From Pseudovirgaria hyperparasitica (Eukaryota > Ascomycota > Dothideomycetes > Acrospermales > Acrospermaceae), in the NCBI RefSeq assembly GCF_010093815.1, contig NW_022985550.1, forward strand, positions 1,129,074 through 1,193,073: a DNA stretch of 64,000 bases, written 5' to 3'. Shown here piece after piece: positions 1 to 64,000 of this stretch. The notes beneath the pieces are model-generated. The model did not search any database. It was not told the origin of the DNA and saw only the letters and a list, made by a program, of their open reading frames with translations. How positions within the stretch are numbered: position 1 is the first letter of the stretch; the number at the start of each line of letters is the position of its first letter. The position numbers and the translations under genes were made by a program.

Positions 1-770
1 TTGATCTTCTGCAGGACGCTGCTTGCCAATACCACAACGTCACGCCACTGCAATGCGATGTCACATCCATAGACAGTATTCGTACCGCCGTTGAAGTCGT
101 CAGGAAGGAGTCCGACCATGTCGATGTACTCATCAACAACGCCGGCATCATTGGGCCTAATCACCTCGACGTCCACAAAGCCGAGACCATCGAGGACCTC
201 TCTGGCATCCTCCTCAGGGATTGGGATAAATGGGAGCCGACATTCGCCACAAACACAACCGCGATCGTGGGTGTGTCTGCGGCTTTTTTGCCATTGCTAG
301 ACGCAGCAAATCGAAGGAAGGGCTGGGAGAGTGGGAGGAAGGTTGCTCAGCGGGCGCGGTCACGAGAGATCAATGGGCTTGCGGAGGGTGTTGATGGGTC
401 CGATCCGAGGACGGCACAGATTATCAGCGTAACATCGATCGTATCGTTCAACCGAAATATCACTGATGGACTAGCGTACTCTAGTTCGAAGGCGGGTGCG
501 ACACATGTTGCTAAAATGCTTACTACCTTACTCGCGCCTTGGGGAATCAGGAGTAATGTTATTGCGCCAGGGTTCTTTCCTAGTGAGATGACGGCATCCA
601 TAACTGATAAATCGTTCCCACCGGAGATGATCCCAGCGGGTAGGCAAGGGTCCTATGAGGACATAGCTTCACTGGCGTTGTTCTTGGTTGGTAGAAGTGG
701 TGCGTATCAGAACGGTGTTGTTCAGATGCCTGATGGTGGTCGCATCTCCGTCCAGCCAGCGACCTACTAA
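1..770 (+). CDS. Short-chain dehydrogenase/reductase, 3' part only
   Basis: The gene runs in from the left edge and one frame is open from base 3 to the stop at 768-770, giving about 255 residues. It shows the classical SDR core: an NNAG motif after strand 4, a Ser (VTSIVS) followed by the catalytic YSSSK (YxxxK), and then the PG loop (APGFFPSEM). The C-terminal segment ends with the usual pattern of classical reductases (LALFLVGRSGAYQNG then PDGG). The N-terminal TGxxxGIG nucleotide-binding motif lies outside the window. The likely reaction is NAD(P)-dependent oxidoreduction of a hydroxyl or keto substrate; the substrate cannot be told. No intron is visible in this part. It is tail-to-tail with the gene ending at 982. 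Confidence 0.88.
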   Translation, partial: DLLQDAACQYHNVTPLQCDVTSIDSIRTAVEVVRKESDHVDVLINNAGIIGPNHLDVHKAETIEDLSGILLRDWDKWEPTFATNTTAIVGVSAAFLPLLDAANRRKGWESGRKVAQRARSREINGLAEGVDGSDPRTAQIISVTSIVSFNRNITDGLAYSSSKAGATHVAKMLTTLLAPWGIRSNVIAPGFFPSEMTASITDKSFPPEMIPAGRQGSYEDIASLALFLVGRSGAYQNGVVQMPDGGRISVQPATY

Positions 771-981
771 AAGATCATCATAGAAAAATGATAGACATAT
801 ACGAGGCTTATCAAAGCCATTGGTACATTCCTCATCGCCATTCTAGACGTATCTGTCATCCCCAAAGATCGCTTTTGAACCACTCGCTAAGATGCAATTG
901 TGCCCCTGAGCGGCATGCTGCCAAATGAGGCGTCACCAAAACTCCTATGAGCACCAAGCAAGACATGTACTCGATGATGAT

Positions 982-2222
982 TCATGAACTGCCGTCGCCG
1001 CCACCGCCACCACCATCACCACCGCTAACGCTACCGCCTTGCAAACTTCCCTCGTTGACGCTTGCACCCCCTTCTTCGGTGGTGCCATTGATCTCCTGGT
1101 ACTCTTCAATACTGACTCCCATTTCTCTCGCCAAGCGCTCCTCCTCCTTCTTCGCTCTGGCTGCCTCAGTCTCTCTTCGAAGCGCCTCAAGGTTCCAAGC
1201 ACCTGTGTTCTCATTATCATCGTCATCTTCATCCCCACTGGCGTCCCAATCACCACGCTCGAACAAGGCTCTGCCCGTTGCCTCCTTCATCGCGGCGGCC
1301 TGCTCCTCGGCGGCCTTCTTGTCGAGACGATTCTTCTTCCACACGGCGAACGACTCTTCTGTGACAGGTGTCAAGGTACCAGTAAGCTTATGTCGTTCAG
1401 ACTCTAGGAAGTCCTCGAGCGTGAGAGTGGCCATTGGCGACTTGTCCATTAGAGCCTTCTCAGCAGCACGTTGCTCCTTCGTCTTTAGTACGAACCTGGT
1501 ACCCATTAGATCGTAAGTTGACGATAGTTGGAAGAATACTCACCCAGGTGGTAGTGAATGCTTGTACATGCACTTGTCGCCACCATTCGGACACGTCCAA
1601 AACCAACCATATTTGCCGTTCTCCACAGCCTCGATAAAGAACTTGCAGACCTTTTCAGTCGTCGTTTTGGGGTTCCCATGCTTGGACAGAACGACGTTCC
1701 GCAGTTTCTCTTCGTCCCAGGTGGCCATATCATCCTTCTTTTTCTCCTCATCCTCTTCCTCCTGACGAGTGTCTGTATATAGCGACTTTTTCTCGCCTTT
1801 TCGCTCAATAGCGAGGTCATGTGAAAACTTACAGCGCTTACCTGGTCTTCAAGTTAGTGCATACCTACAATGAAAGTGTGTCAAATTTCCAATACCAACA
1901 TACCCTTCTCGCAGTGACCCTTCTTATAAAATTGACATAATATTGTCTTTGGGTCCACGCCGAATGGAACTTTCTGAGTCTGTACAGGTTTGAATAGTTC
2001 TGCCACTTCTCTCTTCGCATCCTCTGCTGCCTTCTTCTCCCTCTCACGCGCCGCCTTCTCGGCCTCCTTTTTCTTCTGATCCGGCGTCTTCGCGTCCGCA
2101 ACTTGACTCTTGATACGGTTTATCTCTTTTTGAGCTGCACCACCCTTCTTGTTTTTCATGCCAAAGGTCTTATCCACCTGCACCTTCTTGGCCTTCTCCT
2201 GATTCTGGCCTTTAGGCGCCAT
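982..2222 (-). CDS. TMA46: Translation machinery-associated protein Tma46 (ZC3H15/DFRP1 family)
   Basis: Three exons, complement(join(982..1495, 1544..1841, 1904..2222)), close in frame to 376 residues, near the size of yeast Tma46. The N-terminus ([13 protein letters not shown]) and the Lys/Ala/Glu-rich helix of residues 40-80 are typical of the family. A first CCCH finger starts at [19 protein letters not shown] and is completed across intron 1. A second Cys/His-rich segment ([16 protein letters not shown]) ends exon 2, and the family hallmark [13 protein letters not shown] is completed across intron 2. The C-terminus is acidic ([12 protein letters not shown]) and then Gly-rich. Known family role: partner of the ribosome-associated GTPase Rbg1/DRG in translation. 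Introns are 62 and 48 bp. The domain order and the exact splice frames make the assignment firm. Confidence 0.93.
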
Positions 2223-2737
2223 GTTTCAAAAGTTTGCGGCCAATTGATATTTCGTATGAGCTCGCGTGAGTAGGCTGCAAGACGACCGGAAACGATCCAG
2301 ATGTTCTCTGTGACGTGATTGGGCCTAGAGAGCGTGGATGAAGTTGGTGCGCGCGTGCGAGTTCTCAGGAATAGGGGGAATACAGTGTCGTTGTAAGCGG
2401 TGTCGGTCAAGGAAAAGTGCATAACGGAAATGACGTTCGCCGCCGGTGGTGGGCTTTGAGTGGGGTGTTTTAGTGTTTTACGCGTGGGTCACTGGCGCTT
2501 AGTCAGATATCTACGGTTCATCCACGTCGCTCATATGGCCGCATTTCGGGCAGGCCTCGTCGAGCAATTGAAGTCAACAACATACCAATAATTGTATCCT
2601 TCTCGGACTCGTAAAGTCTCCGCCATGTATGTCCTCTGTCATGGGAGCCCTTTGACGTGCTTTTAAATGCTTATGCGCCTCTAGAAATCGAACTCCGGTC
2701 AAGTGTAGCTGCGAAAGCTTCACACCTCATATTCGCG
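2223..2737. promoter_or_regulatory. Divergent intergenic region TMA46/OST4
   Basis: These 515 bp separate two head-to-head genes and so must hold both promoters and both 5' leaders. I see no convincing TATA box and no coding potential: the open frames here lack family features. Nothing else is recognisable. Confidence 0.5.
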
Positions 2738-2908
2738 ATGATATCTGACACCTCGCTGTACTCGCTCGCCGTTTTTCTCGGGAGCGCAGCCATGGTCATG
2801 ATCGTTCTATACCATTTTCTTGAAGTCAACGCCAAAGACTCTGAACCACTCACAAGCGAACGGAAAGCGGACACAATACCTGCGCCCGCAAACAAGATAA
2901 AGGCATGA
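2738..2908 (+). CDS. OST4: Oligosaccharyltransferase subunit Ost4
   Basis: A 56-residue protein that begins MISDTSLYSLAVFLGSAAMV, directly comparable to the MISDEQLNSLAI start of yeast Ost4, and carries a single hydrophobic helix (residues 9-28) followed by YHFLEVNA. Ost4 is a one-helix ER membrane subunit that holds Stt3 and Ost3/6 together in the complex that N-glycosylates nascent proteins. An in-frame ATG at 2657 exists, but the 27 residues it would add are not family-like, so the start at 2738 is chosen. Compared with the 36-residue yeast protein there is a charged tail of about 20 residues, which is common in filamentous fungi. It is single-exon and easily missed because of its size. 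Confidence 0.85.
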   Translation: MISDTSLYSLAVFLGSAAMVMIVLYHFLEVNAKDSEPLTSERKADTIPAPANKIKA

Positions 2909-3184
2909 GCGGAGTACGATACAGCATCGCATGGCGTTCTGGAGTTCAGTATTTTATGGGACATGACACGTTGCAAGAGCAGTAGCTCGATGGACCACAT
3001 GAATGGGCTGGCAGAAAGTCATCAAAACTTCGTACGCGAAGCCGCCTGCAAAAGTATATGTATCACAACTTTACGCAAATGTCACTCATCTCAACTGGGC
3101 ATTATTAGAATACGAAGAAATACGCCCACTACGATAACACCTTCTAATCTATCGTTCACGATCCCCCCGAGCCCTTGAATTCCG

Positions 3185-6100
3185 TCAATCTTCTGCATCT
3201 ACAACCTCTTCGATATGTTCATCGTCAATGAAGCCCATCCGTCGCTTGTCAGTTGCGAGTCGCGATCCGCCCTGGTCAACGCCTGGACCAAACGAGCGTT
3301 TGCGATTCTCAAGATCCCTCTGTGCCTCTCTTGCTTCTTCCTCCACTGGCTTCTTCGGTGGACGGCCAGGCTTCCTGGGCTGGTCGGTAGTCTGTCCCTG
3401 AGAGGATGGCTGTCCAGAGGCTGAGGTGATCCTAGGTGTTACCCGTCGCCCACGACTGTCTGACATATAAGCTTCTGACATCTCAGAGTCATGTGCATCT
3501 ATCGAATAAGATTAGTTCCTGCTGTAGAATATATCATAGTGCCTTACCAGATAACCCACTAGCTGGTCCATCACCCTGTGTCCATGCAATGCTCTGTAAA
3601 TGTTGTAACTCGATGTGCGCTTTCCATTGTTCCTCTAAAGAGAACCAGAGAGGCTTCCTGGTGGATCTCTCATGGCCATTCTCGTCGCGTTCTTTGACAT
3701 CTCTACCACATCCTGACCACAAACAGTCAAGACCACCAGTCGTGGAAAACTTGCGGTGGACTTTGAACACGTGCTTCCGAAGAGTATTAAGGTTGTGGAG
3801 TTCAGCTACACAGTCTTTCCAGCCACATTTGAACACGCTAAATGACCTCTCCGGGGAACGTTTCTGACCGTTAGATGGTTCGGTAGTAGCCGTCCGTTCG
3901 TTCACAGTCGTCGCATTACGTAGGGTACTGGGTGGCCTACCTCCGCGAGTCGGGTAGCTTGTATGCGATTGAGCGGCGGCAGAGCCATGAATGGCTTTGC
4001 GCCAACCCACAGGTCGACCTTTCCTTTTGATAGGCGTGCCATCTGCTGCAAATTGCTGAAAGGCTGCATATCCAGTCCCTTTGCCAGGGGCGCTATAAAC
4101 ACCACCTGAGGGATTAGATGATGGGGTTTGACTTGGCCCAGATTGTGAGGAAGGTAGTCTGCGATCACCGTAACCTGAAGGTCGATGTTCGCGTGCAGAT
4201 CCCACGGGCGCAGACTGTGGTTGAGGCTCGCCGTCTCCAAATCCATAAGGCCGTGTGGTGCCTGAACGACCGTGCAAAGGCGGACGGCCCCTTCGTTTTG
4301 GGATCTTATGAAATGTGGGTGTACTTGGAACCATCGTCATAGACGTGACTGAGTTTCCACCAGTGATAACCGCTTGTTGAAGCGCCATTCTCGGTCGAGC
4401 CAGCTGTCTACGTTCCTCATCATCCGAATCGTCGTCTTCGTCATCAGCCAAGTCACCGTCCAACGTATTCATCAGCATCTCTTTCGGCGGCTCTCCTGGG
4501 TCTACAAGCCCCCATCGGAAGGTGCTGAGGTCAGAGAAATTGTCGACGTATCTGAAGGTGGTCTTGAGAATGTCTAGATGCGCATTAAGAGGACGCATAT
4601 CTGGATGACGTCCAGTTGCCAGCAATACGTCACGAGCGATGGTCTTAGAATTATAAGTTGATCTTCGAAGTGCATTCTTCCGATCAAATGGCTTGACAAC
4701 ATCTAGTTGGCTCAAGTCATCCTTCGAGGGAGCAGGTGCGACGGCGCCGGACCCGAATCGAACTGCGTTCGTTGCTGGCTGGCTCGTATTCGGCTGCTGC
4801 CATTGAAATGTTGTCTCTGTCGCAGACACATCATACTTCGGTGGTATTTGCGAGTTTGCGACAGGCGCCTGTGAAGTGTATGAAACCGTCCCCGTGTTAA
4901 TTCGTTTCGGAGGGAGGGGGTCGTCTTCATCGGAAATTGCTGTTAGGTCGATTAGATCGCTGAAGTTACGTTTTCGCGCAGCTTCCTCTTTGCTCTTCGG
5001 CTGGCTCATAACCGGCTTTGGTACTGTCAGAGCAGATCCTATATCGTCGACAGGCGGAGCATTATCGGAGTCATAACTGGAAGCAACGGGCAGGTCTGGC
5101 GTGAAGTAAGGGGTAGTGGAGCCGCCAGCGGGAATATCTGGGTAATTGGACATAGTAGATGCACCGTCATTTCGAGGACCGGACGCTGTGTAGGGTGATT
5201 TAGCATAGCTTGGACTTTCGTAAGCGACTGAGGGTCCGGGATAGATCGTAGTAGGGAGTATCGTGGAACTACTTGTGGCTGCAGGCAATGATGTCGGCGC
5301 TCCGTTGAGAGGTGTAGTGGTCGAAGGAGATCTCTTAGGCGCGTCACGTTGTCTGTGCTGTCGATATGCCGAATTAACATCTGGAACTGCTTCCAAAAGA
5401 TGTCGCGCAAACGAAGCTCGGTCAAGCTTAATTGCGCGAGATTCAAACCATTCACAGAGCTCGATGTAGGTTGGATTCTTGTCAAGCTTGTCGCAAATCT
5501 CTTTAGCTGAGACGATCTTGTCGACATTTGCAGGTTGGCTGTTCAGCCATCTTGCCGCAGCGGCTGCGAGGGCTTCTCTCTTTTCAGGGGGCCAGAGAGC
5601 CCCTGCTGATGACTTCGGGGCGGGCCTGGCAGATGGAGCACGCGAGGCGGAGACGGCGGGCCCGGGTGGCTGAACTGCAGGTGCCATACTTTGTGGAGTT
5701 GGAGTCGCCTTTACGCCGTTTGTCTGACCCTTGGTAGGTTTGATGGGTACTGACTGCGTTGTAGCCTGTGCCACGGGTGTCGGTTTGTGTTGCACCGTTG
5801 GAGACTGTGATGAAGTACCTTGCGCCTTGCGTTCTTCTTCCCAAATCTTAGCTAGCAGAGTTGGGTTCTTCGTGTTGTATTGACGCATCTTTGCCATCAA
5901 TGCGCGGATTTCTGCTTCTTCAGCAGTTTCCACTGGCTCGACATTCTGAACAGCAGGGCTGTTTGACGCGGCCGCAGCAGCCTTGGCTTCATCTCTTTTC
6001 TTCTTGCTCTCTGCCCGTTTCCTTTTACGCTCTTCGTCTTTAACTTTCTTTTCGTCTTCTTTTTGTTTCGCTTTAAGCGCCTCTGCCTGTCTCTGAGCTT

Positions 6101-7046
6101 CTTCGGCTCTCAGTGCACTCTCTTGCTCAGCCCGGATCCGCTGCTCTTCAGCCAACCGTGCCCTCTCCTCCTCGGCCTTGCGTGCATTCTCCTGCTCTGC
6201 TCTGCGTGCAGCTTCCGCTCGGATGGCATCTTCGGCGGCCTTAGCCGCGCGTGCAGCTTCCTGCTTTCTTTGGATTTCGGGCCAAGGGTCATACACCTGG
6301 ATGGGATCAACAGTGCTTGTCGTCGTTGACCCGTAAGTACCAGTGACGCTATTAGGAGTCGGATGCTGATATTTTGGGCTGCCACGACTTGGAGTTTGAG
6401 TGGTATTACTATTGTGGTCGGACCTGGAGGCGTTGCTGGGGTCCCTTGCATGAGACGTAGGTCTAGCATATGAAGCGGGAGCTTCTGTACGGGTTTGCGG
6501 ACCTGCTGTCGTGTATGTCGTTTGTGATGGGAAGGCCACAGACGCTGGCATAGGAAGGCCGTATCGTGCACTCGATTGGGTCTGTCCTGCAGTGCTCGCA
6601 GGTCGCGAGGGACGATTCACATACGCCGCGGGAGGAGTCGTAGTGCGATTGTTGGTAGTCTGCTGTGAGTTTGCAGTATATCGATGTGCTGCCGTTGTCG
6701 CTGCTTGCATGCCGGGACTGCTTAAGGCGCCCCCGTTGTTGTAGGCTGTGTTGCTCAGATTGCGCAGCGCTTCAGCAGCTCGACCGTCTTGCGCTCCTTC
6801 ATAGCTTCCATTCCACCCCGAGGCATTGTGCGATTGATGTGTAGTGGCATATACACTGGCACGGTTTCGATCCTGGCCCTGACCCTGATTTGGATGCTGA
6901 GCTGGAGCGTGGTACTCCGTTGAGAAATTCTGATTGTATGGGGTTGTCGAGGACTGAGACTCGTACCCTGCGAAGGACTGTTGACCATTTGACTGGCTGT
7001 TCTGTCCGTAATAATTTGCCGGAGCATAGTATTCGTTTGAGCCCAT
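3185..7046 (-). CDS. Large AT-hook and C2H2 zinc-finger nuclear protein
   Basis: Two exons, complement(join(3185..3498, 3548..7046)), give 1270 residues. Seen in order: a Gln/Ser/Thr/Tyr-rich disordered N-terminus (1-250); a long Ala/Glu/Arg/Lys coiled coil (about 257-360); a compact hydrophobic segment near 490-560 starting WPPEKREALAAAAARWLNSQ; a SUMO-interaction-like motif DLIDLTAISDEDD (about 696); a conserved-looking block near 790-850; AT-hook cores RRGRPP (about 916), RKGRPVG (about 1007) and GGRPP (about 1034); a C2H2 finger C-x4-C-x12-H-x4-H (about 1071-1101); a second finger-like CLWSGC...HIELQH with a long insertion; and a last KPGRPPKK hook in exon 2. It is probably a chromatin or DNA-binding regulator. 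I do not recognise a named orthologue. Confidence 0.85.
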
Positions 7047-7428
7047 CTTGTCGCGTATTCAAGAAGGACCAGGATGTCAACTTCGATTAGTCGCTGCGGC
7101 GCGACGTGGAATGGTTAATTTTGCCAGCATGTATCGAGCCAGGACCGTTAGTCGGAGGTAGTCCTACATAAGAGTTGCGGGTCTGAATAGCAGATTTCGA
7201 AGTGCTGTGTAAATGGACCAAAAGTTCATTCACGCGTAATTAATGGGATCTCGTGTTCTTGGTTGATGGTCGTGATGGCCACTTACGATCATGACTAAGA
7301 TTCATTAGCGCGGTAAAGGGCTCGCTTAGCAGATTTGGAGATCACGGACACACAAGCTACAATTTTGACGCCCAGCGACAACGACACCTCCCCGCCCGAC
7401 TCAACTAACCACAGCCTCATCCTCCGTC
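7047..7428. promoter_or_regulatory. Divergent promoter region of the AT-hook gene and RPL26
   Basis: These 382 bp lie between two head-to-head starts. No TATA box or clear operator can be called. Expression of the downstream ribosomal gene is expected to be strong, but no element showing this is identifiable by eye. Confidence 0.45.
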
Positions 7429-7960
7429 ATGACGAAAATCAATACCGGTATGCGTTTAAAGGTCCCTAGAATGTCTCAATACTAAGCTCTACAGCTGTGC
7501 ACTCCTCGCGGAGAAAGGCGCGCAAGGCGCACTTCGGTGCTCCCTCCAGTGTCCGCCGCACAATTATGAGCGCACCATTGAGCAAGGAACTGAGGGAGAA
7601 GTACAATGTACGAATTCCTTCTCACATAATCTGATACACCGCGTTCTGTAAGTAGGTATGATGCGAACTAAGACGCTAATACCCAGTCTCTAGGTCCGCT
7701 CAATTCCTATCCGCAAGGACGACGAGATTGTTATCACCCGAGGAACCAACAAGGGTCGCGAAGGCAAAGTCACCTCCGTTTACCGTCTGAAGTGGGTTAT
7801 TCACGTCGAGAGAGTCTCCCGCGAAAAGTCAAACGGCCAATCAGTACCCCTCGGCATTGCCCCGTCAAAGGTTCAGATAACTAAGTTGAAGCTGGACAAG
7901 GACCGCGAGAGTATTCTTGAGCGTAAGGGTGCTGGTAGTCAACAAAAGAAGGAGGCATGA
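7429..7960 (+). CDS. RPL26: 60S ribosomal protein L26 (uL24)
   Basis: Three exons, join(7429..7447, 7495..7607, 7694..7960), give 132 residues. The protein starts [20 protein letters not shown], the standard eukaryotic L26 beginning with the [11 protein letters not shown] signature. It continues with the KOW-type segment ([15 protein letters not shown]) and the [17 protein letters not shown] block, and ends [11 protein letters not shown] plus a basic tail. It sits at the 60S subunit near the exit tunnel. The first coding exon is only 19 nt and splits codon 7; the introns are 47 and 86 bp. All junctions are GT..AG and keep frame. The assignment is secure because the family is highly conserved. 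Confidence 0.96.
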
Positions 7961-8908
7961 GTGGCCCAGAGCGGTCAGGGTTGACGATATTTCATGGCCT
8001 CTTTGTCCTGTTTCACCGGCGTGGGATTGTATTCGGTCTCTGTCAAGAGCATTGCGCTACAAATTCGGCATGGGACAATATGAGGACAATGTGCAGTGTG
8101 CTAGCGGATTATCGATGGTCATACATGCGGACCTAGCAAAAAATCGAAATAGTATCTGCTCACGGCGGTGACACACTCTAGGCTCATGTGGTGCCCTTGG
8201 TGTGACGTGGAAGTGAGCATGGTTTTGGTGACGACATGTGAATCTTTGTGATATCACCACTAACTCTGTTTCCTTTGTCCTAGAAACATACAATATCCGC
8301 TAAATATCAATTCAGCAGCCACCTCCGGCAACGGTTGGACTTCATGGTTGTTAGAGTTAAACGACTAGCGAAGAGCGAAGCAATCTGGCTTTATCAAGCC
8401 AGACTTGCCGGCAGACTTATCTCAAAGAAGCAATTCAAGGAAGAGACGAGTTTGAAGGCGAGAGACATTTGGAAGTCAAAAAGTCCTGCTAATAATTGAA
8501 CGGACGCGGGTAAATCGTAATGCGCTGTTGCAGACATGACTGTATCTATGTTTGGTTGTATGTCCTTGACTGATCAAACTACGACACCTAGACGCTCACG
8601 GTTACTCCGTCATCTCACCTGTCCTGTCACGTGCCACTATATATAATCAATCATCCAACAATCGGCTAATCCGGATGACGCAACCGTTCCCTGCAGCAAT
8701 CGACAGCCTTTCGGCTCCGCATTTCTAAACATCCAACGACATGTTGACAAATCATTAACCTATGACCAAGGTATATTAATCAATACATGAACATATGTAA
8801 ATAATTCAATTTCATGTCACCCATCTTTCTCTTATCTTTAAATCGAGTCCATCAAATAGCATCTTACAATCCCATCCAGAAAACACAATCCCATTCTTCA
8901 AAACCACA
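7961..8908. other. Intergenic stretch with a TATA-like box
   Basis: Non-coding 948 bp between RPL26 and the SDR gene. The only element worth noting is TATATATAA at 8638-8646, about 260 bp before the SDR start, which may belong to its promoter. A CACGTG sits just upstream of it. No RNA gene, repeat or family-like frame is seen. Confidence 0.4.
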
Positions 8909-9766
8909 ATGGCATCCAAGCTCATCGCCATTGTCGCCGGTGTTGGTCCCGGCACTGGTGCTGCAGTTGCAAAGAAATTCGCAGCATCATACCCTGTCGT
9001 CCTCCTCGCTCGTAATCCCGACAGCTATGAGCCTCTCGCAAAAGAGATCAACGGCGGCGGCGGCAAGGCCATCGGTATCAGCACTGACATCTCCAACTCA
9101 CAAAGTGTGAAGGATGCATTTGCCAAGATCGAGCAAGAATTCGGCAAGGACGTGGCTGCTGCCGTACGCCCAAGTCCCACCTTGATTGCTGGCGTTAGGA
9201 TCCACCATAACTGACGTGTTATTCTAGGCCGCCATCTTCAACGCCAGTGGCCGTTTTCAACGCAAGCCATTCCTCGAGCTCACCGAGGAAGACTTCAACG
9301 TCGGGCTAGATGTTAGCGCGAAAGGAGCATTCTTATTCTCCCAAGCCACGCTGCCACTCTTGCAGAAGGGCAAAGCTAGCTCGCAGCACCCACCAAGTCT
9401 GATCTTCACAGGCGCAACGGCGTCCGTAAAGGGGTCGGCGCAGATGTCTTCGTTTGCCACGGGGAAGTTCGCTCTGCGAGCGCTGACGCAGAGTCTCGCG
9501 CGCGAGTTTGGACCGCAGGGGATTCATGTTAGCCACGCGATTATTGATGGGGTGATTGACATTCCACGGACAAAGGAGTGGATGAAGGACGCTGGGCCCG
9601 AGGCCAAAATCTCGGCTGATGGGGTGAGTATTCCTGTTTCTCCGTTGTTCAGTCTAGATATCCTAACATGGCATAGATTGCGGATGCGTACTGGCACTTG
9701 CACACGCAACCGAGGACGACCTTCACTTGGGAGATCGACATTAGACCAGCTGTTGAGAAGTGGTAA
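8909..9766 (+). CDS. SDR-family oxidoreductase with Phe at the catalytic Tyr position
   Basis: Three exons, join(8909..9163, 9228..9623, 9677..9766), give 246 residues. The N-terminus MASKLIAIVAGVGPGTGAAV holds a GxGxGTG-type dinucleotide loop, followed by LARN (NADP-type position), FNASG (NNAG equivalent) and a Ser/Thr strand (IFTGATASVKGSA). Where classical SDRs have YxxxK, this protein reads FATGK, so the general acid Tyr is Phe. The following ALTQSLAREFGPQGIHV is normal for the fold. From memory, a subgroup of bacterial and fungal SDRs carries Phe here, so this may be a subfamily trait rather than damage. It is probably a cytosolic enzyme or a cofactor-binding protein with altered chemistry; the substrate is unknown. 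Introns are 64 and 53 bp. Confidence 0.88.
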
Positions 9767-10212
9767 GTTTGAACATATAGTTGATCATCGGAAGTAGTCA
9801 CGATTGTATGTAGTAGAGGCTTTGCATATAATCGAGCCTACATTTCTCTTCAGGCTTTTACGCCGTGATAATAGGAACTGGAAGGCTAGATGTTCAACAA
9901 TCATCCACGTACAAAACAAATGCAAAGTGTAGTATGGGCACACAGGTTCCACTCCTAATCTGAAGCAATGATAACTGAGTAGTTCGGCTTATAGGTAATA
10001 GGAATATGAGCATAGAGATGGCCTCCATGAAGCCATACATACACAAGGTTTGCCAAACTCCCGGAGAATGGTCAAGTCTAAGCTCCACATGCGGGCTTCT
10101 AGTACAGTGTTTGCTGCCAATCGAATGCGTGGTCTTGAAGAGGCTACCTGATGCATAGTGAGTCCGAATGAACGACCTGCACGTACCCGGACCCGACCTG
10201 TAAACATGCTTC
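9767..10212. other. Convergent intergenic region
   Basis: These 446 bp lie between the 3' ends of the SDR gene and the membrane-protein gene, so they should contain two polyadenylation regions. No coding potential or repeat is seen. Confidence 0.4.
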
Positions 10213-11411
10213 TTACCATGCTCGGTTCGCTCGATCCGGATCAGATCCTTCCCTTCTGTGTGGCGTAGTACGACCCTCAGATGTAGCAACTTGCTGTGTT
10301 TCCTGAGCTGGCGTCGGATGACGAGGTGTTCCTCTCCAGCGTCTCATCAACCTCTCTTTGACTTCAAGTCAATGTTAGTAAACGCGAAGTAGTGAGAGAT
10401 CTATCAAGAACCTTACGTGTCATATCATCTTTCCATTTTTTGCCGAAGCAGACATGCAGACCAATTGCTAAGATAGCGACAGCCCAGGCTCCAAGCATTG
10501 CAACCCAAATAGCCCATGCTGCAATCTGAAATTTCTTACCTGCATCACGGCAGGTCCGCCAACAGTCATTCTCATTGTTACAGGCCTTGCTGTAATTGCT
10601 ATAAATCCAGCCTGCTGGATCTGTGTGATTGAATCCCTCTACACCCGTGCAATTCTTGGTTTCTGGTTGTTCCGTACATTCGACTCTGGTGTCCATATCC
10701 GTACATGTCAGTAGGGGTCCTAGTGATTTGTCTTTGTACCGTTCATCGAATACTCGATCTGAAAGGCCCCAGTGGTCAGTAGTAACGGTCAAAGCTGTCG
10801 AATAGTTGTCGCCCTTCATGTAGCTTTCTGTGGCGCTCTCAAGCTGACAGAAAGTTTCAATGGTTATCCGGGAAGTATATTGGGCCATACAATTTTCTAT
10901 GAGGCAGCGCAGAGGCTTTGGCGTAGCTGACCCTCTACCTTTACAACCAGTGGCTGACTTCCAGCAGTTCACACCCCACATGGTAGTGTCACACTTATTT
11001 GGGCTTGAAGGTGTAGGTGTTGCTGTGGGTGCGTCAACGGTCGTGCTAGAAGACGTGGCTGAGGTCGCGAAGGCAAGATCATTAGGAAAGGACCCTGGTC
11101 TAACTCTTCTTTGGGATCGCAAGTTTTGCGAGTGACAGCTGGTATCGTCTCTGCAAAGTGGGACGGTGTTCGTAGGATCGTGTTTGGTAGTAAGTGTAGC
11201 GTGTATATTGGCAGGCCTAGGGGCGAAGCGAACTTGCGCTAGGTTATGAAAGTTGTTCGCTTCATTGCTTTCTGTGCAGCATTGGTATCGTAGTCGAGAG
11301 ATCGGCTTTCTACTTACGCTCTCGCTGGAACTCGTTCCCATAATGAAAACCAAGTCCAAGCACTTCGTAACTGAAAGATAGGAGTGTGAGACTGGTGAGT
11401 CCAAACCTCAT
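10213..11411 (-). CDS. Single-pass membrane protein with secreted Cys-rich ectodomain
   Basis: My three-exon model, complement(join(10213..10361, 10417..11271, 11318..11411)), gives 365 residues and explains features that no single open frame does. Exon 1 encodes a signal peptide (MRFGLTSLTLLSFSYEVLG). Exon 2 carries a Ser/Thr/Pro-rich stretch (ATSSSTTVDAPTATPTPSS) and then an ectodomain with many cysteines and N-glycosylation sequons (NCT, NHT, two NYS). It ends with one transmembrane helix at about 279-306 and a KKWKDD stop-transfer. Exon 3 adds a basic cytosolic tail rich in Arg. The introns, of 46 and 55 bp, are GT..AG and keep frame; the 3' one has a TACTAAC-like branch point. The topology is type I (ectodomain out), at the plasma membrane or endomembranes. 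I do not recognise the family; a cell-wall sensor or receptor-like role is only a guess. Confidence 0.75.
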
Positions 11412-11982
11412 AGTTCTTTACCGGAGATGAATGAAAGTGTTATGAATGAGGCTGGATGCAGCAGAGAGCGAAAGTAAGATTTTATTTTTGTGTCGATGAA
11501 GAGCGTATCCAAGAGAAGTCTGCCCCAAAAAGGGCATGAAGCGAAAGATAAGCATCGCAGTCTAATACAAGCAAGGTCGTTCCGACCGGTACCATCCTCG
11601 TCAAAACAGAAGGAGCATGCTGCATCTGTAGACTAATGTGTCGGCTCGTCTGGGACGTCCTTGATCTACAGACTGATCTGAAGAAAGTATGATACTCACC
11701 CAGCTCCAATACTAATCAGAAAATGCACATGCGCGCGTCTCAGCCAGATCCCGTGCAAAATGTGTTCAACGCGTGAGAGAAAGACGACGGATAAAATGTT
11801 GGAATGGCATGAGCGTGAGGCTTGGCATGGTGTTTGGTGGGGGTTTCCAGTAAAGGTTCAGCCTACTACCTGGCTGGAGCCACCTAGGAAGTCTTTGCCT
11901 CTCGTGCCGTCGCGCGCTTTCGACTTCTCAACCCCCTCCTCTTTACGAAGTTTCATCGCCATTTACACACAAAGTCGCCAAC
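11412..11982. promoter_or_regulatory. Divergent promoter region, membrane protein/TMA7
   Basis: These 571 bp separate two head-to-head starts. Open frames here have no family features and no ATG-anchored homology. No specific site is identifiable. Confidence 0.4.
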
Positions 11983-12298
11983 ATGCCTTCAGGAGCAGGA
12001 AGTACGTAAATTCGTACTAGTCGTACACCAAAGTCACCCACTAACGCGCCTCGCAGCTGGTACCAATCCCATCCACAATAAGCAGAAGAAAAAGGTTGCG
12101 AAGGAGTTGGACGAAGATGAGATAGCATTCAAGGCAAAGCAACAAGCTGGTCGGTCATGAATTACGTCCCATTATAGACATACTTGCTCACATGTGGATA
12201 CAGATAAGAAGGCGCGCGAAGAGATGGCGAAGAAAGCGGGAGGGAAAGGGCCTTTAAACAGCGGTAACCAGGGTATCAAGAAGTCTGGAAAGAAATAG
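11983..12298 (+). CDS. TMA7: Translation machinery-associated protein Tma7
   Basis: Three small exons, join(11983..12001, 12057..12149, 12204..12298), close to a 68-residue, very basic protein. It starts MPSGAGTNPIHNKQKKK, continues KELDEDEIAFKAKQQADKKA and ends GPLNSGNQGIKKSGKK, the invariant Tma7/CCDC72 C-terminus. The family associates with ribosomes; yeast mutants have altered translation. None of the exons is long enough to be found by a simple open-frame search. The first coding exon is 19 nt. The second intron uses a GTCGGT donor, which is unusual but preserves the conserved AFKAKQQAD core. Confidence 0.92.
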
Positions 12299-12893
12299 GT
12301 GCTTTCGTACTCGATATTGAAGCAGGACTGCGGTCAGAGACGAGCACATTGCTAGCATCTAATATAGAACCCTTGAAATTCTGCAGTAGTATTCGAGGAA
12401 ATACACTTGGTACTATTGCACCACACGATAGCGCTCAGGTAGAACGATTCCACCCTTGCAAAGTCGAGGGAGTTTGTGGTCTTTTGGAAAAACCATAAAT
12501 ACAATCACGCAAATGCTTCGACTCATATTCTTTCTATCACTACAGCAGACAGATGCGATCATGGGTCTACCAAGTAAGGCTGTTATCGATTGTGGCTGAT
12601 GATCCACATGAAGCGGTTGCCCCAGAGAACTCCACTTTGTTGTGTGTGGCTCGCTAGTTAGCTCATCACCCTTCCGGTTTCCATTCCTGGCAGTTCTAAA
12701 CCACAAAACCTCTTCGCAAACTTGTGCGCTTTCTCTCTGATACGTCATCATCTGTATTTACATATACACACCGTAAGCTGCGAACCAAACTCTACCATTA
12801 CGTTGTCCCCTACTAAGCGAAAACCCGTAGCAAGTCTTAGTGTGCCATCGGTTCCGCTCCGCCAGCAGGCGTTCGTACCCCCATATCACAAGC
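12299..12893. other. Intergenic region upstream of the GPI-protein gene
   Basis: These 595 bp hold the TMA7 3' end and the promoter of the next gene. No TATA box, repeat or RNA gene can be supported. Confidence 0.35.
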
Positions 12894-13709
12894 ATGCGGA
12901 ATGCAGTAATATCTGGGACTTTTCTGCTATCTGTCCTGGCAGCAGCAAACACCGACGAAGTCTACGCACCCTTCGACGAGCCAACCTTCGCCATTCTCGA
13001 AGATGTATCGGCAGACACCCACGATATCTCCCCAATGCGCGAGCTGCTAAGACGACAGAATGGATGCGATAGTGGATACACAAATTGTGGTAACCTAGGA
13101 GCAGCAGGTGCATGCTGCCGTCCAAACCAAGTCTGCTCAGCAGATTCACAAGGCCATGTAGGCTGTTGTCCTATCGGCGCAGCATGCACAGGCTCACTTG
13201 GGGGCTCAGCACCGACTGCAGGTTCCTCGTCGCCTACATTTATCTTCCCCTCAGGTACAGCTGCAACCACTACACAAGGCTTTTCAGTGGGTGATCCAAC
13301 CGGGGTTAGCGACGCGCCTTATAGTTACTCGACGGTGTCCAATCAATATTATCCGATACTCTATATACCCACAACTTACACCAACGCAGCCGCGTGCTCT
13401 TCGGCGTACTCGAGTCTTCAAACCGCTGTGGCGTCTTGTACAGCTGCTCTAGCAGGAGGAGCAAACGGTGTAACGATAAATGCTCCTAACGGCGGGATTA
13501 CTGTCGCCCCTATCACGGCGAGTCTGGATCTTCCTCAGGCGAGCTCGGTATGTTCGAGCTTGAGCTCAAGAGCAGGATTCGGTCTTGTGGTCGAAGCGTG
13601 CGGGAACTTTGGCAATGGTGGATCGGGAGCTGCGGGCAAGAACTGCAAAGGGTCTATATACGGCATTGGAGCAGGTCTCGCTGTGGGTGTTGCAGGCCAG
13701 ATGCTATGA
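12894..13709 (+). CDS. Secreted Cys-rich, probably GPI-anchored cell-surface protein
   Basis: Single-exon, 271 residues. The start at 12894 is preferred over any upstream start because it places a clean signal peptide (MRNAVISGTFLLSVLAAANT) at the N-terminus. A dibasic LLRRQ (about residues 51-55) is a likely Kex2 site. After it comes a compact cysteine module of about 45 residues (starting CDSGYTNCGNLGAAGACC) of the type often seen in fungal GPI proteins. The middle is Ser/Thr/Ala-rich. The C-terminus (GSIYGIGAGLAVGVAGQML) is small-residue and hydrophobic, as expected of a GPI attachment signal with an upstream Gly/Ala/Asn omega region. It probably sits on the plasma membrane or in the wall; function is unknown. 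Confidence 0.82.
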   Translation: MRNAVISGTFLLSVLAAANTDEVYAPFDEPTFAILEDVSADTHDISPMRELLRRQNGCDSGYTNCGNLGAAGACCRPNQVCSADSQGHVGCCPIGAACTGSLGGSAPTAGSSSPTFIFPSGTAATTTQGFSVGDPTGVSDAPYSYSTVSNQYYPILYIPTTYTNAAACSSAYSSLQTAVASCTAALAGGANGVTINAPNGGITVAPITASLDLPQASSVCSSLSSRAGFGLVVEACGNFGNGGSGAAGKNCKGSIYGIGAGLAVGVAGQML

Positions 13710-13956
13710 AGCTATTTTTTGAGATTGCGTAAACATGCAGCAATTCTATTATAGCAGGATGCTATATTTGTCTCTTTGAATGTGAGACCCTGAACGGTCG
13801 AATATCGAGCTTTAGCGACTGCGGGGTTAAAGTAATTTAGTGTGTACTTCTACCTTAAGGTTGGGATGTAAGATCATGAGATTTCCACACTACAGCTCAC
13901 ACATTACTCAAATTTCCTTGCAACGTCTTCTCTAGCTGCACCTATTGAATGCCGCA

Positions 13957-15008
13957 ATGCAGTCCGGTAATCAGTCCAAATATGCCATTCACGAAGCTGC
14001 CCGCGAGGGTCGAAGTAAGTATTTGCGGCGAAACCGGACACCCCCGAGAACACCATCCATCCACTGACATCCCAAACAGCAGCCGAAGTCGAATCTCTTC
14101 TAAATGTACGTACGATGACCACTAAAACCAACAGCCCCACCGCCACCAGCTCAAACTCACATCCTGTCCAGGCAAACCCAAAACTCGCCTCGCGCCGCGA
14201 CGAAGATGATCGCCTCCCCCTCCACTGGGCCGTGTCCTACAACCGCACGCCGATAATCACACTATTAATGGACAGCCCAGGCTTCGACGTCGACGCAAAA
14301 GTAAAGACCACCCAACAGCCGTCATGCTCGCTCTCCTGCCTCCTCACATAGACAGGAGCTCACTGACCGGTGACGCAGGACGGCTCCGGCTGGACGGCAC
14401 TCATGATGGCATCCAGCGTGAAAGACGGCGAGGACATGGTCGCCGTCCTGCTCGCCAAAGGCGCAGACGTGAATCTGAAGAGTAACGTTCACACATGCAC
14501 GCTGCACGCACGTCGTGTGCGCGTGACAAGGTAACAGTACTGACATGTCCTTGCAGACAACAACGGTCAGACTGCCCTGCATTTTACCGCCTCGAAGACC
14601 AATCTCGATATTGCACGCACACTCGTTGCTGCTGGCGCAACTGCTCGTGTCAAGGACAAGCGCCAGCAGCTCCCCCTTCATCGTGCCGCGGCCGTCGGGT
14701 CTGTGCCTATGCTCAAGCTCCTGCTTGAGAACAAGAGTCCTGTCAATGCGACAGATATAGACGGGATGACGGCTCTGCACCATGCGGTGTCCGAAGGGCA
14801 TGGCGACGCGGCGTTGTTGCTGATGAAGGAGGGCGCGGAGACGGATAAGAGGACTGGTGACGGGGTGCTGGCGATTGATCTTGCGCCAGATGCAAAGGTT
14901 TGTACTGCGAAAGGAGGGTCCAAGGGAATTGGCTGACAACATATACAGATCCGTAATTTCATCCTGAGCAGCGCCGAGCGCGAGGGCATTGATATAACAG
15001 AGTCGTAG
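13957..15008 (+). CDS. NAS6: Ankyrin-repeat proteasome assembly chaperone (Nas6/gankyrin/PSMD10)
   Basis: Six exons, join(13957..14014, 14080..14105, 14172..14300, 14379..14481, 14557..14897, 14949..15008), give 238 residues against about 228 in yeast Nas6. The start (MQSGNQSKYAIHEAAREGR) matches the first ankyrin helix pair. Successive repeats show the consensus: RLPLHWAVSYNRTPIITLLM, GWTALMMASSVKDGEDMVAV, GQTALHFTASKTN, QLPLHRAAAVGSVPMLKLLL and GMTALHHAVSEGHGDAALLL. Nas6 binds the C-domain of the Rpt3 ATPase and guides assembly of the 19S base. Exon 2 is only 26 nt. All six exons keep frame with GT..AG introns of about 50-75 bp. Other short ankyrin proteins are possible, but length and repeat count favour Nas6. 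Confidence 0.85.
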
Positions 15009-15134
15009 CTAATCTATACTGCGCGCTACATATGCAAAACGTAGTCCAAGCGCATTCTGTATGCTCGCTCGCTCGCTCAAAACGCAGTCGCGTTAAGCAA
15101 GATCCAACAAGACCCGAGACGCCGAAATTTCCAG

Positions 15135-17860
15135 CTAAGACATGGTCCGCTCAACCAAGTCCCTATAAATATTCTTCAGGTCCTGGACATCATTCGTCAA
15201 CTCATCCACACGCTCGCTCTTCTCACCCAGCATCTCTAGCGTCGTCTGGTACCGTGCATCTACCTGCTTGACCTCTTCCTCGAGCCGTGCTACACGCTCG
15301 TCTGCGGCGCGCTTCTCCTCAACTTCGCGCATGAGTGCGACGACTTCATTTCGCGCCTCGTCGCGTTGTGCAAGCATTCGTGCCATTTCTTCTTTTGTGG
15401 CCGCCTTTTCGCTCTCGAGTCTGCGCACCGCAGCACTCATGCGCTCCACGAGTTGGACTGAGGGACCGGCGCCGGCGGTGCTGGCGGATATGACATCGTT
15501 GATGGTCGGACGCGGCGAGGAGATGGTGTCGAAATCCTCGTCCATTATGGGGTGGATCGAGGGTGCATGGTTCAAGCCACCGTTCATGTTGGAGAGCGAG
15601 GGCGTGGAGTCTTGGCGCTTGGGTGTCGTTTCAGGGGTTCGCACAGGCATACTAGGACTGCGGCGACTTTCTGGTCTTGTTCCCACGGTTCGTCGATTGT
15701 GAAGACCACCACTGAGACCGAAACCTGGGAAGTCGGCGTTGGATTGCTTGCGCATGTAGGACGATGCCGGGGCGCCGGGAGATTCAGCGCGGAGGAACGA
15801 TGCATCGGTCGGGGTGTGATTCATCATCTCGGACTTCCACTTTGCCTTTTCCATGTCTAGTCTCTGAGTGAGCTCTGCGTCCCATACTTTTTTCTGGCGA
15901 TCAAAGTCGGACTTCGTATCCTGTAGCTCTGCCTCGATCTCAGCCGATTTGCTTTCGAAGCGCTGGGCAGCTTTGCGATGCTCGTGGACATCTTGCTCTA
16001 GCGTCCTCGCTCGCTCGTTCACGGACTCAAGCTCGTCTTCTAGTTTGCGAGCTTTCGCGTTGACATCGCGAGCTTTCCGGCGAATATCGTTTTCCCGCTT
16101 CGACACATCGTCCCGCTCCTTCTCGAGGGCTGCGACCCGCGAGGTGAGGGTACTTTCAATGCCTTGCCAGTTTTCGCTCGCTAGAGCGTACTGGGTTTGA
16201 AGCGTTTCGATTTGACGGAGGAGTTTGGTCTGAGAGTCGCCGGTGGAGGAGACTTCTTCTGTGCGAGAGCGCAGAACTTCAAGCTTGGTTTCAAGATTCT
16301 GTCAAAGAATATTAGTTAGGCAACAAATACGTTCTGACACGGATAGCTCACCGAGATTTCGCTTTTGAGCTCCATCTCTACGACCTTTGACCTCTCCGAC
16401 TGCCGTGCGGCCTCCTCCTTGACATCTTGGACCTCTGTCTTCGCCCGATCCTCTGCAAGCTTCTTCTCAATCTTGATGTCTTCCAGCTCCTCATTGAGTT
16501 TCGCCACAGTGCGTCGTTCGGCCTCCAGAGCTCCAGATTGGGCCTTTTTCTCTGCCTGCTCTGCCCGAGTCACGCTGTCAGCTAGTTGCTTCCGCAATTC
16601 TGTAATAGTAATCGACGCGCTCTCTTTCTCTCGCTTTATTTCCTCAACATCTTTCTCTATGCGCGCTACGATCTTCAACTTCTCCTGAGATAGTTTTTCG
16701 GCAGCTTCTGCGCGTCTCGTTCGTTCGCGCTCTTCCACAGTGATTTCTTCTGCCTTGGTGACTCGCCGCTTGAGGTCCGCAATCTCTATGTCCTGCTCTC
16801 CAATTTTTACTCGTAGCTTTTTGATCAGACCGGATTGCTGCAACTCCTTTTTCGACAATTTCTCGCCCTCTTTCAGCAGCCCAGCAATCTGATTGTCCTT
16901 CTCCGCTAGTTTCTTCTCTGGTGATGAAGCAGGCGCAGCTTCCGCTGAGGCTTTCGAGGTCGCTGATAGTTGGTCGGATAGGTAATTAAGCTTGGATTGA
17001 AGAGCATCAATGCGCTCCAAGTGAGAAGTGATCTCAGCCTGGTGCTCTTCAAGAGTCTGTGTATGAGCCCTCTGGAGCATGGTCAGCTCGCTATCAAGGG
17101 TGGTGGGCGATTTAGGTCGCGGTTGTGAAGCCACTTGCGCATCCTCTGCAGGGAGGTTTATTGCAGGCACATTTGGGTTCGCCTCCTCTACGGCGATTGG
17201 CGCAACCGAAGCTGAATCCTGAGATATTTGAGGGAGGTCTTCGGGATCATTGATAGTAGTAATCGTTGCGCTTGGTTGTATATCTGCTGCCTTTGGCGTA
17301 TCTTCATTGATGCTCGCGACTTCCTCGATCTTGGACTTCTCTTCCACTATTTCTTCAGTTTTCTCCTCATCCTTGGTATCCGGTTCAGAGGATGTTGGTA
17401 TGTTGTCAGAGTTCACCTGATTAAGCGCCTTGATGATTTCAGAGGTCCTCGAGTCTATACTCGACCGTGTTGTGTCTGCTATAACCGGACTGGCCGTTCG
17501 TTGTATTTCCACAGAGGGTCTGCTCGCACTCGGCGATCGACCTTGAGTGGCCCTCTCAAGCTTCTCTTGTAATCTACTCTTCTGCACAGCCGCGGCTGAT
17601 CTACTCTGCGAACCGGCCCTCGACATGCCTTCAGCCCAGGTCAGCATGCTGAAACACCTTCAGATACGATGTATTGGCGACAAACCTTGCTCTGGCTTTG
17701 GCTGTTCAGCTACAGCTGCTTTCGCAGCCTTTGCCTGTTTAGCCTCCAATTCAAGCTGTCTGGTCTTCGCCGAAGCTCCATCTTCTTCGCCTAGTACTTT
17801 ATCTAGGCGGTTCTCCAGCCCGCTGACCGCAGCGGTCGCCCACGAGGACCATTTGCTCAT
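15135..17860 (-). CDS. SGM1: TMF1/Sgm1-family golgin (Ypt6/Rab6 effector)
   Basis: Three exons, complement(join(15135..16298, 16352..17628, 17686..17860)), give 871 residues. The N-terminus MSKWSSWATAAVSGLENRLD is the short amphipathic start of fungal TMF proteins. The middle is a long heptad coiled coil (about 210-480 and on through exon 3, with LQTQYALASENWQGIE). The C-terminal 110 residues (VERMSAAVRRLESEKAATKE to LKNIYRDLVERT) form the TATA-element-modulatory-factor domain that in this family binds Rab6/Ypt6 on Golgi membranes. The role is vesicle tethering and Golgi shape. The first acceptor is my choice, giving EQG|MSRAG; an alternative a few bases upstream would put a stop in frame. 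It sits tail-to-tail with NAS6, 126 bp apart. Confidence 0.88.
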
Positions 17861-19103
17861 CCTCAACTACGTGGATGCAAACGCAATAGGTGGCCAGATG
17901 TCGTACTACAGTTGTGCAGGCGACAGGCTGCAATTGCTATGCATGACGTTCTAGAAGCTCTACAGCAGTAGGGTACCGGGAAACGAGCAAAGTCGATGGG
18001 ATGCAGGAGATGCGGTGGACTGGAAATCGGCGCGCACAGAACGAGTGGATGGCTCCGTGAGCAAGCTGGAGCACAAGGCGCGGCGGATGGTGACAGGCGG
18101 TTGTGTATATGTGTTCCGTTGTCTGAGAGTGGTGTTACGCGGCGAGGATTGAATGAGCAGTTGTAACCTGGTCAGCCTGTTTCAGCGCTAGCGTCGGTTC
18201 TCTTGCGACGGCATGTGGGGCCAGTGAGTGACCAGCTCTCTAAGGTTCTATCAAAAACGTCCCAGCCTGTTGCTACGCTTCTGTGCACACTATGAAATTA
18301 AGCAGGTAATCGGGCTTTCACAATGGACCAGTGTAGCTTTTATATTTCCGCATAGCGTCAGGCGCAAGTTTGACCGTGCCACAATGCAGCATAGGTATGG
18401 CGCTTATGAAGTCGATGAGTACTATTTTCGGACCACACTGCGCCAATTTGCTATGCTGTTATTGGAGAACCTGTAAGGAACAGTGTGGAGATGTTTCTTA
18501 GTTCTAGCACTATGCTTGGAGTCTGTTTCTAGATTCCCCAATCTTGTCTTCTAAAGGTGCCGTTTATGCATACAGACTGCGACAACGTGCTCACCTTCAA
18601 CACCACATTTCTCTCGTCTTTTCAATCCAAGTAACAGCACAAACAGGGAATCGGTCAAGTGTCCCAGAGAGCCGGAATACAAGGCCCCAGAATACACACC
18701 CACCCAATCTGATATCACAAGCGTCTGTACATTCGCGCAATGTCATTTACGATATCCCCAGCATTGCGCTTCCCACTTCTGAGCTGGAAGCCCGAATCTG
18801 TACTGAGAGAAGCTCGCTCAATTAGTGTCGTCGTTAGAGCTTGATCTTATCACAAGTCTATTATACTACCTGAAGCCATATGTCATTTTTGGAGATGTCT
18901 GGACAGATTCACTCGGTCGATATAATTGATAGACCGGAGTAAAGCCATGAATCATGGGTTCACTAGCAATTCAGATTGATAGAAGACAAGAACCTATGCA
19001 AAGAAGTCAATGTTTACCTTTTGACGCCCCGTTTGCTCTCTCCAAATTACAGACGCCCCATCCCTCCGACCGTATGAACTCCTCGCTCCATTCAACAAGT
19101 CTC
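17861..19103. other. Long intergenic region between SGM1 and GCN5
   Basis: These 1243 bp hold the SGM1 promoter and the GCN5 3' end. Three modest open frames occur on the plus strand (18228-18476, 18544-18825, 18954-19235), but none shows domain features, a signal peptide or sensible splice partners. I find no gene, RNA or repeat here. Confidence 0.4.
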
Positions 19104-20385
19104 TCAATTGTTATTCTCAAGAAGATGACACCACTCTGGAATATCCTTGATGAGCGTCCACATGAACTTCTCCAGCTTCACTGCACACTTCGCGTACACA
19201 GTTGTAGCATCATTGTACTCTCGGCAATTCGATAGGACCAACTTCAGATCATCAACGATTTCCTTTGGCGTACTGTAAGAGCCGCTCTCGAGCCTCTCCT
19301 CCATGGTAGACAGGTCCATGGGGTGAGCTATGGCAATATAGTAACCAGGAACTTCGTCTTTGTTGACGGGCTGAAGAAAGGGCCATGCTTGCTTATGGTT
19401 TGAGATCTCACTTAGGAAGCGTCGGAAGACATTGAAATGAGGTCCGCGACATGGTTCCCGTGCTAGCTCGTCCATCGCTGGGGTCCAGCCAGTGGCTTTG
19501 ATTGCAGGGATAGAGTAGGGGTCGATCCGAGTAATATTCCCGCTGGCCCATTGCTGAGGCGGCACATAGACAACGTGGCTTTGGCTCAGGATGCGGAGTT
19601 TCGCTTGCACAGCTTCTTTCTGTTTCAAAAGCATGCGGCCAGCCTGAAGATAGCGGATTCGGGGGAGCATAGTGCACTGCATGAGAGTTCCCCCATCATA
19701 ATCCTTGATATATCCCCCCCAAACGGACTTAGGCAGTGTAATGTGCTTTGTAAACCCTTGCTTTCGGAAATAGCCCGTTGCAAGATTGTCAGCATAAGTC
19801 AGAAAATGCATGATTGGAGAAGTAGCCCGGACATAGTCTTTTAGGTGAGCCATTATGTGTGCTCCATACCCTTTATCCTGTTGATCCATAGAAACTGCAC
19901 AGAAAACGATTTCTGCAAATTGGCGAACAGCGAATTCACGAATTGATATTCCGGCAATGACTTCAAGGGGCATTTTGACTATGGCAAGAGATAGATGCGT
20001 GCGATCGTAAACAAGACGTGCGATATAATCTTTGGGCATGTTCGGCAGTTGCTTATGAAATAGATTTTTAAGCCCGGTCAAGATGATTGTGCTTTCTCTG
20101 GAAGCATCGTTGTGGACCACTCGAAGCTCGATTTCTCCATTTCGTTCTTCTATGACTGCAGGCTGACAATGGATTAGCTAGCTTTTTGCAAAAGTAGTAT
20201 GTGGTCAGTATGCCTACCTTTTCCGGGAGAGCAACGCCCCACTCGTTTGGGGCGGGTTGACTCTCCGTGTCAGCCAATCTATTGTCTAGGAACTCAACCC
20301 TTTTAGGTCCGGGGCTTGGGTGCGACTCTTGGGAGGCCTTGCGCTTCACAAGAGCAGGAGTAGACTGCAAATCAGCGCTATCCAT
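19104..20385 (-). CDS. GCN5: Histone acetyltransferase Gcn5 (SAGA/ADA catalytic subunit)
   Basis: Two exons, complement(join(19104..20162, 20218..20385)), give 408 residues. The N-terminal 55 residues are a basic, disordered lead ([16 protein letters not shown]). Exon 2 begins [12 protein letters not shown], then the GNAT domain: [27 protein letters not shown]..., the catalytic Glu in [10 protein letters not shown], the acetyl-CoA loop [10 protein letters not shown], and [18 protein letters not shown]. The C-terminal bromodomain has WPFLQPV, the [12 protein letters not shown] turn and the acetyl-lysine-binding Asn in NCREYND. It acetylates histone H3 within SAGA. The start at 20385 is the first ATG in the frame. 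Several normally conserved positions differ (for example [25 protein letters not shown]), so a diverged paralogue is possible. Confidence 0.92.
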
Positions 20386-21111
20386 GACCAAAGTCGTAGG
20401 TCAGCCCGGAGGTTCAAATCATGAGAGTAGCAGTATGTCGTATGTGCAGTGAGAATGTGGTTTGTTTACAATTTATATTCGTTTCGCCAGTCCAAGGAGC
20501 ATCGGGCCGCGATTTATCCGCAATTAGGGCCTTGTATTGCACTAGCCACCTGAAGCCCTGCAGGAGCGTGACAGCCACATTGCTTTAATTAGAACTAGAA
20601 CCCTAGAACTCAATCACCACGATCAAGTTGTAACTGAAGATAATCAACAAATAGCTGTTTCGACAGATCCTTACTCGGTATCAGCATAGCAGTACACTCT
20701 ACGACGAGGATTGAGGAAAAGATGGGATGTGAGGGCATCCCGTAATATGGTAAGCGTACAGATACGAATAAATCGTAGAAGAGCTGTTGGGTATACATAT
20801 GGATGCATTGGGAGATGTACTGGTGAGATTATAAAGGTAGAAAAGTGGAAAGGCAGGGGTGTTGGCATATTGGGAAAGGGGAGGCAAGGTTGGAGTGCTG
20901 CAGACTTGTAATTGCGGACTTGTTTTGAAGCATATCAGGGGAGAATTCCGGTCGTAAGGAATACTTATGCGGGGATGGATGTAGATGCAGAGACGTCGCG
21001 ATATGAGCAACGTGATCGCTGCGCTTGAACTAAGAATATGATAGTATTTCAGATGCGTCCAGCGAGAATTCGGAATCGATTGGGTCTCCGACAGTAGATT
21101 CGTTCTGGTAT
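20386..21111. other. Intergenic region between GCN5 and UTP3
   Basis: These 726 bp hold the GCN5 promoter and UTP3 3' end. A GGTTCAAATC string near 20410 resembles a tRNA B box, but no cloverleaf can be folded around it. No gene is supported. Confidence 0.4.
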
Positions 21112-23066
21112 CTATAGCTTGACACTCTTCACCAAGCCCTTCTTGATACCAGTCAATTCTCCCTTGTAGCCTCCCCTGCCCTCGCCCCCACTGTACACCG
21201 GCTTCATACTCTTCAACTTCTTTTTCTTCTCGTCGTACTTTTTGCGCTTCTTTACACGAGGATTACGGACATCCTTCTTCCGTTTTGGCGTCAGACCCTT
21301 ATTCTTAGAGATCTGGTAGCTGATTTCACGCCTTCCGTCCGGACCAATGACCTCCTCTTGGATGACCTCGCCTCCCTCGCGAGCAGCCTGTGCGAATGCC
21401 TCCGCGCGGTCTTGCTTGTCAAGTTTGCGCTTCTTGGATCGAGCGGCAACCATATCGTAGTATTCGTCGTCATCGCTTTTGTCGTCGCCCCTAATCTCAC
21501 GAGCTTGCTTGTGGTCCTCTTCGTCGCTTTCGCCTCCGAGATCATCCCCCTTTTGATTTTTTCCCCGTTTGACTGCTTCCGCGTTAAGCCGCTGTTGACG
21601 ATCGCGAAGGCGCTCACGATGGGGAACATCCATATCTCCACCATAGTCTCGCCTTGACGCATCCCTTTTGTTGGACTTCTGGGTGATTTGGGAGGTGTAA
21701 AACTTGAGACTCTTCCGCTTTTTAGCTTTCTCAGCGAGTTCCTCTGCAGTCAGGTCGATCTCATCGCCCAAGTCCGAGTCATCCTCTGCATTTTTCGATG
21801 GATTGATCTGTGGCTCGGAGAATTTCTTTGACTTGATTTGCTTCGTTAGTGAAGACAAAGCAGCCAAATCTTCCTCCGTCTTCCGTTTTCTCTCTACTTT
21901 TCGAGCCTCAGCCTCAGCCTTGGCCTGTTGTACGGCCTTTTCGGCCTTTGTTTTCTTCTTGGACGTGGCAGCCTTCTTAGCGAGCGTAGTCTTACTTGGT
22001 TCTGGCGCTTTCATGGTGACTTCTTTCTCAGAGACTTCATCCACCTCTTCGATGTCAGAAAGCTCAGTGTCCTCGTCATCTTCGGCAAGATCCTTAACTC
22101 TGTTCCATATAGTCTGACATTGAATGAGCGTGTGTATAACAGGATGTTCACGAATTTCTTTTGGTGCCTTGGCGGTGATGATATTCTTGTCGTCGCTGAA
22201 AGTTGACGTCAACAAGGCGAAATACATCGCGATGGACGACAAGTATGAAGCCAGAGCTTGATATTTGATCATGCGCCTGGACGTATGTGAAGCCACGCCA
22301 AGCTTTTGTGCAGCAGCTACGGACACCGACAGACGGTTGTATGTAGGTTGTAGAGCCACGAGCTCCTTTGACAAGGGATCGAATTCGGGATAACGAGTTT
22401 TGAGCTCTTTGAGCTGCTCATCGCTGGACATGTCCGTGATTTTCTTTTGTGGGAGGACCTGAGTGACGACACCCTCGTCGTCGTCATCGATGTCCTTTTT
22501 GGCGCCGGCGGCCCATTCCTCTTCGTCGAAGCCATAGTCTGCATCGGTCATGCTTTGGAGCTGCTTCTTCTGCATCCTCAGGGCCTCCGCCTCTTCTTCC
22601 AATGCTTCTTCCTCTCTCTCGATTTCATCTGCACCATAATAATCATTCTTAGACTGACCCCAGCCCTGCTCGTCCAGGTCGTCTTCTGAATCTGCTTGAT
22701 CGGCGCCATCTTCCATATCATCATCGTCATCATCCTCTAGTTCATCCTCTTCAGATTCGCCCTCGCTATCGCTGGCTTCGGCATAGTTAAGAGCCTCTTC
22801 GTCTAGTTCTAGGAACTCATCTACGTAATGTTAGACGCATCGCACAGAAGCGCCAAAGAGCGAGACAAACCTTTTTCTCTCTGCTTCCGCTGCCTCTTGA
22901 CTTCCGGCCCTTCGTCCAATAGCACCTTATCCCGATTCAGCAAAAATTCGTCCTCCGAGTCTGCGACATCCTCGTAGGTCCGAATGTTCAGTTTGGAAGG
23001 CTTCTCCACCACATCTGTCTCGGGAATTTGCCCAGATGGCTTTCCCGCTTTCCTCTTCTTGCCCAT
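21112..23066 (-). CDS. UTP3: U3 processome protein Sas10/Utp3
   Basis: Two exons, complement(join(21112..22820, 22871..23066)), give 634 residues. The N-terminus is basic and then strongly acidic (EDDDDDD stretch). A central Sas10/Utp3/C1D domain is visible at about residues 185-270 (LQPTYNRLSVSVAAAQKL, then QALASYLSSIAMYFALL). A Lys/Glu-rich linker follows, and the last 75 residues are the Sas10 C-terminal domain (LTPKRKKDVRNPRVKKRKKY ... VYSGGEGRGGYKGELTGIK), which is nearly invariant in the family. The role is 18S rRNA maturation in the small-subunit processome in the nucleolus. The 50 bp intron splits the Asp codon of DEFLELDEE. Confidence 0.93.
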
Positions 23067-23331
23067 ATTTGAATGTGTGGTGTGTGTGTGGTGTAGACCC
23101 TTTCGGCAGGGATGCTTGCGGAGAGTTGATCATCACAAAAATTTCGTTTGACGTCGGGCGTCGGCACTTAACATGCGCCACACGCCACAGCCAGGGTCAA
23201 TTAGCTGGGGTTTATGGTCGCGTATACGCTAACACCTAAGTAACTACTAGCCGTGAATCTTCTTGGCTGACATTAATCTTAAGCAAGTAAGAAATGAACC
23301 ACAGCTCCCACTCTCCTCTTCCGCACGCTCG

Positions 23332-24600
23332 ATGGCTCTCGGTCTGTCCTGGACATCCGTCCTGCTACTGATTCTTATCATTCTACTCTCAATTGCCATC
23401 ATGGGCCTCTTCAGCTTCAAGAATCACCTGCCGGTAGAGGGCAGGGTACGTGAGCCCCCCATTGCGCAAAACACCATGCTAACGAGCGTTGTAGACAGTA
23501 CTCATAACAGGCGCATCGCAGGGCATGGGGAAATCCGCCGCATGCCAGATCTCCTCGCGCGGCGCAAACGTCATCATCGTCGCCCGCGACACCAAGAAGC
23601 TCGCCGCCGCCCTCACTGAAATCAAAGTACGCACGATCTAATCCCTACACGCTCATGCTCTCACAAACTCACTCGGCGCAACATGCTGACAAGCCAAACC
23701 ACTCAGGCCGCAGCAAAGAACCCCACAACCCAACGCTTCCTCTCCATCAGCGCAGACGTCACCCTCGCGTCCGAAAACACCCGCATCCTCGCCGAGTCGA
23801 CCGCCTGGAACAACGGCTTCCCGCCCGACATCGTATGGCAAATCGCCGGCGCGTCCAAGCCCACGCTGCTCCTAGACTCCTCCCTCGACACCATGCACGC
23901 CCAAATGGACCTCAACTACTGGGCCGCCGTATACCTCGCCCGCGAGACCATGACCGCCTGGCTAGCCGCATCCTCCTGTCCACAATCGTCGCAAAGCTCC
24001 TCCTCCTCCTCCTCTTCCGCCGCAGAGCCACTGCCCCGACATATCATACTCACGACATCCATCGCCGCCATGCTCGGCGTGGCAGGCTACGCCCCGTACT
24101 GCCCGGCCAAAGCCGCTATGCGCTCATTCGCAGACGCCATGCGTTCGGAGCTGAACCTGTACAATGGTGCGCGCCGCCAGGCCGACGCGCACCGCGACCC
24201 GGCGTATCCGCCGCCGCCGACGGAGATGCACATCCACCTCGTTGTGCCCGGCACCATTGACTCGCCGGGCCTGCAGCTGGAGAACGAGAGCAAGCACGAC
24301 ATCACGAATATGATTGAGGAAGTGGACCCAGTGCAGCACCCGGATGCCGTGGCTAGAGGCGCGATCCGCGGGCTGGAGGGCGGGCAGTATATTGTCATTC
24401 CGCATTGGTTTAATCGCTTCATGGCCGGGAGCAGTTGGCAGGGGAGTCCGCGGAGTAGTATGCTGGTTGATACGGTGCTGGGGCTGGTCACAGGCGTTGC
24501 GTGGCTGTTTGTCGGGCCGGATTTGGAAAGGCAGGTGTGGAACTATGGCAAGAGGTGGGGTCTGAAAGGGAGGCCTAAGGGGCACAAAGGTTGGACTTGA
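23332..24600 (+). CDS. TSC10: 3-ketodihydrosphingosine reductase Tsc10/KsrA
   Basis: Three exons, join(23332..23445, 23495..23626, 23707..24600), give 379 residues. An N-terminal membrane helix (VLLLILIILLSIAIMGLF) precedes VEGRTVLITGASQGMG, the NADPH-binding TGxxxGxG loop. IVARD follows, and the active site is TTSIAAMLGVAGYAPYCPAK (Ser and YxxxK). A second hydrophobic stretch (VLGLVTGVAWLFVG) lies near the C-terminus. The family reduces 3-ketosphinganine to dihydrosphingosine on the cytosolic face of the ER, the second step of sphingolipid synthesis. A Ser-rich insertion (SSQSSSSSSSSAAEP) sits just before the catalytic strand. An in-frame ATG at 23263 would add 23 non-family residues, so 23332 is preferred. 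Confidence 0.9.
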
Positions 24601-24883
24601 ATGCGAGATTCGAGACTTGCTTTGTGGTCGGGATAATACAATCGACAAACACTGCACAATATAGACAAAAAGTGTCCGGGCGCCAGGCACTATAACAGGG
24701 CCGTGCACTGCATGCTATGCTACATGGATTAAATTTGTGTCATTAAAATTTTACTCGACACATCGCGAGCTATACCGTCTACATCTTACAACTTCCATCT
24801 ATATACCACGCCTACGCTATCAAACAAATGTGCCCGAACATCGCACGTAAACAGGAAACAGAAAACAGGGTATCTCAACATGC

Positions 24884-26726
24884 TTAGTCCGATGCGCCAA
24901 TTGGCTTCGGTGTCGGCGCGTACTTGCTTTTCGTGCGTATCTGGCCGCCCTTGAGATAAAACCACACGGGCACAGGCACCAGTAGCGCTGCCACTATTCC
25001 CAGCAGTGTACTCGCCCACTGGATGCCCATACCGTTAAACATGTACATGGCAAACAGCGGGAAGACGCCGCCGAACAGCGAGCGCAGAAATGTATTCGCG
25101 GCAATTGCGGACGCGGCGAACATCAGGTATGCGTCGATCAGATAGTTGAGCGCTTGCAGGAAAATGCACAGCAGGCCGAAACCGGTCAGCAGCCCGGAGA
25201 GCGTCGGCACGATCCAGTGAATGTCGGCGCGGTAGCCAGTCCAGCCGAACCAGAACAGGCCGATAGAGAAGGCAACGCCGCCGATGATGACTTCTGGGAG
25301 TCGCCATTCCGGGATGGGCATGCCACCGTTCGCGGCCAGTTTCTTCTGGTAGCCGGGCTGACGCAGGATGATGAAGAGGCCCGCAAGGAGTTGTCCCGTG
25401 ATCATACCAAAAAAGGGGAGGCCACCGACGCCGAGGTTGAAGCCGTGCACGCCCTGGAAGACGAGCGGGTACGCAGTCAGAAAAAGGTATAGCAGGCCGT
25501 AGATGAAAGCCATGTAAATGGACAGTAATAGCACAATAGGCTCGGTGAACAGCATCTTCATTGGGCGGCTGAAGTTCTTCTCGACGAGCTCGCGGAAGTC
25601 GACTTCGATTTCCTCCTGTTTGGCGTGAATGCCCCAATTCTTCGTGCGGCGGCGCAGCTCTTCGGCTTTGGCAACGAGGATAACGGGCGGGTAGGTCTCC
25701 TCGAGGAAGATTAGATTGAGCCCAAAGGCCAGAAATCCCATGATGGCGGTGATGTATGCGGTCCAGCGCCAGCCCAGGTAGGACATAGTGATGAAGCCGC
25801 CAATAAAGGGCGCCAAGAGAGGACCGGTGAAGACTAAACGGGGGTCAGTGGTGCTGGAGCTGAAATGTAGCAGACAACTTACCGGTCATGGAGAAGACTG
25901 TGATGGCGATACCTCTTGTCCGGTTGTCGAACATGTCGGAGAAGACAGCACCGACACAAGTGAGCGGACAAGCACCAAAAAAGCCGGCCCAGAATCTACA
26001 AATCAGGATTGTTTGTAGGTCTTTGCCTGTGGCGACACCAATGTTGAATATCGAGAAACCGAACGACGCAACCACCAGCGGAAGTCTACGTCCTTTAAGT
26101 TCTGAAAGAGGTGCCCATAGAATGGGACCGGTAGCGAAACCAAGCACGTAGAGTGATACACCCAGCGTGCCAACTTCAGCAGACACGCCATAGATGGTCG
26201 CGACAGTCCTCGTAGCAGCGGAAAATATACTTGAACCAAATGCCGCACACAAGGTTGTGAACCCCAACATTGCGGCAATGCCCAGCTTTTTCTTCAGAGG
26301 CCAATTCATCGCGTGCAGTGGATCGTCGGCGCCGTCAAACTCAACGACATATTCCTCGCGATCTGGCAGTGGTGGTGGATACGGCTTTCCACCACCGAAA
26401 TCGGGTAATGGCTTCGTCGACTGCCGCGACTTCAGACTCGCGCCGACAGTGCCGCCATGTTGACTGCGGCCAGTTTGGATACGCGAGAGGGCTGTTGGGT
26501 TACGTTCGAGCTCAGGACCATCGTCGCGTTGAGTCTGGACACGCGACATGCCGCCGTGAGTCTCACGACCTTCTTCTTCAGACCCTGAGCTGGAGTCGGT
26601 CGAGCTGGTCATGCCCGTGACGGTTCGTACGAGAGCTTCGCGGGCGTCGGGTTGGTGGTGCGGCTGTGTGCTGCCGCGGCGAGCATCTTCCTCAGCCTTT
26701 TCAAGATCGCGACTGACAATGTCCAT
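24884..26726 (-). CDS. MFS transporter, DHA1 (drug/polyamine:H+ antiporter) type
   Basis: Two exons, complement(join(24884..25833, 25883..26726)), give 597 residues. A hydrophilic N-terminus of about 150 residues with RXXT/S-rich repeats (SRVQTQRDD, SRIQTGRSQ) precedes twelve predicted membrane helices. Diagnostic stretches are DDPLHAMNWPLKKK before helix 1, the loop 2-3 motif PLSELKGRRLPLV, and helix 5 motif C-like GPLLAPFIGGF completed across the intron. Fungal relatives export polyamines, azoles and other cations from the plasma membrane; the substrate here is unknown. ATG 26726 is the first Met of the frame. The gene is tail-to-tail with TSC10. Confidence 0.88.
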
Positions 26727-27955
26727 GGCGATTGTGGGCAGGGGTGGAATATCGAAGAGACGGATGACACGAGAGGATCTGACTGGGGAGGAAGAGGTGT
26801 GACGCAAGGCGCCGCAAAGGCTCTTATATGGATAAAAATTGGACAGTATTAGTGGATCCGCCTAGGTATTGCTACCTATCTGGGGCGGTAAGCCGTGTCG
26901 GGAGATGGTGGCTCGGACGGCGCCGCGGGTTTCGCTTTTGTTGTTTATTCGTCTATAGTGATTATTAGCGTGTTGCGGAGAGTAAAGTAGTCCAGACAAT
27001 TATTGATCAATGTGCTAAAGGTAACAATTGAGACCAGCACCAGGTAACAGACATGGATTGCAGGAGAACGACGGAGAATAGAGATGGCGAGATGATAGTG
27101 ATGAAGCACAATGGAAAGTGGCCGTGGGCGATGAAAACGACAGGGATTAACGAGTCGCGATGATGCAAGCCGAGCGTAGCCGGCAGCAAAAAAGTCATCA
27201 AGTGGGGTCGCATCTCTAGGGCTAGCGATTTCCTTAATTAAGCTTTTTCACGTGGTGGGGACTGGCATGTTTCGCAGATGCATCGTGCTTGAGCTTCGGT
27301 TCAGTGTCAGTGTGCTGATCCACTGCTGCACTGGTCAGCTGTTGTCGCAGCAGTCATGGAGCCGTGTAGTCGCGTCTTCATTGTCTTGTAACAATAACAA
27401 TAACAACAACAACAGTAAGTGAAGAAGAGAACACGTGACAATATTGATGGCAACTCTAACTCTCAATGACAACAACAAGCACAACTGGAACAACAACAAA
27501 TTTCTGCACAGTGACGCCACCGCGCACCCTTGGTCAGCAGTGGCGCTCGTGCCTGCCCAATTCGTAAGAAATCTAAGGACTGTGCCTCCTCGGCCTTTCG
27601 GCCCCGCTTTCTCTCTCGCTTCGGACGTTTTCTAACTCCTGCAGGGCCTGAACTCCTGATATCTAAGGCATAAACACCGACACCCGCGATGCAACATTCT
27701 TAATGATGGGTCCTCTCCTCTATTAAGTTTCTTAGCCCATCGCCGACTCTCCCGACTCTTGCCCGCGTTCCGTTCCGTCTCCGGTCTGACGTCGTTTCGC
27801 TCATCACTTATACTATTATTGGACTTTGTACTAATCATTAGTCGTGCTTCATTGATGCCTAATTATTGCATTGTTAGATCAGACCACCTTAGCCTACAAC
27901 TTATCTCTCAGTATCCGTCGTTGCAGCTGACACTACGCAGCTAGAGTCTACCTCC
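26727..27955. other. Intergenic region with a short AAC-rich microsatellite
   Basis: These 1229 bp between the MFS start and the AKR stop are non-coding as far as I can see. They hold the MFS promoter and an imperfect (AAC/AAT)n tract at 27390-27414. No RNA gene or element is recognised. Confidence 0.4.
27390..27414. repeat. Imperfect trinucleotide microsatellite (AAC/AAT)
   Basis: About eight units of ACAATA/ACA read on the plus strand, in non-coding DNA. It is a simple repeat with no inferred role. Confidence 0.7.
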
Positions 27956-28996
27956 TCACTCATCCTCTCCCAAAAACACCTTGACCCCTTCTGGGAGCCA
28001 CGCATCCCCACAGACCTTGAACCTCTCAGGCATCGCACTAATCTTCTCCATCTCCTGCTCACTGAGCTCCCATCCATCAAGCTCAAAGTTCGCCTCGATT
28101 CTTTCTTTTGTCACACTCTTCGGAATGACGCTTGTGCCTCGCTGCAAGCCCCACATCAGCAACACCTGCTGCACCGTCTTGCCTTTCTCCTCAGCAATTG
28201 CTTTCAAGGTGGCATTCTTGTAGAGTGGCGAGTCAGTGGACCCTAGGCAAGAATACGCCGTAGCATGAATACCCCTCGAGGAGAGGTAGCTAAGAAGCTT
28301 GGGCGAGGGGTTATTGGGATGGAGTTCGATCTGATTCACCGCCGGGGTGGTCTTGAAGCCCGGGTCTGCGAAGACTTGCTCGAGATGTGTGATGCTGAAG
28401 TTTGATACTCCGATATTGCGTGCTTTGCTTGTGGGGATCTTCTGCATTTCGTTCCTGGGGTTGTTGGTGTCAGTGTGATTTTAACATTCAGTAGTGCCTC
28501 GAAACCGCAAGTCTCAGCGGTAGACGTACCAGGTCTTGACGAAGTTCCAGTCTGGCAGGTGCTTCTTCGTGTCATTGGGATCGGTGCTGCTGGGCCAATG
28601 CATAAGGTAGAGGTCGACATACTCGACACCTAAAGACTTCAGAGACGAGTCAATCGCTTCTGGCACAATGTGATGCCATGTATTGTTCAACTTGGTCGTT
28701 ATCCAGATCTCCTCACGGGGCACGCCAGAATCTTTAATTCCTTGTCCCACCTCAGCCTCGTTGCCGTAGGCCAAGGCTGTGTCGATGTGGCGATAGCCCT
28801 TTTGCAGAGCGACTTTTACCGCATCACGAACTTCATTGGGTTTCGATTGCCAGGTGCCTAGGCCGACCATGGGCATGGACGCGCCTGTATTGAGCTTGAC
28901 CGTAGACTTTGTGTGCTGGAGGTTGGACGCCATACTTGAAAATCGACGAAGTGTTCTGGGCAATTGGTTGAGAAAAGTGATGGAGGATAGAGGCAT
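27956..28996 (-). CDS. Aldo-keto reductase (AKR superfamily)
   Basis: Two exons, complement(join(27956..28454, 28530..28996)), give 321 residues. The catalytic tetrad is intact: Asp72 and Tyr77 in HIDTALAYGNE, Lys102 in WITTKL, His133 in LYLMHWP. Family signatures follow: IGVSNFS, NQIELHPNNPSPKL, and the NADPH-binding VIPKSVTKERIEAN. It reduces aldehydes or ketones with NADPH. The first 21 residues (MPLSSITFLNQLPRTLRRFS) are Arg/Ser/Leu-rich without acids, like a mitochondrial presequence. A second ATG gives MASNLQHTK, the normal cytosolic AKR start, so dual targeting is conceivable. The 75 bp intron splits the Trp codon of KTW. Confidence 0.93.
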
Positions 28997-29487
28997 GAAA
29001 TGGGAGGAAGCAGCGGGTAGTAGGAGGAGGTGGGAGCGGTTGTGGACTTGATAGCTGTACTTGTACCTCCCGTATACTGGTATTGTTTGACTAGGTTTGT
29101 ACGAATATAGCCTAAATGCTATGCATACATGGTCCTGTATACGTCGCGTCGGTGTAATTAGGTCCGTCTATACTCTTGAACCTATTTGTACACCTCTTTT
29201 CATTGGCTTTGAATGGAGCATCATCTCGATCACCACTGCGTTCATGCCTTGGTATGCATAGGCAGCATTATCATGTTAGCTTGCTGAAATCTTCTCTACC
29301 CACCAGATTACATGATGGGAAGGTGACAGCGGGTGGGGACACCCGGTTTCCCCACCAAGAAATGCTCTAACCTTCTTTGGTCAAGTTAGATCGCAAGTCC
29401 GACGTCCATGATTAACGTACACCAGTCTGTTGACACAATTCTTGTTCATCCTACCTTGACGAAACGAAAAATTCTCCTCCTAAGATA
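28997..29487. promoter_or_regulatory. Divergent promoter region AKR/FYV6
   Basis: These 491 bp separate two head-to-head genes. No TATA box or known stress element can be called with confidence. Confidence 0.4.
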
Positions 29488-30318
29488 ATGTCAAAGTTCG
29501 TATCTGGCGGAACTATCGATGAACCTCTTGAGCGCGACGAAGAATGGCGCAAGGCGCATGCTGAAATCGAAGCTGCGCACCTCCGCAGACTGAAAGAGGG
29601 CCAACAAGAAGGTGGAAAGTCGCTATATGAGGTTCTCCAAGCGAACAAAGGTGGAAAGTCGCTCTCTATTCGCTGCAACACTGGCTGTCAAGGCTGACAT
29701 GTTAGGTCTTGGCTGATCTCAGCTGCAAAGCAAGATGCATTTGAAGAGGTATGTTCAGCTTGATCGCTGAAAGATGATGCAATACTAACAGCATACTTCT
29801 AGTCAATACGTCTAAAGAACCAGTTCCGATCACTCGATGAAGACGAAGTCGATTTCCTAGATAAGGTCCTCGAATCCACACGCGCGAAAGAAGCCGCCGT
29901 ACGCAAGGAGACCTCCGAACAGTTAGAATTGTTTCGGCGGCAGCAAGAAGAGATCGAGAAGAACACCAATCTGGTTGAAGAAACGGCAGTCCCCCCATCA
30001 TCTGAAGAACACTGGGTAGCAGGAAGGAAAAGGAAGAAGGGCAAAGAGTCGGACGGTCTCATCAAAGGGCTAAAGCTCCGAAAGACTTCGTCTGCTGAGC
30101 AAGATACCCATAATACTATCAAAAATCTTACCCCTAACGCGCCTCAAAGGACCCTGGGTAATGTCCAAAGCAAGGAAAATGACGTAGCAAGTTCTGGCGC
30201 GAAGGTTCTAAGGGACGAAGGGAATGATAAGGCACAAGCCATGTCCAAGTCGCCGACACCAGCACCGCCAAAAGCGAATGGTTTGGGCTTAGCAGATTAT
30301 TCTTCTGACGAAAATTGA
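29488..30318 (+). CDS. FYV6: Fyv6/FAM192A(PIP30)-family nuclear protein
   Basis: Three exons, join(29488..29650, 29723..29748, 29803..30318), give 234 residues. The N-terminal FAM192A/Fyv6 domain is clear: MSKFVSGGTIDEPLERDEEW, RSLYEVL-type core (KSLYEVLQANKAAKQDAFEE) and LKNQFRSLDEDEVDFLD. A charged coiled coil follows. The C-terminus ends GLADYSSDEN, the acidic tail typical of the family. In yeast Fyv6 acts at the second step of splicing; in animals the homologue binds PA28-gamma. Exon 2 is 26 nt. The first donor (AAAG|GTGGAA) is weak, but the join restores the conserved ANKAAKQDAFEES. Confidence 0.87.
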
Positions 30319-31015
30319 AACTATAGGATGACTTCGCACCTGATACCCTCAGTCGACCCTCAACAAACAGTAATTAACTACAGGCCCTTCTGTTTTATCG
30401 CGCTGTGCACGGTTTCCCTGCATGACCTGCACCGGAGACCTATTGATCCGCAGACAGAGAACAGACATCTAGGCGACCTTGGTAGTCAGTGCGATCCGTA
30501 GCTCTTCGACTGGCATGCTTATTACCCTTGTCACAGCTTAGGTAGCTATCGATATCACACTGTACAATGTGTATGCTGCGTTGTGTCGGTGAAACATAGT
30601 GGCCCATGCTACTTTGTTTTCACCACGTGACTGCGCCAAGACTGAGGCTGATCCTTCGGACTGCGCTAAAATGTGTTGTAGCCAAACATCTGGGTCTGCA
30701 TTTATCCTGTACACCATCCTCCAGTTCAGTTATCATCTACAGCATCTATTTCAGCACTCGCTTCTAGCTTTCCAATCTGGGTATCATCTTTTTAGACTCT
30801 TGTAATTCTTCTATTCTCACTACGAGACAGCTCAGACAGGTAGCTGAACTGTTGAGACCTTCACTTGATCAAGTCTCACTAGCACTGTAGAAGTATTTGC
30901 AGAGGGTCGTTACCTATCTGATCAAGCTGCCTGTGAGACGTGATAAAAATAGTCTGTTCACAGCGATCATTGCGCTTTCGCTCCTAAGCCGTTTCAACAG
31001 CTTAGGATAGTATGG
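30319..31015. other. Intergenic region upstream of the zincin-like gene
   Basis: These 697 bp contain no supportable gene. A plus frame at 30599-30805 has no domain features. The promoter of the next gene must lie here. Confidence 0.4.
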
Positions 31016-32840
31016 ATGGGACCAATGTCCTCGGATGACATACTGCCGGATTCTTCGACAGGAGATGTAATAGGAGAAACAGACGATGTAAGTGTTTAGG
31101 TCCTGTCTCGCGGCCGGAAGTGGTGTCTAAATGGACGTACAGGGATACCTCATTCAACCACGTGCTGGCCACATGACTGCAATTAGGGGTGCTGAAGAGT
31201 GTGATATGGAAGATAGCATTCTGACGGATGATGAGGATACCAAAAGTATTCTCACTGAAGCCAGCCACTTGCTTGGCCACAAAGAGACACCGGAAGACTT
31301 GCATTTACGCTTCGCTAAGATTTTAGGAAGTGCAGCTGTATCGTCTCTTGGAAGTCAGGCTACAGTCAGTGTTCCCAAGGACTTTTCCATGCGCTATCCA
31401 GACGACAATCCGCATGGCTCTTATGCGGTACAACTTGCCACCTATCAACAACTGCTGAAAAATCGACAGCTAAACAGACGGAGAGAGGACTCTAATGCTT
31501 CAGCTGCCAAAGGGTCTAGGCGCAGGGGTAAGGCAGTGAGACCTGGCTTTGACCCTGTCCAACTTATCAAGAAAAGTGCCCTGCATTTTACGAAACAGGC
31601 AAAATCAAAACTCTCGACCCTTCAAAACCCTATACATCCGATATTCCGCGCGGAAAACTTTCACGCTACGTCAGATGTCCTGTACGAGCAGTTCAAGCCC
31701 GCACTACGCTTAGCCTCACTACTGTTGACTGATAGAGCATGTTCGCAATATTTTCATACTCTATGGTTTGGGCGGCGGTTGTTCTGCGAAGCAACCTCAC
31801 GAGCGCAGCAGACAGAGTCGTTCCGCATCAAAGAGGACGTACCATACACCTCCGAGAACGCTCGCATCTTTCATCGGGTCCTCGCACAGCATTCGGACCA
31901 TGTACATTTCTACTTCAATAACAATCCGCTCAGCGATAGATCCGCCCAGGCATCCATGACATTCATCAAAGACACCAAAAATCTCCTTCCTCTCCACCAC
32001 TCTCACAGTTATGAGACTTTTACCAGAGGCAAAATATGTTTGCATGGCGACTTCTATACTGTTGCTAAACGGAACTCTGCTCTTTCCCATCCGGATCCTG
32101 CCGCAGTGCTTCGATATCATTTTTGGCTCGCTCTATCTTTGTGTCACGAAGTGGCACACTTCCTGGAATGGGTTCGTCGGTCTTCGATGCCGAGTCACAA
32201 GAAGGAAGTGTATTACTACGAGGACGAGTTTAATGAGGCTGGTGAGGCGTGGGAAAAAAAGCTTTTCGGCGGTCGTATAGAGCCCATTAATAGCCGTGCA
32301 GACTGTGCTTTTGGGCTTGCCACGGTGGACTGGCCAATGGTGCACATTGACAACGTCGAGGATACAGACGCGAACACTTTCTGGGCACTGCCCATGGAGT
32401 TCATCGCCGAGATTCAACAGCAGAAGTTCTGGGATTTATTAGCTGCGAAAGAGAGGCCTGAAAGCGATGCAACAATCTTTCACATTCCCAGAATAGGCAC
32501 GCGCAGTCAGCATCTCTCAAGCGTCAATATGAAGGTATGGGACGATGAGGCTGCGCCTGACCTGATATCGGACGACTTTGACAACGTCGATACGATACTC
32601 AAACGAACCGCCAACGGGCGCATTGTCAAGAGACCACGAGAGAAGAAGCGACTTGGGCTGATGTCGAAGAAACTTACAAAGAGCAGGAAGGATGCGAAGA
32701 CACGCCCAAGTGACAACATCCCCAATCCGGGGCCGTACAAGCTTAGAAAACCCAGTCAGCGCGGGAAGGTCAAGCTGAAGGAGGCTGCCGCGGTAGCAGC
32801 AAGACCGCCGCAGAAGAGAGCAGATGACATGTCTGAATGA
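31016..32840 (+). CDS. Uncharacterised protein with a HEVAH zincin-like motif
   Basis: My model joins 31016..31087 to 31143..32840 across a 55 bp GT..AG intron, giving 589 residues. The short exon 1 encodes MGPMSSDDILPDSSTGD and supplies an acidic lead; a start at the ATG at 31131 inside the intron would also be open. The middle (about residues 175-300) is a mixed alpha/beta segment. At about residues 359-363 comes CHEVAHFLEW, an HExxH zinc motif, and 24 residues or so later EAGEAWEKKLFGG offers a Glu as third ligand, the gluzincin arrangement. The last 90 residues are Lys/Arg-rich (KRPREKKRLGLMSKKLTKS), like a nuclear localisation region. No signal peptide. Related frames with the LFGG pattern occur in fungi as hypothetical proteins, from memory; function is unknown. 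Confidence 0.78.
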
Positions 32841-33174
32841 TTTGATGTCCTATTTACATAGCGTCGTGAGCAGTGGAGAACAATTTAAATATGTTCGGTC
32901 TTGTGGAGCGCATACAGTATATACACCAACACGAAGTTTTACCTGGCTATGATAGTGTCTCGAGTCTGTTGCAGTAGCCAAAACGCCCATTCCTCTACAT
33001 CAAACACCTCGCTTTGCGGCTGTCCAGTAGATGATCTACTGATTTCACTCAGTTTGCAAGCTCTCATTTCCAGTATCTAGCACTGCCTCACTTGATTCAA
33101 CGGGGTATCCGCGTCGCACGATCGCTCGAGAATAACATCAAAACCAAAGAATCTAACCAACCAACCCATTCCAA
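32841..33174. other. Convergent intergenic region
   Basis: These 334 bp lie between the 3' ends of the zincin-like and Ras-like genes. Nothing else is seen. Confidence 0.35.
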
Positions 33175-33882
33175 TCACCTCGAAACCGACAAAACCCTCT
33201 TCAACACCGCCAACGGACTCTTCTTTCCCACTCCTTTCCTCAATCCCCCCTTTCCCCCCTCCCTCCTCCTCAACGCCTCCCTCACCATCAACTCCACCAT
33301 ACCCCTAACCACCCCATCCCTATCCTCCCTAGCATCAAAACTCACAAACCCAGCCCCCCACCCCTCCGCCAACCTCCGCCCCGCCTCCTCCGTAACCTCC
33401 CACTCCGTCCTCGCCCTCTCCACCCCACCCGCCACAACCGCACACACCACCCCATCCCTCCTCCCCTCCCCCTTCTCCTCCTCCACACACCCATGAATCC
33501 CCTCCAACCCATCAAAACTCGCCCGGCTACCCACATCATACACATAAAGCAGCCCGTCCGCGCGCGCCAGCGTCGCCCGCATGCTCGCCCGCACCCCGCC
33601 GTCGTGATGCGTCAGCCACTCGCACCGCGGATACGTGAGCGTCACGACGACCTCGCGCTCGGCGATGCTGCGCATGCAGCGTGTGGGCATGTCGCTGTCG
33701 TCGACCTTGTCGGCGTGCCAGTCTCTAATGTAGCTGGTTGCTAGGGTGCGTTGGCCGCTGTCGGCGGCGCCGCAGATGGCGATGTGGATTTCGGGGGTTG
33801 CGGGGCGCGGGGTGGTGGAGAGGATGTGTTGGTGCGCCTTGGAGGCGAGTTGCCAGTTGCCGCGGAGGGTTTGGGTGCGCAT
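33175..33882 (-). CDS. Ras-fold protein with degenerate GTP-binding motifs
   Basis: A single exon of 235 residues follows the Ras-like order: strand 1 and loop (IHIAICGAADSGQRTL, about 33-48), strand 3 (VVVTLTYP), the region before helix 3, strand 4 (DGLLYVYDVGSRASF), strand 5 (VVCAVVAGG) and strand 6 (FVSFDAR). The nucleotide motifs are lost. The P-loop Lys and Ser (GKS) are Gln and Arg, the DxxG switch II is absent, NKxD reads GGVER and SAK reads DAR. The C-terminus is basic and has no CaaX or double-Cys prenylation site. It is therefore a likely pseudo-GTPase scaffold. Codon use is strongly G-rich on the coding strand in the 3' half. Expression evidence would be needed to exclude a decaying gene, but the frame is intact. 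Confidence 0.7.
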   Translation of the reverse strand: MRTQTLRGNWQLASKAHQHILSTTPRPATPEIHIAICGAADSGQRTLATSYIRDWHADKVDDSDMPTRCMRSIAEREVVVTLTYPRCEWLTHHDGGVRASMRATLARADGLLYVYDVGSRASFDGLEGIHGCVEEEKGEGRRDGVVCAVVAGGVERARTEWEVTEEAGRRLAEGWGAGFVSFDAREDRDGVVRGMVELMVREALRRREGGKGGLRKGVGKKSPLAVLKRVLSVSR

Positions 33883-34636
33883 TTTTTTTCTGTGGTCTTA
33901 TTTTGTTCTGTTTTGGTTTGGGTGTGAGAGATGAGAGGATGGGATGGGAGATGGAGAGATGGGAGTGGGATATGAATGGTTGTGGTAGGTTGGGGGTGAG
34001 GTTGGGGTTTTTGGATGCATGCCATCGCGGAGCCATCAATCAGCCATTGCAGATCGGGCGATGAACGGGGCGGATCCGGAATTGGCGAGTCAGGATGTAA
34101 TGCCATGCCAGTGTCTGTTGTGTGGCACGTTGTTGACGGATGACCAGAGCGATAAGGGTGTTGGGTGGTCAGAACACGTCACGAAATGAGTTACACATGT
34201 GATATCGTTGTCGATGAAAAGCCGCAATGGGAGCTGTCGGGTGCCAGTGGCAGACTTCTGCTTGACATGCTTGGCTGACTATAAGCTAAGACAAGGACTG
34301 GGACGGACATGGTGCTTCTCCATGCGAATATACACCTTGATACCCATCGTTTCTAGAGAGGGATGGCGATGCTGCAGAGGCTAAAACACTTTTTTCACAC
34401 CAGAGAAATAGTAGTGGAAGGCAAGACAATGCGGGCCGTGGTGGATCAGCTAAGATCTTCAAAGGGGTTCATAGAAAACGACCGCGCTAGAGCTAACCGA
34501 GAACTAACTAGCTTGCGCCAAACAGATACAAAGGTAGCTTCCGTCTCAGGGGCACTCAGGGGCAATCAGGGGCACTGGACATAATCGTCAATCATCATCT
34601 GGACAACACAAACTCGTTGTGATCTCGTCGGCTTTC
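33883..34636. other. Intergenic region at the edge of the NRPS neighbourhood
   Basis: These 754 bp hold the Ras-like gene promoter and the 3' end of the DUF6604-like gene. A small tandem repeat lies at 34545-34574. No gene is supported. Confidence 0.4.
34545..34574. repeat. Three tandem copies of a 10-bp unit
   Basis: CTCAGGGGCA occurs twice and ATCAGGGGCA once, back to back, in non-coding DNA close to the 3' end of the next gene. Confidence 0.75.
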
Positions 34637-37142
34637 TCATATGTCCCACAGGAATTCAGAATTCTTATATCCACCAAACGCCTTTCTGAATGCTCCTTCC
34701 ATAACGGACGTTCCACTCGCCCAGAAATCATACCCTATCACCGGTAAATTTTCTCCCTCTTGAATTGCGTCGGCTGTCTCCAGAAACGCCTTCACATATT
34801 CAAGACCAGAAGGCCCAGGCGGACAACCCGCGCAGCATTCCATTGAGGCAAATCCGATAGCCCTCAGAGCCTCTGCGATTGAGAGAAGCGCGTCGCAACA
34901 TGCCAAGTACACTTTGATCCAGTTAATCCTGGCAAAGGGCAGGTCCTGCTCGTACAAGTCTGCTTCCAGAATCTCTTTGACTTTGTTCAACAGTGCAGGG
35001 TTGATGCCAAGCGGACCGTCAGTCGGCTCTGCGAGGCCTTCCACAAGCTTGCGCATCCTGTCTAGATTCCCCGGCGTCTCGCGCAATTTTTGGACCCTAC
35101 AAAAGTATTTTGCGTTGGGATGGAAGTCTTGAGCCACCAGCAAGAAGGTCATGGAGGCATGTCCATACACTCGATAAGCTCTTGGGTTGTTTGGGCACAC
35201 ATGGCAGTCAGCTCTGATAGTGCCCAGTTTTCTGCTAGAGCTGTCTACAGAATCGGCGCCCCGAGATTGATTTCCCCACAGTCGACCAAAGTCTCGCACC
35301 CGTGTTCCCCCCAAGGCTGCTTCATGATGACTCAGGAAGTTGTGCTTCGGTCGTGATCCCACAAAGATGGTTGGCTCTAGGACACTGGCGAGAGCCTCTA
35401 GTAGAGGAAACGCGTTCCTATCCAGGATAGACGATTGTACAAGGCAATTGTAGAGATGCATCACCCCAGTCATAACACCTTTGAAGCCACATAACGCAGT
35501 GCCAAGGTCCTGAATCTGAAACCAACGACAGATCATGCCTGCGCCCGCTGTCCATGGTGCCTGCGAGTACAGGTCGATCGGCTTAGGTACTAGTACACTT
35601 TTGAGACCCTTGCTCAAGCACTCCAGCTTTCGAACAAGGCTATCATGGTCGGCATCTCGTAACGTTTCATGTCTTTCAAGCTTTGTCACGTAGGACTGAA
35701 CATCTTTTGCAAACTTGAGGTACTTGGATAGGCAACTGGGCCTATGTGGAGTTTCGGAATTGTGCCACAGGTACGCTTCGTGCGTTTCCAGCATGATTTG
35801 TAGCCCAAAGACGGCAGTTGTGCTCAATACGTTATAGCCTCTCCAGTATGTGCCGATTTCGTGTTGGAGTGGGCTGTCCGAGTCAAGTCGTGTTCTGAAG
35901 TCCTTCTTCGTACAGGTACAAGATACCTGCTTGGTAAGGATACTATTAAGGATTGATTCGCAAGCAGCACCCTGGGCCAGGATGTATTTTGCCTGACAAG
36001 TGTGAGAGGCCATACGAGGGACGAGAGTCGCAGCTTTCTCCATTCTGACATCGCTGCTGGCACATTCTGTACTCTTGGTGGATCCGCCGTTTACGACGAT
36101 ACGATTGTAGGCATGGTAGAACCCCCATCCAGTAGAGAAGATACCAGCGTGGCCATGAGTAAGTGTTTTCCACATACTAATACCATCGGGATTCATCTCA
36201 CCCATGCTGCTCATCTTGCGTACGAACATGACATGATCCTCGATACCTAGGCGGCTTTTGTTGGACACCTCAACCAGTGAGAGCAATTTGACCGCCGTAC
36301 TTGTGAGCATTGCAGCAACGAAGATACTCATGCTGCCTTCGTTGCATGCTTTCCAGTAACCTTTGAGTGTCTCGCACAGGGTGTCGGCGGTCTGTTAAAT
36401 GACTGGTTAGCTAGGCGATCTCTTTCGTGTCAGATGTTGCATACGAAAACTGTATTTATGACACCAAGCTTCACTTTGAATTCCTTCAAGATAGGGTCAT
36501 CTGAGATAGTAATACTGGTACTAGTCTCGCCAGATATGCCGAGCTGTTGTCGTAGCTTGCGGTACTGCTCTGCAGAGGGCCGATCACGGAATTGCCGTTT
36601 CTTAGCCATGTCGTGCGATGTAGGCGTAAGGTGGTCCCCATCAACCACCTCATCGCCCATTTCATCGTCCTCGTTGATGTATGGAAGTGTATCATCAACG
36701 CTTACCTCATCAGAGGTATTTTCCTGCTGTTGTCGAGACTTTCCACCTTTGGAGGGGGGGAACAAGGATCGATATATGGAAGAAAGCCTGCACATGTGAT
36801 AAGTCGTGTTTGCGGAAGCTAGTCTGCAGCTCACCCTTTGATGAATTTGATGTGGCCTGTGTCGTTGTCACCATAGTGTTTCATAACAGAGATCCGGTCT
36901 CGAATTGCGTCCTTGAGTGCCCAGTAAATCTCTGGAGGTACCGTGATGCCAGCACGGAAAATGGCCTTCGAAGCGCGTACGAGCACGTCAATGCTGCAAT
37001 TCGTCGCGTCAAAGATGGGATGTCCAGCTCGTCGGCCATTGAGGGCAACCCATGTCGTAACAATCTCAGTTGCCTCCTTGTATTTCATATACTTTTCGTG
37101 TAACTCAGGCGTGAGCAGCGGCGTGGAATAGACTTCTGCCAT
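34637..37142 (-). CDS. Large uncharacterised protein, DUF6604-like N-terminus
   Basis: Three exons, complement(join(34637..36391, 36445..36787, 36835..37142)), give 801 residues. The N-terminal 250 residues resemble the fungal DUF6604 domain: KYMKYKEATEIVTTWVALNG, a conserved Cys/Ile segment, AIRDRISVMKHYG and HIKFIKGLSSIYRSLFP, followed by a charged insertion. The rest is mainly helical, with cysteine pairs (CCAGCPPG, CHVCPNNP), and ends NSEFLWDI. No catalytic motif, signal peptide or membrane helix is visible. The 47 and 53 bp introns preserve frame. It is the nearest gene downstream of the NRPS stop, transcribed in the same direction, 463 bp away. Whether it belongs to the cluster is not shown by sequence. 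Confidence 0.72.
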
Positions 37143-37605
37143 CTCGAAAAGTAGATTTTGTGAAAAGAATAGGTTGTGTGTAAGGGCGAGGATATTCAGA
37201 TGATATATGAATGAGTGACAAGTGCCGACTTGCCGACTTACCCCTGTAGTGAAAACAAACCATTGTTCCCGTCGAAACGGTGAACAATGTACGCCTTGTG
37301 GAAATGCAATTCACTTGTGCCTGAGGTTCTTTCAACTAGGCTGCCAGCTTTGCCAGTGTGTCTTGACAGCGCTTATGATTGTTCTCCTGCACAAGCTTCT
37401 CTCGAAGCAAGTCTGCGCTGTTGCGCTCCCCGGTTCGTTGTCTGATAGACTAAGAGACTGTTCGGCTTTACAAGAGTCAATTCGAGCAATACAACCAAGC
37501 TCAGGGATAACATATCTCTAATTCGATTACCATTTACAGCTTTACTCCAAAAATAGAGCCCTCACCACGAGGACCTTCTCGAGAAGGCAGTAAACCTCTA
37601 TCAGC
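37143..37605. other. Intergenic region between NRPS 3' end and the DUF6604-like gene
   Basis: These 463 bp must hold the NRPS polyadenylation region and the promoter of the downstream gene. Nothing further is recognisable. Confidence 0.4.
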
Positions 37606-40600
37606 TCAAACGGTAACAACAGCCTCTCTAAGTCTATCCGCTTCATCTACAATCCGCAATAAAGTTTCCTTCGACAGCTCTATCCACCTTTCAACTTGCT
37701 CCCACTGCGGTACACGATTGTCAATCAAGAAGTCGAATTCCATCAGTCCCTGTCGCACACAGGATGTGACTTCAAAGACCGCTAACCCTTTTACTTTCTT
37801 TGCGCTTTCTGGATCATTTCCTGGCGGTACGCGCACTCTCTTGAAGAGGCTGTCTGTCCGCTCTAATTGCTGGAAACTGCCCAGGAAATTGAAGTTCATC
37901 TCCATGCCTTCGTAATTGAAGTAGGATTTACCGAGCGGGTGTAGATAACGCGAAGCAAAGTACGCCCAACCTTTTTGAGGTACATTTTGGATGCGCTGCG
38001 TCGTGTGTGTGATCATGCCACGGAGGTCAGCAGCGCTATGACACTGCAGCTGGATCGGATACATTGTGGTGAACCAGCCAACTGTCTGCGAAAGGTCGCT
38101 CGATACATCAAGAGGTTCGCGTCCATGCCCCTCCGTATAAACAGAGGGTAGTGTGCGATCGGGGAAGACGATACCAAAAGCATGCATAAGTGCTGCCATC
38201 ATTAGGTCCATAGGCTTGGAGTCGAAGATGTCGTTGACCCACTCCAGAAGCGCAGATGTGGCATCGGCTTGCAGGACAAATTTACGGTGTGTATATGATG
38301 ACAGGCCTACTTCTGCAGCAGTCAAGTTCCAGTAATCGAATCGTTGCGCTTCTAGCGTATAGTTCAGTGTCTTGCTGGGCTCGAGCATCTGTGCACCTTT
38401 GTGTTGGCGGCCGACCCACTCCTGGAAGCCAAGAGAGTGGACAGGAGTTGTATCCTTGCCCGAGAGGATATCTTCAAGGTCCTGGAAGATAACACGGAAT
38501 GATACAAGATCACTGACTAGATGGTTGATGGCGAGAAACAGATGTTGCCTGCCAGAGTCTTGGATATGCACCGCTGAAGTCAACGGGCCGATCTCGATGT
38601 CCACGGCATCCCGACATTTGGCAAATATACCAGGAAGACCATCCTCGGGACAATCCGAGACGGAAGTCAACTTGAACGAAGAATCAGTTTCGTTGGTAAT
38701 CCTCTGTGTCCATACTCCTGAGACTGTATGCTTCTGGAATCGTGCTCTGAGCATCGAATGGCGCGAAACAACCTTTGCCAGCGCTTGTTGTAGTGTTTCC
38801 GTGGAGAAATCCCTGCTTAGCTCTAGAAAGAAACAGATATCGAAGCAAATGTTTCCTTCTGGATGTTCATCCACAAACCACTGCTGGATTGGTGATAATG
38901 GGAAGGCAATCTCAGTCTTCTCTTCCATGTTCTCTATCTTACTTATCAGACGTGCTTTCGACTGACACGTCGCTGCCAATTTCGCTATCGTCCGTTGTGT
39001 TTGGATATCTCCTACAGCGACAGAAAGCCCCTGTGAGCGAGCAGCAGCCGCGACCTGCATTGCTGTAATAGAATCTCCGCCCATGCGGAAGAAGTCTGTA
39101 TCTACGTCCAAGGCCTCAGAATTGTTCAACACAGTCTTCCAGATTGATTCTAGTATGACCTCCGTGGCTGTACTTGCGTATCTACTGCTTCTGGATCTTT
39201 CAGATTCCAAAAGATCGCTGGCGGTCAGTTTACTCGCGATTTCACGGAGTCGTTTCCGGTCGAATTTGCCAGTGGTTGTCATTGGTATGGTATGCAAAGG
39301 GATAAACGCCGATGGAATCATATATGCAGGCACTTTTTCTGATAATCGATCCTCGATACCTTTCGCGAGGACTCTAACGGCTTCCACGTGGTCCTTAGGC
39401 AGAAGTGTGCAGTTTTTGTTGCGCCGATTAATGAAAGAAACTAGCGTTGAGTTGGTACTTCCTTTGAGCGTGACGACTTCAGAGATGACGGTGATATTGC
39501 AGTCCAGAGGCTGAGGGCTGTCTTCCGTCTGGTATCCACTGTCGCTACTGCCGCTGCTACCAGTGTAAGACTGCTCGTCTTCATTGGAGCTTGGTTCAAG
39601 TACTGTTTCTTTCGTGATTATAATGGCTTTCTTCAACGCGGCAGTAACATGTGCATCAACCTCCCCGAGTTCGACTCTTTGGCCGCGGACCTTTACTTGG
39701 CTATCTTTCCGAGCCACGTACAAGATGGATCCATCAGATTCGTATTTGACCAGATCGCCAGTCTTGTATAGCCTTCCGCGCCTACCTGAATGACCGGGGG
39801 CTCCACGAGCGAGCCACTCTGGGTCATCAATGAAAGCCTCCTTGGTCTTTTCGTCGTTGTTGTAGTAGCCGCGTCCTGTCAGAGGTCCTTCCAGCCATAA
39901 TTCTCCCACGGTACCTATAGGACAGAGTTGCTCCCCGCTGACAATCCAGGTATTTGTAGCCATGCCTCGACCAATCGTGTACTGTTGATCTTTAATCTCA
40001 CGCAGAGAAGCTGAAGTAGCCAGAACAGTACACTCGCTTGGTCCATACACAAGCCATATCTCGCACGATTGCCCAAATTTTGGGAGATCTTGAGCCCTAA
40101 ACTTTTCTCCTCCGACAAGAAGTGTCTGGAGGGTCGGAAGTAACTCAGGTGTGAAGGTCTGCACCAATGCAGGCGTGAAAAACCCGAATGTCACTCCAAA
40201 TCGAGCCATGGATGACACGGGGTCATCTCGGCGCTCAGTCTCATTGGGGACGCAAAGACAACATCCAGAGAACATTGTGAGAAGCAGGTTTGACCAGGCG
40301 AAGTCGAAGCTGTAGGAAGCGAAATCATAGATGCGTGAGGAACTGGAGATTCCGAATGTTTGAATATGGCAGTCGATGGCCGTAACGAAATTGCGGTGTG
40401 TAAGCGGCACTCCTTTGGGCTTGCCTGTGCTTCCAGATGTGAAAACCACACACAAGTCATCTGTAGAGTTCCCCGCAGGTGTCTCGAAACTTCCTACCGG
40501 ACAGCTTTTGATCGCATCGTGACTGACTACAACTGCAGGAAAGTCACCAACTCTTCTGCTCAGTTGCTGATTCTTGTCAGAAGTCAAAGTGACGATAATG

Positions 40601-43600
40601 TTAAGCTGGTCAGTGATACTACTGAGTCGTTCTCGTGGCTGTGTAACATCTAGTCCAACACCAATACCCCCAGCTTTGACGACAGCAACCATAGCAACAG
40701 ACATCCACATGGACTTCTCGAACAATAGGGGCACTGTGATACCGGAGCGGACTCCGTATTCCAGGAGCTTGATCGCTACTTGAGTTGACCAATGATCAAG
40801 TTCCGTATAGGTCATCGAGCCATCCCACGCCTCCACAGCAATGGCATGCGGGTAACGAGCAACAGTCGCGGCGATTCGTTCCGGAATCCTATCATCAAGA
40901 GCTGGCGGCAATTCCTCATTCCATTGCCAGATCTGGCTCAAGTCCTGATCCGTAACTGTCCTGATGGCAGAGAGAGCAGTGTGTCTGTACTCCGTGGTAC
41001 AGACTTGGCGTAGGACCAGCTCGAATCGCCCAAACAGGCGTCGGACGGCCTGCTCATTCAAGACAGCGGGGTCGAAGGCGGCAAGAATCTGCAGACTATT
41101 TCTGGCGAGGACGAAGTCAACCATCAGGGCAAACGTGCCAAAGCCTTCTGTACTTGTGAACTGCTCTTCATCGCTTGTGTTTTCTTCCTCGATCTTCTCG
41201 AATATATCACTACTAATGTCTAGATCTGTACCGGGCTGTACCACGATCAGAGACTGAAAGTCGCAGGCTTGCATGGCTTCATGATTGGTTTGCCGAATGC
41301 TTTGGAGTCCTGTCTGTTCGAAAGGAACCATGCAAGCTGACTGATCTTGAATCTGTTTCAGAAGAGTCTCAACGCTCGCATCCATCTGTAGGGATACTCT
41401 CACGGGAACAGTTGCGATGGTCGGTCCGACCATAGATTCCACACCCGGTACTGCCGCTTGTCGACCAGAAACAACCGCGCCAAATACTGCTTGGGAGGAG
41501 TCGCTGTCTTTGGCAGCGACTAGAGCCCAGGCTGCACGAATGACGGTTGACAGTGTGAACTCCGCAGGCACAGGTAGCATGAAGTCTGTGTTGCGACGAT
41601 ATTGCATTCTGGAGTGCGGATGATAGTTTGGTGAAGGTAATTGAGGAAACTGTTGAATATCCAGACCCCCAAACTGATGAGCCCAATACTCATGTTGGGA
41701 CTCCTTGTCGATGTTCTGGATATATCTCACGAACCCAGAAAAGGGGTAACGGGCAAGGTGAAGGCTCCCATCCTGGTTGTATGCAGTCTCAACAGCCTGT
41801 ATGATCATAGGGAGGCACCAACCATCATATACGGCGTGATGAAGCCACAGCACAAAAGTTTTGGAGCCAGTGGTGGAGTCTGCGCGTATCTCAGAGGCGT
41901 GGAGAGGACTGCCTTGCCGAACGAAACCAGACTGTAGCTCGTTTGTTTCAAAAATCCGCTCCTCTTTCAACACAACTTGTACAGTACCCTCACTGTCAAG
42001 TGTAAGAATTCTTGTCCTCAGAATGGGATTTGATAGGACTGTAGCCTCCCAGGCTTTCTTGAAGCGAGATACGTCCACGCCAGGCCGGAGCTTATAATGA
42101 AAGTCTGCGATATAGTCACCTTTGCGGCGCTCAGTGAGCGCCAGCAAGCCTTTTTGTAGAGGAGTGCAAGGGATAATATCTTCAATTTGGTCCTCTGCGG
42201 TGTCACAAAGACGCGCAGCTTCAAGTCTGAGGCCAGCAGCATTTGTAATGTCTTGCAGTAATGAGAAAGGCTGTATGGTGAGCTCGACTGACTCGGTAGT
42301 CATCACGAGCACCTGAGCCAAGTCGCATAGGCGTGGTTTCTGGAAGATAACTGGCACATTCAATGTATACCCGCGCTCACGAGCCATGCTAACAAGCCGC
42401 ATAGCATCAATTGAATCGCCGCCAATGTAGAAAAAATGGTCCGCTGCACTGATCTGCGAGACTTCTAATCCAAGAACTTCAGACCAAAGTGCTGCCAATT
42501 CAGTCTCTGTGCTCGACTGTGGTGCCACGTAGTGACATGTTTCGAATGGTTCTATCACTTGCTCCAGAGTCATCTGAGCCAAAGAATCCCGCAACTTACG
42601 GCGATCTGTCTTGCCCGTTGTCGCGGTTGTAAGGCTGCACATGGGTACATATGCCGCTGGAATCATATAGGCTGGAACTCGACCAACAATCTTTTGGTCT
42701 ATGCCCTTCAGTAGCTGATAAATGACTTGATTGTGTTCGTCTTCCGTCCAGGTATTGTCATCATCCCTAAGCAAAGTGACGAAGGAGATGAGGGAAGGCC
42801 GTGTGCTTCCAAGAAGAACGATCGCTTCTGATGTAACGTGAATCTGTGTAATAGCAGCAGACCCCCTGTCTAAGAGAGAACAATCCTCACTCGTCAGCTC
42901 TTCGGCTGCATTCGAGGTACAGATCTCGAGGGCAGTCTCCATCAAGATATTTCGAACATTCACGCTGACGTCGTCAAGTTCGACACGTTGGCCTCGAATC
43001 TTCACCTGGGAATCGATTCGGCCGCAATATATGAGTCCTCCTTTATTATTAGGGTTGTATCGTACCAGATCGCCTGTCCTGTACAGCCTCCCACTTCTTC
43101 CTGGATGGGATGCACTTCCTCTCAATAGCCATTCTGGATCCGTCACAAAAGCAGATGTTGTCTTTTCGGCATTGTTGAGATAGCCACGACCGACAAGAGG
43201 GCCTTCTAGCCAAAGCTCGCCGATTGCACCTACAGGGCAGAGTTCCCCACGATTCACGACCCATGTACATGTCTCGAGAGCATGACCAATATCTAACGGA
43301 TCATTCCTCTTTGGATCGATTCGAGCAACAGTTGTGGTAATCGTGCACTCAGAAGGTCCATACGTCACCAGGAGAGTAGCGCTGTCCGTCCACTCTAAGA
43401 ACTCTTCTGCAAGTACCGCCTCGCCACTCAAGTTTATCACTTTCAAGGATGGCACCGCAGAAGGATGAAAGAGCTTGCTGACTGTCGGCGTCAACTCAAC
43501 CCAAGTAGCATCATATCTCGCAATAGCTACTGCAGGATCATTTCTTTCATCTTCTGATGGAATGCAGAGTGTAGCACCTGCGGTGAAAGCGTTCAGTACG

Positions 43601-46600
43601 TTACTCCAGGATACGTCGAATGCGTATGATGCGAAGTCCAAGATACGAGCATCCTCTGTAATGCAAAGGGCCTTATGCCCATCGCGGATCGCTGTACTAA
43701 AATTACGATGAGTAATAGTAATACCTTTTGGTGTGCCAGTTGTGCCCGAGGTGAAAACAACATATAAGGCGTTGTCGGGTTGGACTCTCGTTTCTGATCC
43801 GAGGGAGCCAGGAGGAACAGGTAACGCCGCGACATGCTCGGCGATGATGACTTGTCCTCGAGGGAAGATTTCTTCTCCGACATTTGATCTTCGCTTACTC
43901 GAAAGGAGTACCTTTGGATCGACTTGTCGTACAATTCCTCGCAATCTTTCGAGTGGCTGATTGACATCTAGCGCCACGGAAGCCCCGCCAGCTTTCATCA
44001 CTGCAAGCATAGCTACAGGAGTCCAGTAGCTCTTCTCGAACAAGAGTGGGACGATGCTCTCTGGATCTATGAGGTGTATAAGATGGGCCGCTAGCTGTGT
44101 CGATAATGCATCGAGTTCCGTATATGTCAATTGACCGTCCCAGGCACAGACTGCCACATGGTCTGGTCGATTTCTCACAGACTGTGCAATCAATTGGTGG
44201 ACACATTTATCGACCGGGAGAGGAACTTGTCCATTCCATTTCCATATTGTGTCAAGATCGGCAGATGATGTTGCGATAACAGAAGACAGCGGCACAGAAA
44301 TGTGCTCTCCACTCTTCAGCTGTTTCAGAACGGACTCAAAGCGGGCGAATATGCGATCCACCTCAGTCGGTCGGACCACTTGCGGATCTACCGCGATTTG
44401 TATCTCGAAAGAGTTCGATGCTTGGAGGAAGCAGTCGATCGTAATTGCGTAGCTTCCGAAGCCGTTCGCGTTGCTTGACACTGGCCCATCAGTTGGGCTT
44501 TTTGAAACTTTGAAGATCTCTGTGCCACTAGTTGTATTTTCTGCCGGATTGATTGTCAGAAGAGACTGAAATCTACAGGCCTCTTCTGCATCATCACTGG
44601 CCTTTCGAATCCGTTGCAGTCCGGTCTGCTCGTATGGTACAAGCTGAACCATTTGTTCTTGTACCTGGCTGAGATAATGCTTCACGGTCTGTTCGCGTTC
44701 TAATTTGATTCTCACAGGAACCGTGGCGAGAGTTGGACCTATGATATCCTCAATACCTACAATCTCAGTAGCTTGTCGACCCGAACAAATAGCACCAAAT
44801 ACAGCTTCATTTGATGCACTATCACTGGCGACGAGAAAGGCCCACGTCGCACGGAGGAATGTTGCCATTGTAAAGTGAGATTTCGTGGTACTGTCAGAAA
44901 GATTTATGCACTGTCGGTTTATCTCAGTTGCTTGAGGATAATAGTCTGTAGATGGGAGCCTTGGATATGTCTGAGCATCTAATCCGTCAAACTGAGCTTT
45001 CCAGAAACTGTCTTGTCCCTCGATGCTGGTAATGTGCTTCACAAACCTGCCAAAAGGAGCAATGGCAGGAAATGATTTACCTTCATAGGTCTCGACAAGG
45101 GCATCAAAAATCTTTGATACAGACCAACCATCATAGAGAGCGTGATGAATCTGCCAAACGAACGTTCCGTCGTTCTCACCATTAGTCAAAACAGTAGCTT
45201 TGGATAACGGGCGTCCAAGAATCTCGGTACTTAAACCAGGATAATTTTCAGGAGTCTTTTCCAGGAACTCTAGGGCTTCCCCACTGGACAGTATGACCTG
45301 CGACATCCCTTCTCCGGGTAGGTTGACAATATAAGTTCTGAGTATTGGTATATGGGCCACAACTTTATTCCAGGCATCTCCAAGGCGCGAAAGATCCACA
45401 TGGCTTCTCAGCTCATATGAGAATGTGGCGACATAGTCTCCCTCCCTGCGCGCAGTCAAAGCTAAGAGGCCCTCTTGCAACGGTGTACATGGAAGGATAT
45501 CTTCAATATCTGCTGCCCTTACGTTGCAAAGGGATGCGGCCTTGATCACAACCTCTTCGAGACAGTTGCTGGAGTTTAGAAGAGAAAACGGCTCCGGGTC
45601 TTTCGACACTGGTAATGGTGGCTCTTTGTCGCGAGCAACAGCAGCAAGCTGCGAAAGTTGCGGTGTTCGGAAAATCTGCGCGACTGTGACTTTAATGCCT
45701 TGACGTTGAGCAGCACTGACTACTCGCATAGCGTCTATGCTATTTCCACCTATCTGGAAGAAGTCGTCATCGATACTGATCTGAGTCTTGTCTCTTCCTA
45801 GGACTTCTGCCCACAAGGCTGCCAGTTGGATTTCCTTGCTCGTTACAGGTTGTCGCAATTCCCGTGACGATAGCTTCTCAGCCGTGATTTCATCCAAAGT
45901 GAGACTGCTCGCCAACTGTTGAAGTTTCTTCTTGTCCGCTTTGCCGGTTGCCGTGAGTGCGATCTCATGGAGTGGGATACATGCTGTAGGGATCATGTAT
46001 ACTGGTACCCGTTGGCGGAGCTGACTCTCCAGCCTGCGCACCAGAATTTTCACAGCAGCATCATGCTCATAAGTTGTCCAAGAGGTACCGACTCCTTGCT
46101 TCAGGTTGATGAACGCAACAAGGGAGACCTGAGAGCTTCCTTTCAGCATTACAGCTTCTGCCATGACATTGATTTGTGTCGTGGTCTTGATATGTGATTC
46201 GTCTTGATCCAACTCTTGCTGGAGCACAGCTTTGATATGATGTTCTACTTCGCCAAGTTCAATTCGTTGTCCCCGAATCTTGGTTTGTTGATCTCTGCGT
46301 CCGATGAATACCAGACCACCGTTATCATTATACCGGACTAGATCTCCAGTTCTGTATAGCCGACCTCGTCGACCAATACGATTTGGGCCACCCTTTAGCA
46401 ACCACGGAGGGTCCTCTACAAAAACAGCATTGGTCTTCTCCGGATTGTTAAGATAGCCTCGACCTACGAATGGACCTTCTAGCCATAGTTCGCCAACGGT
46501 ACCGACAGGACACAGCGCATCCCCGCGAGCATTGACAATCCATGCATTGGTACCAAAATTATGACCAATACCCTCGCTCTGATGAGATGATTGGTCAATG

Positions 46601-49600
46601 GGAAGACAAGTAGTACAAATCGTCACCTCACTAGGACCGTAGGTAACGAGGACCTGTGCGTCTGCAAACCAGTGACGGAAGTCTTCGAAGCAAATGAACT
46701 CTCCACCCATGTTTAGAACTCGCAGCGAGGGTACAGAGGATGGTTCGAGAAGTTTGGCTACAGTTGGTGTCAAGTCAACATAGGTAGCACTGAACTTGGC
46801 TATAGCCAGTCCAATATCGCTGCGTCGATCGTCCTCACTAGGAATGCACAGTGTTGCGCCAGAACTGAATGCATTAAGGAAGTTTGACCACGAGACATCG
46901 AATGCATATGACGCGAAATCAAATATGCGGTGATCTTCAGTGAACTTCAGAGTGTCCTTCATATAGCATTCTTGGGCAGCCGTTGCGAAGTTTCCATGTG
47001 TGATAACAACGCCTTTTGGAATGCCAGTAGTGCCAGAGGTGAATATAATGTAAAGAGCATTCTTGGATTGAATGCTTGGCCATTCCATACTCGAACCCAT
47101 AGTCTGTGGGGGTTGTTGAAGAGTATTGTTTTCGACAATGATGACTGGTCCAGCGGATAGTTTCGATGCAAGAGTCCTATTCGATGCGGAGCAAACAAGA
47201 ACTTTCATGTTACTGACTTGGTTGATGATTGAATGTAATCGCTCTTCAGGCTGACTGATGTCTAGAGCTACAGATGCTCCTCCAGCCTTGAGAACTGCGA
47301 GCATGGCGATGGGCGTGAACATGCTTTTCTCGAACACAAGAGGTACGACCACTTCGGGACCAACACCATAATTATGAACAAGATCAACAGCTAACTTGGT
47401 AGAAAGTGCGTCAAGTTGTGTATACGTGAGTTTTCCATCCCACGCGTCAACGGCTAGAGAATCTGGACGGCGGCTGATAGTAGAGGCAATAATATCTCTC
47501 ACATTTCCGTCAATGTATTTGGGACAAGTCTGGTTCCAGTCCCAGATTTGATTGAGGTCCTCGTCTAGAACCAGTCTGATATCCTCAATTTTAGTCGCTT
47601 GGTTTGTCTCTGAGCAGATTTGTCGTAGTATTAGCTCGAATCTCTGAGCAAGGCGCTTGATCTGCTTTTCACTAATGACGACCGGATCAAAGGTTACCTG
47701 TAGCAGCATCCCGTCATCTCTCAAGAAACAGTCGAGAGCCAGACTATGCGTTCCATAACCTCCTGAAGACGACATGCCAATCTCCATGTTATGGTCTTCG
47801 TGCATGTCAAGCAATGGTCGAACCGACTGTATCATTTTCTTGGGATGGACAATCAAAAGGGACTGGCTATCGCATGCTAACTGAGCTTCCTTACTGGCCT
47901 GGCGAATGTTCTGAAGCCCAGTCTGCTCATAAGGAATCATATGGACAGCTTGCTGCTGCACCTGGGCCAAAATTTCTGCAACGGTCAGCTCAGCACTTGT
48001 TCCAATGCGCAAAGGTACAGTATTGAGGGTAGGCCCAAGTATGTCCTCTATACCCGTGATTGCAGCTTGACGACCGGAAACCACAGCACTGAACACTGCT
48101 TCGTCAGATCCAGTATCGCTGGCTAAGAGAATTGCCCATGCTGCACGTATTGCGATGGAGCTTGTCGCAATTGTTTTTCCCCTGGGCAGTGTCAAGTCGT
48201 AGCGGTAGATATGAGAGGGGTATGGATGGTATTCAGGGGATGGGAGGCTCGGAAATTGTTGCGCGTTCAGTCCATCGAACATAGTTTCCCAAAAGAGCAT
48301 GGTCTTTGTAGGATCCAAGTTCACTGTGTGATGGACAAATGTTGCGAATGAGGGTGATTTGGGTATGCAATGTCTAGCATAAAGCTGTCCCACCCGGGCG
48401 ATGATCTTGGGTAAAGACCATCCATCGTAAACAGCATGGTGCACTTGAACTTCCAGTTTTGCGACGTGGTCAGTTTCGTTCGTGTTTATTCGCGCGAACA
48501 GCAGCGGTTGGCCTAGCATACCAATCGATTTCAAAGAATTTGCGGAATTTTCCGTAAGGTGGAGCGCGAGTGATTCATCGTTTTTAAGCACGACCTGAAC
48601 AAGTCCGATGCCGGTCGTGTTGACGATACGAGTACGGAGAATTGGCGTCGTCGCGATAGTGTCATTCCAAGCTTGCTGTAGCCGTGTCATGTCGACGTCG
48701 GAACGAACATTATAAGTGAACTTGGCAATATAGTCTCCCTCTCGACGTGCTGTGAGAGCCATGAGACCTGATTGCGACGAAGTGCAAGGAAGCACATCCT
48801 CAATACAGTCGGCTGTAACATTGCACAAAAGGGATACAGTCTCTCGAACGTCAATAGGATTCGTGGGCAACAGAGAAAAAGGAGTCACCTCCAACTCCAT
48901 GGTCGGTGGAGCTGTACTTGCAATTGTGGCAAGATCACAAACACGAGCGTGCTCAAAGACGTCCAGAGCATTGAAATACAATCCAGACTTCCTAGCTAGG
49001 CTAACAAGTCTCATTGCATCGATTGAATCGCCGCCGATCCGAAAGAAATTGTCATCTGCACTGATTGAATCAATTTCGCGCATCAAGATTACCGCCCAAA
49101 GGGCGATTAGTTGCGTCTCGACAGCAGTCTCAGGTAGGATGATGCGGCGAAGGGAGTGCTTAGACTTGTAATCAAGTTCCTGTGAAGTCTTCCCCTGGAG
49201 TGAAGCCCGAAGCTTTCGCCTATCTAACTTACCAGCTACAGACACGGCCAAGTTAGATACACTTACATACATAGAAGGGATCATGTATGTGGGCACTTTG
49301 GCTCGTAATTCGTTGTTGACATTGTCGGTCATGTCAGCGATAGCTTCTTCTTGTTGCTCTTGGGGGAGAGGGGCTGCGTCTTGGGCACTTGAGATCGAGA
49401 TAAAAGCAACAAGTACCGAGCGTTTGTTGCCATCCAGCGTAATGGAATCAGCCGTGATATGAAGGAAATTCGTGGCCATACCCCTGGAATTCATTTCCGC
49501 TAGGAAAGCATTGCGTACGTGCCACTCAACTTCGCCCAGCTCGACACGCTGGCCACGGATCTTGACTTGACTGTCATCTTTGCGTCTAATGTAGACTAGA

Positions 49601-52095
49601 CTGCCATCTGGATTGTACTTGACAAGATCGCCGGTCTTGTAAAGCTTACCGGCTCTGCCAACAGACGTGGTAGATGGACCACCTTGAAGCAGCCACCACG
49701 GGTCTTTGATAAACGATATATCAGTGCGCTCAGGATCGTGTAGGTATCCGCGACTGACGAGTGGTCCTTCTAGCCATAGCTCCCCAATTGCTCCTACAGG
49801 GCACAGCTGGTTGCCTTTGACAATCCAGGCATTACTTGCGATAGGGAAGCCTATCCCAGTTTCTCCATTCGCAAGTTGAGCACATGTAGTCGTGATGGTA
49901 GCTTCCGCAGGACCGTAGGTAATTACCATCTCAACATGATCTCGCCAATTTTCGAAGTCCTTGACCACAACTTTCTCGCCACCGAGATTGAGCTTCTTGA
50001 GACACGGGATCTTGGTTGGGTCTATCGTCCGAGCCACAGTGGGTGTGAGATGTACGTAAGAGGTACGATACTTCTGTATTGCCTGTTCCAGATCTTGACG
50101 GCGTTCGTCCTCCGATGGAACCACGAGACAAGCCCCGGTAACGAGTGTGTTGACGAAGTTCGACCAGGCCACATCAAAAGAATACGATGCAAAGTCGAGC
50201 ACTCGATCATCTTCTGCAAAAAGCTGTCGTTCTCGACCAGCCTGGACAAAAGTGCAGAGGTTGCTATGCGTTACCACAACACCTTTAGGTACGCCGGTAC
50301 TACCGGAGGTAAACTGAATGTACGCTGCGGTGGACAGATTCGTGGCAGAGAGCACAGCTGATAGAGTTGATCCTTGCTCGATGGTATCTCGATCAATGAT
50401 CATTACAGTACCTGCATGGGCAGAGTGTGCAAGTACATTGTTGTTGCTTGAAGCAAGTGCAACAACAGGTTGTGTCGTCCCCATCAGACGAGATAAACGC
50501 TCTATAGGTTGAGTAGTATCGACAGCGAGGCAGATCCCACCAGCTTTCATAACGGCAAGCATGGCCACTGGCATCCATACGGACTTTTCGAAGAGTAGCG
50601 GTACCACATTCTCAGCCGTCACACCTTGGGCGACTAGCTTCGTCGCTACTGTGTTCGATAACTCATCCAGTTGTCTATAAGTTAATTCGCCGTCCCAGGC
50701 ATGTATTGCGGTCGCGTCAGGCCGTCTTCGAGCAGTATCGGAGATCAAGTCGTGCACACATCTGTTATGGGACACAGGTACAGAGTCGTTCCATCGCCAT
50801 ATATCTACTAGATCGTCGTTGATAGCCACGTTGATGTTGCATATCATCTTTTCCTGGGATTGCGCAAGTTGATGTATTACTTGCGTGAGTTGCTGAAGAA
50901 TTCTTTTGACCTGCCATTCGGCGATGACGTTGCTGTCATACCAGGCGTCTATGTCAATGCCATCTTTTTCGAGAGAGCATTGAATCGTAAGAGCCTGGCT
51001 AGCGACTCCGTGATCAGCCTCTTGACGACGCCAGCTACCGATGGATGAGTCAAGTTTCATGGTGCTTTTTGAGGGCTGGACAATGAGTAGCGTTTGGAAT
51101 CCACTAGCAATACTGCCTTCTTCACTGACACGTGAGATACTGCGTAGACCCAGATGCTCGTAAGGTTTTGAGGTCTCGATCTTCGTTTGTGAGTATCTAA
51201 GAAGATCGTACACTCTGGTTTCGTCTGTCAACACCAGACGTGCAGGAAGTGTGGAGATTGTGCATCCCACAGTCGACTTCGGGACGAAGTCTCGCCCGGC
51301 AACGATAGTGCCGAAGCAAACATCATTCGTACCAGTATGGGTTGCAATAACTATAGCCAGCGCAGCTCGAATGAGTGCTGTTCTTGAGACACCTTCAACC
51401 TTGGGTATCGCCGGACAGAGATGACAACAAGTCGAGGTTGCCAGAGGCTTATATTCCTGAGTAGGTAATTCAGGGAAAATAACCGAGTCCAGCCCATCCA
51501 GTTCATCCTTCCAGAATTTTTGGGCATCTTCAATACTCCTTTCTTGCAAATTGGTGATAAAATTTCGGAAAGGTGGGACTTCTATAGCCGGCTTTCCATT
51601 ATATATTGAACAGACTGCTTTTGTCATGTTCTTGAAAGACCATCCGTCATAGATTGCGTGATGAATCGTCCACACAAAAGAGCGGTGGTTAGAGTGGGTG
51701 TTCACTATAAGCGAGTACCTAGCCAATGGCTCTCCAAGAGACCAAGTGAAAGACTTCGCGGCCTTAGCACATTCCTCGAAAGATTCGTAACGACTCCATT
51801 CAAACGAAGTGTCAAGGACCACCTGAATCAAGCCACTTTCCTCGGTATCGATGATTCGAGTTCGGAGAACATCTGTTAGGTTGACGTATTGCTCAACTGC
51901 TGACTGGAGAGTCGCTAGGTTGACTTCTGGGGACAAGTCTAGCACGATATGCCTAATCGGTGCTCGAGACCCCCGACTTGTTTGAGCAATGAAGCCCTCC
52001 TGCATAGCAGAGCAAGGAAAGCTGTCTTGTATAGCAGCAGGGCTACAGCCAAAAGCTTTGGCGAGCTCCTGAGCAGTTGGTGGTGATGAAGTCAT
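37606..52095 (-). CDS. Four-module non-ribosomal peptide synthetase, (C-A-T)x4-E
   Basis: An unbroken frame of 4829 residues. The start is the ATG at 52095 (MTSSPPTAQELAKAFG). Domains, with approximate residues: C1 10-435 (IHHAIYDGWS, ~144); A1 445-960 (FTSGSTGVPKG, ~593); T1 985-1055 (GGDS, ~1020); C2 1080-1515 (VHHAVYDGWS, ~1218); A2 1535-2050 (~1685); T2 2085-2150 (GGNS, ~2115); C3 2180-2610 (IHHALYDGWS, ~2316); A3 2630-3160 (~2781); T3 3190-3260 (~3225); C4 3285-3715 (LHHAVYDGWC, ~3419); A4 3735-4270 (~3885); T4 4305-4375 (~4339); terminal E 4390-4829 (NHLVSDLVSF ~4523, EGHGRE, VGWFTTMYP). Every C domain keeps the catalytic His and every T domain its Ser. It activates and joins four amino acids, probably epimerising the last. 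There is no thioesterase, reductase or terminal condensation domain. Confidence 0.96.
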   Translation of the reverse strand: MTSSPPTAQELAKAFGCSPAAIQDSFPCSAMQEGFIAQTSRGSRAPIRHIVLDLSPEVNLATLQSAVEQYVNLTDVLRTRIIDTEESGLIQVVLDTSFEWSRYESFEECAKAAKSFTWSLGEPLARYSLIVNTHSNHRSFVWTIHHAIYDGWSFKNMTKAVCSIYNGKPAIEVPPFRNFITNLQERSIEDAQKFWKDELDGLDSVIFPELPTQEYKPLATSTCCHLCPAIPKVEGVSRTALIRAALAIVIATHTGTNDVCFGTIVAGRDFVPKSTVGCTISTLPARLVLTDETRVYDLLRYSQTKIETSKPYEHLGLRSISRVSEEGSIASGFQTLLIVQPSKSTMKLDSSIGSWRRQEADHGVASQALTIQCSLEKDGIDIDAWYDSNVIAEWQVKRILQQLTQVIHQLAQSQEKMICNINVAINDDLVDIWRWNDSVPVSHNRCVHDLISDTARRRPDATAIHAWDGELTYRQLDELSNTVATKLVAQGVTAENVVPLLFEKSVWMPVAMLAVMKAGGICLAVDTTQPIERLSRLMGTTQPVVALASSNNNVLAHSAHAGTVMIIDRDTIEQGSTLSAVLSATNLSTAAYIQFTSGSTGVPKGVVVTHSNLCTFVQAGRERQLFAEDDRVLDFASYSFDVAWSNFVNTLVTGACLVVPSEDERRQDLEQAIQKYRTSYVHLTPTVARTIDPTKIPCLKKLNLGGEKVVVKDFENWRDHVEMVITYGPAEATITTTCAQLANGETGIGFPIASNAWIVKGNQLCPVGAIGELWLEGPLVSRGYLHDPERTDISFIKDPWWLLQGGPSTTSVGRAGKLYKTGDLVKYNPDGSLVYIRRKDDSQVKIRGQRVELGEVEWHVRNAFLAEMNSRGMATNFLHITADSITLDGNKRSVLVAFISISSAQDAAPLPQEQQEEAIADMTDNVNNELRAKVPTYMIPSMYVSVSNLAVSVAGKLDRRKLRASLQGKTSQELDYKSKHSLRRIILPETAVETQLIALWAVILMREIDSISADDNFFRIGGDSIDAMRLVSLARKSGLYFNALDVFEHARVCDLATIASTAPPTMELEVTPFSLLPTNPIDVRETVSLLCNVTADCIEDVLPCTSSQSGLMALTARREGDYIAKFTYNVRSDVDMTRLQQAWNDTIATTPILRTRIVNTTGIGLVQVVLKNDESLALHLTENSANSLKSIGMLGQPLLFARINTNETDHVAKLEVQVHHAVYDGWSLPKIIARVGQLYARHCIPKSPSFATFVHHTVNLDPTKTMLFWETMFDGLNAQQFPSLPSPEYHPYPSHIYRYDLTLPRGKTIATSSIAIRAAWAILLASDTGSDEAVFSAVVSGRQAAITGIEDILGPTLNTVPLRIGTSAELTVAEILAQVQQQAVHMIPYEQTGLQNIRQASKEAQLACDSQSLLIVHPKKMIQSVRPLLDMHEDHNMEIGMSSSGGYGTHSLALDCFLRDDGMLLQVTFDPVVISEKQIKRLAQRFELILRQICSETNQATKIEDIRLVLDEDLNQIWDWNQTCPKYIDGNVRDIIASTISRRPDSLAVDAWDGKLTYTQLDALSTKLAVDLVHNYGVGPEVVVPLVFEKSMFTPIAMLAVLKAGGASVALDISQPEERLHSIINQVSNMKVLVCSASNRTLASKLSAGPVIIVENNTLQQPPQTMGSSMEWPSIQSKNALYIIFTSGTTGIPKGVVITHGNFATAAQECYMKDTLKFTEDHRIFDFASYAFDVSWSNFLNAFSSGATLCIPSEDDRRSDIGLAIAKFSATYVDLTPTVAKLLEPSSVPSLRVLNMGGEFICFEDFRHWFADAQVLVTYGPSEVTICTTCLPIDQSSHQSEGIGHNFGTNAWIVNARGDALCPVGTVGELWLEGPFVGRGYLNNPEKTNAVFVEDPPWLLKGGPNRIGRRGRLYRTGDLVRYNDNGGLVFIGRRDQQTKIRGQRIELGEVEHHIKAVLQQELDQDESHIKTTTQINVMAEAVMLKGSSQVSLVAFINLKQGVGTSWTTYEHDAAVKILVRRLESQLRQRVPVYMIPTACIPLHEIALTATGKADKKKLQQLASSLTLDEITAEKLSSRELRQPVTSKEIQLAALWAEVLGRDKTQISIDDDFFQIGGNSIDAMRVVSAAQRQGIKVTVAQIFRTPQLSQLAAVARDKEPPLPVSKDPEPFSLLNSSNCLEEVVIKAASLCNVRAADIEDILPCTPLQEGLLALTARREGDYVATFSYELRSHVDLSRLGDAWNKVVAHIPILRTYIVNLPGEGMSQVILSSGEALEFLEKTPENYPGLSTEILGRPLSKATVLTNGENDGTFVWQIHHALYDGWSVSKIFDALVETYEGKSFPAIAPFGRFVKHITSIEGQDSFWKAQFDGLDAQTYPRLPSTDYYPQATEINRQCINLSDSTTKSHFTMATFLRATWAFLVASDSASNEAVFGAICSGRQATEIVGIEDIIGPTLATVPVRIKLEREQTVKHYLSQVQEQMVQLVPYEQTGLQRIRKASDDAEEACRFQSLLTINPAENTTSGTEIFKVSKSPTDGPVSSNANGFGSYAITIDCFLQASNSFEIQIAVDPQVVRPTEVDRIFARFESVLKQLKSGEHISVPLSSVIATSSADLDTIWKWNGQVPLPVDKCVHQLIAQSVRNRPDHVAVCAWDGQLTYTELDALSTQLAAHLIHLIDPESIVPLLFEKSYWTPVAMLAVMKAGGASVALDVNQPLERLRGIVRQVDPKVLLSSKRRSNVGEEIFPRGQVIIAEHVAALPVPPGSLGSETRVQPDNALYVVFTSGTTGTPKGITITHRNFSTAIRDGHKALCITEDARILDFASYAFDVSWSNVLNAFTAGATLCIPSEDERNDPAVAIARYDATWVELTPTVSKLFHPSAVPSLKVINLSGEAVLAEEFLEWTDSATLLVTYGPSECTITTTVARIDPKRNDPLDIGHALETCTWVVNRGELCPVGAIGELWLEGPLVGRGYLNNAEKTTSAFVTDPEWLLRGSASHPGRSGRLYRTGDLVRYNPNNKGGLIYCGRIDSQVKIRGQRVELDDVSVNVRNILMETALEICTSNAAEELTSEDCSLLDRGSAAITQIHVTSEAIVLLGSTRPSLISFVTLLRDDDNTWTEDEHNQVIYQLLKGIDQKIVGRVPAYMIPAAYVPMCSLTTATTGKTDRRKLRDSLAQMTLEQVIEPFETCHYVAPQSSTETELAALWSEVLGLEVSQISAADHFFYIGGDSIDAMRLVSMARERGYTLNVPVIFQKPRLCDLAQVLVMTTESVELTIQPFSLLQDITNAAGLRLEAARLCDTAEDQIEDIIPCTPLQKGLLALTERRKGDYIADFHYKLRPGVDVSRFKKAWEATVLSNPILRTRILTLDSEGTVQVVLKEERIFETNELQSGFVRQGSPLHASEIRADSTTGSKTFVLWLHHAVYDGWCLPMIIQAVETAYNQDGSLHLARYPFSGFVRYIQNIDKESQHEYWAHQFGGLDIQQFPQLPSPNYHPHSRMQYRRNTDFMLPVPAEFTLSTVIRAAWALVAAKDSDSSQAVFGAVVSGRQAAVPGVESMVGPTIATVPVRVSLQMDASVETLLKQIQDQSACMVPFEQTGLQSIRQTNHEAMQACDFQSLIVVQPGTDLDISSDIFEKIEEENTSDEEQFTSTEGFGTFALMVDFVLARNSLQILAAFDPAVLNEQAVRRLFGRFELVLRQVCTTEYRHTALSAIRTVTDQDLSQIWQWNEELPPALDDRIPERIAATVARYPHAIAVEAWDGSMTYTELDHWSTQVAIKLLEYGVRSGITVPLLFEKSMWMSVAMVAVVKAGGIGVGLDVTQPRERLSSITDQLNIIVTLTSDKNQQLSRRVGDFPAVVVSHDAIKSCPVGSFETPAGNSTDDLCVVFTSGSTGKPKGVPLTHRNFVTAIDCHIQTFGISSSSRIYDFASYSFDFAWSNLLLTMFSGCCLCVPNETERRDDPVSSMARFGVTFGFFTPALVQTFTPELLPTLQTLLVGGEKFRAQDLPKFGQSCEIWLVYGPSECTVLATSASLREIKDQQYTIGRGMATNTWIVSGEQLCPIGTVGELWLEGPLTGRGYYNNDEKTKEAFIDDPEWLARGAPGHSGRRGRLYKTGDLVKYESDGSILYVARKDSQVKVRGQRVELGEVDAHVTAALKKAIIITKETVLEPSSNEDEQSYTGSSGSSDSGYQTEDSPQPLDCNITVISEVVTLKGSTNSTLVSFINRRNKNCTLLPKDHVEAVRVLAKGIEDRLSEKVPAYMIPSAFIPLHTIPMTTTGKFDRKRLREIASKLTASDLLESERSRSSRYASTATEVILESIWKTVLNNSEALDVDTDFFRMGGDSITAMQVAAAARSQGLSVAVGDIQTQRTIAKLAATCQSKARLISKIENMEEKTEIAFPLSPIQQWFVDEHPEGNICFDICFFLELSRDFSTETLQQALAKVVSRHSMLRARFQKHTVSGVWTQRITNETDSSFKLTSVSDCPEDGLPGIFAKCRDAVDIEIGPLTSAVHIQDSGRQHLFLAINHLVSDLVSFRVIFQDLEDILSGKDTTPVHSLGFQEWVGRQHKGAQMLEPSKTLNYTLEAQRFDYWNLTAAEVGLSSYTHRKFVLQADATSALLEWVNDIFDSKPMDLMMAALMHAFGIVFPDRTLPSVYTEGHGREPLDVSSDLSQTVGWFTTMYPIQLQCHSAADLRGMITHTTQRIQNVPQKGWAYFASRYLHPLGKSYFNYEGMEMNFNFLGSFQQLERTDSLFKRVRVPPGNDPESAKKVKGLAVFEVTSCVRQGLMEFDFLIDNRVPQWEQVERWIELSKETLLRIVDEADRLREAVVTV

Positions 52096-54361
52096 TGTTA
52101 GACAAGATTTTATCACCAAAAAGGAGAAGCTGAGACTTGGTCAGTGCAATGCTCATATCACATGGTCTTTGGACGTTGTGGAATGAGACTCCTACGAATA
52201 TTTGATTGATCCAGCTGAGAGCTAATCTGCTACACTCTGTCGTAATGGCGCGAAGGATCTGGGGATTGTGGAAAGAAACAGAAACAGCTATGCAATGTGA
52301 TGTTGCTGTTTGTGATCACGAGAAATCTCAAGCCTCATATAAACGGTCCACGCTGCACCTATAGAAGGACAGTGACCTAGCAACGTTACATCGGAAAATG
52401 CTCCTACCGCCATACGATAGGAAGGTTGGGGTCTATTCGTGCCATTGTAAGCAATACTTGTTGCACCGAAATTCTCATTCGTCGATGTTGGTCGGAATCC
52501 TTTCAAGCAACGTTGGAACATCCACTGCCGGCATGATGCCAAGCCAAAAGGCCATCGGAGAAGGAGAGCAGGAATGCCTGCTGCACTATAATCATGAATT
52601 AGCATAGTAGTGACCAAGCTTCAAGCAAGCACCTGCACCAGTAGGACATTGAGTTCCTGGCTCCGTGGTAAGCCACAAGTTACTCCATTCGGGAAATGGT
52701 GACCAACAGACAATACAACTATTAGTGTCCAAAGATGTGGAGCAATTTCTGAAGCTCTTGCAGGTGAGAACTAATTTGTCCAAGTAGCAAGCGTCTAGAG
52801 GACACGCGGATGAACTCTGTGAATTCCTATGGTCAGCGTTGTAGTCCCGATTTCGATACAGGCATAAGATAAAAAAATTCAAAACGGCCGAGCCGAAGTT
52901 ACAGACTCATTACAAGCAGCCACTTTGCTTCGCGCAGCTACCGGTCTTTGTGTCTTACTAGGAACTATTACTCATATTCTGAGACAGTGTCGGCTGAGAT
53001 CCAATGGTAATGCTAACTCGTTCGTTGTGCTAATGTTAATCACTATACAGGAGTTAAAGCCGAAATACCACCTGCATGACCACTGATCAGTAACCGCTTA
53101 CGTGAGTAAATGCCATGTACGGCACGGTCCATGTGCAATCCCTGCATGATGAGGTTAACGGCGTGTCCTAATGCAAGGTCAAGCGCAGAGCCGCAGCCAC
53201 ATATTCAGCCGCAAGCTTTGATATAATACAGCTCAATAATACAAAGCTAGTAATGAGTTGCAACTTTTTTCCTACTCCATTTGCTCTTGGAGGCGTAACT
53301 AAGTACGTGATTTTATCACGTGCTCAGCGCTTACGTCTTAGCTCCAGATGACATCTGTCAACCTAACGCGTAAGAGCGTAATTACTGTAGGTCCATCGGA
53401 TCTTAATCAGGGTCCAAGATCAGCAGGATCGGCAGTGAGTATTTATGACCTATATTATATGAACACTAATTACTATTGCCTACTTGTACGACTGACTACG
53501 ATGATATGCTTTTGTATAACACAGGTTGCAGAGTACAAGATGATCCAGGTGTGGGTGTGTGCTAGACTCACCGCTTGGGTGATGATACCTTGTTGAAGTG
53601 TATGTTAACAGTGGGTTTGCTGACTTGGATATTCCCACCCCCCTCTCCCCCAAAAAAAAAGCCTGCGGGGAGTGGGTCGCAAGCAGGAGACCTAGAGAGC
53701 GTCCTGTAAGCGAAACTAAGGATCTTTAACTCCACTGCTCGTGACGAGTCAGCTGGATTCAGCCATTGACAATGAACCGGTAATGTGCTGGTTTCTGCGA
53801 CTCTGACCGCGCTTTTGAAAATAGTTGAGCCTCCAGAGCTGGGATCTATCACTGTGAAAGCAGTAGGACCAAGGCGTCTTGGAATGTTTAGAGCATCGCC
53901 TTAAGAAGGCCATGGCGTTGCGAGGACCAAGCCGGCATACTTAATCCAGTAGATTGAGCGACTAGCAAGTCGTAGTGTCTGCTAAGAGCTACTAATCGAC
54001 TGGACACGATTTGATACCTTGACCATGATTGGAGAAACCACATACCTAGAAACCCTCCATTTCGTAAGCCTATTCCAACTAGATGCCGGCGTATTAGTAT
54101 TGAAACCCCTGTTGGTCACATTTCAAATCTGCAATGTATTTGACGCAAGTGGGGAAAATGGCCCCGGCACGAACCTAAGTTGCAGCGTGCATATTAGTGC
54201 TACCGGTACCCAGGTGTGTATGATACTAAAAGTTGGAATGAATAGTAATGCGGTTCTCGAGTCTCAGTTGCGCATAAGTCGGACCTGGAAAGCTGTCGGC
54301 TCAACGCCATAATGTTTGAATGCTGATTTCCTGCTAAGAATCTGGTGCGTAGGTTGTTGGT
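52096..54361. promoter_or_regulatory. 2.3 kb non-coding region upstream of the NRPS
   Basis: This gap between the NRPS start and the MFS stop is long for this genome and must carry the NRPS promoter. A CACGTG lies at 53317-53322. Open frames at 52288-52617 (-), 52592-52882 (-) and 54019-54312 (+) show no domains. A weak poly-A run is at about 53651. No mobile element, terminal repeat or decayed gene that I can name is visible. Confidence 0.45.
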
Positions 54362-55996
54362 TCAGTGTGTTTTGACGGTAAAAAGTAGTCCGCCACATAT
54401 CACAGACCATAGCCCTATCAAATCAAAGGGCATTCCCACCCAAAAAGTACCATGTCTCATACCCCACCCAAATGCTGCAGCCAGTATTGGAGCTCCAAGC
54501 ATCGATCCAACAATGTCTATAACGCTGATGACACTAAACAATGTTGCTAGGCGGCTGCTCGGAACAAGGGACGCTGCGAGGCTCCGCAGAAAAAGAGCAG
54601 TGCCACTACCTAGAGTACTCACCGTCATGCTAACAGCTACAAACAAAGTGTTCGTTGCCATTCCCGTTCCAGTCCAGCCTGCAGCTTGCAGGAAGATGGA
54701 GACTCGAGCAAGGTATAGATCCTTAACTTGCGTGCTCCATCTTTGTTCTCGCGTCATATACGTTGACAGGCGTGGTAATACCACAAGGAATAGCAGAATG
54801 CTACAACCAGCTCGGAGAGAAAAGAAAAGTGTTGCCTGTGAGATTGTGAAACCGAGGCGGCGGCTCAAAAATTGCACCTGCAGCTGGGAGGTTCCTGAGA
54901 TCAATAAATGCTCGGTGTACGGCAACAGAATGATCATTAAGGTCCAGTACTTGAACACGAAGTTCTTGGTCTGTTGCAGCCACGAATCTTCATAGACACT
55001 TGAGTCGTCGGTAATTTGTTCTCTGTTGGGTGTGCAAGGCTGGGTTTGAGGATATTCAGTCCCTGTTTCCATCAGACACTCGTTGCACGCCGGAGACGTG
55101 TTTATTATGTCTTGTGCCTCGTGAGGGTCATGCTCTTGATTTTTCAACGTCTCTGGAACGAACATGGCCAGAAATAGAGCGACCAGAAGAAATAAAAGAC
55201 CTGCGGAACTAGGGAGCCAAGGGCTAACTCGCATAGACCATGCGGACAGCGGTGGGATTAGTAACAATGGGAATAGAGACGCTGCTCCGAGGCGGAAGAA
55301 CGCGTTTGTCTGTTCTTCTTGCGGCGTCACATCTGATACAACCACAAATATGAGGTTGTAGAGGACCGTAGTACTTCCAGCGAAAAGACCGTTCAAAGAT
55401 GATAGTAGGGTCCAATAAATGCTTTGTTGTTGCCAGAACCAGCACACGTACTCGTACCAGACCCATCGTGCAAGAGACGAGACAAAGCCTGATATTAAGA
55501 AAGGTTTCCGTCCAAACTTATCGGCTGCCATTCCAAAGGGGAGGGCAAGAAGAAGGCTCATAAGGCTATCGAATATTTGTTGATATGAAGCCAAATTCGC
55601 CATGTCTGACTGAATGGCGTCGACTTTGCACCAGGACTCATCAACACCATTCACGGCACCTGCGGCAACCGTGTCTCTCCCATGGAGAATCTTGCTGGGG
55701 TCATACTTTTCGTAGAACCTATAGCAGAATATAGACTCCACGATACGGGTTCTGGGGGCTTCAATCAGTTGCTCGCCGCAGACTTGCAAGAAGACAATAG
55801 CGAACAGTAGAACAAGGGTTCGCCTTGGCCTATCTCGAATCTTTATATCATCGGGCTTGAACACCCCTGCCGTGCCAGACTGTTCATTGGACGATAGTAA
55901 TATGCTGGACTCTGTAGGTTCCTCGAGTTGGTGCTGTACTCTTCTTCTGGAAGATTTATGGACGCTAGTGTGCCTGACTGAGTTGATGTGCACCAT
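54362..55996 (-). CDS. MFS transporter of the NRPS locus
   Basis: An intronless frame of 544 residues from the ATG at 55996 (MVHINSVRHTSVHKSS); the frame is open a little further upstream but has no ATG there. A hydrophilic N-terminus of about 60 residues precedes helix 1 (TLVLLFAIVFLQVCGEQL). A long outside loop with two cysteines follows, then the loop 2-3 signature GMAADKFGRKP. Eleven to twelve membrane helices are apparent, divided by a central hydrophilic loop (about 290-350). The layout matches fungal MFS carriers often found beside secondary-metabolite genes. Likely role: export of the peptide or import of a precursor at the plasma membrane. It is divergent from the ABC transporter. 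No distinct substrate motif is seen. Confidence 0.85.
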   Translation of the reverse strand: MVHINSVRHTSVHKSSRRRVQHQLEEPTESSILLSSNEQSGTAGVFKPDDIKIRDRPRRTLVLLFAIVFLQVCGEQLIEAPRTRIVESIFCYRFYEKYDPSKILHGRDTVAAGAVNGVDESWCKVDAIQSDMANLASYQQIFDSLMSLLLALPFGMAADKFGRKPFLISGFVSSLARWVWYEYVCWFWQQQSIYWTLLSSLNGLFAGSTTVLYNLIFVVVSDVTPQEEQTNAFFRLGAASLFPLLLIPPLSAWSMRVSPWLPSSAGLLFLLVALFLAMFVPETLKNQEHDPHEAQDIINTSPACNECLMETGTEYPQTQPCTPNREQITDDSSVYEDSWLQQTKNFVFKYWTLMIILLPYTEHLLISGTSQLQVQFLSRRLGFTISQATLFFSLRAGCSILLFLVVLPRLSTYMTREQRWSTQVKDLYLARVSIFLQAAGWTGTGMATNTLFVAVSMTVSTLGSGTALFLRSLAASLVPSSRLATLFSVISVIDIVGSMLGAPILAAAFGWGMRHGTFWVGMPFDLIGLWSVICGGLLFTVKTH

Positions 55997-56623
55997 GACC
56001 TTACTTTCGACTGGTTTAAGGGCAGGAGGCGATAGGTTTTGCGACAAAAGGGTTGCCTAACACAGCATAGAATTCATGAGAGTGATAGGGTTCGATAGCA
56101 AATGCCTCCGGAGCTCCTTTGTAGTTGCACTGTGGTGACTGTGAGTCTGTGCCCTCACGAACGTTCGAGGGTTTAAGGGATTATGCAGATTAGTTAGTCC
56201 CTGTGAAGGATCACGCTATGTTATAGCCACCCTCGCACCGCGATTTACGCTAGGGACCAGCCGACAGCCTTGGCGTTCCGAACTCTATGGATCCTTCAAT
56301 AGGCCCCCAAGTAGGTGCCGGCGTTTGCACCTGCCCGGCTTACGGATTCCAACATAACAATGAACACCTGCAGACTGCGATGCTACCGTAGCAAATGCAC
56401 CACGATTTTACCACATCTTAGCTCAATATCAAACTCACGTGATATGTGAAGAAGGATGGGGGTTTGGTTTGGCACCCTAGACTCGACATGATCTCTGCGT
56501 TCTTCCTGCGGTCCCTCTGGAATGACTTGTGGGCATCCGGATGCTTATTTGTCCTCAAGAAGACGGTTTTTTAACGAGTATCCAGAAAGATCGAAACCTT
56601 CTAGTCTGAGGAATCATTTCACA
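55997..56623. promoter_or_regulatory. Shared divergent promoter of the two transporter genes
   Basis: These 627 bp lie between the MFS and ABCC starts. Two palindromes stand out: CTCCGGAG at 56106-56113, which contains inverted CGG-type half sites, and TCACGTGA at 56435-56442, an E-box/bZIP-type site. Shared control of the two transporters is an inference from the head-to-head layout. Confidence 0.5.
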
Positions 56624-59600
56624 ATGTCCTGTCAAGACTCAAGCTTCGGTCCTACAATCACAGGATGTCGCTCCGGATTCGACTTCACTCTGTACTTTCA
56701 GTATGTGATATTATCCGCACTGCCGTCATTGGTTTTCATATTCGCAGCACTGGCGAGGATATTCCAATTATGGCAGCGAAAACCTGTTTTGGGTGGTCGG
56801 AGATTGCAGACACTGAAGCTGGTTCGCATAATGTAATACCTCTAGCGTAGTCCAATACTAAATCCAGTCAGATCACCAATTTATTATTTTTTGCTGCACG
56901 ACCAGCAATACTGGGGACTGGACTCACGTACTCTGGATCATTACGGTGGAGCTTCTCACTGTCCGTTGGCTTATCAATATTTTGCGCTCTTCTCTTCATC
57001 GTTCTGTCTTTTCTTGAACACGAGAAAAGCATTCGTCCATCTACGATCCTCGTCACGTATATGGCCTTCACGATATTGTGCGATGCGGTCTGTATCCGGA
57101 CCTATTGGCTTATGCAAGTTCCTGTCGGCTTGTTCAGCTCCCTGGTTACTTCCACTGCGCTGAAACTTGTGATCATGAGCCTCGAGAGTATCGAGAAGAG
57201 GAAATATATTCCTGTAGGAATGCGGCCTCAGAATCCGGAAATGACGAGCGGTATAGCTGCTATCATCACCTTCTTTTGGCTGAATCCTTTGTTGTGGATC
57301 GGTGCACAACGAGATCTTCGTTCTTGTGACCTGTACAACCTAGACTCGGAACTTGGGACTGACGATGCTGCTGCCAAGTTTGCGCGAGTTTGGAAAGACA
57401 CAGCTCAGCGACATATTAAGGCCCGAAGCATTCGGTCACTTTTATGGATGCTGAAGTGGAAGATATTGGGTACAATTCCTCCTCGGATTACTCTCCTAAT
57501 CCTCACGGTATGCTCACCTCTCGCCCTAAAGAATCTCTTGAATTATTTGCAAGAACATGAGCGGTATTCGTCTGCTCTAGGCTACGGCTTCATATTAGCT
57601 TTTGCACTGATCTACCTCGGTATAGCGGTGTCCACAGGTCTCTACTGGTATAACCACTTTCGTGTCATAACAATCGTACGAGCGTGTCTGGTATCAGCAA
57701 TCAGTAGCAAAGCTGGAACTATCGACAATGCTTCCGCAAAAGATCCACAGGCCACCTTAACTCTTATGAGTTCAGATGTGGAGCGTGTTGTAGAGGGACT
57801 ACGCACGGCGCATGAGCTTTGGGCCAATGTTCTACAAGTCGCTGTCGCAACATACCTCCTCTCAAGAGAAGTAGGCGTTGCCTGCGTAATACCTGTTCTT
57901 GTAGCAATCATGGCATCTACTGTATCTACTTGGGTCAGCAATCTTGCGAATGGACGACAAATTGACTGGATGGCCCTTTTGCAATCGCGAATCGGAGTAA
58001 GCTCAAATACTTTACTTGCCATCAAAAGTGTAAAGATGCGAGGCCTAGAATCAACACTCCGTGGAATTATCGTACGACTCCGCCGCGCGGAACTACACGA
58101 GGCCAATCGATTCCGTTTTATGGGTGTATTCACGGTCTTCTTTGGCTACGCGCCAGAGTTGCTTTCGCCAGTCCTGACCTTTCTGGTCGTATTAGTGCGC
58201 ACAGGTTCACTGGACGCCACCACGGCATTTACAACGCTTTCGTTGATCCAAATTCTGGCCCAGCCACTAAATCTATCTTTGCAGAATCTGCCTTTCTTTG
58301 CATCGACGTTTGGGTGCTTGGAGCGAATTGATGAATATCTCGAGTCAACTGACTGGATAGATCCTCGAGCTAGATCTGAGAATGAGAAGCACTCGGTACC
58401 GATCAGAGATCATTCAACTCAGGAAAAACTACCTCGCGAATCATTTGACCATAGTTCGTACGTCAGCTCTAAGGCCATTGCTTTCGAAGGCGCGTCATTT
58501 GCGTATGATGGTCAGCCTGAGACACTCAGGGACATCGTGGCAAGTGTTGCATTTGGAGACCTAGTTTGTATCATCGGCCCTGTAGCTTGTGGCAAAACGA
58601 CGTTCTGCAAAGCAATTCTCGGTGAAATTGCTCCCAAACTTGGCAGTTGCTACATATCCAGCCCGCATGGTAAACGCTCAGTCTCATACTGTAGCCAAGA
58701 GCCTTTCATCAGGAATCGCACGGTCAAAGAGAATGTCATCATGTACTCAGATTTCGATGCCAGCTGGTACGAGACCGTCAGTCAAGCATGTGGACTAACC
58801 AGAGAGTCATCTGGTCTATCAGAAGGAGATATGACCATTGCCGGCAGCGATGGTGCAAGGCTAAGTGGCGGTCAAAAGCAAAGGATTGCGGTCGCACGGG
58901 CACTATACGCTCGCAATTCTATAATGATATGCGACGACGTGCTTAGTGGACTAGACGGTACAAGCGCTTGGAATCTCTTCCAGGGTGTTTTTGGCGCCGA
59001 TGGTCTGGCGAAGAAGCTTGGAATAACAGTGGTCTTTGCGACGCATACAGTTCGCTTTCTTCCGTACGCAGATCATGTCATCGTCCTGAGACCGGGCGGA
59101 ACTATCAGTGAGTCAGGAACTTATGACTCTTTGCGGTCCTCTTCAGCATACGTACAAGCCCTCGCAACCTACGACACCACAGAAGTTGAGCTGGCCAAAA
59201 GTGTGGATCCATTGACGCCCTCTTCAGATGGTAAACTTCATGAAGGTGGAGACTCACAACAAACATCGTCGACTAGACTACAAGGCGAGTGGTCCACCTA
59301 TGCCTACTATTTCAACACCATGAAGTCGTACACGCTTATAATTCTTATCATCTTTGCGATTCTCGTGGCTGGCTTCTACGTAGTTCCGTCCTACTGGTTG
59401 AAGGTATGGACAAGCGGTAGTATTGGTAGTGTCGGAGAGTACTCATACTGGGGCGTGTACACATGCTTCCTCTGCACTGCGCTCTTCTCTCTGCCAATCT
59501 TCGAGTATGTTTCCCTCATCCAGGCTGCAACGCAAGCGGGCGTTGCACTGCACGACAGGATCCTACAGTCCGCACTAAATTCTTCGTGGTCACACTTCTC

Positions 59601-61198
59601 CCGGATCGACGTTGGTTCAATCACGAATCGCTTTTCTCAAGATCTTCAGTTGATTGACGGAGAGCTCCCGTTGGGTCTCCAGAATCTCATTCTGAGCATT
59701 CTCCTAGCTCTTGGTCAAGCCATTCTAATCGCTGTTGCAGCGCCATATGTAGCCATATCATTTCCATTCATTATAGTCATACTTGCAGTTGTCCAGAGGT
59801 TCTATCTTCGCACCTCACGACAGCTCAGAATCATGGACTTGGAAGCCAAGAGCCCGTTGTATACACATTTCACAGAAGTGATCAAAGGCTGTTCGACGAT
59901 TCGAGCGTTTGGATGGACCTTGGAGTCTAATAAGGAGCTGCTTGAACTTCTCGAATCCTCACAAAAGCCGTTCTATCTGCTCAACATGGCTCAAAGATGG
60001 CTCACATTCGTCCTTGATGTAATTGTCGCGATTATTACCGCGCTGATTGTCGCCATCGCAGTGACCCTGCGGTCTTCAAGCGGGTCAGTCGGAGTTGCGT
60101 TGACGCAAGTCATGTCGACTAGTCTAATATTGCGTACTATCATTCTCACGTGGACTCGTGTCGAACAAAGTCTCGGGGCAGTAAGCCGCATCCAAGACTT
60201 TGCAAAGAACACGCCATCGGAGCACCTCGAGTCCGAAAACCATGAGCCTTCACAGCGATGGCCCAAGTCTGGTGAAATCGTATTCCAGAATCTTTCAGCA
60301 ATCTACACGTAGACATACCCTGCCCTGGAGATTTCTTTTTATCTCGTGCTAATGCAATTCCAGGTCCCGTCCACATCAGCCAGCTATCAAACAGATCAGA
60401 GGCACCATATCTGATGGTCTCAAAGTGGGCATTTGCGGTGGCAGTGGCAGGTAAGCCGTTGGGCATCTCAGAGTGAAATCAAGCTAACACGGAGAAAATT
60501 ACACAGCGGGAAATCCTCCTTACTACTTGCCATCCTGCACATTCTCGAATTCCAGACCGGCAGCATCGAAATAGACGGCGTGGACATTCGCTCCGTGCCA
60601 CGAGGCCGCCTCCGCCGAGCCCTCAACACCATCTCCCAAGAACCGCTCTTGCTCACAGGCACAATCCGACTAAACCTCGACCCCGAAGGCCAATGTCCCG
60701 ACTCCCAGCTCCTCGCAGCGCTCGCAAAGGTCGACCTCCTAGCATTCGTCGAGCGCGAAGGAGGTCTTGACGCCGCAATGAAGCCCGAAAGCTATAGCAG
60801 CGGCCAGCGCCAGCTCTTCTCGCTCGCATCAGCCATTCTGCGAAGAAGCAAGATTGTCCTGATTGACGAAGCAACCAGCAAGTAAGCTCATATGACCCTT
60901 CTTTCCTTCGTGTATGTTCTCTGACGGCAGTATCATTTCTAGCACGGACGCGCAGACGGACCAGCTTATGCGGAGCGTCATCGCGACGGAGTTTGCAGAT
61001 TGCACCGTTGTCACAGTCGCGCATCGTCTGGATGCTATTGCGGATTGCGACCAGGTGATTGTGATGGGTCACGGGTGTGTCCTGGAATGGGACAGCCCGG
61101 CGAGCCTCCTGGCCAGAGACTCGGAGTTTAGGAAGCTGTGGATGAAGCAAGCCAGAGCGCCAACAAGGTCGGGGACGGGCTTGAACAGCATAGAATAA
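56624..61198 (+). CDS. Full-length ABCC (MRP-type) transporter
   Basis: Five exons, join(56624..56821, 56872..60308, 60364..60450, 60507..60881, 60943..61198), give 1450 residues with the MRP order TMD0-TMD1-NBD1-TMD2-NBD2. The N-terminus (SFGPTITGCRSGFDFTLYFQ) is the fungal ABCC TMD0 start. NBD1 has Walker A GPVACGKTT, signature LSGGQKQR, Walker B MICDD (Asp in place of the catalytic Glu, normal for ABCC NBD1) and the H-loop His in FATHT. NBD2 has Walker A GGSGSGKSS, rebuilt across an intron, a variant signature YSSGQRQ, Walker B VLIDE and H-loop VAHRL. Hydrolysis should occur mainly at NBD2. Likely role: vacuolar or plasma-membrane export of the peptide or its conjugates, or self-protection. 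All four introns (50-61 bp) keep frame. Confidence 0.92.
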
Positions 61199-62651
61199 GT
61201 ACTCTGTGGACAGGCATAAATGTAGCGGAACGTCGCGCTCGGAAGGGGGCAAGCCATGAATGGTGATGTTTTGACTTATTTTGTTACGCCATTATGAAAT
61301 TATGAGTCGGTCATATGCTGTTAAGAAGAGCGCTGTAGCTCAACAACAAGCCCCTACAAACGTCGACACCTCTGCTGGTGCCGAAGCCAAGCATATCAAA
61401 GTGGCAGGACAGCTATACAAGCAATGAATCCAAGAAACTCACCGCAGTGTATTCACGATAGCCAAACAAGCATACCAACAGTAGCACTCACCAACAAACT
61501 GACATCATACAATCACATTCAATCACAAAACCTGAACCAAACAAATACTTACTTAATCCCCATCAGAAAAAGCACGCTTCCAACAAGATAGCAATCCCGC
61601 TTCATGGGTATATATACGATCATCATCTAATGCTCCGTTGCACTAATCAAGCATTCACGGCCAATGTTTACATGAAAGTTATCTAATATCCTGAATCGAC
61701 ATGCACGTTTGGATTTTGACCTGGGTAACACTCCCCGGAAGCATGTACGAAATGAGCTCCTTGGCGGGGAACTGATTTGTTATTGGTATAGTATCTTGGT
61801 TTGGTTATATAGAGTGTTATTATTTTGAATATACATATATATATATATGCATGCATTATCAAAGAAACTCTATCTTAAAGCTACGAGCAATAGCTACTTG
61901 ATGCTAGACGGATAGCCACATACAGCCACATATACAAATCACCCACACAATAAACATTAAATACGTCACTATTCTTGTTATACAAGACACTGATATATCT
62001 ATCTAGTACCTCTATGTAGGTAGGATATTGCCCCCACGCCGTGAAGATCTCCACGAGTCATGGCTTATAGTACATATATAGTTACCACGTGTGGGGGTCA
62101 TGTCATGTAGGGTTATAGATAGGTATTTTATTCGAAGTTTTGTGTGGATTGCTTGCGTAGGTATTTTTTGGGTCTGTGTAGATAGATATAACTAAATACT
62201 GTATTGATGCGGATAGATTTGAAGTAATTTATCTGATGATAGGGTATATGGTGTATATATAAGACCTTTAGATAGGTGTCACATGGTATGATATCGATGT
62301 TTAGATCTAGACTGTATGAATTTGATCTTTTGGCTTGGTTTGTTGTATCTACCTGCAACTTCCTTGCTTTAATCTTGTGTATACGCTAATATTTAGGACT
62401 GTTAATATCTTTTGGCGGAGAAGGTATGGTTTGCTTCTTCGCTGGATGGGCTACCTAGAGAGATTCGTCATGTGTCGTATTATTCGTGGCGTCATCTCGG
62501 CATATCTATTGATGTAGGCCTTTGCGTTGCATCGTAGATTCATGGCCATCAATGCCACTCGTTGGGTAATTTACGCAAGAGCATTCCGCTGCTTGAACTG
62601 TTTTGGACGAGTACGTCCTTCGCGAGATGTACTGCTGACCCCAGACCAACC
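61199..62651. other. AT-rich intergenic region closing the locus
   Basis: These 1453 bp between two convergent genes are AT-rich, with a TA-rich dinucleotide tract at 61828-61855 and many TATA-like strings. No gene, RNA or repeat element is recognised. Confidence 0.45.
61828..61855. repeat. (AT)n-rich simple repeat
   Basis: About nine AT units followed by two overlapping ATGCAT copies, in AT-rich intergenic DNA. Confidence 0.7.
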
Positions 62652-63422
62652 TCACCTCCACCCCCCAACCCTGCCCTCATCCCACCTCTCCTTCCGCTCC
62701 CTCCTCAACCACGCCGTCTTCCGACCCTCCCTATACCTCCTCACAAACTCTCCCACCTCCCGCTCACTAGCCAAGCCCTGCTCGTCAAGGAAGCTCTCCT
62801 CTAGCCCGCGGCAAAGCGCATCCTGTTCGCCCGCCGCCGCGCTCAAACGCTGATACAGACTCGGCGGACTGAACTCTTGCAACGCCGTGTCCTGCTCAGC
62901 CTGCTTTGCGCGCCATTGTCGTTCGAGTGCACGTAGTGAGAGGAGGCGTGATTGCGTGCTTTGCCGCTGGTGTGAGAGGCGCGACTCGAGATCTTTGAGA
63001 GAGGAGGCGAGGGAGAGGTTTGCGGAGAGGAGGGCGCGGATGGGCTGTGCGGAGGCGGGGAGGGAGGGGTGTGTTGTATCGGGAGACTGGGCGAGGGCGG
63101 CGAGGAGGTCTGGGTCGGAGAGGAGCGTGTGAAGGTCGGTTGTGGTTTTGTCAGTTAGTGAATTGGGGAGCCAGCCTTCTTCGGGGCGTTGGATGATGGG
63201 TGTGGATTCTTGGGGTTGTTGGTAGATTTGAGGATGGCTCTGGGTGGGAGGAGCGGTGGAGTCGCATCGTGATGATTGTTCGGGGGGTGGAGGAGGTAGA
63301 GGAGGGCCGGATAGAGGTGTTGCTTGGCCGCTTGATTGCACGGATGGCTTTGGTGGTGGAGGTGGAGGCGGAGGAGTTGAGGGATCGTGGAAGTGAGCAG
63401 GATTGGGTGATTGGTAGGACAT
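62652..63422 (-). CDS. VPS37: ESCRT-I subunit Vps37 (Srn2, Mod_r domain)
   Basis: A single exon of 256 residues. The N-terminal 80 residues are Pro-rich (PPPPPPPPKPS, PPLPPPPPEQ). GWLPNSLTDKTTTDLHTLLS leads into the Mod_r domain (about 95-250), which is helical, with LLSANLSLASSLKDLESRL, the Arg/Gln-rich RALERQWRAKQAEQD, and SPPSLYQRLSAAAGEQDALC. The C-terminus has the charged helix EREVGEFVRRYREGRKTAW typical of Vps37. It is part of ESCRT-I (with Vps23/28), which sorts ubiquitylated cargo into multivesicular bodies. A strong G-rich coding-strand bias follows from Gly/Arg/Glu codons. Confidence 0.88.
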   Translation of the reverse strand: MSYQSPNPAHFHDPSTPPPPPPPPKPSVQSSGQATPLSGPPLPPPPPEQSSRCDSTAPPTQSHPQIYQQPQESTPIIQRPEEGWLPNSLTDKTTTDLHTLLSDPDLLAALAQSPDTTHPSLPASAQPIRALLSANLSLASSLKDLESRLSHQRQSTQSRLLSLRALERQWRAKQAEQDTALQEFSPPSLYQRLSAAAGEQDALCRGLEESFLDEQGLASEREVGEFVRRYREGRKTAWLRRERKERWDEGRVGGWR

Positions 63423-64000
63423 GATCGTGCAGTTTCTGATATGGTCCGAAGTGAGTAGGTCTTCTAGAAGGCTGAATAATGGAATGCTTCGTTACGTGTC
63501 TATCCGCACAGTGTTATGGCGTCTTATGATTGGTGCGCATTGTCGGAGTGTATATGACGCTTGAGTGCTATAGCTGGCCAGTCGGCTTATCGTTGATCCT
63601 GACCCGAATGCGCGCACGTTCCCTCCCGAGAAGCTAAGCTTTCAGCACGGATGCAGGCTTACCGCATCAAGTGCACAAGAACTCACAACAACAGTGCTGC
63701 ATACTTCAGAGAGAATCGTGACCGTTTCATGCTCCGAGCTTCCTGTATGCCGCGGATGTCTCCATAAATGATTGTTACTGGCATCTGGGCAACTCAGGGG
63801 TTTTCCGTTTGTCTGTCTGGCGAGTGACCCATGGAACTGATCAATGTACATCGCCCATTAATGGAACTGGAACCCTTGGGCGATGACCTACACATCTTTA
63901 CTACTGTGGAGCGTCATAGCAGGAGGACCTTATAGAAAAAACGTGACTAACAGCTGTAGATCAGCAAGTATGAAGCCGTCACATGTCTTGCGAGGCGCTA
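63423..64000. other. Intergenic region at the right edge
   Basis: These 578 bp include the VPS37 promoter. A minus-strand frame at 63642-63851 has no family features. Whether a gene begins beyond the window cannot be told. Confidence 0.4.

What the first reader, a model, noticed from the sequence alone, without database searches (positions are those of the whole stretch)
37606..52095. Tetramodular NRPS ending in an epimerisation domain with no visible release domain
The order (C-A-T)x4-E is read from intact core motifs. In bacteria, proteins that end in E hand the chain to a partner synthetase in trans. Fungal single-protein NRPSs normally end in a terminal C, reductase or thioesterase domain. 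No partner NRPS or thioesterase lies in this window. Either a partner is encoded elsewhere, or the N-terminal C1 domain receives the chain back from T4 for a recursive or cyclising step, or release is spontaneous. C1 at the very start, with no upstream module, fits the second option. This is inference.
Basis: partly seen in the sequence, partly recalled or inferred. Interest (0 to 1): 0.72.

Follow-up and report, generated by a model that had tools for sequence, protein, structure and literature searches.

The report
Fungal peptide synthetase ending in E
A fungus carries a complete four-step peptide-building enzyme that stops at an unusual, altered epimerase-like domain with no usual release domain and no partner detected elsewhere in its genome, so how the peptide leaves the enzyme is an open, testable question.

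Summary
In detail: one open frame (ATG 52095 to stop 37606, minus strand) encodes (C-A-T)x4-E, with no further NRPS domain behind it. (1) No partner synthetase was detected: the 40 condensation-family hits in the 35 Mb genome lie in this gene (5), two hybrid-like genes, one other multimodular NRPS, siderophore-like genes, an A-T-C protein and a transposon-broken relic. (2) C1 looks intact but belongs with C domains that follow T; grouping it with fungal after-E domains is rejected (AU p 0.0067), which counts against the recursive model. (3) New: the terminal E is not a standard epimerase. It is E by fold and descent and keeps the second His, Asp, Glu and Arg of the active site, but lacks the first His of HHxxxD and the Tyr of FNYLG, each present in 132 of 132 aligned bacterial E domains and in the three other stop-free E domains of this genome. 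The premise that it hands on a D residue is therefore weak. Most likely the four-residue chain is offloaded at T4 without a second synthetase, by the altered E-like domain or by a free-standing hydrolase. Release is inferred, not shown. A new variant of a known kind.

The parts
37606..52095 (-). NRPS gene, 4829 codons from the first ATG plus stop, no intron needed, (C-A-T)x4-E
50800..52038 (-). C1, N-terminal condensation domain, HHAIYDGWS intact, groups with C domains that follow T
49174..50757 (-). A1
48913..49122 (-). T1 (GGDSIDAM)
47545..48810 (-). C2
45883..47502 (-). A2
45625..45837 (-). T2 (GGNSIDAM)
44245..45513 (-). C3
42550..44202 (-). A3
42298..42510 (-). T3 (GGDSIDAM)
40930..42192 (-). 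C4
39205..40887 (-). A4
38956..39165 (-). T4 (GGDSITAMQ), resembles the three pre-E carriers of the contig 10 NRPS
37630..38922 (-). terminal E-family domain with altered active site (Asn for first His at 38524-38526, Phe for Trp at 38497-38499, Phe for Tyr at 37885-37887; second His, Asp, Glu, Arg kept)
54362..56047 (-). MFS transporter, possible cluster member
57061..60312 (+). ABC transporter (second nucleotide-binding part continues at 60415-60882), possible cluster member

Best explanation
This is an intact fungal NRPS that works as a self-contained four-module line, not as the first half of a two-protein line. Shown: domain order, intact ORF, C1 class, altered E, no detected partner. Inferred: the modules build a four-residue chain; C1 is idle or structural, or is primed from a free carrier; at T4 the altered E-family domain no longer works as an ordinary epimerase that feeds a D-specific acceptor; the chain leaves T4 without a second synthetase, either through this domain (it keeps His, Asp, Glu and Arg) or through a free-standing hydrolase, and may be exported by the neighbouring ABC or MFS transporter.
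For: Intact order and frame. Of the 40 PF00668 hits none was placed in another stop-free NRPS gene that opens with a full D-accepting C domain (the start of the contig 12 gene was not resolved). C1 in the after-T clade with 100/99 support; union with after-E C domains rejected, p-AU 0.0067; with two terminal C domains 0.0115; with bacterial DCL 0.000322. E lacks residues present in 132 of 132 bacterial E domains and in 3 of 3 other stop-free E domains here; the relic pieces that cover these sites also have HH (2 of 2) and FNYLG (1 of 1). Deviations over 64 columns conserved in bacteria are 18, against 14, 14 and 17 in the three controls of the same genome (bacterial median 1, maximum 9), so the domain has drifted only slightly more than those. 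T4 keeps the pre-E carrier signature.
Against: No release activity of any E domain is shown by my calls. Tyr to Phe and His to Asn are mild changes, and second His, Asp, Glu and Arg are kept, so E could still epimerise. The genome search is six-frame, capped and on 59 contigs, so a partner could be missed; a C-A fragment on contig 13 escaped the PF00668 search. No orthologue from another fungus could be examined, so the changes could be strain-specific.
Confidence: 0.55

Rival explanations
1. The E is active; a four-residue peptide with a D residue at its C-terminus is cut off by a free-standing thioesterase or other hydrolase coded elsewhere.
For: Second His, Asp, Glu, Arg and Asn of the E active site kept. 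A free-standing 347-codon thioesterase-family frame exists on contig 11. T4 has the carrier signature of pre-E modules.
Against: First His and the FNYLG Tyr are missing. No thioesterase match in the 20 window frames given to Pfam, and no link of the contig 11 gene to this cluster.
Confidence: 0.25
2. The line once ended E-C; the after-E domain was lost and E is an idle remnant, the product leaving slowly or by chance.
For: In fungi 3121 of 3982 E domains precede a CT-DCL domain (PMC10212144, passages); the three E domains on contig 10 are all followed by C. Loss of the acceptor would relax E.
Against: E is full length in an intact 14.5 kb frame and, over 64 conserved columns, departs only slightly more often than the other E domains of the genome (18 against 14, 14, 17). 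No remnant of a C domain behind E was found.
Confidence: 0.25
3. C1 takes the chain back from T4 for a recursive or ring-closing step.
For: C1 is at the very start with intact HHxxxDG and few deviations (3 of 23 columns).
Against: Grouping C1 with after-E C domains or with the two terminal C domains tested is rejected; joining T4 to module 1 would lengthen, not release, the chain (inference). In beauvericin synthetase the N-terminal C1 has no condensation activity but its removal stops expression (PMC5457498, passages).
Confidence: 0.05
4. A partner NRPS coded elsewhere accepts the chain from E.
For: Two-protein lines exist in fungi: fusaoctaxin NRPS9 plus NRPS5 (PMC6389888, PMC6563249, passages). 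In bacteria proteins ending in E are common (43 of 144 E domains were last in their frame, some possibly cut by the locus edge).
Against: No candidate detected; contig 19 protein starts with A; the contig 25 copy is broken; the contig 13 frame has an A domain behind what reads as the second half of a C domain with a stop between, and no carrier found.
Confidence: 0.08

Closest known systems
Fungal multimodular NRPS with E and after-E C domains (HC-toxin synthetase type, PMC10212144 passages; NRPS4/fusahexin by recalled order; here the contig 10 gene)
   Same: C, A, T, E families, T4 pre-E signature, E clade
   Different: No C domain behind the E, E active site altered, starts with a full C domain
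IvoA of Aspergillus nidulans (E followed by a hydrolysing terminal C; PMC11546977 and PMC12751119, passages)
   Same: Fungal line whose end involves E and non-TE release
   Different: IvoA keeps a terminal C domain behind E; this protein has none
Beauvericin/bassianolide synthetases (PMC5457498, passages)
   Same: N-terminal full C domain with nothing upstream
   Different: Those have an N-methyltransferase and a terminal C domain; neither was found here
Fusaoctaxin NRPS9 + NRPS5 (PMC6389888, passages)
   Same: Shows that a fungal line can be primed in trans by a free A-T protein
   Different: NRPS5 ends in a reductase; no such neighbour found here
E domains judged inactive in some glycopeptide synthetases, and the truncated E of NRPS5 module 2
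   Same: E-family domain without expected epimerisation (PMC1894796, PMC6563249, passages)
   Different: Those are internal; this one is terminal and full length

Membership tests
Nonribosomal peptide synthetase | repeated C-A-T modules with carrier serine motif | tested here: met
Epimerisation (E) domain | E clade and E fold | tested here: met
Epimerisation (E) domain | intact HHxxxD and FNYLG active-site motifs | tested here: not met
   N for first H, F for Y; 132 of 132 bacterial and 3 of 3 stop-free fungal controls have H and Y
Epimerisation (E) domain | EGHGRE motif and second His | tested here: met
Epimerisation (E) domain | epimerase activity | not testable with these tools
   needs enzyme assay
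D-accepting (after-E, CT-DCL) C domain, for C1 | groups with C domains that follow E | tested here: not met
   (p-AU 0.0067)
LCL-position (after-T) C domain, for C1 | groups with C domains that follow T | tested here: met
   100* SH-aLRT, 100/99
Starter C domain, for C1 | groups with known starter C domains | not tested
   no characterised fungal starter C sequences were at hand
Fungal terminal C (CT) release domain | present at C-terminus | tested here: not met
Thioesterase or reductase release in cis | PF00975 or PF07993 domain at C-terminus | tested here: not met

The most novel reading that the evidence does not exclude
The terminal E-family domain has been converted into the release domain: loss of the Tyr and first His of the epimerase site, with His, Asp and Glu kept, leaves a condensation-family active site that offloads the tetrapeptide by hydrolysis or ring closure, a role otherwise held in fungi by terminal C domains.
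Probability: 0.2. Interest if true: 0.75.

Novelty: new variant of a known kind. Interest (0 to 1): 0.45.

Why it matters
Product prediction for fungal NRPS relies on the last domain: a terminal C suggests a ring, TE or R a linear product. A line that ends in an altered E has no such rule. If the E-like domain releases the chain, another member of the condensation superfamily would join the known fungal release domains, and a terminal E could no longer be read as a sign of a missing partner.

Tried and rejected
Hidden extra domain behind E through an intron: rejected, about 463 bases to the next likely gene start and no domain hit. Carrier or A domain upstream of C1: none found in the window. 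Relic on contig 25 as a working partner: rejected, 5 of its 6 PF00668 hits carry stops and it is split by AT-rich stretches with RIP-type dinucleotide bias. First C of the relic as orthologue of window C1: rejected, its pieces are mostly closest to the relic's own C2 or to window C4. RIP as cause of the E changes: unlikely, codons AAC and TTC are not reached from His or Tyr codons by C-to-T or G-to-A changes (inference). Contig 19 A-T-C protein as acceptor: rejected, begins with A. Contig 13: an A domain behind what reads by eye as the second half of a C domain, with a stop between, no carrier found; not a working acceptor as it stands, though an intron is possible. Genome contigs as a source of fungal orthologues: the collection is bacterial and archaeal. 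A-domain pocket letters were read by motif but gave no confident substrate. Fold search: VIA-align re-ranks Foldseek's own hits only; the TqaA terminal C was not among the 50 rows shown, which excludes nothing.

Papers: searches returned 0 papers for terminal E wording in fungal NRPS; one search found 4 papers, one fungal, whose Table 5 (passages) lists 16 multimodular NRPS of A. hancockii, 0 of 16 ending in E. Searches gave lists from which 12 papers in all were opened as passages. The library is open access only; this does not show that no such enzyme is in print. Mutational data for GrsA E residues (Stachelhaus and Walsh 2000) were seen only as a reference; residue numbers and roles are recalled. 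The numbering is consistent: in the GrsA chain one offset puts His753, Asp757, Glu892, Arg896, Asn975 and Tyr976 at the motif residues.

Limits of the control sets: bacterial loci were fetched by the peptide patterns HSMLRARF and [RQ]TVGWFTT, 80 of 590 relatives kept, and E domains were called by EGHG or VGWFT motifs, so conservation of those motifs is biased; HH and Tyr were not used for selection. Of 144 bacterial E domains, 132 passed the length filter of 400-480. HHxxxD was present in 144 of 144; the strict pattern NY[LMI]G in 120 of 144; 23 others were printed and all read NYH or TYH, the last one passes a looser pattern that also asks for Tyr. The first tree had 99 rows: 29 fungal plus 70 of 324 bacterial domains; left out were the contig 10 N-terminal fragment, both contig 12 C domains and the broken relic domains. 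One bacterial row labelled LCL by the motif rule (L095) fell in the E clade. The second tree had 42 rows (27 fungal, 15 bacterial), without the two hybrid genes. Domain ends of some fungal rows were extended in frame and may include intron letters.

Full report
Observation. The window holds one 14.5 kb open frame on the minus strand, ATG 52095 to stop 37606. Pfam finds 4 AMP-binding, 5 condensation-family and 4 carrier stretches, and domain models made from the protein order them (C-A-T)x4-E. Behind the stop there are 463 bases before the likely ATG (37142) of a frame with a DUF6604 match on the same strand. No other NRPS domain was found in the window. MFS (54362-56047) and ABC (57061-60312 and 60415-60882) transporter frames lie on the upstream side; further out are frames that look like general cell genes (bromodomain acetyltransferase, Sas10, Mod(r)).

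Whole genome. The window is in an unnamed 35.0 Mb, 59-contig genome. PF00668 gives 40 hits: 5 in the window gene, 12 on contig 10, 7 on contig 3, 6 on contig 25, 5 on contig 22, 2 on contig 12, 1 on contig 19, 1 each in two genes of contigs 2 and 8. By domain models contig 10 reads A-T-E-C-A-T-C-A-T-E-C-A-T-C-A-T-E-C-T-C-T behind a partial C, like NPS4/fusahexin synthetases (likeness recalled). Contigs 3, 12 and 22 look like siderophore synthetases (recalled; repeated T-C ends on 3 and 22). The contig 2 and 8 genes have T-C-A and a reductase-family hit and look like PKS-NRPS hybrids; their PKS part was not tested. Contig 19 codes A-T-C. Contig 25 is a relic that reads C-A-T-C, insert, A-T-E-C-A-T-C, insert, A-T-E; 5 of its 6 hits carry stops, and the inserts have the AT-rich dinucleotide bias of RIP. 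No stop-free gene that opens with a full D-accepting C domain was detected. The search is six-frame and scores only the best candidates: an A domain on contig 13 that follows what reads as half a C domain, with a stop between and no carrier found, was picked up only through its A domain. Thioesterase PF00975 gives 5 hits, one a free-standing 347-codon frame on contig 11.

C1. A tree of 99 C and E domains (29 from this genome, 70 sampled of 324 bacterial ones from 80 fetched loci) places C1 in a 7-row clade (100*) with C2-C4, two after-T C domains of contig 10 and the stop-free C2 of the relic. The three after-E C domains of contig 10 form their own clade. A careful tree of 42 rows agrees (100/99). 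Holding C1 with the after-E domains is rejected (p-AU 0.0067), with two terminal C domains too (0.0115), with bacterial DCL (0.000322); whether C1 lies just outside the other six is open (0.401). C1 keeps HHAIYDGWS and departs at 3 of 23 conserved C columns, C2-C4 at 4, 3 and 4. So it looks catalytically intact, but of the class that takes an L-type donor by position. Its branch is long (1.27).

Mechanism. Bacterial-style handover needs a D-accepting partner; none was detected. The recursive model needs C1 to accept from T4-E; its class speaks against it. In fungi 3121 of 3982 E domains precede a CT-DCL domain, and penicillin-type synthetase has E then TE (PMC10212144, passages); one review writes that downstream of an E there is always a DCL domain (PMC11546977, passages). 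This protein has neither. What remains is release at T4 by the E-like domain itself, by a free-standing hydrolase, or by chance. I hold the self-contained line as most likely (0.55) and leave the releasing agent open; the E-like domain as release domain is the boldest reading (0.2). For C1, precedents are: no condensation activity but needed for expression (beauvericin synthetase, PMC5457498, passages), or priming in trans by a free A-T protein (fusaoctaxin, PMC6389888, passages).

Limits. No fungal orthologue could be fetched; organism unnamed; assembly and single codons taken as given; no expression or product data. The reading that E lost or changed its epimerase activity rests on conservation, with residue roles recalled.

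Noticed in passing
G000 contig 25, 24422-87402 (L019-L023, L029-L033): Relic of a second tetramodular NRPS, C-A-T-C-A-T-E-C-A-T-C-A-T-E in order, split by AT-rich RIP-type inserts; it also starts with C and its last visible domain is an E, cut off.
   Followed up: partly
L117 (G000 contig 40, around 7541-7694): The only 5.8S rRNA hit found lies in an rDNA stretch that by eye looks heavily C-to-T mutated (TA-rich), as if RIP had hit an rDNA copy.
   Followed up: no
L119, 886-2799 minus, and L120 (G000 contig 13): Frame with an A domain behind what reads as the second half of a C domain, a stop between them, and no carrier domain found.
   Followed up: partly
L118, 283-1326 minus (G000 contig 11): Free-standing thioesterase-family frame, a candidate trans hydrolase.
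   Followed up: partly
G000 contig 19, 47011-50442 (L026): Single-module A-T-C protein whose A-T part is among the nearest in the genome to window A1-T1 (39% identity).
   Followed up: partly
window 34637-37310 minus: Frame with a DUF6604 match, and a long frame without Pfam match behind it, directly downstream of the NRPS on the same strand.
   Followed up: no
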